NCBI GenBank assembly: GCA_038380435.1
Contig: JAWZYU010000018.1
Coordinates: 48,780,251-48,844,250, forward strand
Reading direction: 5' to 3'
Length of the DNA: 64,000 nucleotides
Source: Ryuthela nishihirai
Taxonomy: Eukaryota; Arthropoda; Arachnida; Araneae; Heptathelidae
A program made the translations under genes and the position numbers. Positions 1 through 64,000 of the stretch are shown piece after piece. The notes below the pieces were generated by a model. The model saw only the letters and a program-made list of their open reading frames with translations. It made no database searches and was not told the DNA's origin. Each line of letters begins with the position of its first letter. The stretch's first letter is position 1.

Positions 1-228
1 GTCGGATGGAACGTTAAACCGTATCTCCGTGTGCGGGAGAACCACTCCCTGTGAACGTTAAAGAACACGCTGGATGGCCTTGACGGGAGGCTACCATCTG
101 TCTCCCAACAGCTGTTCCAGCGAGTCCCCTCCCCCAACCTTCTCTCAGCCTTCGGGGTACTTGTGACCTGGCCATTTAGCCCATGGCGTGCAAAAAAGTG
201 CCGCTCAGAGATAAAACAATCCAACCCA
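1..228 (+). mobile_element. SINE-A, 3' part (cut by window edge)
   Basis: This stretch matches the 3' two thirds of the complete SINE-A copy near 9.2 kb: the run through the GGGAGAACCACTCCCTG block, the CTGGATGGCCTTGACGGGAG block, the CATTTAGCCCATGG block and the AAACAATCCAACCCA tail. The tRNA-like head would lie left of the window. No function beyond retroposition is implied. Confidence 0.9.
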
Positions 229-1986
229 GTATTCTGCTTTTAGTTTCTTTATACAGTTCATTTTTGAGCAACAAAAATATATTTTGAATGCGACAAATAT
301 ATATTGAATGAACAGATTCTAAAAAAAATTACGATAGTGGAGACAAGAATGCATAATTTATTTCACAAATCTTGATGGAATATATGGTGTTTTCGAACCA
401 TTAGTTTTAATAGCTTGAAGTTTCTTATCTCTATCAAAACTATACTAGTCTCCAAACGTTAAAGCACGACATTATGCTATATAAGAGGGAACTAAATTAG
501 AAGCTCTGAATTTATTAAATATGTTTTTTATGGAAAAATGAGACTGAAAATAAGATCCCGATTTAATCCCTATAAAACTAGATTTTCAGCAATATTAGTT
601 CCAGAATTTAAAGCGTTATCGCACTTCAAATATGTAAATGCAGAAATACCAGTAACAACAATTTACATAAGAATCTGATTAAAATTTAATAAGTGAGATT
701 TAAACCATTTAATAAAATAGTTAAATATCAGAATTGTAAGTAAATTCTTTCAATATTCGTCAACAGTTTTCTCTCTTAAACTCTTTAAACGAGAACTAAT
801 TGCGTAAAAAATCGAAATTTAAATTGGTTTAGAATATTTAGTTCATCGTCAGCCATAATTTTCCACGAAAGCTTTTTTTTCTGAAGTAATAAAATATTGT
901 GGTTAGCTTCGCATTAACGTAACACGGGAATATCTTAATTTTTGTGTCCTAGTGTAGCTGACATGAAGCCAAAATAATCCATATTTTAGGGGAAAATCGA
1001 ACCTATACGAACTGGCATGACAGTCAAAATCTACGTTGAAGAAACCATTCTTTAATATGTCAGTTTTCAGAAAAACTATTCTAAACAGAAGAAATATAAT
1101 TCAATTAATATTTGTAACTTCAAATCTGGCATCAGAAATTAAACTTTTCGTGACGTTAGTTTGTAAGCTAAACAGGATCGGATTAAGAATCGTTTTGGCC
1201 CCGGCCAAATTCAAAAATGACCCCCCCCCCCCCTTTCCCTATCAGTCTCAAGTTATCTAATAGGAACAAATTTACTGCATGATATTATCCGCAACAATAA
1301 TAGAAATTATTTGTTTTTGTTGTCAGCGGGAGAAAAAGATTTGAGCGCGTTACCAAATGTAACATTTTGCATCTTATTATTTACTTTTATTTTTTTTTAC
1401 AATTTCACTCAAGAATTGCAAAATCGAAGTAAATATTGTTTTACATAAGGAGTTGCAGATATTTTTGAAGCTAGTCACGCAAATAGGGTAATAATATTTG
1501 GTATCTTATAAACATAAGAGAAATTCATGCATTCTAAGCTTTTATTACCTTCAAATTTATCATTATTGCATGTCTTTGCTGCTTTCTCTCTTTTATTGGG
1601 ATATTCCTAAATTATTTAAAAACATTTCTTTCCTTAAAAGTGAGGCCCTCATTGAAGGTATAGCCTCTGGCCATGGTCGGTTTGGCCATTATGTTAATCC
1701 TTCCCTGAAGCTACATTACCATTTGACTAAAATTATCAATTTAAACCATTTGTTTTTACTGTGATGCGAAACTTTGATTAAGCGACTACGGCTGATACGT
1801 GTTTATAACGTACAGCCTATACAGTATATATTGTATCATCTATACACACACCATTTATATTTATTTGATGTGAAATACATGTATATATTAATACTTAACT
1901 ATACAAGTGTTGTCTGAGCGACTACAATCAAATTAAACCATGTAGTAAAACTGCTTATCATAACAATTTCATGCTGAATTACCTAT
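229..1986. other. AT-rich stretch without recognised gene
   Basis: I see no gene here. The open frames are short and carry no motif that I recognise. A 13-nt C homopolymer stands at about 1221-1233, next to GGCCCCGGCC. This resembles the C-rich edges of the M2-type MITEs seen elsewhere in the window, but no inverted end was found. Confidence 0.5.
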
Positions 1987-1994
1987 ATATGGCA

Positions 1995-2264
1995 CAGGCG
2001 TGAAGCGTGAGAGGAAGCAATTGAGACCAAGAAACTGCGCAGATGAGACATCGGTGATTCTTACAGGGGATTGATTTACAGAATTTTCAGTTACTTGTCA
2101 ATTAGACAATATGTCACGGATCAATAATTTCATTGGTATATCATAGATTATTGGTTCATTGAAAAGTTACTGATAACTCAATAAGCCAATGAACTACGAG
2201 AATCATTGTTTCGTCAACTGTGCAGTCTCATTGTCTCAATTACTTCCAATTTGCTTCGCCGCTG
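1995..2264. mobile_element. P1 palindromic hAT-type MITE, copy 1
   Basis: About 270 bp that folds back on itself. The left end CAGGCGTGAAGCGTGAG pairs with the right end (…TTGCTTCGCCGCTG), and the inner blocks AGCAATTGAGAC and GTCTCAATTACTTCC are inverted copies. It is flanked by ATATGGCA (1987-1994) and ATATTGCA (2265-2272), an 8-bp target duplication with one mismatch. That length is typical of hAT transposases. It has no coding capacity and so is a non-autonomous element. Eight more copies or relatives occur in this window. Confidence 0.88.
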
Positions 2265-2474
2265 ATATTGCACCTTTACCAGCTGATCATTATTAGTTCT
2301 GGAATTGCATCATCTGGACAATATTAACCTTTTAAGAGATATGGTGACTGAGACCATACACGTGTTTATGTTTGTACGCAGGTTACAAAAGCTCAATGTG
2401 CAGTTAAGGGTTCAGATAAAACAATAAAATTATTCCTTAAGTAGATCTGACAGTAAGCCACAGAGATGACGAGT

Positions 2475-2562
2475 AAGGAAAGCGACATCTGAGCAGAAAG
2501 AAACATCCATACCTTATCCAAAGTTTCAACCCAGGTCCCTTTGTTGGCTAGCTAACTAATCA
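2475..2562 (-). mobile_element. SINE-B fragment, diverged
   Basis: On the minus strand the order is GGTTAG, GCTAGCCAACAAAGGGACCTGGGTT, then GGTATGGATG and TTTCTGCTCAG. This follows the SINE-B copy near 61.4 kb through box B and the start of the body. It is decayed and truncated, with no target-site duplication seen. Confidence 0.6.
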
Positions 2563-4062
2563 ATTGACGCATTTCTAGATTTATTTATTTATTTATTAAC
2601 ACCCATTATCCACGTGAATTTTATAGAGGGCGTTTAAAACATTTCCATATGTCTATAGATTTGCGCTCTTTCCTCCGGAGTTAACGAGTTACGATTTTTT
2701 TGAAAGCTTGTTTAAATTTGATATTGCGTGTTAAAAACAAAGGCCGTATCATCATTTCTTTCTTCGCTGGCGGCGCGTAAATTTCGGTCTATATTGTGTG
2801 TGCGTTGTTCCTATGGAACAGCTGCTCAACATTCCCTTACTAGGAGCAAGAGAGCTTAAAGAATTATCACGGCAAGACTCCCGACTCTACAGCTAAAAGG
2901 GGAGTAGCATTGTCATGACCACTTTCGTCTTAAGGGCATGATCAATGATTTGAAGGAATTTCTTTTGGTAACGTTTATTCCAGACCTACGCAGGTGTGGA
3001 TCTCAATGGTGTTAGTTTTAAAGAACAAGTGGGTGTTTAAGGATTGCTGCTGATGAACGTCTCTCCCCCACCTCACAAACAAGAAAAATCCCCATCCCAC
3101 ACAAAATAGTCTGGAAGACGAAATTAGAATACTACTGGGATTTAATCTCTGTCTGTAAACATATTTGTTTATTTTATCTTTCCCCTATATTTATTTTATC
3201 TTCCCTTTCTCCTGGGGTCTCGCCCCAGAAGAAGCGAGCGAGGCCCCAGCAGAAAGCAGCAGTTCTGCTAGGCGAGGCCCCAGAAGAACGACAAGTCACA
3301 TGTCCATACTTGATGAGCGAATATTGTAAACTATCTATTTAAGAAAATTGAACTTCTGAAAAAATTTGAAGTTCTGAAAAAATTTGAACTTTAGATGGCA
3401 TAGTATGATGGTCAAGATGTTTACAGTGACTGATTTTCTTCCTTAACTCCAAAGCAATGGTAAAACGCAGCCTTTCGATTTCAAAGGACGAATCATAAAT
3501 TATTTTTTGTGTTTTATACGTACTAATAACATATTATTTTTTTGCATTTTTTTCACTCATCCAACAATTTGAAGTAGTTATTGTTAAAGGTAACGAGTCG
3601 AAAAATAAAAAAAAAAAACTTCATTCTATTTTAAACTAGAAGAACGCGTATTGCCTCTGGCGCATATGAGAATCTCGTTTTCAAAGAGAATGAAGATTTT
3701 CCTTTACCAACAGTTTCATTCCTTAAAAGTTTTAATTTGAGCTAGTGGATGATGGAAAAAATGCAAATAATATTTTATTAGCAATTTTACAACATAAAAG
3801 TATGCGTTTTTTTAATTCTTAAATCTGAAAAGTTGCATATCCCAACCTCTCTCAGAAAATTGGGTAGACTATTGCTGTCAGTGGAAAATCTCTTAAAAAC
3901 TACCACCAATTTTCACATTTCTATTTTATATATTTTATTTGTAAAACTCGATAACAGCTCTACTGTTTTATATTTAGGGATCTGAAAGATATATATTAAA
4001 ACTATTAAGTATTTGGAAAATGCGAATTATAATAATATTATTTTATTAGTAAAAAAATAAAT
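2563..4062. other. No gene recognised; two small repeats
   Basis: There is no credible coding frame. At 3205-3292 a GC-rich segment repeats the block GCGAGGCCCCAG with variants and the inverted form CTGGGGTCTCGCCCCAG. At about 3349-3390 a 20-bp unit (AACTTCTGAAAAAATTTG) is repeated roughly twice in tandem. The part near 3860-3960 weakly resembles the T1 repeat that follows at 4.28 kb. Confidence 0.5.
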
Positions 4063-4245
4063 ACCCCCTCAAGCAGCTGCTTGCCACAGAGGTCTGACAG
4101 GAGCATGTCAGTTTATATGCCATAGTAGGAGATCTGAGAGGATGGCAGGACCTCAGCAGAAAAACAACACACACATCCATGCCTTTATCCGGGGCTCGAA
4201 CCCAGGTCCCTTAGATCAGTAGCCAAGCATGCTAACCACTCGGCC
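4063..4245 (-). mobile_element. SINE-B, near full length
   Basis: Read on the minus strand, it starts with a tRNA-like head (GGCCGAGTGGTTAGCATGC for box A, GGGTTCGAGCCCCGG for box B). It continues through GGCATGGATG, TTTCTGCTGAGGTCCTGCCATCC and ATATAAACTGACATGC, and ends in CAAGCAGCTGCTTGAGGGGG followed by an A/T-rich tail. The Leu/Ser-like head suggests pol III transcription. It is probably mobilised in trans by a LINE. Confidence 0.85.
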
Positions 4246-4269
4246 CAATCAAAATTTAAAAAAAAATTC

Positions 4270-5095
4270 TAATTATCATTTTCGTTGTTTACAATGGAAA
4301 CTTCATGACGTTCACATTCCACCACCAAAATTCCATATTTCTATCATTAATACATCGTTGCAATATTCGTTTGAAATTTTGGAATTTTCAATCTTTTTCA
4401 CCCGTTAGAAGGCGCAATTACAGTATTCGAAAGATTCCTAAAGTGCGAATCATAATATTTTATCAATTTCTCTGCAACCATAAAAAGATTTTTTTTTTCA
4501 TTTATCTCTAAATATAAACAAATATCTGGTAAAACGAAAATTTTGTTTTCACACATTCACATACACACCCATGGGTCTAAGAGGTTAATTCATTGCTGCC
4601 AATGGAAACAGTATGAATGGCGTTCACATTCCACCACCAAAATTTAAATTTCTAGCCTAAATATATCATTTGGAATATTCGTTTGAAATTCTGGAATTTT
4701 CAACTTTTTACACTGATAGAGGGCACATTTATAATTTTCGACAGATTTAAAAAGTATGAATCATAATATTTTATCAATTCCTGTCTAACAAAAAAAGATT
4801 TTTCATTTATCTCTAAAAGCAAACAATTATCAGCTAAAACTAAGAAGTATGTTTTTCCACCCCTTCTGGGTCTAAGGGGTCAACTCATTGTTGGCAATGG
4901 ACCCTCCGTAACCTTCACATTCTACCACTAAAATTTCAAATTTCTGGTATAAGTACATCGTTTGCAATATTCGTTTGAAATTTTGAAATTTTCAACTTTT
5001 TCCACCTCTAGAGGGAATTACAGCTTTAGAGAGTTTCGGAAAGTGCATCGTAATATTTCATCAAATAATTTCTAATTTGTCTCTGTAAACAATAA
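4270..5095. repeat. T1: about 300-bp tandem repeat, three units
   Basis: Three diverged units begin near 4292, 4600 and 4895 (spacing 308 and 295 bp). Each has the order CAATGGA, TTCACATTCCACCACCAAAATT, TTTCTA, ATCGTTGCAATATTCGTTTGAAATT, GGAATTTTCAA, CAC…AGAGGG, TCGGA, then AATCATAATATTTTATCAA. A separate single copy lies at 30.04-30.30 kb, so the unit is also dispersed. No coding frame persists between units. Confidence 0.85.
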
Positions 5096-6226
5096 AGTTC
5101 GATGTCTACAGACAGACACGACAAAGCGAAACTATTCTCTCGTTTTCTTTATAAACGAGATAAAAACGATCGTTTCTTATTCTCTAAAAAAGACCTGTCT
5201 CCGTATAATTAAAATTAATTTCTACATTTATTTTTAATTTACCTTGAGTAAACTCCTCTGCTTGTATATTCTTTTATAGCTTTATTTATTTCCACATAGG
5301 ATTGGTGTAAGAACTGAATGTGAGGTTTTGTCTCTGCAGAAACTATTCGCTAATCTATGACATGGATATCGACTACGTTCTTTATTTTTCTACTAACAAA
5401 AAAAAATACTCTTGTTACTTTCATACGTGTCATCTCACGGTTGGCTAACGATGCGATGGTGAAATGGATGTTTTACTAGACTCCTTACGCTCCTAGATGT
5501 CAAAACTGGCAGCAATCCGTCCCAACAGCTAAGCCGCCAAAAGCTCTCTTATTGCACTTCTTGATTCGTAAAAAGCTGTTACAACTATATCTTCTTTTGA
5601 GCAGGAATTCAAACTCTAAAGCTCTCTATTTTTTTCCATCAGCCTGAAACTAAATTCGATTGCTCTTCGAGAGAATAATAAACTTTGATTTGGAAGGGAA
5701 GAATTATTCAAATGCAAAAAAGCACAGATTTGCCTAAATCATCTAATAGACATTCCGTATATAATGATACTATATCTTTGGGGTGTCTTTTAGAAATTAT
5801 TTATTTCACTATAAAGATATTCAATCAAAATGATTAAATTAATACAAGGTTTATCTCGCATTTCATTTCATTAATATATAACATCGTGTTCAATTTATTA
5901 ATAAATTAATTCAATATACATAACGTTAAACATTTTATGTTTTCGGAACTTGGAACGCTCTTGGTGCTTCTAAATAACATCATAATGTTTAATTTAGAAG
6001 TAATGTAATCATTAGTAAATCAAAGAGAAAAACCATAAAATAATTTAATTTACTTTTATAAATATTACTTATAAATATAACTTTTTAACTCTTTGAACTA
6101 CTCATTTTTTCTTTACTATATTCTGTTTAAACCTGAAGAATGGAGCTGAAAATTCCTTTAAAAATTTCTTTTTTAATCATGGGTTTTTAAGTTTAACACA
6201 GAAAGCCAGTGAAAAATTTGAATAAG
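5096..6226. other. AT-rich stretch without recognised gene
   Basis: I see nothing in this stretch that I can name. Open frames are short, and no tRNA-like, TIR or long repeat structure is apparent. Confidence 0.4.
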
Positions 6227-6228
6227 TA

Positions 6229-6432
6229 CAGTCGCTCAAAAAGTTTCCGAACAATATGGTTGATTGCAGAATTCAGAAAAAATATCTGGCAACATTTTTT
6301 TTTAGAAATTAGTGACCTTCGTGTTACGTAACACGAAGTTGCCAGATAACTAATTTCTAAAAAAATCGTTGCCAAATATTTTTTCTGAATTCTGCACTCA
6401 ACCATAGTGTTCGGAAACTTTTTGAGCGACTG
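6229..6432. mobile_element. M1 mariner-type MITE, palindromic, TA target
   Basis: A 204-bp nearly complete palindrome. The left end CAGTCGCTCAAAAAGTTTCC pairs with the right end GGAAACTTTTTGAGCGACTG, and the ATTCAGAAAAAATATCTGGC block is repeated inverted. TA stands directly on both sides (6227-6228 and 6433-6434), the target duplication of Tc1/mariner elements. A shorter second copy lies at 46152-46270. Confidence 0.9.
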
Positions 6433-6587
6433 TACTTAATTCGTTAGGGAGCTTTTACGTCAAGTGTTTTTCATATCGAATGTATGCCGGTGTAAACAAA
6501 ATTATGCTTCATTGTATACTTTATAATATTCGAAGTTTTTTAAATAAATAATTTTTTTATTCAGAATACGTAATAAATACAAAATAT

Positions 6588-7564
6588 CAGGTGCGAAGCG
6601 TGAGTGGAAGCAATTGAGACCTTGAGACTGAGCAGTTGAGACATCGGTGATTCTTGCAGGTGATTAATTTACAGAATTGTCAGTTACTTGTCAATTAGCC
6701 AATAGTGTCATGGATCAATAATTGAATCAAGTATCATTTGGGTTTGGGTGATTTAAAAGTGACTAATAAGTTCAATCAGCCAATTGGTATGTCCACATTT
6801 GTGCGTTTTCCGTGCGCTAGACGCATGCGCAAAGGCATGCCTCAAATTAGTTGAACGGCGCCGTTTTCAGTGACGCATGCAGTAGCGCACATGCTTCCAC
6901 CAGTAGTGGATTTTTGTTTAACTTTCCGTGCAACTTCGTAGTTTGTCTGGAAGGGTTCGTTCTGTTTTTGCAATTATTGAGCTTGTGTTTTTTGTTCACC
7001 ATGTCGTCAGAACAAACATTGGCCTTTATAAATTATTATTAAAAATATATTCGTTATAGAACATAATAAATTATTCGTTATAAAATTATTATTAATAAAA
7101 ATATTATTATTACAACAAATAAAAATAAAACCTTCATTCATAATATTTTCACTAAATGTTTCACTATATATTCTACCTATATTATATATCTCTACAATCT
7201 ACAAAGTACTTGTTTTGACGTGATATGGAACCTTCAGCCGACATAAAGTAATTCATGTTCATTTATTCTTATACCCGCTAACATATCAGCATCAGTTACG
7301 TCCATTACAACTTCACGTCTGCACTGGTGCAAAACTGAAAACTATTTGACGCACAGGTGTAGACAGTTGAAGGCATGCGTCCAACGCATTTCATCTAAGG
7401 CATGCGCTAGACTACTCGGTGTTGAAAAGCGGAATTGAAAATTGAAAGTGAAGTTGAAGATGAAAGCGCACAAGTGTGGACATAGCCAATGATCTATGAG
7501 AATCATCGTTTCATCAACTGCGCAGTCTCATTGTTTCAGTTGCTTCCACTACGCTTCGCAGCTG
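6588..7564. mobile_element. P1 MITE, copy 2, split by a nested element
   Basis: The left half (CAGGTGCGAAGCGTGAGTGG…) and right half (…CACTACGCTTCGCAGCTG) are P1 ends. The body is interrupted after 6787 by a 697-bp insertion and resumes at 7485 with GCCAATGATCTATGAG, exactly the sequence that follows in uninterrupted P1 copies. Confidence 0.88.
6788..7484. mobile_element. Non-autonomous DNA transposon nested in P1
   Basis: The left end TATGTCCACATTTGTGCG matches the inverted right end (CGCACAAGTGTGGACATA) with two mismatches. Flanks are GCCAATTG(G) on the left and GCCAATGA on the right, an imperfect 8-bp target duplication. The subterminal parts are rich in GCATGC and GCGCTAGAC motifs on both sides. 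There is no transposase frame. The superfamily is hAT-like by duplication length only. Confidence 0.75.
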
Positions 7565-9163
7565 TAAAATATATAGGATCTAGAATTAAATACAGCATAT
7601 TCAATTTTTTACTTCCATAAACTGTACATAATACTAATTTGCTTTAGAAACATGACTTATTTCTTGTATAAGATATGAAACTATTTGCTGTAGTATAGTA
7701 ACTCATATACTAGTAAATAACATGTCCGAACTCATGTAGTTTTGTCAACTTTTTATTGATTTTAATTTCATTGGTCTGCAGATTTACAGTTCCATTTTTT
7801 ATGTGGAAGAGAATATAGTTTGCAATATTCAGAAATTAAAAATAAGATTTTCTATTGCTCACGTCCATAAACTATCTGCTGTAATAATAGGCCAACTCTA
7901 ACTGTAACGCAGTCCGGTTGAGAGATCGTCAAAGGAAACTATAAGTCGAAACGTATTTTACAAAAATTATGAGAAGTGTAGAATGACAACTTCGCTGTCA
8001 CAGTAAAGAGTTCGTACATTATCTTCTGATCATTGTATTTTGATAATGTTTGGTGTCACATTCAAATTTTTAAAGCATTGCTTTAATCAGTGAGTTACAT
8101 CCTTGAAAGGAGCGAGCGAAGAGAACCAATAATGGTTAATTCAGGAGGGGAGAGCCCCCTTGACAGGATTGGGAGCCTAGTCTGCAGGCCTACTCTGCTA
8201 TTCAATATGGAATTTCATAACGAAATAATTTCATAATTTATTTTATTATTATAATACATATATAAACTAGTCTTTTAGAAAATTATTTTTTTCCTATTCT
8301 AATGTACATATCTTCAACTCTATACATTGTTACAGTAATAGACAAATACTATATACAAAACTATGTTATTTGTGTATTTAAACAGATATTGGTTCCTATC
8401 CCTCAAGTCCCCTTATTATTCTAGACAAGTTGGCTTCTCAAACAGGGTTCCATTTCCAGATAAAAATGTAATACAAATACAATTTGTTTCTCTAGCTCCT
8501 AAAATTTACGATAATTTAGACATTAATATTAGGAACGAAATTAGTTGAGTTCGCTTTAAAAATAAAATTGTATTTTAATATTGATGAGTTGGAACATTTT
8601 CCAAAAATTTGAAATTTCAAAGCGATAGAAAAAGGGAAATAGATATATTGAGATGGTTATCAGATTTCAAGTTACGATTTCGAATTATAAATATTCATTG
8701 AGGTTGGTATAATTTGTTAAATTCGAAACATTGTTTATTATTAGAGATTAATCAACGTATGTGTTGCCACATATTACAATATTGTTATAAATTCGAAGAG
8801 ATGAAAGTTTAGCGTGAGTTCACAAATAGCACATATGTATACCATTAAAGTATGAATGATGTAATTTATTACAATGACACAATATTATTACAAATTAATC
8901 AATTTTTTTCTAAACATAAGTACTTCTATTTCTCTTAGCATAAAGCCAAACCACTTTATATTGTATCTCATTTGCGACATTAAATAACCTTAATAAAATT
9001 TTATACCTTATACATGTAAAACGTTTAACATTAATCTCCCCTGATAGAAGACCCAATAACAAACTTTACCATTGATTACCCTTCTCCACTGGAACCATGT
9101 TTCATCTTAAATCAAATAAGAGCAGTCCTTTTACGTAGCATTACACAACACTAATTTTAATAC
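7565..9163. other. No gene recognised
   Basis: This is AT-rich sequence with only short frames. A slightly GC-richer patch (8101-8200, AGCGAGCGAAGAGAACC, GGAGAGCCCCCTTGACAGG) stands out, but I cannot assign it. Confidence 0.4.
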
Positions 9164-9174
9164 ACTGTCTCCTT

Positions 9175-9551
9175 TGGAGCGGGGGTGGCTCAGTCGGTAG
9201 CGCGCCAGGCTCGTAATTTCCCAGGTTCGAGTCCCAGTTGGGTCAGCGTTGAGATTTATCTCCGCAAAATTCCCTGCCCTGCCCACGGTCAGTAGGGGAC
9301 ACCGATGGGCTTGGAAAGGCCGCCGTCCGTCGGATGGGACATTAAGCCGTGACCCCGTGTGCGGGAGAGCCATATCCTGTGCACATTAAAGAACACGCTG
9401 GATGGCCTTGACGGGAGGCTACCATCTGTTTCCCAACAGCTGTTCCAGTGGGTCCCCTCCTCCAACCTTCTCTGAGCCTACGGGGTCCATGTGACCTGGC
9501 CATTTAGCCCATGGTGTGCAAAAAAGTGCCGCTCAGAGGTAAAACAACCCA
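9175..9551 (+). mobile_element. SINE-A, complete reference copy
   Basis: A 377-bp tRNA-derived SINE. The head carries box A (TGGCTCAGTCGGTAGCGCG) and box B (GGTTCGAGTCC). The body runs through CAGTAGGGGACACCGATGGG and GCCGTCCGTCGGATGG to CGCTCAGAGG. The tail is TAAAACAACCCAAC, an AACCC-type tail and not poly-A. An exact 11-bp target duplication ACTGTCTCCTT flanks it (9164-9174 and 9552-9562). The short frame on the minus strand is a shadow of this repeat, seen in every copy. Confidence 0.95.
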
Positions 9552-9562
9552 ACTGTCTCCTT

Positions 9563-9819
9563 CTTCCTTTTTACTACTCTACTATTTCTTTTGTTTTCTT
9601 TTACACTTCTTACTATTTTCAAAGCATTCTCGTTCTAAACAGTTAATTACGTAAATCGTCATGATAAGCATAGACGAGCGTTCATGATACACCTGTCACA
9701 TGCCATTGTAGCGCTTTCTTCTGTTGTAACAATACATAGACGATTCTGAATGATTGACTGTAGACTGACAGAGGATCGCACTAATTATAACTATGATGCA
9801 GAAGCGGTAAAGGTCTGAA
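9563..9819. other. No gene recognised
   Basis: A pyrimidine-rich 3' flank of the SINE and plain AT-rich sequence. No feature is supported. Confidence 0.4.
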
Positions 9820-10335
9820 ATTTTGCACCTAAAGGTAATCCGGGGCGTAGATCTCGGCAAAAATTCGAAATTTGATTCCGAGTTGTTCTTCCAGGTAAAA
9901 TAGGGGTCAGGTAGAGTCCCTTGATCTACGACGGCTAGAAACATGAAAGTTGGTGTCTTGGTGTATTTAAGGCTGTAGATCTCGGAAACGTTACGAATTT
10001 TCGGATACGAGAGGGTCATTCTAGGTCAAAGGCTAAATTCAGATCTCTACGTACTAAAAAGCTGAAAATTGATTCATGGGGGTTTTTTCGGTAGTAGATC
10101 TCGGAAATGTTGCGGAATTTTTGTTTGCAATGGGTCCTTTTGAGGTCAAAGATCAACTATGGATCAACTAGTGCTAGAGGGAATATACTGGTGCTGGGGA
10201 GAATTTTGAGTTCTAAATTTCAGAAATTATGCCACACTTTGGATGTGATGGGTCCTCCGAAGTCAAAGATCAAATTCGATATTTTGGTGCTGGGGAGCTG
10301 AAAATTGGTAAGTAGGGGTATTTCTTTTTTTAAAA
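9820..10335. repeat. T2: degenerate tandem repeat of about 115 bp
   Basis: Four to five diverged units share the order GTAGATCTCGG(A/C)AA, GTTGCGAATTTT, GATGGGTCCTTTT, AGGTCAAAGATCAA, TTGGTGCTGGG and GCTGAAAATTGG. Examples start near 9846, 9971, 10092 and 10210. A weaker unit appears at about 10445-10550 (TAGATATCAGAAATGAG, GTCGCATTGAATGTCAAA). It is not coding. Confidence 0.75.
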
Positions 10336-10869
10336 GGAAGTAAGTACTTGCTTACACAAAGAACTGAGTTAACCTAGAAGTTATGTTAGACTTGTCGTGG
10401 TTAGCCCATTGGTCTTAGTAATCAGATACGCTAACCACTAGATCTGGTAGAGTTTCAGTCAATAGATATCAGAAATGAGAGGAATTTTCTGTTCCGGTGT
10501 CGCATTGAATGTCAAATAAGGGTCTAAGTGCGGGTTAGAAGTCAAAAGGTGGCGAAGACACATATTTTGCTCGTTCCCGAAGCCTGGACGTGAATAAAGT
10601 ACTCCTTTGTTTCCGACATCGCTAAGTAATTTTTTTTAAATCTTTCTTATCATTAGTATTTTTCTCTTTGTTTATTGGTTATCGGGGTCATTGTTATTAC
10701 TTTTCTTCTTTACAACTATATTTGTTTCCCAAAATACCATATAAACTGTTATGTAACATGATTTTAGAGGAATAAATAAAACATTTTTATTATTATGTAA
10801 AAAAAAATTAACGTAGACTGAATGCTTCTATATTTCCAAAGGCATTCATTTACTGAGGTACAAACCTGT
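10336..10869. other. No gene recognised
   Basis: Sequence after the T2 array. A short self-complementary patch (GTGGTTAG…CTAACCAC, about 10398-10440) might be a decayed tRNA-like head, but it cannot be assigned. Confidence 0.35.
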
Positions 10870-11325
10870 CTCTCTTCGCAAAGAAACCCCTTGTCTAGCA
10901 TCACAGCTCAGCTATACGATATTCTAATCCCTGCTTACATACTCTGGTTCTCCACAGAATCGAACCTTATTCCTTGAGGGTTTCTGAAAAAGAGCTAATT
11001 CACTTTGAAGCGTTAAACGAAATCGAACTCTTTTGTTCCTCAGCTACCTTTTTTGTGACTTAGTTCTTTTTCTCCTCTCCCGTTCGCCTCTTTGCGTGAT
11101 TCCTATCCTAAACTCCTCCGACTACAAGCGGAAAGGCAGTTGAGAGTGACGGAATGTGCCGGAAGGTGCCATAAAACCATTTGGTTAGCGCTGAATGCCG
11201 CGCATCTAGAGCCAGAAACGATCTAGCAACGGATTTCCGCATCAGCAAATACACATTCAAGGCACGAATAAAAACCATTTAACAACCATTCCCATTCAGA
11301 ACATACTGAAAATACATAAACAACA
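10870..11325 (+). repeat. R1 module, copy 1, upstream of the transposon ORF
   Basis: This shares ordered blocks with 15.0-15.64 kb and 30.97-31.46 kb: (C)ACAGAATCGAACC(C/T)T, CCTTGAGGGTTT, GAGTAAGAGC-like GAAAAAGAGC, a pyrimidine-rich CTCCTCTCCCGTTCGCCTC, and an AAGGCACGAATAA block. In this copy the module directly precedes the reading frame at 11326. It may therefore be the leader of that element. Confidence 0.6.
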
Positions 11326-11745
11326 ATGAACGACTGTGAAAAGGAAGCATGGATAAGGTTGAAAAAAGTAGTTGAAAATTATTTAGAAAACGCGAAAGAC
11401 CCAAATTACAAAGTAATTGTAGAAGACATGTTAGAAAAGTTCAGATTGCTTGGTTGCAGTATCAGTATTAAATTACATTTTTTGCATTTACACATAGGAT
11501 ACTTTCCGAAAAATCTTGGGGCAGTCAGCGAGGAACAAGAGGAAAGATTTCATCAGGATATGAAAGAGATGAAAAAAGAGGCACCAATGGAAATGGAATT
11601 AAAACATGATGGCGGACTATTGTTGGATGTTGAAGAGAGACCTATGTACCTTATAAAGCAAGTACAAGTGGACGAAAATCAAGAGAAAGTTTCTGCCGAA
11701 TTAATCTACGACATTGAAAATTTCAACTGAATTTATTACATGAAC
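11326..11745 (+). pseudogene. Frameshifted transposon-linked conserved ORF (MNDCEKEAW family)
   Basis: The open frame begins MNDCEKEAW and includes LGAVSEEQEERFHQDMKEM near residues 65-85. I recall this signature from uncharacterised, probably transposon-associated proteins scattered through arthropod genomes; its biochemical role is unknown to me. After the HQD-KEM block the frame loses similarity. Shifting frame at about 11572 restores the expected aromatic and basic C-terminus (W-K-W-N, then NMMADYCWMLKR), but a TAA stands between the two segments. The copy thus carries at least one frameshift and one nonsense codon, and the 134-residue frame ends in out-of-frame sequence. Upstream parts expected in longer family members are absent. 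An AATAAA-like signal lies further downstream. It is most likely a dead fragment and not a small host gene. Confidence 0.7.
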
Positions 11746-12230
11746 AGTATATGCATTTTTTGTGTATACATAATTTTTTGCATAACATACTATACTTTCC
11801 TATTCTCCTACTCTATTTTGTTTCATATGACACACTATACTCTTCTTAATTACTCTATATTTTATGTAATATTATATGACTAACATGAAGATGTTAATGT
11901 AAAGTAAAATAATAATTTTTTACAAATAAATTTTCCAATTTGCGAAGAATTCTTACATGCTACACAAATTTTAATTTCATTTTTGAAGTCAGTACCAAAA
12001 AACATTTAAAATCACCTATTAGTTTTAAAACATCAAACAACGTTTTTTTCAAAATGCAGACCAAAAATAACAAATTAATTCAAAGCAATTAATTTGTAAC
12101 GTTTTTCTAGTGTTTCTGTTTTTTCGAGTTTTTAAATTTTTTAATTGGTTTCGGAGGTAACAAACAAGTGAACTCGGGTAACAAAAATTCATGCCTACTT
12201 ATAATTCGTTGGAAATAACCAAAATGATGT
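11746..12230. other. No gene recognised
   Basis: AT-rich 3' flank of the broken ORF. I see no repeat or RNA gene. Confidence 0.4.
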
Positions 12231-12556
12231 TGTTTTACCTCTGGGGTGCACTGTTTTACGCACAATGGGCTAAATGTCCAAGTTACAAGGGCTCCGAGGG
12301 CTCACAGAAGTCTGGGGAAAGAGTAGACAGATGTTAGTCTTCAACTAGGTATGTTCTTTAAAGTGCTCCTGGGAATGGGTCTACTGCACACAGTGCCACG
12401 GCTTTACATTCCATCCGACGGACGGCAGCATTTCCACGACCATCGGTGTCCCCTACTGACCTAAGGCAGGGTGGGGAGTTTTCAAGAGATAAATCTCACC
12501 GCCGTACCAAGTAGGGCTCGAACCTGGCGCGCTACCGACTGAGTCACTCCCACCCT
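12231..12556 (-). mobile_element. SINE-A, diverged
   Basis: On the minus strand the head (GTGACTCAGTCGGTAGCGCGCC, box B GGTTCGAGCCC), the CAGTAGGGGACACCGATGG block and the 3' end (GGTAAAACAAC) are clear. The middle is shortened and heavily mutated. No target duplication is visible, so it is probably an old insertion. Confidence 0.85.
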
Positions 12557-13119
12557 ACAACAAAAAATAATAAAATATCAAATATAACATTTTAAACATA
12601 TTTTAATCGTTAGTATAATACCAAAACTTGAAGAAAGGAGTCCTTACACTACAAACAAATTTAATAAACAAAGTTACTAAGTTTTTTCCCCCACTTGAAA
12701 TGTTGTTTACCTATTATGGAGCTTTTAGTACGTGACAGGTGCTACGAGCTAGAGTTAATACATCTTCATTTCCATGTACATTATTTTTACCTCTTAGCAG
12801 TCATCCGTGCGCCTTTAAAAAAATCGGTTTAAGTTCTTTAGTAAGCGATCACTTTCAGAAAAGGGGCAGCACAGGTCTAATAATTCCCAGCCATCTTCTT
12901 TGCGTAGTTGCCAACTTATGAATTTTGATGTCTCAAAATAAAAACACAAGAAGAAAAGCTTATAGGTGTTTTACCATCCAAAAAGCACTTAACCTTTACT
13001 TTTCAGGCATGCATTATTTCAATAGACATACGTAAGAGTAATAAAGTACCTCAAGAAGAATCAATTAATCATATTCACCTTTAATAATTTCCCTAATTCA
13101 CAACAATGGGAAATACGCA
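12557..13119. other. No gene recognised
   Basis: AT-rich, with only short frames and no recognised motif. Confidence 0.4.
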
Positions 13120-14330
13120 AAATATTTTGAATGACATTAAAAAGAAACGAAAGCTTTAGAGTATAATTATTATTGTCTGCCAAATCTTACAAAAATATGT
13201 GGATCACCTAAATTCTTTGGTGAACATATTAAAAGATAAAAGTGAATCATTAGGGAAAGACATGAAAGATATTATTTTGAGTCTAAATTATATAGAGTTA
13301 AGATAATGTAACGTCGAAATTGTAAGCTTTCCAGAGCAATGTAATGAGAATATTTCTGAAACATTGCAGATTTCAGACACTTTACATATCGGAGAAAATA
13401 ACATTGTTTCGGTAGCTAATAGCGTAATAGCAATGAAGAAAAATAAGATAAACTTATAATAGTTTAAGGATAATCAGATTAGGAACACTGGGATACAGAA
13501 AGCTAAAGAAACAAAATCCTGAATGCAAACATATTAATAGTCATTTTAGAGACCAAAGAGTTTTCCTAAATGAACATTGGACAAGATATACCAAGCAACT
13601 ATTTTACACTACAAAATGGTTTAGGCAGATAGTAATCATCGGTTTGCTTGGTTCAATGATGGAAAGCTTTTCCTTTTATAAAATATTCTAAGACTTTTAA
13701 TGGCAATGCAGAATGTTTGAATTATATTTCAATTTAAATGGCAAGAATTAGTGTTGCTTTTTGGTTCAAACATATGGCACCTTAGATCTAAAATCCTACT
13801 TACAGACACTTTCAAGTTTCAGTATTATTTCTTATAACATAAAAGAGCCACATAACATTTTGATGAGTTGATAGTAATTCTTGAACAAAATACAATGTTG
13901 ATGTTGTTATTCTGGATATCTGGATAAAAGAATATGATGTATATCTTTTGAATATATATAATTATGCCAAATTTTATAACTTAGAAGTTACAGTAAGTCA
14001 GATGGGGATAATGATTTTTATAAAAGATGTGTTTTCTCAGCTTCAACAAATTAAAATGTGAATGACTGCTGCAGAATGCACACATTTATATGATAACTTT
14101 AGGGATAGCTCTCTCATCTTGACATATAAATCACCTAACTTTAGTATTAATTTTTTTAAGAAAGAATTACATACATCTCTAAGTAGGTTAAGGGTAGTGA
14201 TGTATATTTTGTTTGGGATGCAAAGGTTAATTTATTTAAAGATTCAACTAATATGAGTACATATATTGATATTATTGCTCAGTTTGGTTGTAACAATTGT
14301 GTTAATACCGTAAGTATAATGTAAAAGATG
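13120..14330 (+). pseudogene. Decayed LINE: ORF1 FP-like region and endonuclease remnant
   Basis: Conceptual translation in three shifting frames recovers a run resembling the N-terminal parts of CR1/Jockey-type LINEs. Near 13570 a VFLNEHWTRYTKQLF-like stretch resembles the FP/zinc-linked C-terminal segment of ORF1 proteins. Near 13825-13850 IISYNIKEPHN resembles the start of an AP-endonuclease. Near 13960-14030 YNLEVTVSQMGIMIFIKD, near 14120 LILTYKSPNFSINFFKKEL, and near 14210-14300 a degenerate catalytic region follow in the family order. Stops and frameshifts are frequent and no reverse transcriptase part follows. This is inference from motif order and no single motif is decisive. Confidence 0.5.
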
Positions 14331-14347
14331 GTGTACGCAAGGCCCTG

Positions 14348-14557
14348 ATCAAGAGGATGAGACGGGAAAAACGCCTCACCCCTTGAGAATGCTAATAAGG
14401 ATAATGGAAGCAAAATTTGTTAAACTTTTGCATATTTCACACATCATTTTAGAAATTTCTTAAAGACCTCTAAAATGTAGGGGGAAACGCTATACTGCAA
14501 TCCAGTTTTTTGCTCCTCTCCATACGCTTCTTTTTATTCTCAATTTAGGCCTGGTTC
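14348..14557 (+). mobile_element. M2 MITE, degenerate copy
   Basis: It starts CAAGGCCCTGATCAAGAGG and ends TTTAGGCCTGG. Internally TACTGCAATCCAGTTTTTTGCTCC parallels TACTGCATTGGAAATCCAGT and TTGCCCCTCC in the copy at 26338. It is non-coding, and the ends are imperfectly inverted. Confidence 0.5.
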
Positions 14558-14905
14558 TAGATGTAGATAACGTATATTTAAGAGAGAACAATTGGAAAGT
14601 AACTAGAAAAATAGCAATATGCTTACCTACAACAAATCTTTTCCCCATGGTCATTAGAATTAATTGTATTGAACCAATTGCTTATACAGTAAATACAACT
14701 GGCAATGTCATAGAAAGCTTTGTTTTGTAAGTTAAAATAGAAGAAAAATGTAATTTAAGATTAGTGCTGAAATAATAGAATTTCTCAGATACACCTGGTA
14801 GTGATTTGTTAAATAAATATAGTTGAAAAATTGTAATTAGCCAGATGGGACATTGCCATAGACTGAACCAATTGTGATGGGCTGTCGTAAGGGGATGATG
14901 AATTA
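14558..14905. other. No gene recognised
   Basis: An 80-residue frame on the minus strand (14682-14924) shows no domain that I recognise and stops at both sides without a conserved context. I do not call it a gene. Confidence 0.35.
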
Positions 14906-15643
14906 GTCGCTTGATTGCCTTCACCCTTGTTTCGGTGAAATAGCAAGTTCGTGGGTTGTTACACCCCTACCGACGTATGCCTCAGATTTGCTGCGCCAAG
15001 TGATGTACAGAAATATGTCCAACAATTCACTCATGAGAGTTGTATAGACACGACAGAGTTTATTCACACTTATATACAATCACGTGCTGGGGATGCTATC
15101 GACTCCATAGGCCTTTGTTGCTTTGCTGCTGCAAACAATTACGTAATGAGGTGGAGAACCGCACTTTACAGATTTTCGCTTTACCGACCTCAAACTCGAC
15201 GAAAGGATATTTAACCTTTGACTACACTGTAGTTCACACAGAATCCACTTCAGTTCCACAGAAATGTATTTGATTCACCAAGAATCTTGATTTTCGCATA
15301 GAATCGAACCCTCTCCTTAAGGGTTTTTGTTTGAGTAAGAGCGATATCCCTTGACGTGTGTCCAAACGTCCCTTCTTGTTTGACAGCTAGCTACGCTCAA
15401 GACTGTTGTTTCCTCTCGCTGCCAGTCTCCAGCTCCCGAACTCACGCCCGAGACTAGTTGTAAAAGGTCATAAAAGCGCTTTTCGGACATTGCAAGTGCA
15501 GGCAGCCAGCCTGAAAACAATATCTGTGAGTCACATCCCCAGAGTAGCACTTCCAAGAACACATTTTATACATAAATATAATTACAATAACAAAAATACA
15601 ATAAAATGCAACAATACATAAAAATAAATAAATTAGAGGGACA
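14906..15643 (+). repeat. R1 module, copy 2 (longest)
   Basis: This contains CGCATAGAATCGAACCCTCT, CCTTAAGGGTTTTTG, GAGTAAGAGCGA, CCTTGACG, the AAAGCGCTTTT palindrome, a GAGTCACATCCCC block and the terminal ATTAGAGGGACATGACA. All have counterparts in the copy at 30.97-31.46 kb, in the same order and spacing. The first 400 bp (TAGCAAGTTCGTGGGTTG…) is shared only in part. It is non-coding; overlapping short frames on both strands are not conserved between copies. Confidence 0.65.
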
Positions 15644-15648
15644 TGACA

Positions 15649-16052
15649 GATCTGAACCCACGACCTCCTGATAACGTGTTAGGTATTCTGACCACTGAGC
15701 TACCAGCCGCCGAACAAACATACTCTATTAGTGGTTTAAGCATTATACCATAGAATAGTCATTGGAAATGTAGTTGACTGTAATTGAAGACTCCGATCCA
15801 GATGGCACCTTCCAGTTTAGTGCACACGCCAGCACACATATGCCATGACATTTGATGCTTGATGTGGGCTGGCAGTGTACACTAAACTGAAAGGTGCCAT
15901 CTGGACCAGAGCTTCAATTACAATCAACTACTTTCCAAAGACAATTCTATGGTATAATGCTTAAAGCCACTAATAGAGTATGTTTGTTCGGCGGTCGGTA
16001 GCTCAGTGGTCAGAGCACTTGACATGTTATCAGGAGGTCGTGGGTTCAGATC
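15649..16052. mobile_element. F1 foldback element with tRNA-like arms
   Basis: A 404-bp palindrome centred near 15850. Both outer ends contain a tRNA-like sequence reading outward: on the plus strand TAGCTCAGTGGTCAGAGC (box A) and GTGGGTTCAGATC (box B) at 15990-16052, and the mirror copy on the minus strand at 15649-15712. Inner arms (TTCGGCGG, TATGTTTGTTCG, AGTTTAGTGTACAC) also pair. There is no coding frame. The two internal pol III promoters point away from each other. Confidence 0.8.
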
Positions 16053-16868
16053 ACACCCCGCTAATGACAATTTTTCCTATATATTTATCTAAAATATTAT
16101 TGCTTTGTAAACTATAATACGTAAATGATTTGCCCTCCACTTTAATTAATACCATCAGTCAATAATTAATACGACTCTTCCATGGCAACAATTTACGAAT
16201 ATTAAAAATCAAAAGAAAAGGAATAGGAGATTACAAAAGAAGTAATAAAATTAATTAAGCTTAAAGAATTTTTATTCATTTCTCTGGTTATCATAAAAAT
16301 AGTAACTCTGCGTTTTTAATCAAAAGGCTCCGACTGACCTTGGACCTTGAGTGACATTGCTTAAGCGTCTTAGTAGCAACTCTGACAGATCAAACAAATC
16401 TGCTATTCAGGAGCATTTGTTCTAAACGTGTAGAAATACTTGAAATCAGAAAGTACAAAAGTGCTTATCCCAAAGGTGAAATCTAAGATAATTTTATTAA
16501 AATAATTGTTATCAGATAATTTTTTTGGTATTTAGTTATAAAACGAAAATATTTGCTCGCTTTTCCTTTTTTCTTTCTTTTTATAAACGAGCTAAAAATG
16601 AACAGCAAGCGACTCCCGGGAGTGTTTCTCAGTTCCATTGCAGGATACCTCTCGCCTGGGGCGAAATTTGGTTCGGGATCGATCTTGGTCGTAAGAGCCG
16701 ATTTCCATATATTTGCCGGGGCCGTTTTTCGCTCCCTATTCGCCCCCATCAGTGGCGATTTACTTTTGCTGACTCTCACAACACAAAAACCTAAATATGA
16801 CGTTAAGAAATTAACTGTGGTAAAGCGAAACTAACAGCTGGATAATATAGTGAGAAATATGTACTTTG
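16053..16868. other. No gene recognised; GC-richer patch with frames on both strands
   Basis: Most is AT-rich. Between about 16590 and 16790 the composition rises, and open frames run on both strands: minus 16483-16779 (98 residues) and plus 16553-16834 (93 residues). The minus frame has a basic, low-hydrophobicity composition (PLMGANRERKTAPANIWKSA). I do not recognise a family and cannot tell a gene from a repeat. Confidence 0.35.
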
Positions 16869-17126
16869 CTGACTCGAAGCATGAGTGGAAGCAATTGAGA
16901 CTTTGAATTGTGCAGTTGACAAATATATGATTCTTAGAGGAGACTACTTTACCGAATTCTAAGTTACTTATCAATAGCCAATAGTATCATAGATCAACAA
17001 TTGCATAATAGATCATTGGTTAATTGAAAAGTGACTGTTAGCTCATTCAGCTAATGCTACGGAATAATTGTTTGATCAACTGCGCAGTCTCATTATATCA
17101 ATTGCTTCCACTACGCTTCGACGCTG
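16869..17126. mobile_element. P1 MITE, copy 3
   Basis: Palindromic body with AGTGGAAGCAATTGAGAC on the left and CAATTGCTTCCACTACGCTTCG on the right. The flanks GTACTTTG (16861-16868) and GTAATTTG (17127-17134) form an 8-bp target duplication with one mismatch. Confidence 0.88.
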
Positions 17127-17321
17127 GTAATTTGTATGCAAGGTTAGAAGAAAGTATGCTGATTGAAATTTTGGAGTGACATAAGAATTTTTTTTCTAAA
17201 ATAATGAACTGAGCATTGCTGCTTTGTTTCATAAGATAGCGTTTGTTAAGAAATGGTAAAAAACTCTAATTTTTATGAATTTTATGGGCAAAAATATGGC
17301 CTAAATTATAAGTAGCTTTGG

Positions 17322-17697
17322 GTTGGGTTGGGTTGTTTTACCTCTGAGCGGCACTTTTTTGCACACCATGGGCTAAATGGCCAGGTCACATGGACCCCGA
17401 AGGCTCAGAGAAGGTTGGGGGAGGGGACCCACTGGAACAGCTGTTGGGAGACAGATGGTAGCCTCCCGTCAAGGCCATCCAGCGTGTTCTTTAACGTGCA
17501 CAGGGTATGGCTCTCCCGCACACGGGGCCACGGCTTAACGTCCCATCCGACGGATGGCGGCCTTTCCAAGCCCATCGGTGTCACCTACTGACCGTGGGCA
17601 GGGCTGGGAGTTATGCGGAGATAAATCTCAACGCTGACCCAGCTGGGACTCGAACCTGGGAACTACAGATTACGAGCCTGGCGCGCTACCGACTGAG
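17322..17697 (-). mobile_element. SINE-A, complete
   Basis: Minus-strand full-length copy with the (AACCC)n tail seen as GGGTTGGGTTGGGTTG at its left edge and box A near the right edge. An exact 12-bp target duplication AAGTAGCTTTGG stands at 17310-17321 and 17698-17709. The body is very similar to the copies at 9.2, 18.2 and 32.2 kb. Confidence 0.95.
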
Positions 17698-17835
17698 AAG
17701 TAGCTTTGGAAGATGGAAACTGATAATTTCATTAGTAAACGAGAATTAAAAAATTCGGTTTCAAATTTAAGTGCAAGAACCTTTGAATGTTATATGATAT
17801 TAGTTTGTTTATTTTGCTTCTGTATCTTCTTTGTG

Positions 17836-17876
17836 AAGGAAGAGACAGAAGGGATGGACCCTTCTGTCTCTTCCTT
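17836..17876. repeat. Perfect 18-bp hairpin
   Basis: AAGGAAGAGACAGAAGGG is followed by the loop ATGGA and then the exact inverse. There is no T-run and no adjacent gene, so a bacterial-type terminator role makes no sense here. Its origin is unknown. Confidence 0.85.
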
Positions 17877-18236
17877 TTTATTCAAACCTTTTATTCCTCC
17901 CTCTTTATTCAAACTGAACTAACAGAAAAACAAAAGTGAATATATTTCACATCCAGAGCACTAAAAATATTTATCTGAATATGTTACATATCTATTGTCA
18001 TTTAGAACAGAGATGTGTTAATGATCTGGCTGATATTGCATAGAGAATTTGAATCTCGCTTTCACTGATAGAACTTAAATTCGTAGTTTTGGTTATAAGG
18101 ATAAAAAATAAAAAATTAAAGATTAAAATGAACAATTTATTCCCATTATATTTTAATCTTTTAATTAGCCTTTAATAATGAAGTTTAATAAGTCCCATTT
18201 AGTTTTTGATCGTTTTTCAATAATTCTCCCTCATTA

Positions 18237-18597
18237 GCGCCAGGCTCGTAATCTGTAGTTCCCAGGTTCGAGTCCCAGCTGGGTCAGCGTTGAGATTTAT
18301 CTCCGCAAAATTCCCCGCCCTGCCCACGGTCAGTAGGGGACACCGATGGGCTTGGAAAGGCCGCCGTCCGTCGGATGGGACGTTAAGCCGTGGCCCCGTG
18401 TGCGGGAGAGCCATACCCTGTGCACGTTAAAGAACACGCTGGATGGCCTTGACGGGAGGCTACCATCTGTCTCCCAACAGCTGTTCCAGTGGGTCCCCTC
18501 CCCCAACATTCTCTGAGCCTTCGGGGTCCATGTGACCTGGCCATTTAGCCCTTGGTGTGCAGAAAAGTGCCGCTCAGAGGTGAAACAACCCAAACAA
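18237..18597 (+). mobile_element. SINE-A, 5'-truncated
   Basis: It begins at GCGCCAGGCTCG, lacking box A, and is complete to AACCCAAACAA. An exact 11-bp duplication CTCCCTCATTA stands on both sides (18226-18236 and 18598-18608). 5' truncation with an intact target duplication is the signature of target-primed reverse transcription. Confidence 0.95.
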
Positions 18598-18884
18598 CTC
18601 CCTCATTAATGAATGCTTGTATAAAAAACTTTTTAGCTTATGCAAATTATTTCTAGTATTTTTAATTAAAGAAAAATACTGATATTTTAATTTTCACCTT
18701 AATTGAAAATTCATAATAGCTTAAATTACGAAGAATTAGAAAAAGATTTAGGGAATTCTTGTTTTGTATAAAACTATTTTTTTTGTACCCGGGCTCGGAA
18801 TTGCTCGGGCCAGTAATTATTTAAATAATGTGGTTTCGGTTACAAAAATCTGAGCGGGAGCTCATCTGTAATTTATAAGATGTT

Positions 18885-19240
18885 TTGATGAGTTGTTTTG
18901 ATAAGCGGAACTTTTTTCGCATAATGGGCTAAATGGCGAAGTCATAAAGACCCCGAAGTCTCAGAGAAAGTTGGTGGAAAGGGATCCATTGCACAGCTGT
19001 TAGGAAGCAGAAGAAAGTTTCCTGTGAAGGCCATACAACGTGTTTCTTAATCTGCACAAGGTATGTTTCTCCTGCACATGAGGCGACGGCTGTACGTCCC
19101 ATGCAATGGACGGTCGAATCTTCCAAGTCGAACGGCATCCCTTTCTCACCGAGGACAGGGTGAAGTTTCGCGGAGCTAAATATCGACGCTGGCACATTTG
19201 GAATTGGAGCCTGGGAACTTCAGATTACGAAATACCCACA
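18885..19240 (-). mobile_element. SINE-A, old diverged copy
   Basis: The minus strand keeps the order of SINE-A blocks (GCATAATGGGCTAAATGG, AGGCCATACAACGTG, GACGGTCGAATC, GAGCCTGGGAACTTCAGATTACG inverted). Many substitutions are present and the head is incomplete. Confidence 0.85.
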
Positions 19241-20154
19241 GAGAAAAACACCGCCACAATCTATTTTAGCACTAATTGTTTTGATTAACATTGTGGTATT
19301 GTAAAAATAGCATTTTGCGCTATAAAATAGGTACTTACTGTAGTATTTATTATTCGTTTCAAAATCCTAGAAATGTTTCTTTTTAGCGCTTAGTTCGACC
19401 AATGCTTCCAATTGTTCTCGGATTCTTTGACAAAACCTACCATTGCTAATAGGGTTACATTCCAAAATTGGAACAACCCGATTTTTCGGATATTACTTCA
19501 TAAACATAATATGAAAAATAATTTTCTTATTAATCGTTTTGTAAAAATAATTTGGTGTAACCTTTAGCTTAGGATGAGGTGAAATTTTATCAAACGTTTT
19601 TAAAAAGTTATAATTTTTGTTGCGAGACCTAATATAGAGTCTCATCGTAAAATAAAACCTCGGCAATTTTCATACTCCGACATACAATAGAACAGGGGTT
19701 TTACAGAAGTATATATGTGTCACGTTTAAAAGCTCTTGACTTCAAGTTCTAGGTAGTTTAATTTTTCAGTTTCTTTCCGTAATAGGCAAAAACATTTTAA
19801 TATTTAATACAGTGTTTGATATTTACAGCATGTTTATTACATTTCAAGAAATAGAAATTGCGTTTTTGCTAATCGGTAACATGAAAAAACTTTAAAAATG
19901 CATTATTTTTCAGTTCCTAAAATTTTCAATATTTTTTTTCTTCTTTAATAACGTAGAATTAAAATTTTCCCGTGGAAACGCTTTAAAATATAGGAGAGAA
20001 GAATCGTAACGTTATTTAACTGGGATTGAGGTAATAAGTAAAATTAAATAGGAAAAAAAAAAAAAACTGGATTAGTAAATAAGTAGAAAATTTTGAAATG
20101 TATTAATTTTATGCAATTAATTTGAATTTTAAATTAAAATAATTATGTTATATT
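19241..20154. other. No gene recognised
   Basis: AT-rich sequence with no frame above background, no TIR and no tRNA-like motif that I could find. Confidence 0.4.
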
Positions 20155-20162
20155 CCTTATGT

Positions 20163-20844
20163 CAGCGGTTTTCAAACTTTCTACAATGGCTTCTACTCAG
20201 CAAAGCTTCATTTCACCCCCACCGCTCCAAAAGTATGTTTAGTGTCAAAGAAACCCACTGGCAAATGAAGCAATTCAAATTGCACGTGGCAATGTTTTAA
20301 CTGTGAAAAATCATCATCTACTGTGATTGGCAACTGTGAAGAATCAGCAGCAGTTTGTGACGTTGAACTTCAAATCTTTCAAGAGATGTAATGACTGACG
20401 AAAACTTTTAATGATCGTAGCGTTATTATAGCTACATATGTTGTGTTTAGTGGAAGCCATTGAGACAATGAGACTGCGCAGTTGACGGAACGATGATTCT
20501 CGTAGATCATTGATTGATTGAACTATCAGGCTCTTTTCATTAACCAGTAATATATGATGAATTGTTGATCCGTGACACTATTGGCTAATTGACAAGTAAT
20601 TTCAAATTCTATAAATCAATCACCTGTAAGAATCCTACGTGTCTCAACTGCGCAGTCTCCAGGTCTCAATTGCTTTACTCACGCGTAGCGTCTGGTTTAT
20701 AAAATCAATGTGATAGACTAAACAATCAATCTCTAACACTTTGCGAATTACAATCAATTCAATTTTACCGTAAAACTTTCTTAGAACACTCGGCGGCCCC
20801 CTAACTATAATAACTAGTCGCACCCCACGCTTTGGAAATCAGTA
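20163..20844. mobile_element. hAT-like non-autonomous element hosting P1
   Basis: The left end CAGCGGTTTTCAAACTTTCT has the CAG-G-TTCTCAAA style of hAT termini. The right end, inverted, reads TACTGATTTCCAAAGCGTGG, and a GCGGCCCCCTAACTATAATAAC block near it is typical of hAT 3' ends. The flanks CCTTATGT (20155-20162) and CCTTAGGT (20845-20852) give an 8-bp duplication with one mismatch. There is no transposase frame. Confidence 0.75.
20448..20694. mobile_element. P1 MITE, copy 4, nested in the hAT-like element
   Basis: It has GACAATGAGACTGCGCAGTTG on the left and CAACTGCGCAGTCTCCAGG on the right, inverted copies of each other. The extreme left terminus is missing or mutated, and the right end is CGCGTAGCGTCTG. 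Confidence 0.8.
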
Positions 20845-20852
20845 CCTTAGGT

Positions 20853-22071
20853 ATTGATATACGTATTTCTTTCTGCAATGTGGTAATAATTACATTTGCC
20901 TTAGTTTTCACCTCATAAAATAACACAAGTGAAAAAAATTCCCAGTACCTTCCTTTAATATCCAGTATATTAATTTTGTGAATTGCTATTAAATTATACA
21001 TTCTTATATCGAAATATTTATACCTATGATATTTCCGAACTTGATATATATTATCTAGAGCAAATATTAAATGGGAAAAATATCAATCTATTAAGTAAAA
21101 GTGTCCATAACAACTAATAAAAAAATTGGCATTATTGCATTATTTTTTGTCGTTATCTGCTGATGTACGTAAGATACGTTGGGTTAAATGCAAGCTGATT
21201 TGGATACAACATCTGGTTTTGACCTAAATAAGAAATTTCATTTAGCCCCAAATGCGCAAATATATCACTGAATATTAGTTTTTAGTAAATGCATTTGAAA
21301 TAATTTAAGTTGGTGTACTGTTTTTTTGCGTATTACGCACAACAATTTTCAAGAAATATACCAAACCAGGAACAAAAACCAGTAACTCGAATCACTACAC
21401 TGATAACAAGATAGAAGTTTAGAATTCGTTTCTTGGTCATAACGTACGAGTAGTAAGACTTGTATTTTGACAGTTTCATAGACCTCGGAATGTCTATCCA
21501 AGCAAGTTCATGAAGTTTATTACAACACAGGGCAATGGATCTTACTCTGCTGCGTAGCACACAACTCACGGAAGTCCTTCGGGAAACTGAAGTATTGCTA
21601 TAATTTCATTATCTTGTCAGTACATAGTTCACCATTTGGAGAGTCTTTTATGGAGCTGTGATTTTGTTAAATGCTTTCCGAGTGAAATACGAATGTTATA
21701 TTTAACCCAGTGAGGACTATAGAGCGAGAAGAATACCTATGAAATGTTTTATCCAACAGCAAAACTTCTACCATATCTCACTTTCGGTAGATTAGTTATG
21801 TGCATTGTCAATCTGAATTACACTTTAACTTAGGAATATTTGAAATGACGAGATCAGAGTGGCCAAAGTCTTATTTCTTCAATCCCTTTATCGAAATGAA
21901 TTCAGCATTTGAAATTTGGCCCAGATTAGAAAATGCATTTGTAATCAAAGGAAAATAGATGAGGTGATATTTCAAAAAGAATTTAAGGAAGCGAAATTTA
22001 TCATACTGTATTTATTTCACTTTCCAATAAGTTATTTCGGAAGGAAAACTCAATTTCATTAATGTGTGAAA
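20853..22071. other. No gene recognised
   Basis: AT-rich; two short minus-strand frames (66 and 78 residues) lack recognisable motifs. Nothing further is supported. Confidence 0.4.
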
Positions 22072-22333
22072 CAGCGGCGTAACAAAATGAAAGTAATTGA
22101 GATAATGAGACTGGACAGTTGACGAAATGATGATTCTCGTAGATCATTGGCTGATTGAACTATCAGGGACTTTTCAATCAACCACTGACATGTGATGCAA
22201 TTCTTGATCCCTGAAACTATTGGCTAATTGACAAGTAACTTACAGTTCGTAAACCAATCAACTGTAAGAATCACATATGTCTCAACTGCGCAGTCTCAAG
22301 GTCTCAATTGCTTCCACTTACGCTTCGCGACTG
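22072..22333. mobile_element. P1 MITE, copy 5
   Basis: Left end CAGCGGCGTAACAAAATGAAAG and right end CTTCCACTTACGCTTCGCGACTG, with the usual inverted GAGACTGGACAGTTGACGAAA and CAACTGCGCAGTCTC blocks. No clear target duplication remains. Confidence 0.82.
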
Positions 22334-22639
22334 GATTATACAACACTAGCATTACATAAATAGAGAGAAAAACGTAACGTAAAAATACTTATGTATATAT
22401 ATGACACAGACAGACCAAGGAAGAAATTCAAAGAATTTTCTTTGGCTGAATGAGCTAATTAGATCTCCCAGACGTTATTAAAAAATCGAAAGCCAAACCT
22501 ACATTTTGTGGTATAGCATCGATTCTCTAAAGAAAACAATTAAATGTTGTTAGATAACTAATTTAAAAGAATGAATATCGTGATTCAAAATATTTTGTAG
22601 TGCAAATTCTGTTAAATTGCATTTGTGCTGAAGTGCTTC

Positions 22640-22904
22640 AAAATATAATTTTATACTTTTCACCATTTAGCAAGACATGTGAATAACTCTTTTTCTTTAC
22701 AGGTGTTACAAAGATCGCACTGGGTTTTCTTGATTTTCAAAAGGTAATTTTTCAGAGCAGCAGTACCTACACACAACCTAATGATTTTAATAATATCTTG
22801 TTCATTGACACGAAATTGTTTAAAGAATGACAATATTTTCTCCAAGATAAAAGTTAATGTTATTATTAATTGGAGCTTGAAATTTGAAATATGTATTAAG
22901 TGAG
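22640..22904 (-). pseudogene. 3' end of a Jockey/I-type LINE ORF2
   Basis: The minus-strand frame carries an R-LCVGTAALKNYLLKIKK stretch followed by CDLCNTCKEKE and a later C. This resembles the cysteine motif that ends ORF2 of RNase H-bearing LINEs. Only about 80 residues remain. The upstream half is missing and is replaced by a SINE-B piece at its right edge, which also supplies the first residues of the open frame. Confidence 0.6.
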
Positions 22905-23011
22905 GTCCTGCCATCCTCTCAGATCTTCTACTGTGGCATATAAACTGATAGGCTCCTGTCAGACCTCTGTGGCAAGCAGCTGCTTGAGGGAGTATTTATT
23001 TATTTTTATTT
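22905..23011 (+). mobile_element. SINE-B, 3' half
   Basis: Begins at GAGGTCCTGCCATCCTCTCAG and runs to GCAAGCAGCTGCTTGAGGGAG and a TATTTATTTATTT tail. The tRNA-like head is absent (5' truncation). Confidence 0.85.
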
Positions 23012-23019
23012 ATATTATA

Positions 23020-24095
23020 TACATCGAAGAGCTAAAATATTATATCCACCTGACTAATATGATGTTGGTCCTCCACGTGCCGCCAAAACAGCTCTTACTC
23101 GGCGCGGTATACACGCTACCAGGTTTCTAAGGTGTTCTGTCGTATCTAGTACCAACACGTTACTAGCAGATTCTTTAACTCTTGTAAGTTACGTGGTTAA
23201 GCCGCCCAGATTGAATATGCTGTTTCAACACAAACACAGATGCTCGAATGGATTGATATCTGGGGAATTCAGAGTCCAGGGCAATACTCGGTAGTCTTCC
23301 TCATGTTGCACGAACCATTCTCGAACAATCCGGGCAACGCGGCATGGCGCATTATCCTGCTGAAAGAAGACACTACTAGAGAGGTATACCGTTGCCATGA
23401 AAGGATGTACCTGGTCTGCACGATGGTTAGGTAGGTGCTAGACGTCATAGTTTCCTGCGTATGAATGACTGGACCCAGGGTTCCCAGCAGAACTTTGCCC
23501 AAAGCATTACACTTCCTCCACTGGCTTGTTTTCGTCCCATGGCGTATCTTGATGCCAACATTTCCCTAGGTAAACGAAGTACACGTACCCGGATTACATG
23601 GTGCAAGAGGAAAAGAGATTCAACAGACCTGACGACCTTCTTCCAATCATTCGAGGTTCAGTTTTGAGGTTCGCGTGCCGATTGTAGGCGCTTTGAATTG
23701 TGAACCGAAGTTAGCATGGGTACTCAGAGCGGCCTGTTGCTACGGAGTCCCATTTTCAGCAGGGTTCGATGTATTGTGTGTTGTGACATATTATTCTCGT
23801 CACCAGCATTCAAATCATGAGCCAGTTGCGCCAGAGTATCCCTTCTGTTGTTTCGTACTATACAGGATATCCTTCGCTCATCTCTAGCATTGACGAGCCA
23901 TGGTCGGCCCAAACCTTGTCCGCGATTCGTTTTTTTTTCCCTCCTCAGATCACTTTTTGAAGGTACTAACCACGACTTATCATGAGCACCCACAAGTCAT
24001 GCCGTCACGCAAATGTTCTAACCCAGTCATCTGGCCATTATCATTTGGCCTTTGTCAAACACACTTAAGTCCTCTGCCTTCCCCATCTTAAGAAC
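23020..24095 (-). pseudogene. Tc1-like transposase gene and element, broken
   Basis: The minus-strand start near 24089 encodes MGKAEDLSVFDKGQ, a usual Tc1-like N-terminus. A helix-turn-helix region follows (RNNRRDTLAQLAHDLNAG, SQHTIHRTLLKMGLRS). Next come a VRS-ES-F-like block near the first catalytic Asp, DNAPCHAARIVREW around the second, and NSPDINPFEHLW near the third acidic residue. The protein should be about 340 residues, but the frame is broken several times and stop codons sit early, so no active enzyme is made. The left end (CATCGAAGAGCTAAAATATTATATCC) probably belongs to the terminal repeat. The right terminus was not found. Confidence 0.85.
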
Positions 24096-25120
24096 AAGAA
24101 TAACACTGATTAACAGAGCTCAATATCAGGTTTTATTTATACCGTTTCATGATCTTCATATTCGCCGTCGTTTACTTGCATTCAGAGATCATTCACTTCG
24201 ATTTGCATAAAGACGCTCTAGTTATATGTTTTGGCACTTCGGTGTATATGTAAGATGCTGGTGCTAAACAGCATAGATCATGCAACATACCAGGCACTTC
24301 GTGGGTATAAAAAATGTCTCATGGAAACAAAGCGAAATTGATAATTTTAATTTTAATTTACGGAAAAACTGCTTTCAAATCTTTAAATTTTTAGCCTTTA
24401 AAAATCAAATATACGTCAAAAAAAAGAAAGCAAATATTTCAAACGTTTCTTTCTGTGAATTAAATTTTCATTATTCAAACAAATTAAGGGTTTTGACTTA
24501 TCAATGATAATCATAAAGACCTGGTGATTCTCGGAATAAGAATCTAGGTTTCAGAAAATCGAAGACGAGACAGGTTGATTAGGGATACGATTTCAATTTA
24601 CTGACAGTGAGACATTTTTCTAACACACGGAAGTGTAATCCAACAGAAAAAGAAACTAAATTTGACTAAGGCAGTGGAACGACGGAGCAATAGAGATGAA
24701 AAATCACAGTAGGTGGGAAGAGCAATAATTCACCCACTCTAAGCGCATCGAGTACAGACTGCATAATTACTCTGTATAGATTGAGAATAAGCCTATGTCT
24801 CACGGAGGTGTCACTTTTATTTTTACTGGAAGAGAGTTGGAGAAGTGTGACCTTTCTTGTGGTATGGTTAAGTTGAAGCTCTCATATGACGTCGCCAGCG
24901 TTCACCCCCTATTTAGTGCTCAATGTAATACGCGTTTTACACAAAAGAAACAAATGACATGTAAATTAAAAAAAAAGGCCGAAATACGGTGACCGAGTTA
25001 TTCCAAAAACGTACTAAATCCATCGTTAGCCAACTCTGTATCGTGACAAAAAATCAGGACATATGGGCTTCACGAAAATATTTTTCCAGACGCCGTAACA
25101 GTTCTCTAAAAGCCAAGACG
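24096..25120. other. No gene recognised
   Basis: Short plus-strand frames at 24280-24507 and 24795-25294 show no motif. The second overlaps the start of the LINE leader that follows. Confidence 0.4.
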
Positions 25121-26337
25121 TATGGACATCCTGTTAACTTTCTACCCCGCTTTCTCGTGGTGCATGCCGTTAATGCCTTTCAGGGAGATATTCTTTCACC
25201 TGAAAGTGAACTGAATGGAAGGATTTCCATATCAATTTGGCCTACTGATTTAGAATTCTATGGCTATCTTCTCCTTTTTATTTCACCCCTGTGAGTAGTG
25301 GTCAACTTCACAGGGTCTTAATGCTAACGACCTGTTCCAATTTGATGATCTTGATTGTGGATTTTATACTTATGCACTAATCGGCTTCTGTTTAAAAAGA
25401 ATCTATCGTTGTGTTCCCTGATTTTTTGTGAGTTGCCAGCCCCAACTGAATAGATACACAGAACACTATATATCAGCTGGAAGATGTTACTGATTAGAAT
25501 CCATTTTAGGTACATGAACCTTTGAAACTAATTCTTGTATCACCAAACATAAATTGTAGTAATATGTGTCAGATGCCGGTTTGCTGGAACTCGAAACAGT
25601 GGGACGCATTCTGATGGTAAAGAATTTCCATTTTACATCTGATTTCCTACTGGCATTGTGTCTTCAGCATCTAGTAGAAAAAAAAGTGGATGTTTGAACC
25701 AAGCCTGCGACTTGGGGGGTGGTCTTTGATATTCACCATCTAAACAACATTCTCTTTCAACAAACCCAATTTCTTTAGAAAAAATTATACATACCATTTT
25801 CAATCCACACAGTAACTTGGAACATGAAGACTTTTAACAGAGATTATTCTCTAGTTGCTCTCACATAGGAATTCCGTACAGCAGGTATAACCGAGACATT
25901 TTAAGCTTACAAGAGCAAGAAACCAGATGGACGGGTAGAAGTTAGATACTTGAAAAATCTTAAAATTCTCCTTTCAGGAAGTGAAGATGACAAACACCTG
26001 CATGGTGTAGCTAGGTTTCTCTTCAATAATTCCAGTCATGTTCTTTAGAGAAGCGAATGTATTAATCAGACATCTTATAGCTAAATTTTAAATAGGGATT
26101 AAACATTTAATGCTATCTGTTGCTATGCCCCCACTGAGAACTTCAGGCTCAGACCAGACTGAGAAAAATAGGTTTCGCGAAGAACTGGAAGAGTTTTTCA
26201 TTTTCAATTCTGTTCAAAAAGGAGTGTAGTTTTGGGTTGCATAGCAATATGATTATTCTATATTAATTAACGGCAAGTGGATTTGCTCGGTTAGGGACAC
26301 GAGGTCGTATGTAGGGGAGCTGAAATCTATTTTGACC

Positions 26338-26602
26338 ATGCCCGGATCTAGAGAGGGGAAGAGGAGGCCATTCCCCCCTTTTAGAATGATAATAATGATA
26401 AAAGAGTCAAATATTTATAAAATTATTTACATTCCATGCATTTTTCAAGAAAAGTTTAAAAAACCCGTTAAACGGATGGGGGAATATTTTACTGCATTGG
26501 AAATCCAGTCTCTTGCCCCTCCCCCCCCTTTTTTTTTGCAGTTTTTCGGCTCGATTTTGTTTCTTGAACCCCTCTTTGATTTTTTCCTAGATCCGGGCCT
26601 GC
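26338..26602. mobile_element. M2 MITE, in the LINE
   Basis: Left end TGCCCGGATCTAGAGAGGGG and right end CTAGATCCGGGCCTG are inverted copies. C-rich and T-rich blocks (CCCCTCCCCCCCCTTTTTTT) lie inside. It interrupts LINE sequence on both sides. Confidence 0.7.
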
Positions 26603-28084
26603 TTCTGACCGTTTCTTCCTTTAAACACTCTGGACTTTGAAGCATAAATGTTTTACTAAAGTTAGAATAATCACTTTTAGTACTAAAGCTCTTAAATACA
26701 CCCTGGCAGCAAAACCTTACCATGGTAGGTTTCTCAACCATTATGATAATAATTTGTTTACAACTGAGAATGAATGAGATCATTTTAACCAGGCTATTCC
26801 TGAGAATTGTAGTGCTATTGTGGGTAAAATAGAGCATAGGAAGTAGGATCATTTGAGTGACAAAGTTAAGCAGCTTATTTCCGAAAGAAGAAACTTCAGA
26901 TCAGAATCAGCACCCAACTGATATTAACAGACGACATTATAGAGAATGTAATAAGCATGTAAATGAGCAATTGAAAGCTGATAAGAATCTTTGTGCTGAT
27001 AGTCTGTCTGATATAACATTGACAGCTGCTACAGAACACAATAATAGAGAGGCGCATCAGATAGTAAATATTTTGAGTAGGAAAAAATAGATTGACATAC
27101 AGAGTGTAAGGAAGAATAAGTATGGAAAGGTTATTGAAGGTGAGGTTTCTATTATGGCAAGATGGGCCGAGCACTTCAGAGATGTCCAGGATAATGTGAT
27201 TAATTCTACCCCTATTGTATGAGATGATGATAGATATATTGTTAGCTTTAATAACGGCCGTATTTCATTACCTGAAGTTACTTTGACTATCTCTAAATTA
27301 AAACTATAGAAGTATCCAGGGTTAGATGAAATCACAGCTGGACGACTGTGATTTCTGCTGGGAATGATTCTGTTGTCAAATGGATGATTGACGTGTTTAA
27401 TATTTTCTATGATAAAGAAGTTGTATCTAAGAATTTTACTAGAGATATTATAATTCCTTATTTTGAAGAAACGTGATCGCAGTTCTTGCGATAATTATAG
27501 AAGAATCAGTCTACTCTCTATGCTAAGTAAAGTTCTGTCCATTATTGCTCTTAAAAGAATTGAACATTTGGCAGATGGGCGACTTCGAGATGAACAGAGT
27601 CGGTGCAGACGTGGTAGCGATCATACACCAAATCTTTACGTTCAGATTCTATGGAGATGTTTAGAATTTCAGAAACCTATGGTTACTTGATTTGTAGATT
27701 TCGAGAAGGCTTTTGACTTCGTTGATTGCCATAATATGTAGTTTATTGTGAGATTGTAAGGTATTCCTGATGTAAATTAGCATAATGATGGTTTTCTATA
27801 ATAACACTAAGTCGCGTATGAGAGTTGGAAGACTTGCAGTGATTGGGTTAGGCATTATTCCTGAAGTTCGACAAATCTTCATTTTGTCACTTTTCTATGC
27901 AGTTTAATTATTGATTATGCTATGGGAAATTCCCTGGAAGGAAAAAACTAGGGCCTTAGATGATCTAAGGATACCAAAATATCTGACTTAGTTTATGCTG
28001 ACGATTTGGTCCTTTTGACAAATGATGTTGATGAGGTGAAGCTTTTATTAAAGCTGTTAATGAGACTGATAATAGGATGAGTTT

Positions 28085-28347
28085 CAGGCGCGAAGCATGA
28101 GTGTAAGCAATTGAGACTTTAAGGCTGCGCAGTTCAGACATCTATGATTCTTGCAGCTGATTGATTTACAAAATTGCAAGTTACTTGTCAATCAGTCAAT
28201 AGTGTCATGGATCAACAATTACATCATACATCATTGGTTGATTGAAAAATGACTAATAGGTAAATCAGCCAATAATTTCCTAGTATCATCGTTTCTTCAA
28301 CTGCGCAGTCTCATTGTCTCACCTGCTTCCATTACTCTTCGCCGCTG
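28085..28347. mobile_element. P1 MITE, copy 6, in LINE thumb
   Basis: CAGGCGCGAAGCATGAGTG on the left and ACTCTTCGCCGCTG on the right. The flanks ATGAGTTT (28077-28084) and ATGGCTTT (28348-28355) match at six of eight positions, consistent with a decayed 8-bp duplication. Confidence 0.85.
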
Positions 28348-28385
28348 ATGGCTTTCGTGATTTGATTCTTCAGTCCAGTATATTA

Positions 28386-28432
28386 AAAAAAGTGCCGCTA
28401 AGAGGTAAAACAATCCTTAAACAACCCAACTC
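28386..28432 (+). mobile_element. SINE-A 3' tail fragment
   Basis: AAAAAAAGTGCCGCTAAGAGGTAAAAC then AACAACCCAAC is the last 45 bp of SINE-A, with one internal duplication. This is an extreme 5' truncation. Confidence 0.75.
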
Positions 28433-29544
28433 CATAGCCATCAAACATGAACTTTAACTAACAATCAACATGTGTTTTCAACACAAAGCTGAATGGTTCA
28501 ACGACCCATTTGAAGGACCGCAATTTCTATTTCAACGTGCCACCCTTCTCGATAATGAAAGGCAGGGGACAAACGGAGGCAGTATGAACTGTGGCAATGT
28601 CAATGATTGAGTCAGCAACTTGAAGTTAGGCATGTAGACGTTTCGTGGATACGAGATATATATGCATCTATGTTCCGGGATAAATTGTGTTAATGATGAT
28701 TTTATTACAATCTCGAAGCTGTTCAATGGGCCAACAAAAGAAAAATTCTAAACTACTGCTCAAATGATAATAACACTAAAATGTTTTCGTGTCTGATCGA
28801 GAGCATCATATATTGCCTTGACACTTGTTAAGAAACTAACTGCAAATAAATACAAGCGCTAATAAACTTCTATATAAAACAATTTAATTAATAGAAACAT
28901 CCTCAAGTCTTGCTAATTAATATAGATGAATAAAGTGATACACAAATAGTCTAGACAAGTTGTAAATAATCGTCGTTTACTGTTCTATGGGTGTGGGATT
29001 ATTCGGACATAAATTTCTAAGAATGCACAAGGGCGTAATTCAAACGAAAAGCTTTAAAATAAAAATATTTGACTTCAGAGTTAGAACTGGAGGATTTCTA
29101 ATTTCTGTCTTTATGGTGCTTCAAAATTAATATCAATATGCAGTGCTAATGAAATAAAGTGATGAAGCATTAATGTAAATATTTCCACAGAATATTTTTT
29201 CTTCAGGCAAATATCATTTAAATATCTTTTCAGATTTTTTTAGATTTTATTTTTCATCTGTTGACAGAATCTGGATTGTATTCAACCAACACACCTATAT
29301 TTTCGAATAAAGAATTTCAAAAGAGGAATAGGAAGACTCACTTTAATCGTTATAATTCGAGAAAATCATTGTTGTCAGTGTAAACCGTAATACGATTTTT
29401 CATGCATTGAAAATATGCATGAAAATATACATGAATAACCTTAATAAAATATGTTAATAAAGGTCTTTGTTGTAAAAAAAGTTAATTTATCAGATTTCTT
29501 ATGTTTATTTTTTTCCCATGCGAAGAGAGTTTTTTTAGTTTAAT
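28433..29544. other. No gene recognised
   Basis: AT-rich. A short minus-strand frame (28532-28726) has no recognised motif. Confidence 0.4.
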
Positions 29545-29760
29545 AAAGCCTTAACTGGCATAGTGGTTAGACAGCTAGCTACTGTTCCAGCAAGGCAAAC
29601 TTTGTGTGTTGTGTTAGCTCTAACTAAGGCAGTGGTCAGCAGTGACTTCGGTTGTAGTAGGGAATGTCCTTGTATGAGAAGGCCTGTAAAAAGCTAGGGG
29701 TAGCTTCTAGGATTCTTCTCTGTCCTATATGTCGCAAATAAAAAAATAAATAAAAAAAAT
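29545..29760 (+). mobile_element. Possible SINE with A-rich tail
   Basis: A tRNA-like head (ACTGGCATAGTGGTTAGACAG) is followed by about 170 bp with GAAGGCCTGTAAAAAGCTAGG and an AAATAAAAAAATAAATAAAAAAA tail. No second copy was seen in the window and no target duplication was found, so this is tentative. Confidence 0.45.
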
Positions 29761-30035
29761 TCCATTAAACATTTCTGTTTGTTTTCCATCAATAATTCAC
29801 GCATGTTGACTCGCTAATTTTGATACTTGGTTTAGAATATCATTTATGTAAAAGTATGTCCTATGTTAAATTATGAACTATATCCGAAAACTGAAAAAAG
29901 TACTGCAACCACAAATGACTGAACAGAAATATAAAAATCGTAAAAACAAATTTTCTAATTTTTAAATATAAATTGTAACTAGAAAGATAACATAGCGCTT
30001 TTGACAAATATATCTCTAAATGCAAAAAAAAAAAT
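29761..30035. other. No gene recognised
   Basis: AT-rich spacer between two repeats. Confidence 0.4.
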
Positions 30036-30039
30036 CTCT

Positions 30040-30300
30040 AAATACAAAAATCTTTGCATTTTCCCACCACTCCTGGAAGTAAATAAGGAAATCATTATTG
30101 TCGATGCAAACCTTCCTATTCCACCACCAAAATTTCGAATTTCTAAAGTAATTACATCGCTGCAATATTCATTCAAAATTTTAAAGTTTTCGAATTTTCC
30201 ACCGCTACAGGGCGCATTTACAGCTATTGGAAGATTCCGAAATGGCGAATCGTAATATTTCGTCAATATCTATCCAACGCAAAAAAATTCTCTAAAAACA
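30040..30300 (+). repeat. T1 unit, dispersed copy
   Basis: CCACCACCAAAATTTCGAATTTCTA, ACATCGCTGCAATATTCATTC, AGGGCGCATTTACAGCTATT and CGAATCGTAATATTTCGTCAA follow the order of the T1 units at 4.3-5.1 kb. The overlapping open frames on both strands arise from this repeat. Confidence 0.82.
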
Positions 30301-30405
30301 AAGAAGTTGAATGAATACATAAGGAAACACAGACACGCGACAAATTGTAAACATTAGACCATTTGAAACGTTTTTCTTTTAATTATATACACATTAAAGA
30401 AATTG

Positions 30406-30667
30406 CAGTGGCGAAGGGTAGTGAAAACAATTCAGACAATAAGACTGTGCAGTTGACTAAACGATGATTCTCGTAGATCATTGGCTGATTGAGTTATTAG
30501 TCACTTTTCAATCAACCAATGATCTACGATGCAACTGCTGATCCATGACACTATTGGCTAATTGACAAGTAACTGACAATTCTGTAAATCAATCACCTGT
30601 AAGAATCATAGATATCTCAACTGCGCAGTATAAAGGTCTCAGTTACTTCCGCTCACCTTCGCACCTG
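30406..30667. mobile_element. P1 MITE, copy 7
   Basis: Left CAGTGGCGAAGGGTAG and right CTCACCTTCGCACCTG are inverted ends. The flanks AGAAATTG (30398-30405) and CGAAATTG (30668-30675) form an 8-bp target duplication with one mismatch. Confidence 0.88.
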
Positions 30668-30785
30668 CGAAATTGGGATATTTATATAAATGAATTAGAT
30701 TACGTGAGGTCTGGAATAGGAAGAGTCTTTGAAATATTTCTTGGGTAATTTCCAGAAATCTTCACCAGGCTTACTAGTTCTAAGG

Positions 30786-30965
30786 GATGCGGGGACTCAA
30801 CTGGTAGCGAGCCAGGCTTGTAATCTACAGTTTCCAGGTTCGAATTCCAGCTGTACCAGCTATCAGATTTATCTCCGCTAAAAACCCAAACTGCCGTCGC
30901 TCAGAAAAAGGAGAGACTGATGGGCTTGGAACGGTCGTCGTCGATCAGATGGGGACGCTCTATGT
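30786..30965 (+). mobile_element. SINE-A, 5' part only
   Basis: The head GGGGACTCAACTGGTAGCGAGCC, box B GGTTCGAATTCC and the body to CGTCGATCAGATGGGGACG are present. Then the sequence changes abruptly to R1. Loss of the 3' half is the reverse of normal 5' truncation and suggests deletion or recombination. Confidence 0.8.
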
Positions 30966-31465
30966 ACAGGTATCGTGCGCCTCATTGGGTTAATCTGAAT
31001 TCTGCTTTGCTACTGCAAGCATTCCTATGATGAGGTGGAAAGTTGTACTTCACAGAAATCTGTTTACCGTCCTCAAAACTCGGCCTTGCCTAAACTACCT
31101 GATTCACACAGAAGCGTACTTTGGTTCACACAGAACCGAACCCTCTCCTTAAGGATTTTTTGAGAAAGAGTTCCAACCCCTTGACGCACTGACATGAACG
31201 ACTTTTACATTTGTCGGCCTCATTCTGTCTGCCTCTAACTGTTTACGCTCCTCACTGTGTCACCCGCACTAGAGTCTCCGGCTACTGATGCCAGACTAAT
31301 AAAGCGCTTTTGTTGCCGCTCAGTTCAAAGCATATGGAACACAGCCTAGCGAGGCACGAATAACAACTCATGAGCCACATTTCCCTCTCGGTACTTCCAA
31401 AAATACACTTAACACAGATATAACAATAATAACAAAAATAAATTAGAGGGACATGACACGCCCAC
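30966..31465 (+). repeat. R1 module, copy 3
   Basis: Blocks ATGAGGTGGAAAGTTGTACTTC, CACACAGAACCGAACCCTCT, CCTTAAGGATTTTTTGAG, CCCCTTGACGCACTG, AATAAAGCGCTTTTG, ATGAGCCACATTTCCC and AATTAGAGGGACATGACAC match copy 2 at 15.1-15.64 kb in order. Non-coding. Confidence 0.7.
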
Positions 31466-32153
31466 CCCCCTAAAGAAAGGTTTTTCCAGTGTATACCAAG
31501 ACTGTAAAAGCCGAAGAATGCAGAGTTAATTTACTCGTAGTGTACCAAATGTATATTCGTCGGTCATCAATGTCAGTAGGAAGCAATTGACTGCAATTCA
31601 CACTCTTTAAGTGTCTACAGACTCGATGACCTTTATTGTTCGAATAGAGTTTATTGTTCGAATTGTTCCCTGCGAATGGGTTGGGGGGGATTCCATTTCT
31701 TTTTATTTTCACACCCTTTCGAATTGGCATCTCTACCCTTTTCATCTCAACCCCTAACCTAAATACCAACACCCCAGGAGTTTTCTTAACGATAGAGTGC
31801 TTTTGCATAGAACCAAACCGGATCAGTTAGAGATGCTCCAAGTCCATCTTGCACATTTGACCTTCGCTCGACGTCCTGTACCAATGACGATGACGCATCC
31901 AAAATTCTCCCTTTCAGTTTTATTGTCATCTGTCAATCGGTTACTTCCGGAATAATTAGATGCCATTTCTCGTGCTTTATCTTTCATTTTGCAATTTTTT
32001 TCCTTTTTATCATGAATTTAAAAGTTATATTCTTTTTTTTAATTTCATTAGCGCCTGTTTTCCTATGGACTTCTTTATTTCGCCTTCCGATATTTTCTTA
32101 TATCTTTTATCTCTTATATAACTATTTTCTACTAAGGTTCTGTGTTTTTTGCC
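31466..32153. other. No gene recognised
   Basis: It contains a near-tandem pair of TTTATTGTTCGAAT at about 31635-31665. The minus-strand frame of 112 residues (31470-31808) has no recognised domain. The right part is pyrimidine-rich. Confidence 0.4.
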
Positions 32154-32720
32154 GTCCCGTGGCCGAGTGGTTAGCACGCTTGGCTACTGATCTAAGGGAC
32201 CTGCTTCCCAGGTTCGAGTCCCAGCTGGGTCAGCGTTGAGATTTATATCTCCGCAAAATTCTCCGCCCTGCCCACGGTCAGTAGGGGACACCGATGGGCT
32301 TGGAAAGGCCGCCGTCCGTCGGATGGGACGTTAAGCCGTGGCCCCGTGTGCGGGAGAGCCATACCCTGTGCACGTTAAAGAACACGCTGGATGGCCTTGA
32401 CGGGAGGCTACCATCTGTCTCCCAACAGCTGTTCCAGTGGGTCCCCTCCCCCAACCTTCTCTGAGCCTTCGGGGTCCATGTGACCTGGCCATTTAGCCCA
32501 TGGTGTGCAAAAAAGTGCCGCTCAGAGGTAAAACAACCCAACCCAACCCTAAGGGACCTGGGTTCGAGCCCCGGATTAGGCATGGATGTGTGTGTCGTTT
32601 TTCTGCTGAGGTCCTACCATCCTCTCAGATCTCCTACTGTGGCATATAAACTGGCAGGCTCCTGTCAGATCTCTGTGGCAAGCAGCTGCTTGAGGGGGTA
32701 TTTATTTTTTATTTTTCTGT
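32154..32720 (+). mobile_element. SINE-B split by a SINE-A
   Basis: The SINE-B head (CCCGTGGCCGAGTGGTTAGC… CTAAGGGACCTG) ends at 32203. A SINE-A follows, and SINE-B resumes at 32549 with a second CTAAGGGACCTG, GGGTTCGAGCCCCGG, GGCATGGATG and the 3' end GCAAGCAGCTGCTTGAGGGGG. The SINE-B body is otherwise complete. A plus-strand frame of 205 residues that starts here crosses three different repeats and is not a gene. Confidence 0.92.
32204..32548 (+). mobile_element. SINE-A nested in SINE-B
   Basis: 5'-truncated between the boxes (starts CTTCCCAGGTTCGAG) and ends in (AACCC)n. The exact 12-bp duplication CTAAGGGACCTG at 32192-32203 and 32549-32560 marks the target site. The body is almost identical to the 17.3- and 18.2-kb copies, which implies recent activity. 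Confidence 0.95.
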
Positions 32721-33751
32721 GTTTTAACGAAACATTCTTTTCAAACGAGATACTATCCTTTAGTCCTGTACTGAAGCTGTTTTCTTTATTTACGTTACTG
32801 ATTTTACCCTTATCAGCACTGAATTTAATACTTTCAGTAATACTGCTTTTATCAATACAACTTTTATTAATAGTTAATGACCATTTAGGTCTACTTTTGC
32901 ATTCTCTTCTACCTTTAAACAAATTTTTCTCCACTCATTGCATGAATATCAGAATCGTTTTCTGCTATATCAGTCCCTGGTTAAATATTCCTCTAACTAT
33001 AGCATTATTTCGTTCATTTCGATACAATCATCTTTTTTCCATTTCCTACCTTCGGCAGCATTTAATCGAACTTTTAACACTTTCTCTCTATCATTAATTA
33101 TGAAATTACTTCCTCGAGATCATTTCTGTCTAAACATCTCTCATCTATCTCCATTACAATTTTCTATTTATCAATACTATTTATACAATCCTCCATGTTA
33201 ATGTCCTTATATTTACAACCTAATTCCTTGATTTTTACATTTCCGACCTTAAGTGAATTTTCTGTTAGACTACTATTTTTCGTTACCTGTCTAATTTACT
33301 CTGAGTTATCTTTATCTAACATCTGCACACTATTTGTTAACTCAGAATTATATCTATCACTTATTTGGTTCTTATCTGGCATTACTTGATTAATTTCTCT
33401 TTCCTTTTCAATACAGACATTAGTCTTTATTTTATAATATTAATGTCCTCGTCTACCAGATAATTTATCTTTAACATCATATTCATACACTTTTTCTAAC
33501 TGAAAGTCATTCCTACTTTCAGAACTACATTTTCCTTCTATTTGAATATTCCACTCTACATCAGGATCGTTTACTTTAACTCTTTGACATTGATTCTTTA
33601 AGTCAGAATCGGAAATTTACCTAATTGACTGCTGTCTTCAATTTTCTATTTACACATAATTCTTAACTGATGATTAATCTTATCTTGAGATTTATCTAAA
33701 TATACTATTAGATAGTAAACTGCAGTTAAAAAAAAAAACATCTTTATCCGT

Positions 33752-34098
33752 AGTAAATAATCACAGGACAAATCCTGTAGACATGGAACTCATGAAATGA
33801 TGAGCTGGAAAAAAAATTTGGTTTTTCCGGGAACTCATGAAATGATGAGCTGAAAAAAAATTTAGTTTTGCCATGAGTGGGATTCGAACCCACGTCTCCA
33901 GGAAACACGCCTGTTAATGAAGGTTTATAAGGTCACATAAGATGAGAAAAGGTCAGCCATTGGTGGTGTAGTGGTAGCATAACAGCCATGTTTCCTGGAG
34001 GCGTGGGTTCGAATCCCACTGATGGCAAAACTAAATTTTTTTCAGCTCATCATTTCATGAGTTCCATGTCTACAGGACTTACCATGTGATTATTTACT
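33752..34098. mobile_element. SINE-C palindrome (two inverted tRNA-like copies)
   Basis: The outer arms AGTAAATAATCACAGG and its inverse near 34083-34098, then CTGTAGACATGGAACTCATG and CATGAGTTCCATGTCTACAG, pair. Inside lie a truncated minus copy (33870-33925) and a complete plus copy (33956-34026) of a 71-nt tRNA-like sequence. The plus copy has box A GTGGTGTAGTGGTAGC, box B GGGTTCGAATCCC and a seven-pair acceptor stem GCCATTG/TGATGGC. Both tails read outward. Confidence 0.8.
33956..34026 (+). other. tRNA-like sequence (SINE-C head)
   Basis: It folds as a tRNA by eye for the acceptor and T arms. The anticodon loop (around CATGTTT) lacks the invariant U before the anticodon, and the sequence occurs with the same 3' flank in other copies. 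It is therefore called a SINE head or tRNA pseudogene and not a functional tRNA. Confidence 0.6.
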
Positions 34099-34214
34099 AT
34101 TGATTTAACGCCCGGAGCGTGAGTGACAAATACTAATTCCATTTCTAATGAGGCAACAGAGTTGTCCACTTCCTGGATAGATGGCGCCACTAGTGCGAAT
34201 CAAATAAATAAAAA

Positions 34215-34375
34215 TCCGGAAGGTTTATAAGGTCACATGAGCTGAGTAAAGGTTAGCCATTGGTGGTGTAGTGGTAGCATAACAGGCAAGTTTCCTGGAG
34301 ACGTGCGTTCGATTCCTCACTCATGGCAAACCCAATTTTGTTTTCAGCTCATTATTTCATGAGTTCCATCTTTAT
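34215..34375 (+). mobile_element. SINE-C, third copy
   Basis: It has the same 5' flank (GGAAGGTTTATAAGGTCACATGAG), the tRNA-like part at 34256-34327 and the tail GGCAAACCCAATTTTGTTTTCAGC then TTTCATGAGTTCC. Two small differences in the T arm (GTGCGTTCGATTCC) weaken the stem. The antisense gypsy spacer frame begins in its tail. Confidence 0.8.
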
Positions 34376-36500
34376 ACTTTATAAACATAACATCCTCAAT
34401 TTTAGTTATCGTTTCTTCTTTACCTTGATTATTGCTTTCACAACAAATATCATCTTCATCATCTATGGCTCTACTTGCTCCTAGATTAATTGTACTCTCC
34501 TCACAATAAACTTTATTATAGTCATTAATTACTCTACAATAATCAACAACTCTATTAGGTAAATCGCTATCTAAACCTAGCTTATTATCATCTTTCTTGC
34601 ATTTAATTTTATCAATACTTACACTATTATTTAATACGCTCTCATGTAAATTGCTAGACTCTATTTCTCTTTCTCTGATATTAATACTCTTACTATCATT
34701 CACACAATATTTCACTTATCATCTAAAGAAATATTTCTTCACTAAATCTAGCTACATTCTGTTCCACCTTAAATTGAATTGCACTATGTGCATCACTGCT
34801 ATTCCTCATATAATTAGGTATGCAAACGTTAGTATTCATAATATTTTCAACCAACATTTCATTTTCATCATTATCCATCTAATATGTCGTTATAGCATTA
34901 CTCTTACTATCACACTGAAATTTATCATTTCTTATATAACCTATATTGCTTTTCTGTACTTGATCAGAGTACATAATATCTAGCGGTGATTGTCCCTGTT
35001 GGTTCTCAGCCAACTTCTCTATGGTGGCGAAACAGTTCGGAATGATTAACGTGTCAATATTCAAATCTATTATCGCACATAAAACTTCACAATTCCGTCT
35101 GTATTCCCTGCCTGATTTCCATCACTAGCTAATATCATAAGGACTTCATAGGGACCTTGATTAACGGAGCTTCCATGCGGTCTTCGAAAGCAGGAACAAA
35201 CTGAATATTTCTCTGAGGTGTCATATATTCTTCAGGGACCAAAGAACCTTTTATAATGTAAGCTTGAGTTCCTGAATCTACGACAGCATTAAAATTTTTA
35301 TCCCCACATTCAACAGAGACAATCGTTAAAGATTCTGTCTTGACAAGGGTCTCTCTACTTCCGGTTATGTATGCTGATCCTTCTATTTAACATCTGATTC
35401 CAATGTCAATAACTGGTAGGTAACATTCCTAACAATTGCACTGCTATTTCAATCTGCAAGATCAGATGGCTGAGTGTTTTCATTTTATAGCTCTGGCCAT
35501 TTTCGCATTCTTGTTGCACTCCCTCTTCAAATGACCTTTTAGATTACTAATAAAGTACCATGGAGAGGAAAAACTCTCATTCTATTTTCTTTTAAACTCA
35601 CTACCTTTGTTTTCCACCAATTTGCTTTGCGGGTTCGAATTTTGGCCTAAATTCCTTTGATTAAAGATTTATTTTGTAGCTGAATGGCCAAATTCGTTTT
35701 CTCTATTTTCCGATTTAAATTTCTTCCTGCAATTAATCTTTCAGGTTCTCTGTGCCTGCAAAAAATTCTCTGCAATTTCGTCAATTTCATGGCAATTTTT
35801 CACAGATTCATTTTCCTGCAACATAGTATGACTTTTCGGATCTGTTGGTAATAGTCTTTAATATTTTCAGCTAACATTAAATCTTTCAATTTCTGGAAAT
35901 TATCTATTTCCCGACTCTTCAGGCAATAATTAAAATGACTTCTCATTGGAGATGAAAATTGAGTCCAGATTTAGGTAGACAACTTAAACATAATATTGAA
36001 TTTCCTTTTGTACTACAACGGAGTCAACTGGCTGTCTTTTAATACGGCAGATTTAATTTTTTCATAATCTTGAACTTCCTCCTCACTCAACAGGGTAAAC
36101 ATCTCGCGCTCTCTCCCTTAGCAATGAAAGGGTGTATTAACATTTCTTGCAAGTCATCCGTTATGTCGTAGAGTTTAAATAATTTATCTATTGTCTCGAA
36201 AGAAGCTAGCAATTCCCCCGCTTTCTTCGGTAAGGAATAGTTATTAGGGTTCAGAATCTTGTGAAACCATGTTAATTTTAGATCCTCCGAATCTGACGAA
36301 CTTTCATTTCCTCGGCTACTATTATTTGCTCTTTCTATACTTAATCTTCCTTCTTCTACATCTAATCGCCTAACTTCTATTTCCCTAACACTTTCTTCTT
36401 TTCTTCTTCCTTCCCTATCTCTTTCTTTCTTCTTCCCATCTCTTTCTTTTTTCTTTCTTCTATATTTCATTTCCAATCTTCTTTCTTCCCTATCTTTTTT

Positions 36501-36794
36501 ATTATCTATTCATTGCCGAAATCTAGGCCTATAGAGCCTTCTATCTGGAAAGAGGAGAAGGAATTTGAAAACTACAAAGATCAGAATGGGAAGTAAAAAA
36601 TTGTGCATGAATGTCAAAGTTATATAGGCTTGATGTTTCCTGTACATATTTTCTTTTTAGTCTCTTTTCTTTCCCGTAGAAGGTGAGATACTTCATTTTC
36701 ATTCTAGGACTTTGTTTTATATACACAAATTATGGTATTAGAGACCATTTCTTTTTCCATTTCCGCTATTTCCCACCGATTTATAGTTGCTTAC
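36501..36794. other. Possible gypsy leader, otherwise unassigned
   Basis: On the minus strand this lies upstream of gag and could be its leader. No LTR end or primer-binding site could be identified. Confidence 0.3.
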
Positions 36795-36796
36795 TA

Positions 36797-36873
36797 TACT
36801 GCTCACAAAAATTAAGAGATATTTCAAAATTAATATGAATCGATAAAAATATCCCTTAATTTTTGCAGCAGTA
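36797..36873. mobile_element. 77-bp mariner-type MITE
   Basis: Left TACTGCTCACAAAAATTAAG and right TTAATTTTTGCAGCAGTA are inverted with few mismatches. TA flanks both ends (36795-36796 and 36874-36875). It is too short to encode anything. Confidence 0.85.
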
Positions 36874-37057
36874 TATTTTGAATTGCTGGCTTCTTCCATA
36901 TTAGGAGAGGGACGTGATCACTCGTGTCTGTAGCTTGTCTAACTTGAGGCATGCAGGTGTGGTCTCAGAGGTAATGATGGGAAGTAAAGGAGGCCCTGTG
37001 CGTTTTCAAGTTGAAAAGTAAACAGTCATTTATTTTTTAAATATTAATTTTCCACTT
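36874..37057. other. No gene recognised
   Basis: Short spacer between the MITE and the LINE tail. Confidence 0.4.
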
Positions 37058-38280
37058 TTAATATTGCTTGTTTTTTTTTCGAAACGGGTACCATTTTAGG
37101 GACAAAAAATTTCTCTTTATTCTGGCTTTGTCATTAATTTCAATGGTTAGGATTCCCTCTTTGTTTTTCTGAAATATATACAGATTGATTTGTGGAGCAT
37201 TGTTTGTTGGGGGTCTGCTTGGGCTTTGAGGGTTTCGGTAGTAGGCTGTTGCTGGCTGACTGTGTAGGTAGGCTGTTGCTAGGTAGAGGTGTTGTTCCAA
37301 GTGGGTATAAGTGCAGCAGAAGGGACTAAAATCTCATCTATGGAAACACCTTTTTTTCTTGTTTAGAAAGAAGATGGAATTTAAATTCTCTGCAGTAAAG
37401 ATGTTCTTCTCATAAATTTTAATAATTCCGTCCAGATTCGGTAAGTTGCAGGAATCGAAGGAGGGCTCAATATATTTTGAAGTGAGAAATCCGTATTACT
37501 AAATTTGCTATGATTTGGTTAAATTTCTTTCTTTCTTCATGATATTTCGGATATTCTGTGAGTATATTGATAATATTTTCTGGTACTTTACATTGTACAT
37601 AGTGAGTGGTGGCCGTTTTATTAAATTTATACATCGTTTCGATTAAATACGTGCTGTTGAACTTCATTCTGGTTATTTCATTTTGCAAGTAGTTCGATAG
37701 TTGATTGAAAATGTCCTTGTTTCTGTTTCCTATTTGGGATTCAATCGAAATTCTATGATTTGCTGTCATCCTTGCTGCTTCAGTATAAATATATCTCTTG
37801 GTGCTGGTCGTGGGCTTTATTTTATGTTTAGTTATCAAATATTGGTTACTGGAGAATGTTTGCTATTTTCTTCAAATTTACTGCTTCTTTGGCTATTTTG
37901 TCAACTATTTCATTTTCCTTTATTCCTGTGTGAGCTGGGACCCATGCTATGCTTATTTTGTTCTAGTGATTGGTGATTGCTGCGTTTATTTCTTCCTTGG
38001 GTCTGATGACTAACATTTGATTGTCTACATTTTTTAAAGATTTTTAATGCCTTCTTTTATTGCAGATCTACAATCGGTAAAAATTGTGAAATTTTGTTTA
38101 TTGAGTTTTTTAGTCCAGTTAATGGTTCTGTCAGGCTACTATTTCTGAGCCCCTAACTGTATTGTTTTCACCAAACCTGAAGCTTTCTTGTATATTATAT
38201 TGAGGGATTGTAAATGCACCACTTGTACTGTTTTTCTAGCGTTGATTTGAATTCTAGGAAAATATTATTATTTATATTAC
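37058..38280 (-). pseudogene. Jockey/I-type LINE: RNase H and C-terminal tail
   Basis: Minus strand. Near 38055-38100 FTIFTDCRSAIKEG carries one RNase H Asp. Near 37890-37950 IAWVPAHTGIKENEIVDKIAKEA carries the His and last Asp of the DEDD set. Downstream, a 123-residue frame (37838-37467) ends EYPKYHEERKKF, as in the LINE tail at 52.5 kb. The frame is broken between these parts. RNase H would remove the RNA strand of the hybrid during element copying. Confidence 0.8.
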
Positions 38281-38309
38281 CTTTGATGCATAAAACCGGT
38301 CAGGCCTAG
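38281..38309. other. Junction of two LINEs in opposite orientation
   Basis: A short tract between the minus-strand RNase H LINE and the plus-strand LINE leader. No target duplication was seen. Confidence 0.3.
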
Positions 38310-39706
38310 CACCTAATGTCCAACCCCACCTTCTCGTGGTGTAGACCGTTAGTTCTTTTCAAAAGTGATACTCTCTTGTGGAAGTGAACAGAAGTGGAGG
38401 ACTGCCAGATTAGTGTGGCCTACTGATCTCGGCAACTATGGCTACTTTTTTTTTTACTTTTCTACCCTGCTGAGGAGTGGTCAACCACACAGGGTCCTGG
38501 TGCTGACCATATAAACCTACTGGACTGATATTTGGCTCTGAGCTTGATTATGGCTCCTGAATTTGCTGCACTGGTGGGCTTCTGTGGAGGGAAAATCTTC
38601 CGCTGTATTTTCTGTTTGTTTGTGGGTTGACAGCCCCAAATGAATAGATTCACAGGATATATTTATCAGCTGGTGGATAATCCTGAGCAGACACCTGAAC
38701 TCTTAGCTTCCCTGGCATCGTCAAATTTTACATTGGAGGAAGTCTTCCAGTGTAGATGGCTTCAGTATTTAGTGGTGGGGGAACGGGTCTTTGCCCCATA
38801 TCTGCGATTAGGGGGCTGTTTGATATTGTCGGCATTACCTCTCGCAATCAACATAGTTTCTTTAAACATCCTATTAACCATTTTCTCTCCATAGGCAGTT
38901 GGAATGTGAGGACTCTGCATAGAGCTTTTTCTCTTGATGTCCTCACACAAGACTTTTACCGTTATAATTTTGATATTCTTGGCCTGCAAGAGATAAGATG
39001 GACAGATAATGGTCAGATTCTTAAACATAATCTTAAATTTCTCTTTCCAGGGTGGAAAGATGAGAAACATCACCAAATTTGTACAATGTAATTCACTATG
39101 TACAATGTAAAGTACCAGAAAATATTATCAATATACTCACCAAGGCGTGGGTCTGCTTCTCAGCAGACACGCTAGTAATGCTCTTCTAGGATATGAGTGC
39201 ATTAATGAAATGTTTCTTACATCAAAATTCCAGACAAGCGTTAAAGACTTGAATGTTATCTGCTGTTATGCCCCCACTGAGGATGCCGATGAGGATGAGA
39301 AGGATAGGTTTTACGGACAACTTCAGGATATTTTGAATTCTGTCAAGATATTACCCTTGTTCTAGGTGACTTGAATGCCAAAGTTGGTACTGACTCTGAC
39401 CTTTGGGGAGGGGTGATAGGCTCCTTTGGTATTGGTAGCTGCAATGGCAATGGGCAACGTCTCCTAAAGGTAAGTAAACTCAATGGTTTCAGAATAACTA
39501 ACACATATTACAAACACCGCGACTTACATAAGTACACATGGGTTTCTCCTGATGGGCTGCATAAGAATATGATTGATTATATATTAATTAGCAACAAATG
39601 GACTAGTTCTGTTAAGAATACCAGGTCATATAGGGGAGCTGAAATTGGATCTGATCATTACCTTGTTAAAAGTGTCTTGCAACTTAAACTTAAAAAGTGT
39701 TGAAGT
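38310..39706 (+). pseudogene. LINE (RTE/CR1-like): leader and endonuclease domain
   Basis: Same family as the element at 25.1 kb. The endonuclease is the best preserved in the window: GSWNVRTLHRAF near 38895, DILGLQEIRWTDNGQ near 38970 (catalytic Glu), CCYAPTEDADEDEKDRFYGQL near 39265, LGDLNAKVGTDSD near 39365, HKYTWVSPDGLHKNMIDYI near 39530 and GAEIGSDHYLVKS near 39640 (the terminal SDH). At least two frameshifts (near 39091 and 39366) separate three frames. The reverse transcriptase is absent because the sequence stops where the giant palindrome starts. A live enzyme of this kind would nick target DNA. Confidence 0.88.
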
Positions 39707-39709
39707 GTA

Positions 39710-42700
39710 AACCATTGCAAAGACATCGCTTTTGCAACAGCAAGAGCAAAGATAAAAAATAAAACTCCCTTCCTATTCCAACAGCTTATTTTAATACTAA
39801 GCCGTTTCAAAAACATCTTGATTGCATCAACATAAGACACACCGATTAAAAACGTTCTTATGAATTTAAACCTGTTTCAAATTCATCCACTTTTCCTTTT
39901 TTAATACTAAACGACTTCAAAGACATATGAACAAGAGATAAAAAAACTTTACTCCCTTCCCAATTCATTAATTTATTCTTCCTTTTTTTTTATTACCAAA
40001 CCGACTCAAAGACATAGTGTTTGCATCAGAACAGTTAAAAAACTCATTTTCTTTTTTATTCCTTACATTTAATTCCAGTATATCCGTTACGCAACTTGGT
40101 CTCAAGTTTAAAACTCCTTTTTATTCCTAATACTTATTGTCGCTGTATCCCCAATTCAGCACATAATTCACTTATGCAAAATATTATTCTTTCCTAGGAA
40201 GTAACGTTACTCAGTAACAATCGATGACAAAATATTATTTGTTCCTCGGAAGAAAAAAATCAACTAATAAAATTATTTGAAAGCAAGAAATCATTTAAAA
40301 AACAACCTTAATTACAAACACTCTTACCGTTTTAAAAATCGCTCTTTCCTCCATTTACAGGTGAACGTGTGATCACAAGACCATAACTCATCGCGCTGAT
40401 GTTGTTGTTGTTGTGTATCCTCTGAGCGGCAGTTTTTGTTTTGCACACCATGGGCGAAATGGCCAGGTCACATGGATCCCGAAGGCTCAGAGAAGGTTGG
40501 GGGAGTGGACCCATAGAACAGCTGTTGGGAGACAGATGGTAGTCTCCTGTCAAGGCCATCCAGCGTGTTCTTTAACGTGCACAGGGTACAGCTCTGCCGC
40601 ACACAAGGCCACGGCTTCACGTCCCATCCGACGGACGGCGGTCTATACAAGCCCATCGGTGTCCCCTACTGACCGTGGGCAGGAAATCTTGCGGAGATAA
40701 ATCTCAACGCTGACCCAGCTGGGACTCGAACCTGGGAACTACAGATTACAAGCCTTACGCGCTACCAACTCAGCCACCCCCACCACATATCGGGCTGATG
40801 AAAATTTATTTCGTGTTGCGGCCCATCGTTAATACACGTATATTCGTGCTCGTTATGTTTATTTATATGGTCAGGTATTCAGTTGTCTTTTATTGGATAA
40901 AAAATAATTCTGTAAATAATTTTTGTACACGGTTGAGTTTTATAAAAACGCTTCTTCGTGTAAAATATACGTTGTTAATGCTAAAAGTAGAAAACAATTC
41001 ATACGTTGCGGGTAGCCTTGCGTTGCGTCTCAAACACTTTAAAGCATCTATCTTTAATTCTATGCCAAGCACAACATGAACTTAACCGTATGTTAATGAA
41101 GGAGGGGAAGGGATATTAGTTTTAACAAATACTACAAAATACACTCATATAATAAGCTATTTAGGATTCAAATCAAATGTGAAATTATAATGCACTTAAT
41201 AAATCGTTTGCCTCACTAGTTCGATATACTGATAAACTTATAAGCTAATCCGTCGAATTTTATTTGCAACTGAATTGATAGTCAAAATTTAGCAAATATT
41301 TACCTTCTGTATTCAAGGAGCATCGATTATATCAGTATATCTGTGGAACAAGCTACGTCAGATAGTTTCTTCGATACGATATTAGTAACAGAAAAAACGC
41401 GCCTCACTAAAAATTTAACAAATAATTTTATAACTCAAAACTTGAAGTAATAAACTTTGGATACGTAAGTAGGAGGTTAATGAGGGTTCTGGACCAGAGA
41501 CGGATCAATGTTAATACTATGGGATCCGCCTCCCATGTGTTTCAAAGCAGAGGCGGCTCATTGTCGCACCTATGAGTCAGAACTCTCACTGTTTTAAGAC
41601 TGTAGTCAGAGAATGTCGAATAAAATACCTCCCTCCACAGGTGTATTAATCTGATATTATATTATTCAGTTAAATTGCATATAATAATTGATATATAACA
41701 GATGGTTTTGAATAACAACTCACTCGTAATTTCCACCAACACCCATCACGGTTTCCGACATCATCACCTCACAAACTTCACCGTTCATCCACCATTTTAA
41801 ATTCCATCATTTTAACTGCAAAGCCCCGAATTTTTCCAAGTTCAGAGTCCGCAATTTTGAATCCTGACGTCGCCACAAACTCCCGCATTTTTTGTCGTAC
41901 ACCCGCTATCTTGGCCCCGCCATTTTGAATCTTGACGTCACCTATTAAAAGTTTTACCTTTAAAACTATTTTTACACAATAGCATTTTTTTATTTACATT
42001 TTCTGCGGGGTAGTCTTTTATTTCAGTTTCTGCGGGATAGTTCTCCTAGTATAAATACGACATCCATCAGTCAGAATCCCCATTCTGTTGTAAGACGTTG
42101 ACAGTGTCAGTTCTCTGCTACTGCGTCTCCGTGATTTTTCAACTGCAATAGTGATAGTTCTCGACGTCCTCGTGTAGTATAAATCGGCTATTTTGCAAGT
42201 TACTGTTTTCGAAATGTATCCATGTGATATATGTTAGAAGACTTTCACGCTCCGGACGAATCTCGTTCGCCATAAGAGAAATCACGATGGAAATAGCCTG
42301 TTTAAAAGTTCTCAATGTGAATCGACATTCTCAAGGAGAGATGACATCCGACGTCATGAGTTATCCCACACCTCCAGGAAAACCTACAAATGCGAAGAAT
42401 GTGCAATGGAGTTTGAAAGAAAAGACAAACTTTTACGCCATCAAAGAAAACCACACAATAATAAGCGAAAGCTTTCCGAAGATGAAATGATTCCATAGAA
42501 GAAACAAAAATCAGACCCTTAAGACCTCTGCCGGTTTACAGAAGAAATGAAAAGGACCCCGTCAACACATAAGCTGATGGCAACGGAACAAACATCTGTT
42601 GACCTCACTTTTTTCCTTGAATCCTCGCGGGAGTCACTCCTAACTCATCTGAAAGAAGAATTGGCAACGAAAGGTAGCATTAAATGGTATCTTGCCGTGA

Positions 42701-42992
42701 AAGTGCGCTTCAGACGAAAAGTTTCCCCTTCTATTTTCGAACACTGCACCCCATTTTTCGGAAGTAACTGTGTCACAAGTCTTCCTACATCATCCCTAAA
42801 CAAAGAACTGGATACAGCGTGCAAGAAGATCAAGACTTCATTTGAAGAATTTGAAGGACCACATAGTGGATGGACACTGGATGCTGTACTCCACGCTGAA
42901 ATGAAAATTGGAAAATATATCCCTCTTGCAGGGTCTAGTTATATCCCTACTCCAAGAGAATTACTGTTAAAACACGCTAATGTCAATGTATG
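39710..42992 (+). repeat. Giant palindrome, left arm
   Basis: The inverse of this arm is found at 43632-45237 and 49562-51028. Anchors: 39711 (ACCATTGCAAAGACA) with about 51027; 40800-40860 with 50290-50345; 41220-41460 with 49570-49820; 42214 with 44416; 42992 with 43632. Coordinate sums stay constant near 86624 in the inner part and shift by the size of known insertions in the outer part. The extreme left part holds about 100-130 bp tandem blocks (TCAAAGACAT, TTAATACTAA). A SINE-A interrupts at 40402-40788. Confidence 0.93.
40402..40788 (-). mobile_element. SINE-A inside the left palindrome arm
   Basis: Complete minus-strand copy; its tail is (ACA)n-like instead of (AACCC)n. Target duplication ATCGCGCTGATG (40390-40401) and ATCGGGCTGATG (40789-40800), one mismatch in 12. 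It is absent from the matching place in the right arm near 50330, so it inserted after the arms formed. Confidence 0.93.
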
Positions 42993-43640
42993 TAATTCTG
43001 ATAAAAAATGTTTTGACTGGTCTGTTTTAGCCTCTTTGTATCCTTCCACAGATCATCCACAACGTCCTATCATCTACATTCATTTAGAAGAAAAATTAAA
43101 CACACATGACCTAATTTTTCCTATAACAATAAATCAAATATCAAAATTCGAAAAAATGAACATTTCTGTCAATGTTTTTGGATGCGAGAAAGAGGTGTTC
43201 CCGCTCTACATCATGTCATTCAGATTTAAAGAGCATGCAAATATTCTTCTGTTATCGGATGATGAAAAGCAGCATTATTGCTCCATTAAGAATATGAGCA
43301 GACTTCTCAGTCCTCTCACTAAACATAAATACTAGGATTTCTATCGTGATTACTGCCTTCACCTTTTCACAAATGAATCACTCTTGAAGGATCATATTCC
43401 CCATTGTCAAGAACATGACCCCAGAGGAATATAATTTCCAATTAAAGAGAAGAAGTGGCAGAAATTCACAAATTTCAAGTTTCAACAGCCCGTTCATTAC
43501 GTGATTTACGCCAACTTTGAATCATTCCTAGTGAAAGTGGACACTTGTATGCCTAAACCTGCAAAATGTCACACCACTATCACGGCAAATCATGAACCCT
43601 GTGGATTTGCATATCTTGTTGTTGGACTTTTACATACATT
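42214..43640 (+). pseudogene. Protein-primed DNA polymerase B-like gene, left copy (5' part)
   Basis: The start at 42214 (MYPCDIC) opens a C2H2 finger that continues KTFTLRTNLVRHKRNH after an in-frame TAG at 42235-42237. Further fingers follow. Then comes a 262-residue open frame (42547-43335) with SVDLTFFLESSRESLLTHL and FRRKVSPSIFEHCTPFF, ended by a TAG after KHKY. Beyond it DYCLHLFTNESLLKDHIPHC is a Cys/His zinc-binding pattern. At about 43500 VIYANFESF sits where protein-primed family-B polymerases have their exonuclease I Asp-x-Glu; here the Asp is Asn. Soon after GFAYLVVG the frame runs into the inverted arm, so the polymerase palm (motifs A-C) is missing. The family link (Polinton/adintovirus-like) is by recognition of this motif order. 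Dead by several lesions. Confidence 0.75.
42993..43631 (+). other. Palindrome spacer (single-copy centre)
   Basis: These 639 bp have no inverse nearby. They contain the second half of the surviving polymerase-like gene part, including the zinc-binding pattern and the exonuclease-I-like motif. A central spacer of gene sequence means that the arms did not arise as ordinary short terminal repeats. Confidence 0.85.
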
Positions 43641-44416
43641 GACAATAGCGTGTTTTAAAAGTAATTCTCTCGGAGTAGGGATATAACTAGACCCTGCAAG
43701 ATGGATATATTTTCCAATGTTCATTTCAGCGTGGAGTACAGCATCCAGTGTCCATCCACTATGTGGTCCTTCAAATTCCTCAAATGAAGTCTTGATCTTC
43801 TTGCACGCTGTATCCAGTTCTTTGTTTAGGGATGATGTAGGAAGACTTGTGACACAGTTACTTCGGAAAAATGGGGTGCAGTGTTCGAAAATAGACGGGG
43901 AAACATTTCGTCTGAAGCGCACTTGCACGGCAAGGTACCATTTAATGCTACCTTTCGTTGCCAATTCTTCTTTTAGATGAGTTAGGAGTGACTCCCGCGA
44001 TGATTCAAGGAAAAAAGTGAGGTCAACAGATGTTTGTTCCATTGCCATCAGCTTATGTGTTGACGGGGTTCTTTTCATTTCTTCTGTAAACCGGCAGAGG
44101 TCTTCAGGGTCTGATTTTTGTTTCTTCTGTGAAATCATTTCATCTTCGGAACACTTTCGCTTATTATTGTGTGATTTTCTTTAATGGCATGGATTTGATG
44201 GAATGGAGTTCTTTCAAACTCCATTGCACATTCTTCGCATTTGTAGGTTTTCCTGGAGGTGTGGGATAACTCATGACGTCGGATGTCATCTCTCCTTGAG
44301 AATGTCGATTCACATTGAGAACTCTTAAACAGGCTATTTCCATCGTGATTTCTCTTATGGCGAACGAGATTCGTCCGGAGCGTGAAAGTCTTCTAACATA
44401 TATCACATGGATACAT
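43632..44416 (-). pseudogene. Protein-primed DNA polymerase B-like gene, right copy (5' end)
   Basis: Mirror copy of the left gene from its start at 44416 to the palindrome centre. It has the same MYPCDIC opening and the same TAG (44393-44395). Frameshifts differ from the left copy around 44170-44210. A 182-residue frame (44138-43590) covers SQKKQKSDPEDLCRF to the PRELLLKHA block, then leaves the gene at the arm boundary. No exonuclease or polymerase motif is present in this copy. Confidence 0.78.
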
Positions 44417-44692
44417 TTCGAAAACAGTAACTTGCAAAATAGCCGATTTATACTACACGAGGACGTCGAGAACTATCACTATTGCAGTTGAAAAATCACG
44501 GAGACGCAGCAGCAAAGAACTGACACTGTCAACGTCTTACAACAGAATGAGGATTCTGACTGATGGATGTCATATTTATACTAGAAGGACTATCCCGCAG
44601 AAACTGAAATAAAAGACTGCCCCGCACCAAATGTAAATAAAAAAAAATGCTATTGGGTAAAAATATTTTAAAAGGTAAAACTTTTAATAGGT

Positions 44693-44850
44693 GACGTCAG
44701 GATTCAAAATGGCGGGGCCAAGATAGCGGGTGTACGACAAAAAATGCGGGAGCTTGTGGCGACGTCAAGATTCAAAATGGCGGGGCCAAGATAGCGGGTG
44801 TAAGACAAAAAATGCGGGAGTTTGTGGCGACGTCAGGATTCAAAATGGCG
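44693..44850 (-). repeat. 68-bp tandem duplication in the right arm
   Basis: Two full units at 44693-44760 and 44761-44828 plus a partial third. They carry GACGTC, AAAATGGCGGGGCC and ATAGCGGGTGT. The left arm has one unit (about 41865-41940). Confidence 0.88.
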
Positions 44851-46151
44851 CACTCTGAACTTGGAAAAATTCGGGGCTTTGCAGTTAAAATGATGGAATT
44901 TAAAATGGTGGATGAACGGTGAAGTTTGTGAGGTGATGATGTCGGAAACCGTGTGGGTGTTGGTGGAAATTACGAGTGAGTTGTTATTCAATACCATCTG
45001 TTATATATCAATTATTATATGCAATTTAACTGAATAATATAATATCAGATTAATACACCTGTGGAGGGAGGTATTTTATTCGACATTCTCCGACTACAGT
45101 CTTAAAACAGTGAGAGTTCTGACTTATAGGTGCGACAATGAGCCGCCTCTTCTTTGAAACACATGGGAGGCAGATCCCATAGGATTAACATTGATCCGTA
45201 TCTGGTACAGAACCCCATTAACCTACTATGTACGTATTACTGTTCCTGGTCAGTCACACCACTGAAAATTAACGTGGGGAATTCACCCTTCTGCAGAAAA
45301 ATGATACTGTAAGAAAAATCACAACACTGATTTACCTGTCATGTAAAAAAAGGCATGTACTTGATTAATGCTCGCGGTCTGATAATTTTTTTTCTTCTTA
45401 TCCTATTATCGCGAACGGTTGGATCAGCGAAGGATTTCAGCTTCCACATGTCGGGAAGTGCATCGGGCCAACTACGCCAGCCGATGAATTTTGCGCTTAA
45501 TTTTCTTGATCGCCCCAATAATGCTTTTACACAGACTTAGTGGCATCTCGATGGTTCGCACTGTTGAAGGATGGAGTCGTTTGCTCTGACATATATATAT
45601 ATGTTGTGATTGGACCTCAGTAAAAGAATTCTGCACTTTTAGACATGTCAGAAAAAATCGATGTTCACACAATCGAGTATAGAGCATATTGGATATAAGT
45701 GACATCAGACAATAAATAAAGTCTTTACAAACTGAACTAAAGCGCCACTCGGAGTGAAATATCCCAAGTCCGCAAATGCTCATCTTAATTAATAGGAAAG
45801 TTTCCTCCATGTACTCTCCTACTTCTTAAATTTAAACTATCCTACTATTGTCACTTAATCTGATGAAATGGCACGGAGACGCACGTGCGAGCAGGAAGCG
45901 CCGTTGCACGGTTCAAAGATCAAGGGTAACTTACCTACTGACCAGTGGAATGGTCCTTCGATATGAAATCAGATAAACGTAGCGTTTCTTAATCCCTTAC
46001 TTATGAGAAGTGCTCTCCATCTTCCATATGGTACAACTCCATGGATTTTATCTTCTTCAAGGATCTTTTCAACACTAATGGCGAAGTGAAATAATTATTC
46101 GCTTAGGAAATGCAGCGCTCAAGCGCTTTGCTGGGCTCATGGAGGGTAGTA

Positions 46152-46270
46152 CAGTCGCTCAAAAAAGTATCCGAACACCACGGTTGATTACAGAATTCAG
46201 AAAAAATATCTGGCAACGATTCTGAATTCTGTAATCAACCGTAGTGTTCGGATACTTTTTTGAGCGACTG
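46152..46270. mobile_element. M1 mariner-type MITE, short copy
   Basis: CAGTCGCTCAAAAAAGTATCC pairs with GGATACTTTTTTGAGCGACTG. TA stands on both sides (46150-46151 and 46271-46272). It is an internally deleted relative of the copy at 6229. Confidence 0.9.
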
Positions 46271-47229
46271 TACCATCATGGCTGGGCTAGGTCAACGGAC
46301 GATCCCGTATGCTGACATCTTTCCTTTGGAGGGGATCAACAGTTTACTGACTGCAAAAACTACTAAAAGCGGTCAGCAAATTTTAAAATATCCTCTTATA
46401 CTGTACTTACAATTAAAAACTATGTAACAGTTATCGTGAAACTATGGTTTTATCCCATCAGAAAAGGAAATAAAGAACATTAGAAAGAGAAAAACAAAAT
46501 CACTGCTAGAACAAAACCATACAGAAAATTTTACAGTTGTACACCAGAAAATTGTTAATTTAATATAACAAGAAATGTGTGTATGTTGCACGTCTTACTA
46601 GACGGTACCAATGTAACAAAAAATTCACTGTAAAAATGGGAAAACAAGCAAAGAAAGCATCGTTTAATACGAGTTTCAGAGAATAATAGAATGTGTAAAA
46701 GTTTCACAGAACAGTAGAATGTTTGCAATCCCGGTGTGACAGGAGGCAGAAGTAATGCGAAAAGAAATCTGCAGCAGCATAAATGTTAATTCCCACGTCA
46801 TTTGTTTGGTGCTAATAGCGTTAAACAAGCACCAATACCCACGGATTTTCAAATGACATTCAGGGTGTATCATTTCCATCACTTAAGTTTCATCTTCTTT
46901 AATTTTTTCCAACCCCAATAACACACAGTTTCTGCGAGACAGTCTCATTCCGGTGGTCATTTCAATGCGAAAATGGCGCAGGGGACGATCTTTCGCACAG
47001 TAGCGATATGAACATGCACATTGCTAAAAAGCAAACCTGGGCAATGAACGATGCATTTCTCTAGACAGGTGCAATTAAGTTTTGAACTAAAAGTCATGAT
47101 ATGGATGAAATTAGGAGTGTATGGAATATTTTTATACATAAGCATGTAAAGTAGAAACGCGCATTAAAACGGGAGATTTGCACAAAGAATGTCTATATTT
47201 TCGGACAAGTATTTCCATTCTCATACTCT

Positions 47230-48450
47230 TGTTAGGGTTCCGTGTGTATTTCTATAGTTATTTTTTCTGCAAGCATCAACTTTTCGATATACTAGAGCGA
47301 ATGTAAATCTACGTTTGAACAAGCGCGTAAGTAAGTAAACTGTGCTTGTAAAAGAGCGAAGATGGTTATTTTTCTCTGCAAGTACACGTTTTCGACAATG
47401 ATATGTATTCTCAAACGTGTTTCACTACGTGAGTAAATCTAACATGTGCATTTCATGTTTAAATAAGAATCGGTTTAATTATTTTTCCTGCATGAGAATG
47501 CGCATTTCTATACCAGCGCTAATTCTTTGAACAAGTGTGTAAGTACACTATGTTTGTATAAGTGTGAAAGTGATTGTTTTTCCTGCAAGGACAGGTTTTT
47601 CGATAATGATATGTATTCATACATGTGTTTCACTATGCGAGTAAATCTAACATGCACATTTCATGTTTAAGTAAGGGTGGGTTTAGTTATTTTTCCCGCA
47701 CGAGTATGTATTATTTGCGTGTATGTTTGTATGTTCAGTTGAAAAAAAAATCGAAAAGGGTTGGCGTCGTAGGTCTGAGGAGGCCGAATTTTTGATAAAG
47801 GTTTTAATAAGAAGCGGCACATAAGGTGTTTGATTAATGGGGGCTTTTGATTTCTGTATTTTATAAGAGCGAAAGTGGTTATTTTTCCTGTAAGGATAGG
47901 TTTTTCGACAGTGATATGTATTCATATATGTGTTTCATTGCGCGAGTAAATCAATATGCATATTTCATGTTCAAGAACGGTTTTGTTATTTTTCCCGCAT
48001 GAGATTGCATATTTCTTTTCTCGGGTTATTACAAGTATGTACACGTGCGAAGTACAATAGTAACGATATTTTAACCTCAAATATTAATTTTTTAAGAATT
48101 AGGGCATGAATGTCACAATTTCGTTTCCTGCAACAAAGTTTATTTCGAGTGAGATGCAAATCAGTAAGGTTATTTTTCCTGCAAACATTCACTTTATGTG
48201 TAAGCATGTGAATTTTACAGGTGCCTTCTCAGTTGTATGTGAATCAAGCATTCCCTTTTCTGAAGAAGAGACAAATCATTAGTATTATTTTTCTTACTCC
48301 TCTAGAAGGATTAATTACACATGTTCGCTTCCAACAAGAATGTGAGTAAAGTACGTTAATTTTGAGGGGGATGCAAATATACACTTTATACATAAGCATG
48401 TTAATAACGCCTGTTCCTGTTTCAGTTGCATGTGAATGAAGTATTCACTT
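47230..48450. repeat. Degenerate periodic array inside the 4.3-kb element
   Basis: The motif TTATTTTTCCTGCAAG recurs (near 47270, 47370, 47480, 47580, 47680, 47880, 47990, 48175). It alternates with GATATGTATTCAT, GTAAATCTAACATG and ATTTCATGTTTAA blocks, with larger periods of about 200-310 bp. On the minus strand the motif reads C-R-K-N-N, with nearby YHC and H residues, reminiscent of decayed C2H2 fingers. This reading is weak. No frame survives beyond 80 residues. Confidence 0.55.
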
Positions 48451-49034
48451 TTCTGAACAGGAGTGAAATCCACACATTCTGTATATCAAGTATAACATTT
48501 TATTTGTGAGTATAAGCCGATTTGGGTAATTTTCATGCAAGCTTTGCACATGCGATACCTACTTATGTTTTTCGGAGTGTTAGAACCTGCATGTATAAAA
48601 TTAGTTTTTTCCACGAGTTTCGAAGATGCAGAAGCATTTTTTGTTCAAGAGATAGTTATTCCTAAATATTTCACCACTGATCGGAACTTGAATATTCATA
48701 TTTCGGAAGGTGTAAGGATTTTTCGTCACAGAGTTTCCTTCAACGGGTTTGAATCTTTTTGAGCACGACTGTCTTACACCTATGTCTTACGTTACGTTTT
48801 TTGTCAGATGTCTCGTAACGAACAAAACGTTTATTTAGAGCATATGTCTTAAGAGATGTGTGTTTTTTTGTTAATACAGAAGATGACAGGATAGCGGTTA
48901 GGTTTAAGAACTTGAAAAAAAAACTCCATAACGGAACTTTGTGCAGCGCACGAAATACGATAGAAACTAGCGATAGCATGAGAATTTTCAAACTTAGAAA
49001 AATCCAAAATCTTGTAGAGGGCCACGAAATGCGT

Positions 49035-49322
49035 TAAGAACGCTGCGGAGGGGCGCTAAAAGGTGAGCAATGACTTGACAGTGAGAAATCCAGTAGTTTC
49101 GCACAAAGGGATTCAAGGGATGAAAAACGTATAATAATCTGATAAAGAAATTCCAGTTGTGTCAGATAATAGGACTGAGCGTTCCTTTTGAGGCACAAGG
49201 ATTTTGTCCCTTTTCATGGATATTACGTTTTATCACCCCTTCACCTTTTGTGCGACACAACAAGGATTTATCTCGTGTCAGGTCATTGCTCACCATTTAG
49301 CGCCGCCCAGCAGCGTTCTTAT
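49035..49322. repeat. Subterminal inverted repeat of the 4.3-kb element
   Basis: TAAGAACGCTGCGGAGGGGC, GCTAAAAGGTGAGCAATGAC and TTGACAGTGAG (49034-49085) are matched by the inverse of 49272-49322, with few mismatches. They lie just inside the right terminal repeat and could be a nested MITE. Confidence 0.8.
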
Positions 49323-49561
49323 GGATGCTAAAATATATCTTATGTTCATGTGGATGCTGAAATCTTTCGCTGATCCAACTGTTCCCGATAATAGGATAAT
49401 AAAAAAAAAATTCATCAGTCCGCAAGCGTTAATCAAGTACACGACTTTTACATGAAAGATAAATCAGTGTCGTTATTTCTCTTAGAGTATCGTTTTTCTG
49501 CACAAGGGTGAAATCCCCCACCTTAGTTTTCAGCGGTGTGACTGATCAGGAGTAGTAATAA

Positions 49562-51028
49562 GTACATATCTAAAGCTTATTATTTCAGGTTTGGAGTTTT
49601 AAAATTATTAGTGAAATTTTTAGTGAGGCGCGTTTTATCTGTTACCGATATCTTATCGAAGAAGCTTTCTGACTTCGCTTGTTCCACTGATATACTGATA
49701 TAATCGATACTCCTTGAATACAGAAGAAAAATATTTGCTACATTTTGACTATCAGTCCAGTTGAAAATAAAATTTCGACGGATTATCTCAGGTAAGTTCA
49801 AAGGTTTATCAGTATATCGATCTAGTAAGGCATTTATTGATTGCATTATAATTTTTATTGAGTGCATTATAATTTTATAGTTTTATTGAGTGCATTATAA
49901 TTTTATAGTTTTATTGAGTGCATTATAATATTATAATTTAATTGAGTGCATTATAATTTTATAGTTGATTTGAATCCTAAATAGCTTAATTAAGGGAGAT
50001 GAGTTTATTTTATAGTATATTTTAAAACTAATATCCCTTCCCTACCGTAACATACGGTTAAGTTCATGTTGTGCTTGGATGTAGAATTAAAGATAGATGC
50101 TTTAAAGTTTTTGAGACGCAACGCAAGGCTATCCGCAACCTATGGATTGATTTCTACTTTTAGCATTCAAAACTTATTTTTTCACGACGAGGCGTTGTTA
50201 TAAAACTTAACCGTGTGCAAAAACTATTTACAGAATTATTTTTTATCCATTGAAAGACAACTAAATAACTAATCCTATAAACAAACATAGCGAAGACGCA
50301 TGTACGTGTACTAATGATGGGCCACAAGACGAAACAAAATTTCATCATCTTATGTTTTCGTGATCACACGTTCACTAGTAAACGGAGGAAAGAACGGTTT
50401 TTTAAAACGGTAAGTTTGTTTATAATTACGTTTTTTTTCTTAATAATTTCTTGCTTCCAAATAATTTTATTAGTGGATTTTTTTCCGAGGAATAAATAAT
50501 ATTTTGTTATCGATTGCTACTAGTAGCGTTACTTCCTAGGAAAGAATAATGTTTTGCATAAGTGAATTATGTGCTGAATTGGGGATACAGCGACAATAAG
50601 TATTAGGAATAAAAAGGAGTTTTAAACTTGAGACCAAGTTGCGTAACGGATATACTGGAATTAAATGTAAGGAATAAAAAAGAAAGTGAGTTTTTTAACT
50701 GTTCTGATGCAAACACTATGTCTTTGAGTCGGTTTGGTAACAAAAAAAAGGAAGAATAAATTAATGAATTGGGAAGGGAGTAAAGATTTTTTTATCTCTT
50801 GTTCATATGTCTTTGAAATGGTTTAGTGTTAAAAAAAGAAAAGTGGACGAATTTGGAACTGGTTTAATTTTATAAGAATGATTTAATCGGTGATTCTTAT
50901 GTTGATGCAATCAAGATGTTTTTGAAACGACTTGGTATTAAAATAAGCTGTTGGAATAGGAAGATGAGTTTTATTTTTTATCTTTGCTCTTTGTGCTGTT
51001 GCAATCACGTTGTCTTTGCAATTGGTTT
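49562..51028 (-). repeat. Giant palindrome, right arm, outer part
   Basis: Inverse of about 39710-41460 without the SINE. Its end (ATCTTTGCTCTTTGTGCTGTTG … TTTGCAATTGGTTT) matches the left arm start. A tandem array at 49820-49970 has no left counterpart. Confidence 0.9.
49820..49970. repeat. Short tandem repeat, TTGAGTGCATTATAATTTTA
   Basis: About five units of 28-36 bp, each with GAGTGCATTATAAT. The left arm (about 41180) has one unit in inverse form. This is a local expansion after arm formation. Confidence 0.9.
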
Positions 51029-51590
51029 AGTAGGATAATAAAATAAATTAATGAATTGTGATTTGTAGAAGGAATATAATTTTTTGTTCTAAGATAGTGT
51101 AGCAGCGGTGGAAATGAAAATTTAGAATGTTTAACGAAATTCGAGAAGATTTAAATTTATAAGTAAGGATGTTTTTAACCCGTGATTCATGTAGTGAGGT
51201 CTTTGAAATGGTTTAGTTTTGGATAAGTGTTTTAATATGAGGCGGTGCATTTAAATAAGGTGTTTAATAAGGGGACATTTTAATAAGAGGGGCGGCACTT
51301 TTGATAAATGATTTAATTAAGAGAGCTTTTTAATAAGAGGGGGTGGGAATTTTGATAAGTGTTTAATTAATAAGGAACTTTTAATAAGAGGAGGGTGGCA
51401 CTTTTGATAATTGTTTTAATAAGAGGGGGGTAGAACCAAACTTTGATAAGTGTTTTGATCAAGGGGGATTTTTAATAAGAGGGGGTGGCACTTTTGCCAA
51501 GTTTTAATTAGAATTTTAATTAATAAAGGGTGTGGTTAGTTTTGAATATTAATAAGGTATGTGATCAGTAACGTCATAGGGGGAAAGCAC
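51029..51590. repeat. Tandem repeats beyond the right arm end
   Basis: From about 51220 to 51510 a 60-80 bp unit recurs: TTTTAATAAGAGGGGGTGG, CACTTTTGATAAGTG, TTTAATTAA. Before it, further copies of the arm-end blocks (TCTTTGAAATGGTTTAG, AATAAATTAATGAATTG) continue past the point where the left arm stops. The right arm may therefore keep more of the original element end than the left. Confidence 0.75.
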
Positions 51591-52064
51591 TCAGTGTGGG
51601 GATTACCTGTTCTGGGTACCTACTACTCAGAGGTATCAAAATTTTGACTTTTGTGCCAAATCGCTCTGTCGTGTGCAAAGATACATATTTAAACATTTTT
51701 GGAATTATTTTTGGTACGTTTGATAACAAAAGATTGGATATAGGTGGTAAAATTGTAGATCCCAGAGCTGTGCCATATTTTGTAGAGAAAATATCGTAGA
51801 GGGTATTTCCGATTTTTATTTATTTTTATGAAAAACCACTCCATTCTAGTTTTTTGCTATTTTTTCTGTAGTCTTGAGCAATACGTTTGACAGAATTATA
51901 GGCTTGTATGACTGCAGTTCTAATTAAATTTTATTAGGTTTCAATATGGGAATAATATGTGATAGTTACCATTCGATGGGTATGGTACCATTATGTCAAT
52001 GTAAATTTATTAGCTCTGGTAACTGTTTTTTTGCTGCTTCGGTAAGGTTCTTTATCATTCTGTT
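51591..52064 (-). pseudogene. LINE reverse transcriptase fragment
   Basis: On the minus strand shifted frames give SHIIPILKPNKI near 51950 and LQSYKPIILSNVLLKTTEKIAK near 51880. This is the fingers region of Jockey/I-type reverse transcriptases (…IPI-KP-K…SYRPISL…K-LE). A P1 element lies directly upstream. There are many stops. Confidence 0.6.
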
Positions 52065-52316
52065 CAGGCGCGAAGCGTGATTGGAAGCAATTGAGACCTA
52101 GAGACTGCGCAGTTTAGATATCTATGATTCTTACAGGTGATTGAATTACCGAATTACAAGTTTATTGTCAATTATCCCACAGTGTTATGGTTCAACAATT
52201 GCATCACAGATCATTGGTTCATTGAAAAGTGACTAATTGTTCAATCTATGAAAATCATCTTTTCGTCAACTGCGCAGTATCATTGTTTCAATTGCTTCCA
52301 TAATGCTTAGCCATAT
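52065..52316. mobile_element. P1 MITE, copy 8
   Basis: Starts CAGGCGCGAAGCGTGATTGG and carries GAGACTGCGCAGTTTAG. The right side has CAACTGCGCAGTATC and CAATTGCTTCCATAATGC, then decays (TTAGCCATATGC repeats). Confidence 0.8.
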
Positions 52317-52440
52317 GCTTAGCTTTCCATAATGCTTGTCAAATCTCAATTTGAATATTCTCACTACTCTTTAGTTCTGTAGTGAACTCATTCAGTCAAC
52401 TTTTTATAACTGGTGTCAGTTTTTAAAATGATAATTTATA
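52317..52440. other. Spacer
   Basis: A short AT-rich piece with a duplicated CCATAATGCTT motif left by the P1 end. Nothing else is seen. Confidence 0.4.
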
Positions 52441-54605
52441 AATTTATTTTTTCCACTTGACATGAAAATTAAGTTTTCAAAAATATTTCTCTAAAATATA
52501 TTATACTTATTAATTTGCTTGATATATGAAATAAGTAATTTATAACATTTTAATTTATTCTTATAGTTTTCAGGCTCTAAAATACTTTTGAAATTATAGT
52601 TTGTGATGTTCATTTTATTTAATGCATTATAGTATTTTTTTCTTTCTTCCTCAAATTTTTTACATACGAACAATGTATGTTCTAGATTTTCATACTCATT
52701 ACACATGTCACATGCCGGGGAGTCTTTTTTTTTTCATTTTATATAATAAAGCCTTTGATAATACCGAATTTGTTTTAATTTTTATTATCAAATTAATTTC
52801 TTTTTTATTAAAATCAAAGTTATTAAATTTTGAAATTATTGGTGAAATTCTGTATCTATGTGTATGATTAGCATTCCTATCATACCATGTCTGTGTTTCT
52901 ATTATAATATTTTTTTTATTTTGTTTTTTAATTATATATAAAAATTGAGGATTATCAAAATTTGGACTGATATTTATTGCTTCTTTAGCTTTTTTGTCTA
53001 CTATTTCATTATATTTTATACCAACATGACTTGGGATCCATTGTATATAGATCATATTCTTATTGTTTATATGGTTTTTGGTTAAAATTAATATGTCATT
53101 TATGAATGATTTAAAGTTACTTTTTAAAGGATCATTATATATGGTTTCTATAGCAGCTTTGCTATCAGTAAAAATTACTATCTGCTTATTTTTAAATTTC
53201 AGTGCCCCATTTATTGATAAGATAATTGCAGATAGTTCTGCTACTAAGATAGGGTTTGATTTACTAAATTTAGATAATTTTTCAAAATTTTCTTCTGGGC
53301 AAAGAAATGCTCCAGCAAGAGCATTACTTTCTTCTTTCAAGGATCCATCTGTGTAAATATGTATTAAATTTTTATAATTATTTTCAATATGCATATATGA
53401 TAACATTTTTAGTGTGTTTATATCATGACTATTTTTTGTTTGTAAATTATTAATATTTGTTTTAAGGATAGGAAATGTAGAAGTCCATATTGGAATTTCT
53501 ATATTATATTCTCCACTAGTTCTTTTATTTAAAATCTGTTTTATATCATTTTTACAAGTTAAGTTTTCAATAGAAATATCCTTAAAGTTATTTAATATTT
53601 TTTTCATTTATTGGATGTGAGATATTTTTTAATGAAATTCTGTATGTCAGATTATTTAATAAATATTTTTTTTAATTGATATAGGTGGTATAGCGGTTTC
53701 TGCGTAAATGTTAAGTCCATTTGAATTTTGATGCAAACCAATACCAAATTTTAAAATTTTTAATTGTATATTTTCTAGTTTTTTTAATTTGGTTTTTGAT
53801 ATATTATTAATACGTTCTATGCCATAAAAGCTTTTTGGAAATATTATTGAGTTGTATAATAAAAGTAATTTTTTATTTTCATAAAGAATATTTAATAATA
53901 ATTAATAATTAATTAATTATATATCTGGTTGGACCTCCGTAGCCCATGGCTGCTTGAGGATGATGATGATAATGATGAATATTTAATAATATAATTTCAT
54001 TTCAAACAGAATAGCTTAGCCTCTATTCTGTTTGAAATGTCGTCAGGCCCTGCAGTGGATTTAAGGTTTGAGGTGTCTATGGCGTCTGTTAATTCTTTCA
54101 CTGTTATTGGGGTATAAATTATCTTATTTTCTTCCCTGTCTTCTATGTCTTTGTACTGTTTTTTTTCCCAGTTGTGTATTTTTTTCCTTATTTGTCATAT
54201 TTGGGTTGGACGAAAATTCAATATATGACAGGAAGTGTTTGGCAAATTTAACAGCTATTTCTTTTTCCGATAGGTTTTTTTTAGCATGAGGTTAATCCAG
54301 AGTTTAGCTTGGGTGGTTGTTTGATTTATTGATTTTATCGTATTCCAGATTTTGGTAAGAGAGGTAAAAATGTTGATTTTGTTGCATATATTTTGCCAGT
54401 TCATTTTTCTAGTTATTTGATTTTTTTTTTTGATAGATGCTACTATTTTTTATATGCTGTTATATCATTGATTTGTCCAGCACGTTTTGCCTTTCTTTCC
54501 GCTCTTCTATGTACGTGATTAGCTTTTTTAGATATATGGTTTGCGTATTATTGTAGTTGTGCTTAAATATTTTGGTATAGCTTTCTTGTTTGGCAGTGTT
54601 AATAT
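52441..54605 (-). pseudogene. Jockey/I-type LINE ORF2: RT start, RNase H, cysteine tail
   Basis: Minus strand. Near 54105-54040 VKELTDAIDTSNL, then STAGPDDISNRIEA, marks the start of the reverse transcriptase. The palm is missing or deleted. The frame 53607-52708 (299 residues) holds an RNase H domain: YTDGS with Asp87, AELSAI with Glu124, FTDSKAA with Asp148, WIPSHVG with His194 and IVDKKAKEA with Asp204, so the DEDD set is intact. At 52706-52735 a run of ten A shifts the frame. In the next frame CDMCNEYENLEHTLFVC gives the terminal zinc-like motif. A 76-bp retroposed insert sits at 53901-53976. The copy is dead because the polymerase core is gone. Confidence 0.85.
53901..53976 (+). mobile_element. 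76-bp retroposed insert with (GAT)n tail
   Basis: Contains GGACCTCCGTAGCCCATGG, CTGCTTGAGG and GATGATGATGATAATGAT. An exact 15-bp duplication GAATATTTAATAATA stands at 53886-53900 and 53977-53991. It looks like an extremely truncated SINE or LINE 3' end; its parent family is not in this window. Confidence 0.85.
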
Positions 54606-55249
54606 TGTTACGACAGATGAACGTGCTACAGTGAATTTATGATAAACGTGTCATGAACGCTCGCGTATGCCTCTGCGTGAGAATTATGTAACCAACGAAT
54701 TAGAACACAGAACCTATCTGAAAAATAGGAAAGATAGAACTGTTGGAGTTGTGGATATCCTAAAGGAGGCATAATTAGTTTCAATATGTACACGATGGGT
54801 GTATAAAGGGAATAAGTGTTTTATATGGTGAGTGCGCGGAAGGTTGACTAGTGTATTGGTGTGGATCGTGTTGGTAAGCTGGTAAAGGAAACGAAGAATT
54901 TGTCGTCTTGTGCGTAGTGATCACCTCTGAAAAGAATTGGTTCTGAGAAACCAGTACACTTAGCCGCAGTTTTGGAGTACTTGAGGGCTAAAACCGTAGA
55001 AGGAAGTCATTTAGTGTACAGTTATTTAGTTTGTTTAGGAATTGATAAGGATATTCTTGTTAGATTGATTATTTATTTACCAACATGATTTTAATGTTCA
55101 TTGAATGATATTAGTTTTGTTTTGTGGTTTGGGTGTGAATAGAATTGTGATAATGGATTCTTCTGAAAGTTTATCTTTGTATTGTTATAGAGTTTGGTAC
55201 TCATCCATTTAATTTGTAACAATATATTCAATAAATTCTTCTTGTTACA
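54606..55249 (+). mobile_element. Probable solo LTR
   Basis: 644 bp beginning TGTTACGACAG and ending CTTCTTGTTACA (TG…CA termini). It has TATAAA at 54804-54809 and AATAAA at 55230-55235 close to the 3' end. It separates two parts of one LINE frame. No matching 4-6 bp target duplication is seen (AATAT against CTTTG), which leaves some doubt. No second copy is in the window. Confidence 0.65.
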
Positions 55250-55541
55250 CTTTGACTGTTTTCTGTTAACTCACATAAATTTCTAATTTTTGTGCGTATT
55301 GTTGCCAATTAATGAATGTGGAAGTGTGTCCATAATTAAGGTACTTCACTGGAGGTAGGCCTAAGATTAGGATTGGGTAGTGATCACTACCGTTTAAGTC
55401 GTTTAGCACTTCCCAGTTCAATAGATGAGCCAGTTGTGGGGAGGAGAAAGATATTCCAATTGCAGACGTTCTGTAATGAGGTCTGTAGAATGTGTGTGTA
55501 CTGTCATTCAAAAGAATCAGCCCTCTCGCTAACCTCCCCAC
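55250..55541 (-). pseudogene. LINE endonuclease C-terminus
   Basis: The minus frame reads THTFYRPHYRTSAIGISF, SSPQLAHLLNWEVLNDLNG and SDHYPI, the conserved end of an AP-endonuclease domain. It is upstream of the RT start at 54.1 kb in the same orientation, so it is probably the same LINE copy, cut by the LTR. Confidence 0.8.
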
Positions 55542-55745
55542 TTTCCTCAGCTTCAGCGTGTTTAGTTAAATCAACGCTCCTGTCCTACTCTGTTCCACCC
55601 TTGGTTTTGTCACGACTCCTAAGCATCATTGGCAAATGAAAACTCGTGCGAAAATGAATAAAAGACAGAAAAACCACAGACCTTCCACTCCCGCGAAGAT
55701 TGATTCCGCTACCTTGTCTGCTGCCACGCTTCTGCTGCTTTATCA
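55542..55745. other. No gene recognised
   Basis: A pyrimidine-rich short tract, possibly more of the LINE on the minus strand. Confidence 0.3.
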
Positions 55746-55925
55746 TATTCTGTGCACGTTATAGAACACGCTGGATGGCCTTGATGGGAGATACCATATG
55801 TCTCCTAACACTTGTCAAGTGGACGCATTCCCCCAATCTTCTCTGAGCCCTTGCGGTCCTTGTGACCTTCCCATTTAGTCCATTGTGTGCGAAAAAGTGA
55901 CGCTCAGATGTAACACAACCCAACT
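55746..55925 (+). mobile_element. SINE-A, 3' half, diverged
   Basis: Starts TTCTGTGCACGTTATAGAACAC and runs through GCTGGATGGCCTTGATGGGAG and TTCTCTGAGCCCTTGCGG to ACACAACCCAACTCC. Confidence 0.88.
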
Positions 55926-56097
55926 CCAAAACTTCGAAGCTTTATAACTATTTCTATTCGTCACACATAAGAAAAAAAAACAGCGTTAAAAAGGAGTAGA
56001 AATGCAAAAAGTTTGCAGATGTTTAATAGGAGCAATGGATAAATAACACTGATGGCCTTTAGTGGAGACTGTCGGACTCAGTGGGAGGCAGGTAGAA
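55926..56097. other. No gene recognised
   Basis: Short AT-rich spacer between two SINE-A pieces of opposite orientation. Confidence 0.3.
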
Positions 56098-56182
56098 AAA
56101 ATCGTAACGAAATCAAAATCGGGACTCAGAATTGGGAACACAGATTACGAAGCTGCCGCACTATCGACTGAGTCAATCACCA
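56098..56182 (-). mobile_element. SINE-A head fragment
   Basis: On the minus strand GACTCAGTCGATAGTGCGGCAG, TTCGTAATCTGTGTTCCCAA and GAGTCCCGATT follow the SINE-A head and box B with mutations. The rest of the element is missing. Confidence 0.65.
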
Positions 56183-57109
56183 TATCAGGAGCAGCGAAAG
56201 GTTTTTTTTTTATAATCATTTCATTTATGCCCAACTTGAAGCTTTCGGGAAAGGCTATTGATAGATTGTCTGTAATTCTGAAAATATATTACGAGTAACA
56301 TAATTAGTTTCCATAGTGCTTTCTAATGGTGTAAAATTTGGGAACATTTTTCTATGCTACAATTTTAGACTTTCGGCCGTAGAGGGGGCCGAGAATGTCA
56401 ATATAAACCCGTAGTGGGTTTACATGACATTCTCAATTTTCTTCCTTATCACCAGGGAGGGGGAAAGAACGAAACGAAGCTTATTTTATTTTAAAAGGTA
56501 TATGCAAACTTATTTCGGAGTGGGAGAAATACTGATGAAATATTGCTATCTGAATTTTCCAAATCATCCATTACTTCGAATTTTTATCTTTAGAGGGCAC
56601 TTAAGACGAAAAATAGCAATTTTTATTTTCTTTAAAAACGTATTCCATATTCACCAAAGATAATATGTTACTTTTGTACTATTTTTAATTCAAATAATGA
56701 TCCTTCTCCTTTTACGTCCTTTTTTCTGTTATGGTATAATACGTTTCCATTTCACTGTTTTCTCATTCATCGCTTTTCACCCTTTCATTTTACGGTTTTC
56801 TTCTCTAATTCACTTTTTAATATATTATTTTTATGTTTTTCGACTCCAATATTTTTTCGCGATTTTTTGAACAAGTATAATTTTTTTTTGCTTTTCATTG
56901 TTAGATCCTTTCTTTATAATAGTATCAGGTTTAGTTGGCATTTAGCAAAAATAATCATGATTTTAATAGTGACAGTTATCACTTTATTACACAAGTCTTA
57001 AATTTTATGTAACATTTCCAAATCGATGGAAATGATTTCCAATCCAAATAAATGGACTAATATTTCATTTATCAAAATATTTCTTATCAGAGATGTATAA
57101 AACTGATAT
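56183..57109. other. No gene recognised; one hairpin
   Basis: AT-rich. A hairpin at 56392-56435 is listed separately. Text near 56440-56680 weakly resembles a T1 unit (AATTTTCCAAATC, AGAGGGCACTTA), but I do not call it. Confidence 0.4.
56392..56435. repeat. Hairpin, 19-20 bp stem
   Basis: GAGAATGTCAATATAAACCC and GGGTTTACATGACATTCTC pair around GTAGT with a bulge and one mismatch. No function is evident. Confidence 0.75.
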
Positions 57110-57500
57110 TAGCGTTCCTTGATTACTGCGTAATGTTATTTGTGTTGAAAAGGATCCAAGTTTCACTATCATAGCAAACTCGAAAAAGAACCAAGCTATC
57201 GCACATTCTGATTTTAGTCCCTAGGTGTATGTGCCTATTTTTCCACAATCTCCATAAACTCTTAATGTCCCATAGCGACGCCCATTATTCTGTTTATCGC
57301 ATGTCTCACATCCCCAGAATCTGTAACATAACTTCTGAGGTAGAAACTTGATCAATAGCGGAGTTGTTTAAAAGTACTGAAACACCACCTGCCTGACCAA
57401 ATTTGATCATTTTAATTTTCTATCTGTTAATAACCAAACATATCTATTACCAATCTCATCAACAGCCCTAATGCCAGAGTTCATGTCGTCAGTTTTATTT
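57110..57500 (-). pseudogene. LINE (RTE/CR1-like) RT thumb fragment
   Basis: Minus-strand shifted frames give IRAVDEIGNR, KMIKFGQAGG, LLNNSAIDQVS and YVTDSGDVRHAINRIMGVAMG. This parallels the end of the reverse transcriptase in the LINE at 25.1-28.1 kb, whose AVNETDNRMS block corresponds to AVDEIGNR here. Confidence 0.65.
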
Positions 57501-59139
57501 ACTTAAAGACCAAAATTATAAAAATAATCTATATATCAACATAAATTAACAGAGAAATTTTCAAATCACTATACCATCTAACACCTAATCTCTCTTTAAA
57601 TTCACCGTTTTAAACCACTTTCGAAAAACAAAATTACTCTTCAACATCTTTAGTTTAACGATTGAATCGAATAACACAAATTTCCACTTTTTTTTTTCTC
57701 TACAGTTTTGAAAATTTGGAAAAGCTGAGACAATATGACAAAAAATAATTGTTTTTCAATGCGATCTGACCCGCAAATCTCCTAGGTTATCTGTAGGTTA
57801 AGACAAAACAAACCACCATGCCGCCGTACCCGGGACCTCATTGTCGCAGCGAACAAACGCGATACCATTAAGCAAGCAAGGCGGCAATTTTTGCTATGCT
57901 AATCCCAATACAAAGAGTTTGATGCGACTAATGTAGAAACATCAATGCTTTTTCGAACAAATTAGAGTATGTAAATACGATTATATTAGATTCTGAAATT
58001 TCAGTGTGAAGTTTTTAACTTTTGCATTATTCTGATAGATAAAAAAATAAGGAAAATTAAATATTTATTTAGTAAATGGCTTCTCCATGTTGAAAAGTAA
58101 CAAAGAATGAAAAAATTGGACAGGAATAATATCGAAGTACGTAAAGCTAAAGTTAGAAAAAGGACTTAAATATAAGCATGTTTAATTCCTAAAAACTGTT
58201 CGAAACTTTAATAAAAAATATCTTTGGAGCTGACAAACAAATATAATGGGAAAACACTGTATTATATACTAAATGCGTAGAAGAAAAAACAATAACCTTT
58301 CTTATACACATATTATGTATTAAAATTATTGAGAAAAAAAACTGATTCTTCTGATATAAATCTCGTAACGCAAATCGACGCAAATTAGTCGTTCTAAAAA
58401 ATTAGCAAATAACTTGATAAGATAAAGCTATTGTTCTTCCGCTCTAAATCATTGGCAAGTAAACAAACATTAATCAGGGAATCAACTCCATACTTAGTAT
58501 TCTATTTTAAGCACCATAATCTTCTTCTAATCCATAGCGCAAACGTTGTTCATTGTACTGCAGAGCTTTTTTCTTTTCTAATGTTAGTAGGTAGCTAGAA
58601 CTCCTTTTTTTTTTCGCTTAAAGGATATTCTCTATCTATAGCAAGTACTGTTCTTTGAGATTCGCTGTTTTTTTTACACCTTCAGGAATATGATCTTAAC
58701 TGACACATTGATTTTTCCCCCTGGATTTACTAATTGTTCGTGATGTAATGATCTCTCTAGGGGGGGGGGGCAATTGGAGGTTGAAGACGTTTTCCTGCAT
58801 TCACTCACGCGAGGAACGAAATAAAATAAAGATCAAAAATTAAATTTAGTATCAGTTCCACTTTTTCACACTTTACGTGATCAGAGAGAAAGCTAAAGGG
58901 ATTGGGGAGAAAATCTACATTGTGTTAATATAATTTTCAGCTTTGCATTTATTAATTAAGAGCCTATAGTCTGCCTAATAAGTGATATTCCCTATCGTGA
59001 TGGCTTTACTGAAGAGAATTAGTGATTAGCAATTCTGATGAGATGATCGGCAGTATCGGTAAAGCTTCAAAGAAATAAGTTTATAAATAAAATTTATTTT
59101 TCTTTAGTATTGTCCTTCAGTGATATAGTGTATATGGCA
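57501..59139. other. No gene recognised
   Basis: AT-rich; a run of ten G at about 58760 is the only notable point. The part up to about 57560 may still be LINE. The short frames carry no motif. Confidence 0.4.
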
Positions 59140-59405
59140 GCAGAAGACCCTGGGAGAGATTATGAAACTGCACAATTGACTCCAGGATGGTTCTTACAGA
59201 TCATAACGATATTAATCGTCCAGTGGTCGATGAGAATAGTTTAAGCATTAACTAATGGTTTATGAAAATGTTTAAAAGATCAACCAATCGATCAACGAGA
59301 ATTATTGAAACATCAACCAATGAGCATCAAACAACGATCGATGAGAACTATTCAAACTTCAACTAGGCAGTCTCATAGTCTCTCCCACAGCTCCCTGTTG
59401 TCATT
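59140..59405. mobile_element. P1-like palindrome, distant relative
   Basis: Shares the plan of P1 (GAGATTATGAAACTGCACAATTGACTCC on the left; CTAGGCAGTCTCATAGTCTCTCCC on the right; repeated GATCAACGAGAATTATTGAAAC inside), but the ends differ and TIR homology is weak. Confidence 0.5.
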
Positions 59406-61080
59406 CACGCTATGCCATGCAGGTCATTACGGACAATGAGTTTAGCCTTAAGTTACGCTTTCCTAGGAACTCAATAGAATAAACTATCGGACTCAGATAA
59501 GATGATAATCCCAAAGTCTTAGATCGCAAAGACTCAGATAACATGATAAACACTCAGAGGCATATTAGAAATATTCGTTAAGGACATTATTTATCTTGCA
59601 TACATCTATATTACTTCTGAACATCTGACCACGGCTTTTACTTCTCATACAATGAATTCCCTTCCAGATTACGATTCCAGTCAGGGATGTGGGAGGGAGG
59701 GATTATGGTTCCGCTTCCCCCGATAATCCGGTCATATTATGCAAAATCTCAAATTTGTCTTCCTGCTCTGCAATCTAAAACATCTGGCCATGGATACCCC
59801 CTCCCCCAACGATACGTCTTTGCATAATTTTATTTTATCTCCATAGTATATATCAGACACTAAAACTAGATTTAAAAAACAACTAAAATGTGTATTCCTT
59901 ATTGAATATCATTTTAACCTTTCCTGTGAGGTAAAATATTTTAGTAATTGGAAAACCCTTCAAATATTATTCTCAGCCCCCCTCCCCGAAACGAAATTCT
60001 CGGACCGCCACCTGCCCAAAAACTAAATTCTCGGATCCCCTCCCCCCCCAATGAAACTAAATCTTAAATACGTGCTTGTTTCGAGCCTTCTCTGTTGTTA
60101 AAGTTGTCCTGAGCATGCAAGTTGAAAATGAGAGAAATTTTAATTCAGCTTTTATTTCTAGTAGATTAACACAATCTCTGAAATCTAATATATGAATCGG
60201 AACAGTCGAGATTGTTTGGGGGGGAGGGCAGGAGAGATATGGCCATTTCATACATAGCCTACAGGTTAGACAAAGGATCAAGCTCGGATCCAGAAAATAA
60301 TAAAAAGGAAGGGGGGAGATAGGATACCACTACAGTATAATATTTTATCTTTTCGTTTTTAGAGGAAACAAAGTAGCAGTTAAGATCATATTCCTGAAAG
60401 TACAAAAAAAAAACACTTGGCGAAACTCAAAGAACAGTACTTGGTATACTGTAGATAGACAATGTCCTTTGTATAGAGAGACCATGCAAAAAGAAAAGGG
60501 GTTCTAGCTACACACTAACGTTAAGGAAGGAAAAAGCTCTACAGTACAAGGAACAACGTTTACGCGGTGGAGTAGAAGATTATGATGCTTAGAATCCTGA
60601 GTATCGTGTTCATTCTTTCTTTTCAATATTTCCATATGAATTAAAGTTTCTTGAAAAATTCATGAAATATACATAAGTTAAGTTTTTTTTCCTCTATTAC
60701 TCTTACTAGCGTTCTCAAGTAGAGTTTAAGGCATCCTTGGCCGCCTCAATTCTATGCAAGTCCCTAGATCAGGCCCTGCGTAGAATAATTTTCAGACTTT
60801 TTTTTGTTTCAATTATACTATCCTGTATACACAATAAACCACTATTTTTTTTACATATTAGACAACTTTTTATGTATTAGGTTTGGTTTTTCTTATTATT
60901 TCTAAACATATATTATTAACGTATGTTATATATCATTAATTCATAATATAATAATATTTAATAAAATTAATTTATTATAATATTATAGAAGTGTTCATCA
61001 GTTGAGGTACCACTGTTTATGAAATCTATTTTGCAAAGGCGTCTTGTGCATATTGCACTCGAATTATTTAATTCTCTTTA
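59406..61080. other. No gene recognised; C- and G-rich tracts
   Basis: Between 59690 and 60060 there are C-rich runs (CCCCCTCCCCCAACG, CCCCTCCCCCCCCAATG) and repeated AAATTCTCGGA motifs. These may be decayed MITE edges like M2. AT-rich sequence follows to 61080. There is no coding evidence. Confidence 0.4.
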
Positions 61081-61400
61081 GTGAGTCCCAGCTGTGCCTG
61101 GGTTGAGATTTACCTCTGTTCATCCCCAGCCTGAGCTGGGTCAGAAAAAGGACAGCGATGGGCTTAACAAAGTCCCGCCGTCAGTCGAATGGGATGTAAA
61201 GCCCTGGTACTGTGTTCAGGAAAGCCATACTCTATGCACGTTAAGGAACACGATGGATGGTCTTGATTGGAAGCTACAATCTGTCTCCTAATAGCTGTTC
61301 CAGTGTGTCTCTTTCCTCAACATTCTGTGAGACTTTTTAACCTGGCCATTTAGCTCATAGCGTGCAAAAAAGGTGACTCTCTGATAAAACAACCCAATCT
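61081..61400 (+). mobile_element. SINE-A, diverged, box A missing
   Basis: Begins GAGTCCCAGCTGTGCC, then GTTGAGATTTACCTC, GACAGCGATGGGCTTAA, CACGATGGATGGTCTTGATTGG and CGTGCAAAAAAGG, ending in AAAACAACCCAATC. Confidence 0.9.
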
Positions 61401-61424
61401 TAAATTTATGATATTAGAATGGTC

Positions 61425-61612
61425 CCATGGCCGAGTGGTTAGCGCGCTGGGCTACTGATCTAAGGGACCTGGGTTTGAGCCCCGGGTAAGGCATGGATAT
61501 ATGTGTTGTTTTTCTGCTGAGGTCCTGCCATCCTCTCAGATCTTCTACTATGGTATATAAACTGACAGGCTCCTGTCAGACCTCTGTGCCAAGCAGCTGC
61601 TTGAGGGTGGGT
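61425..61612 (+). mobile_element. SINE-B, complete reference copy
   Basis: Head GGTCCCATGGCCGAGTGGTTAGCGC with box A, box B GGGTTTGAGCCCCGGG, then GGCATGGATATATGTGTTG, CTGAGGTCCTGCCATCC, TATAAACTGACAGGCTCC and AAGCAGCTGCTTGAGGG. It follows SINE-A by about 25 bp in the same orientation. Confidence 0.93.
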
Positions 61613-62010
61613 TAAACAAGATCTGGTCTAAAAAGACAAAATTTTACAAACTACTTAAGCCATAACTTTTTAGTTTGTTTAGATGAAACTCGATTATGTT
61701 AAATGCGTTTTATACTTTATGAAAAGAATATATAACACATACTTTCACTGAAGGTCTTTGTACTAAAGTTCTTTAAAAAAATTATGTATCTCTATGTGGA
61801 ATCTGTACGGGATAAGCACTCGTTGATTTCAGCTTTCAAATTTTCATTGTTCGCTGTATTTGTGTATATGTTTATGTGCATTTTTATTTTGAATACAAGT
61901 TTTAAGACAATTTATCATTCTCTAATATGGGTACTTTAATAAAATATAATTTTTTTTTTGTTTTGTTTGACAATGTTCACAGTTTAGCGGTAACACTGCA
62001 CCTAGAAGAA
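61613..62010. other. No gene recognised
   Basis: AT-rich spacer before the Tc1-like element. Confidence 0.4.
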
Positions 62011-62204
62011 CTACACACACCGGTCACTGATTTGTGGTCACGTGCATCACCACGTGATCTAGGCAACCATTTGAGACTCCTGCTCGTCAGTAATCGTCAG
62101 TAGTATTGATCACAATGGGAAAAACAAAGGATCTTTCGGGGTTCGATAAAGGGCTTATTGTGGGTATCTGTGTGGCTGAAGCGACGATTTTAGAATCAGC
62201 AGAA

Positions 62205-62275
62205 CGTCGCTTGCCAAGCGTTCTATCCACTAAACTATGAAGAGCTAGCACATTTTTCAGCTAATGCCTGCTCTA
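62205..62275 (-). mobile_element. SINE-D-like tRNA head (minus), inside the Tc1 gene
   Basis: 62211-62266 is the inverse of 63682-63736 (CATTAGCTGAAAAATGTG, then TTCATAGTTTAGTGGATAG, GAACGCTTGGC) with few mismatches. Box A (TAGTTTAGTGG) is recognisable. It disrupts the transposase frame. Confidence 0.7.
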
Positions 62276-62297
62276 ATTTCTGTAGACCTTTATTTTT

Positions 62298-62340
62298 CTT
62301 TTGAGAAACCAGTCAGCAGAGCTGACTGGTTTCTCAAAAG
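62298..62340. repeat. Perfect 20-bp hairpin
   Basis: CTTTTGAGAAACCAGTCAGC, a three-base loop AGA, then the exact inverse. It sits in the material that interrupts the transposase gene. Confidence 0.9.
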
Positions 62341-63265
62341 GTGAGACATATCGGGTTTTTAATTAGTGGGACAATAATCCACATTGCTTGTCTAAGAGGC
62401 GTAAATGTGACGCGACAACAATCTGTCAGGAACGAGATCGCCGTCATCTTAGAAGGCCTGTACGGAGAAACGGGAATTCCTGTGTGCAGCAATTGACCAA
62501 AGCATTCAATGAAGGCTGTTACCGACCCATATCTCAGCAAACTATATGCAGGGAATTGAAAAGGATCGGTATTAGCAGTCGCATGCCTATACGGAAACCA
62601 CTGAATTCTGCGAAGAACCGGAAAGGTCGTCTAAAAATGGTATCAGGAACATCGTGACTGAAAAAAGACTGGAAAAAAGTTATGTAGTCCGACGAGTCGC
62701 AATTTGGTGGGAGCTCCATGATGCAATATACCCAGCCTTGTAAACATAACTCATGGTTCTGAAGTCGGTGTCATGGTGTGGGGCACTTTCTGTTGGTATG
62801 GAACGGGTCCTCTGATATTGCTGGAAGGTCGAGTGTCCTCCAAGGATTATCTGAACATTGCAGGATGGATTTGATCGGCAACAATGTTGACTTTTTATCC
62901 AGCAGGTGACGGCTGTTTCATGGACGACAATGCTACTGTCTATCGCGCAAGACGTGTTCAGCAGTGGTTCAGAGAGTATGACAGCGAATTCCACCATCTT
63001 CCCTGGTCTCCAGAAAGCCATAATCTGAACCCCATTGAGAATGTATGGGGCATATTAGAAAAACAGATCCAGCAGCAAAGTCCTCTTCCGTCAAATCTGA
63101 ATCAGTTAAAGGACCGTCTGGTGAACGCCTGGTCTGCTGGAGATGTAAAGGACTCTAACATCTTGTGGAATCTATTCCAAACCGCATACATGCTGTAATT
63201 CGGGCTAAAGGAGGTCTAAATCGGTATTGAATAAAGGTTTCTAATTCAGTGGCCGGTGTGTGTAG

Positions 63266-63681
63266 TGCGATATCCATATTTTAATGTTATCACATGTGCA
63301 AAGAGAAATAACATTTCGCATGTTTGGCGTATAATGTTACCAATGCTCACCTGTTGAATGGTCGAATGTTCAGTCTTAAAATTCCCTCTACAGAAATTAG
63401 TATTATAGTAATGTACTCTAAATTTAAGAAATATTTTAGTTGAAAATTCGGTTTTTCTCTATGAATACTCCAAATCACGCCTCGTTAACTAATGTCATTT
63501 GTTCTAAAACCACTAACCTGTTAGTGTCTAATTCATTTTTCAATTAAATGTGACTATAAATATCTCCGAATTTTTCGCTCGTTGCGCCATCTTGATCGGG
63601 AACTAGCAACCTTCCGCAATCAAGGTTGCCCATTTCTAATCCTTGATAGCGCCACGAATGATAAAATTGGAAATATTTCAT
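63266..63681. other. No gene recognised
   Basis: AT-rich. Around 63585-63655 imperfect inverted motifs (GCGCCATCTTGAT…CCTTGATAGCGCC; GCAACCTT…AAGGTTGC) form a small foldback. Confidence 0.4.
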
Positions 63682-63775
63682 CATTAGCTGAAAAATGTGT
63701 TAGCTTTTCATAGTTTAGTGGTTAGAACGCTTGGCATGTATTAAGGAAACGTGAGTTCGAACACAGGAAGAATTC
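63682..63775 (+). mobile_element. SINE-D-like tRNA head (plus)
   Basis: Box A TAGTTTAGTGGTTAGAACG and box B GAGTTCGAACACAGG at tRNA spacing. The T stem does not pair well, so this is not a functional tRNA. The first 55 bp are shared inversely with 62211-62266. Confidence 0.65.
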
Positions 63776-64000
63776 ATATTTTTAGCAAAAAACTTTAATG
63801 TTTACAGGTAATATGTGGTATTACTATTGTTGTACTCTCAATTTCACACTTTTCTCAAAGATATAAAAAGTATTGACACATTTAAGTGAGAAAATATAGG
63901 TATTAGTGTAGGAGAATTCCTTCTAGCACATTTCAAATAAGTAAAGCTATTTAGTATTATTAAATTGCGAACTTTACAGATCTCCATTTGCCTCGTTTGC
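63776..64000. other. No gene recognised
   Basis: AT-rich sequence to the window end. Confidence 0.4.

Follow-up and report, generated by a model that had tools for sequence, protein, structure and literature searches.

How did a spider genome come to hold two facing 5' parts of a DNA polymerase gene within one long inverted repeat? The window analysed here is a stretch of 64,000 nucleotides from Ryuthela nishihirai (contig JAWZYU010000018.1). An earlier note, made from its letters, had described one giant foldback with 3-kb arms around a 639-bp single-copy centre, assigned it to a polymerase-B (PolB) element, and proposed that its shape was that of a snap-back molecule, or of an inverted duplication that had lost the rest, and that it could stand for a whole class of non-autonomous derivatives.

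Two nested structures in the window

The long inverted repeat was confirmed, with 2,868 aligned arm positions at 93.3% identity. The repeat is not a chance match, its main pieces having E = 0 in BLAST, and the pattern was met again at other loci of the same genome. The facing 5' gene parts and the single-copy centre are present as described, the centre measuring 634 bp rather than 639 bp; what did not survive is the single structure with 3-kb arms, and the inverted repeat consists of two nested structures (Table 1). The match of the full-length relatives C29, C21 and C3 to the window starts at 41460-41468. When the PolB element is removed, its flanks align at 90.4% over 1,555 positions with the opposite terminal repeat of Z, an older element. 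Because the relatives begin at 41468 and the Z repeat closes across the gap, 39708-41467 and 49563-51029 are assigned to Z and a single foldback is ruled out. Two other candidate readings were given up. The segment 45238-49562 is the inner terminal repeat and interior of Z and not a transposon nested in the right arm, and a two-phase divergence of outer and inner arms through gene conversion was dropped, the outer arms being Z terminal repeats.

Table 1. Features of the PolB element and of its host element in the window
Feature	Position	Strand	Remarks
Older element Z	39708-51029		Host of the PolB element, which sits in the Z left terminal repeat
Z left terminal repeat, outer part	39708..41467	+	SINE-like insert at 40387-40793
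Decayed 5-6-bp target duplication, left copy	41463-41467		ACGTA; empty-site comparison
PolB palindrome element	41468..45227	.	3,760 bp; ends AGTAGG...CCTACT; set by relatives and empty-site comparison
PolB element left arm, part paired with right arm	41468..42995	+	1,528 bp
Left broken 5' part of PolB gene	42214..43629	+	C2H2 fingers, N-terminal domain, exonuclease start
Single-copy spacer	42996..43629	+	634 bp; carries PolB exonuclease motif I (VIYANFESF)
Central junction	43628..43631	.	Spanned by the window alone among 40 scored loci
PolB element right arm, inverted	43630..45227	-	1,598 bp
Right broken 5' part of same PolB gene	43630..44416	-	Start placed via left-arm alignment
Decayed 5-6-bp target duplication, right copy	45228..45232	+	ATGTA(C); empty-site comparison
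Z left terminal repeat, inner remainder past the insertion	45233..45450	+	
Z interior	45451..49346	.	No ATG/GTG/TTG frame >112 aa
Z right terminal repeat	49347..51029	-	

The two arms of the PolB element are 96.6% identical (1,468 of 1,519 aligned positions), and the spacer is the left gene copy running on beyond the end of the right copy. Both gene parts are broken: on the left, stops fall at codons 8, 95, 375 and 408, and on the right at codons 8 and 77, the one at codon 8 being common to both arms. The central junction joins positions 2397 and 1762 of the parental arm. Among the 40 loci scored (from 2,901 first-look candidates), this junction is spanned by the window only. In the C29 arm it shows no inverted microhomology reaching 5 bp.

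A family of PolB palindromes

The PolB element belongs to a large family in the same genome. Three young copies, C29, C21 and C3, are palindromes of about 13.4 kb whose arms align over 6.5-6.6 kb, with arm-arm identities of 99.6%, 99.9% and 99.8%, respectively. They have AGTAG ends, 6-bp target duplications, one long inward PolB gene per arm, and spacers of 207-265 bp with identical boundaries in all three. In older copies the arms are 1-7% apart, and several have longer, differing and asymmetric centres. The 6-bp target duplications are perfect in nine of the ten PolB palindromes read (the window excluded), the tenth agreeing at 5 of 6 bases. Set beside these relatives, the window's element is best explained as an aged and shortened palindrome of the Polinton/adintovirus type.

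Each genome search scored 40 candidates, against 1,883 to 3,813 first-look candidates in the four queries, and locus counts are therefore lower bounds. In the search for facing ends, with 1,883 candidates, the 40 that were scored gave at least 14 facing end pairs, 12 of these 14 being spaced 12.4-14.9 kb; 11 of the 40 scored ends lacked a scored partner. Inverted arms were present at all eight centres sampled from facing end pairs, and four of eight single matches fetched (of 28 chosen) show one arm only within the stretch. The class suspected in the earlier note does exist, though not only as leftovers, since the copies of about 13.4 kb hold a long PolB frame under selection.

Little else is encoded in the arms. 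Apart from PolB, the longest ATG frame in the C29 arm, outer and inner parts together, measures 67 aa in a scan that ignores introns, and an ATG-frame scan of the C21 inner part gave no frame of 40 aa or more. No integrase-sized frame and no capsid, packaging ATPase or protease frame was found in these scans of the C29 arm and the C21 inner part. The centres of the PolB1 palindromes, the family of the young copies, hold the terminus of another element, and no hairpin is shown there.

The polymerase gene

The PolB of the family shows an exonuclease motif together with the PolB motifs KLMNNAVFG and FTDTDS. With these motifs and 589 homologues at E<=1e-20 among 7,986 scored, the assignment to a polymerase-B element stands, and the enzyme is predicted to be a family-B DNA polymerase of the protein-primed kind. 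PF03175 was found in several of the 120 homologues listed; the young-copy frame itself did not reach it at E<=0.01. The translated spacer is 33% identical to P0010 over 64 aa and 37% identical to P0001 over 65 aa.

PolB relatives with a named source are animal proteins. A search of IMG/VR with query A3 returned two relatives, L041 and L042; viral-contig scans with the 262-aa piece, A1, P0010 and A2 gave none, nor did a search of a phage collection. Modelling of the N-terminal piece gave a poor structure (mean pLDDT 56.7), which was left out of the interpretation. The 60 solved-structure matches listed, of 224, concern the zinc-finger part only, and NCBIfam gave a single weak match under its cut-off.

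Concerted evolution of the arms

Of 16 elements compared, 13 have their two arms as sisters; this comparison leaves out one arm, the left one of C17 (a 399-bp match against a threshold of 400). Over 6,445 columns, 64 private variants were mirrored in both arms, 14 occurred in one arm and 4 were of other kinds. Stop codons are mirrored across both arms in the window, C28 and C7. These patterns show that the arms evolve in concert within elements. Between elements, dN/dS was 0.15-0.31 in all 12 comparisons with C29, pointing to purifying selection on the PolB gene. Arm-arm dN/dS was 0.49-0.52 in four of five measurable pairs and 0.74 when pooled, which is not clearly neutral.

Palindromes with a second end type

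A different AGT-type end is common to the 16.3-kb element C6, to palindromes with a PC4 gene and to C11, a palindrome with a truncated second PolB. The central 3 kb of C6 are non-palindromic and resemble an ordinary Polinton; its frames include an ATPase-like (A32, 1.3e-3) and an adenain-like one (PF00770, 0.07), both under the Pfam cut-offs, and its PolB end piece has no polymerase match in Pfam. Two of the PC4 elements, C47 and C16, have perfect 6-bp target duplications.

One strand of C11 is identical to C6 for 311 bp, through the end of GAATACCCT-18 nt-AGGGTATTC. Past this hairpin, the upstream sequence follows in C11 as its reverse complement. The turn falls inside a gene, and its hairpin is the sole 9-bp inverted repeat with a loop of 3-40 in 901 bp. 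We interpret this turn at a 9-bp hairpin of an ordinary copy as the footprint of a snap-back event. The footprint is known from C11 alone, whose PolB and ends differ from those of the window's family.

Origin of the palindromes

Protein-primed strand-displacement replication would free a single strand, whose 3' end could fold back on a small inverted repeat, prime itself and be copied back to its own 5' end. The product would carry two identical replication and integration ends and could be inserted by an integrase supplied in trans by a putative helper. In later rounds, passage through a hairpin or other intermediate would keep the arms identical. One such palindrome would have inserted into Z; its 634-bp asymmetric centre would stem from a central deletion or from a snap-back of its own. 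A palindromic Polinton-type family born of snap-back replication, with one copy, now shortened, that landed in Z, is in our judgement the probable explanation. The snap-back idea is well supported for this class of elements by the sequences compared here; of the earlier proposal, the shape holds and a direct footprint is seen in the relative C11, while the boundaries had to be redrawn.

Was there a new turn each time, or one? A single ancient inverted dimer, formed once, whose arms stay identical because a hairpin or panhandle intermediate undergoes mismatch repair or gene conversion, has a chance only slightly short of even. Variants mirrored between arms agree with it, as do the spacer boundaries that C29, C21 and C3 share; the latter indicate that within the PolB1 family the turn was inherited, and for that family a single inherited dimer is compatible with the snap-back explanation. 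It leaves unexplained C11, which turns within a gene at a parental hairpin, and the separate PC4 palindromes. Whether the window's spacer is solely a central deletion of a full palindrome after insertion is a narrower matter, and here we lean modestly towards yes. The centre may be such a later deletion because its junction was found at no other scored locus; the joining of the two parental positions and the short spacers of the young copies, against the longer, differing ones of several older copies, point the same way. The same structure would result, however, from a snap-back arising de novo around a loop of 634 nt, and microhomology at the junction is diagnostic neither way.

Inverted duplication in the chromosome after insertion, by foldback at a break or by head-to-head copies losing their middle, would account for a junction private to the window and for the asymmetric, differing centres of older copies. 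The 6-bp target duplications flank the two outer ends, however, and the lengths recur (12 of 14 end pairs); the palindrome itself was therefore integrated, and we hold this alternative to be very improbable. Giant palindromes are typical assembly traps, and misassembled alleles would be one source of such a pattern. This is unlikely, and assembly artefact as a whole is extremely improbable, given many loci with distinct flanks and target duplications and the divergent arms of older copies.

Comparison with known systems

In snap-back or copy-back defective genomes and in symmetric adenovirus recombinants, two copies of one end face each other round a small loop. The spider palindromes likewise face two copies of one end, but they are integrated and occur in large numbers, and in one family a long gene persists under selection.

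Vertebrate Mavericks are described as ending in (AGT)2 or (AG)3 motifs and as making duplications of 6 bp; intact copies hold two modules, with genes for PolB, integrase, ATPase, protease and capsid (PMC8097293). The palindromes resemble them in their AGT-type ends, 6-bp target duplications and a PolB with exonuclease and DTDS motifs. They differ in a terminal repeat that spans nearly the whole element, with no single-copy gene body (C29, C21, C3 and the eight sampled centres), and in arms where the frame scan showed none of the four other genes. Adintoviruses are defined in PMC11071296 by a PolB with an OTU-like N-terminal domain and a hexon; the OTU-like domain is that source's statement on adintovirus PolB and is not derived from our model of the window piece. 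The PolB relative L041 bears an rve integrase and an A32-like ATPase, an adintovirus likeness, whereas L041 and L042 are without long inverted arms in 15.4 of 17.4 kb and 13.8 of 15.1 kb, respectively, and the palindrome arms have no capsid-sized frame in the frame scan. Galileo-type foldback transposons share the very long inverted repeats, but Galileo is grouped with P-element transposases (PMC3573991) and the palindromes carry PolB instead. No palindromic Polinton was found in the titles and abstract openings searched, a limited part of the literature.

Implications

The findings suggest that an element that is self-complementary and encodes only a polymerase is able to spread and to remain under selection. 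More tentatively, and with somewhat less than an even chance, this may be a Polinton-type lineage for which the snap-back form is the normal genome: all inverted repeat, polymerase-only, with self-complementary replication keeping the arms identical and the enzyme for integration borrowed from ordinary relatives. Such an element would amount to a satellite carrying a polymerase of its own. The palindromes found in parallel, whose gene has a PC4 domain (single-strand-binding-like), are a hint of a system in several parts.

To our knowledge, snap-back replication of protein-primed genomes has mostly been inferred from defective virus stocks; the genome studied here appears to record such products, one of them keeping the priming hairpin. 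Palindromes of this kind may lie split or collapsed in repeat libraries and assemblies. The divergence of their arms offers a relative dating of the palindromes.

Results

A long inverted repeat in the window was borne out by BLAST of the window against itself, and its arms can be aligned across 2,868 positions with 93.3% identity (83–100% per 100 bp). The earlier note had read it as a single foldback with arms of about 3 kb; two nested elements were found instead. The PolB element, a shortened palindromic copy of Polinton/adintovirus type, sits inside the left terminal repeat of the older element, Z, because full-length relatives of the gene segment begin to match at window position 41460–41468 and because, with the PolB element left out, the flanks run on along the opposite terminal repeat of Z (90.4% over 1,555 positions). 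At that identity the repeats of Z are the older. The two nested structures account for the uneven arm identity. A decayed duplication, ACGTA/ATGTA(C), flanks the PolB element; none was seen at the outer ends of Z. The endonuclease fragment adjoining the left end of Z is probably of LINE origin, and Pfam found no continuation of it on the plus strand within 6 kb rightward.

Features of the window
Feature	Position	Description
Endonuclease fragment	38756–39703	adjoins left end of Z
Element Z	39708–51029	terminal repeats form the outer arms
PolB element	41468–45227	3,760 bp; own arms 96.6% identical
Left gene copy	42214 (ATG)	C2H2 fingers, N-terminal domain, exonuclease motif; frame interrupted by stops
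Spacer of PolB element	42996–43629	634 bp
Tandem repeat, right arm	44690–44850	68-bp unit, 2.3 copies; TGACGTCA-like and AAAATGGCGG sequences; left arm has one unit fewer
SINE-like repeat (self-BLAST)	9189–9553, 17316–17697, 18237–18598, 32205–32553, 40387–40793	about 350 bp
RNase H frame of retroelement	52708–53607	minus strand; PF00075, 6.6e-18

The suggestion that such foldbacks form a class was upheld in the genome (3.11 Gb, 1,680 contigs). With the 1,419-bp gene segment as query, 40 of 2,936 candidates were scored, giving at least 42 matches (88–100% identity) and at least five facing pairs besides the window's own. Three of the five (C29, C21 and C3, the young palindromes) are about 13.4 kb long, with arm alignments of 6.5–6.6 kb at 99.6, 99.9 and 99.8% and spacers of 265, 207 and 255 bp, respectively, whose boundaries are identical; the other two are shorter (2,887 bp at 98.5%; 1,864 bp at 97.7%). 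Eight further matches were fetched, four being inverted pairs and four a single arm within the stretch. An outer-end query of 601 bp, gene not included, gave at least 14 facing end pairs (40 scored of 1,883 candidates), 12 of them 12.4–14.9 kb long and the others 3.3 and 5.2 kb; an extra end adjoins a pair on C19, and 11 ends were without a scored partner. All eight central stretches fetched from end pairs have inverted arms. In seven extra facing pairs, compared over the outer 2.5 kb, arm identity is 93.6–99.8%. Target duplications are of 6 bp (GATGCA, GAGGTG, GGTATA, TGCATT, CCGGCA, CCCGTA, GAGGAG, GGTCTC, CCCTTT; imperfect in C10, GCGGTG/GCCGTG), some of those from the seven extra pairs being identified by eye in the flanks.

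A 262-aa open piece of the window gene has 17 protein matches at E<=1e-3 (453 candidates), the named sources being Mytilus, Mya and Trichogramma. In the young palindromes the frame is 1,256 codons long and gives 1,239 aa when counted from the ATG; it includes zinc fingers and an endonuclease VII domain that scores below threshold. The check for polymerase motifs was made in C29. Homologues number 589 at E<=1e-20 (7,986 scored), and the 120 listed name Araneus, Larinioides, Trichonephila, Haliotis, Mytilus, Mizuhopecten, Pinctada and Actinostola. The gene was under selection during its mobile phase: dN/dS between elements is 0.15–0.31 in all 12 comparisons with C29, and 0.20, 0.50 and 0.52 in three others. 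For pairs within elements it is 0.74 when pooled (0.49–0.52 in four pairs, 1.13 in C19), and relaxed selection after insertion is suggested, not proven.

The arms change in concert. In a tree built from arm pieces, 13 of 16 elements have their two arms as sisters, with weak support for some (0.305 for C5); the other three (C21, C29, C7a) lie within a cluster of near-identical young copies. Private variants in the young palindromes occur in both arms in 64 cases (61 of them in C21), in one arm in 14 and otherwise in four. Because stops are mirrored between arms in the window (codon 8), C28 (389) and C7 (209), either some elements integrated with both gene copies already broken, or one copy was later converted.

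Discussion

Ends, target duplications and polymerase group the elements with Polintons/Mavericks and adintoviruses, whereas the arms have no integrase or capsid genes that we could see and there is no single-copy body; the elements are therefore best described as Polinton-type palindromic elements, not Polintons. A viral-contig relative (L041, 41% in the best segment) has the look of an ordinary linear genome that encodes integrase and ATPase; no long inverted arms occur within the stretch compared. A limited search of titles and abstract openings found no report of palindromic Polintons.

The snap-back origin proposed in the earlier note is supported for the class, with a scar of it at one pair of loci. 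C11 (11.0 kb between end matches) is palindromic across 0.8 kb each side of its centre, in the portion read, and carries the 5' half of another PolB gene (PF03175, E 1e-22), cut off at the centre. In C6 (16.3 kb between end matches) the central 3 kb is non-palindromic; its frames resemble a PolB C-terminus (YSDTDS), ATPase and adenain with Pfam scores below curated cut-offs, the first having no polymerase hit in Pfam. One C11 strand is identical to C6 along 311 bp, stopping exactly at the end of a hairpin, GAATACCCT-18 nt-AGGGTATTC, and continues as the reverse complement of the sequence immediately upstream of it. The hairpin is the sole inverted repeat of 9 bp with a 3–40 loop in 901 bp of C6. 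In this one case, the turning point is the trace expected from self-priming by a folded 3' end. The window junction, which unites parental arm positions 2397 and 1762, has no inverted microhomology reaching 5 bp, and no other locus among the 40 scored of 2,901 candidates spans it. It would fit either a full palindrome whose centre was deleted or a snap-back that left a loop of 634 nt.

A second end type was met through the centre of the PolB palindromes. A 562-bp centre query matched wholly or nearly so at at least 21 loci (40 scored of 3,813); part of the centre matches other loci at 93–97%, including at least five facing pairs 11–16 kb apart. Two of these, C47 and C16, start at an element terminus, AGTAGTTTG; their target duplications are GGGGTG and TGCCAG, respectively. 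The arms of C47, a palindrome, are about 5.8 kb long (99.8–99.9%) and enclose a 1.5-kb core holding a single frame with a PC4 domain (E 2e-8); in its close relative C16 that frame is broken. A PolB palindrome centre (L009:9487–9841) contains the terminus of this other type of element, 264 bp from the left and, inverted, about 46 bp on the right. Palindromic elements whose single-copy core bears a PC4-domain gene are present in the stretches L051, L052, L055 and L056.
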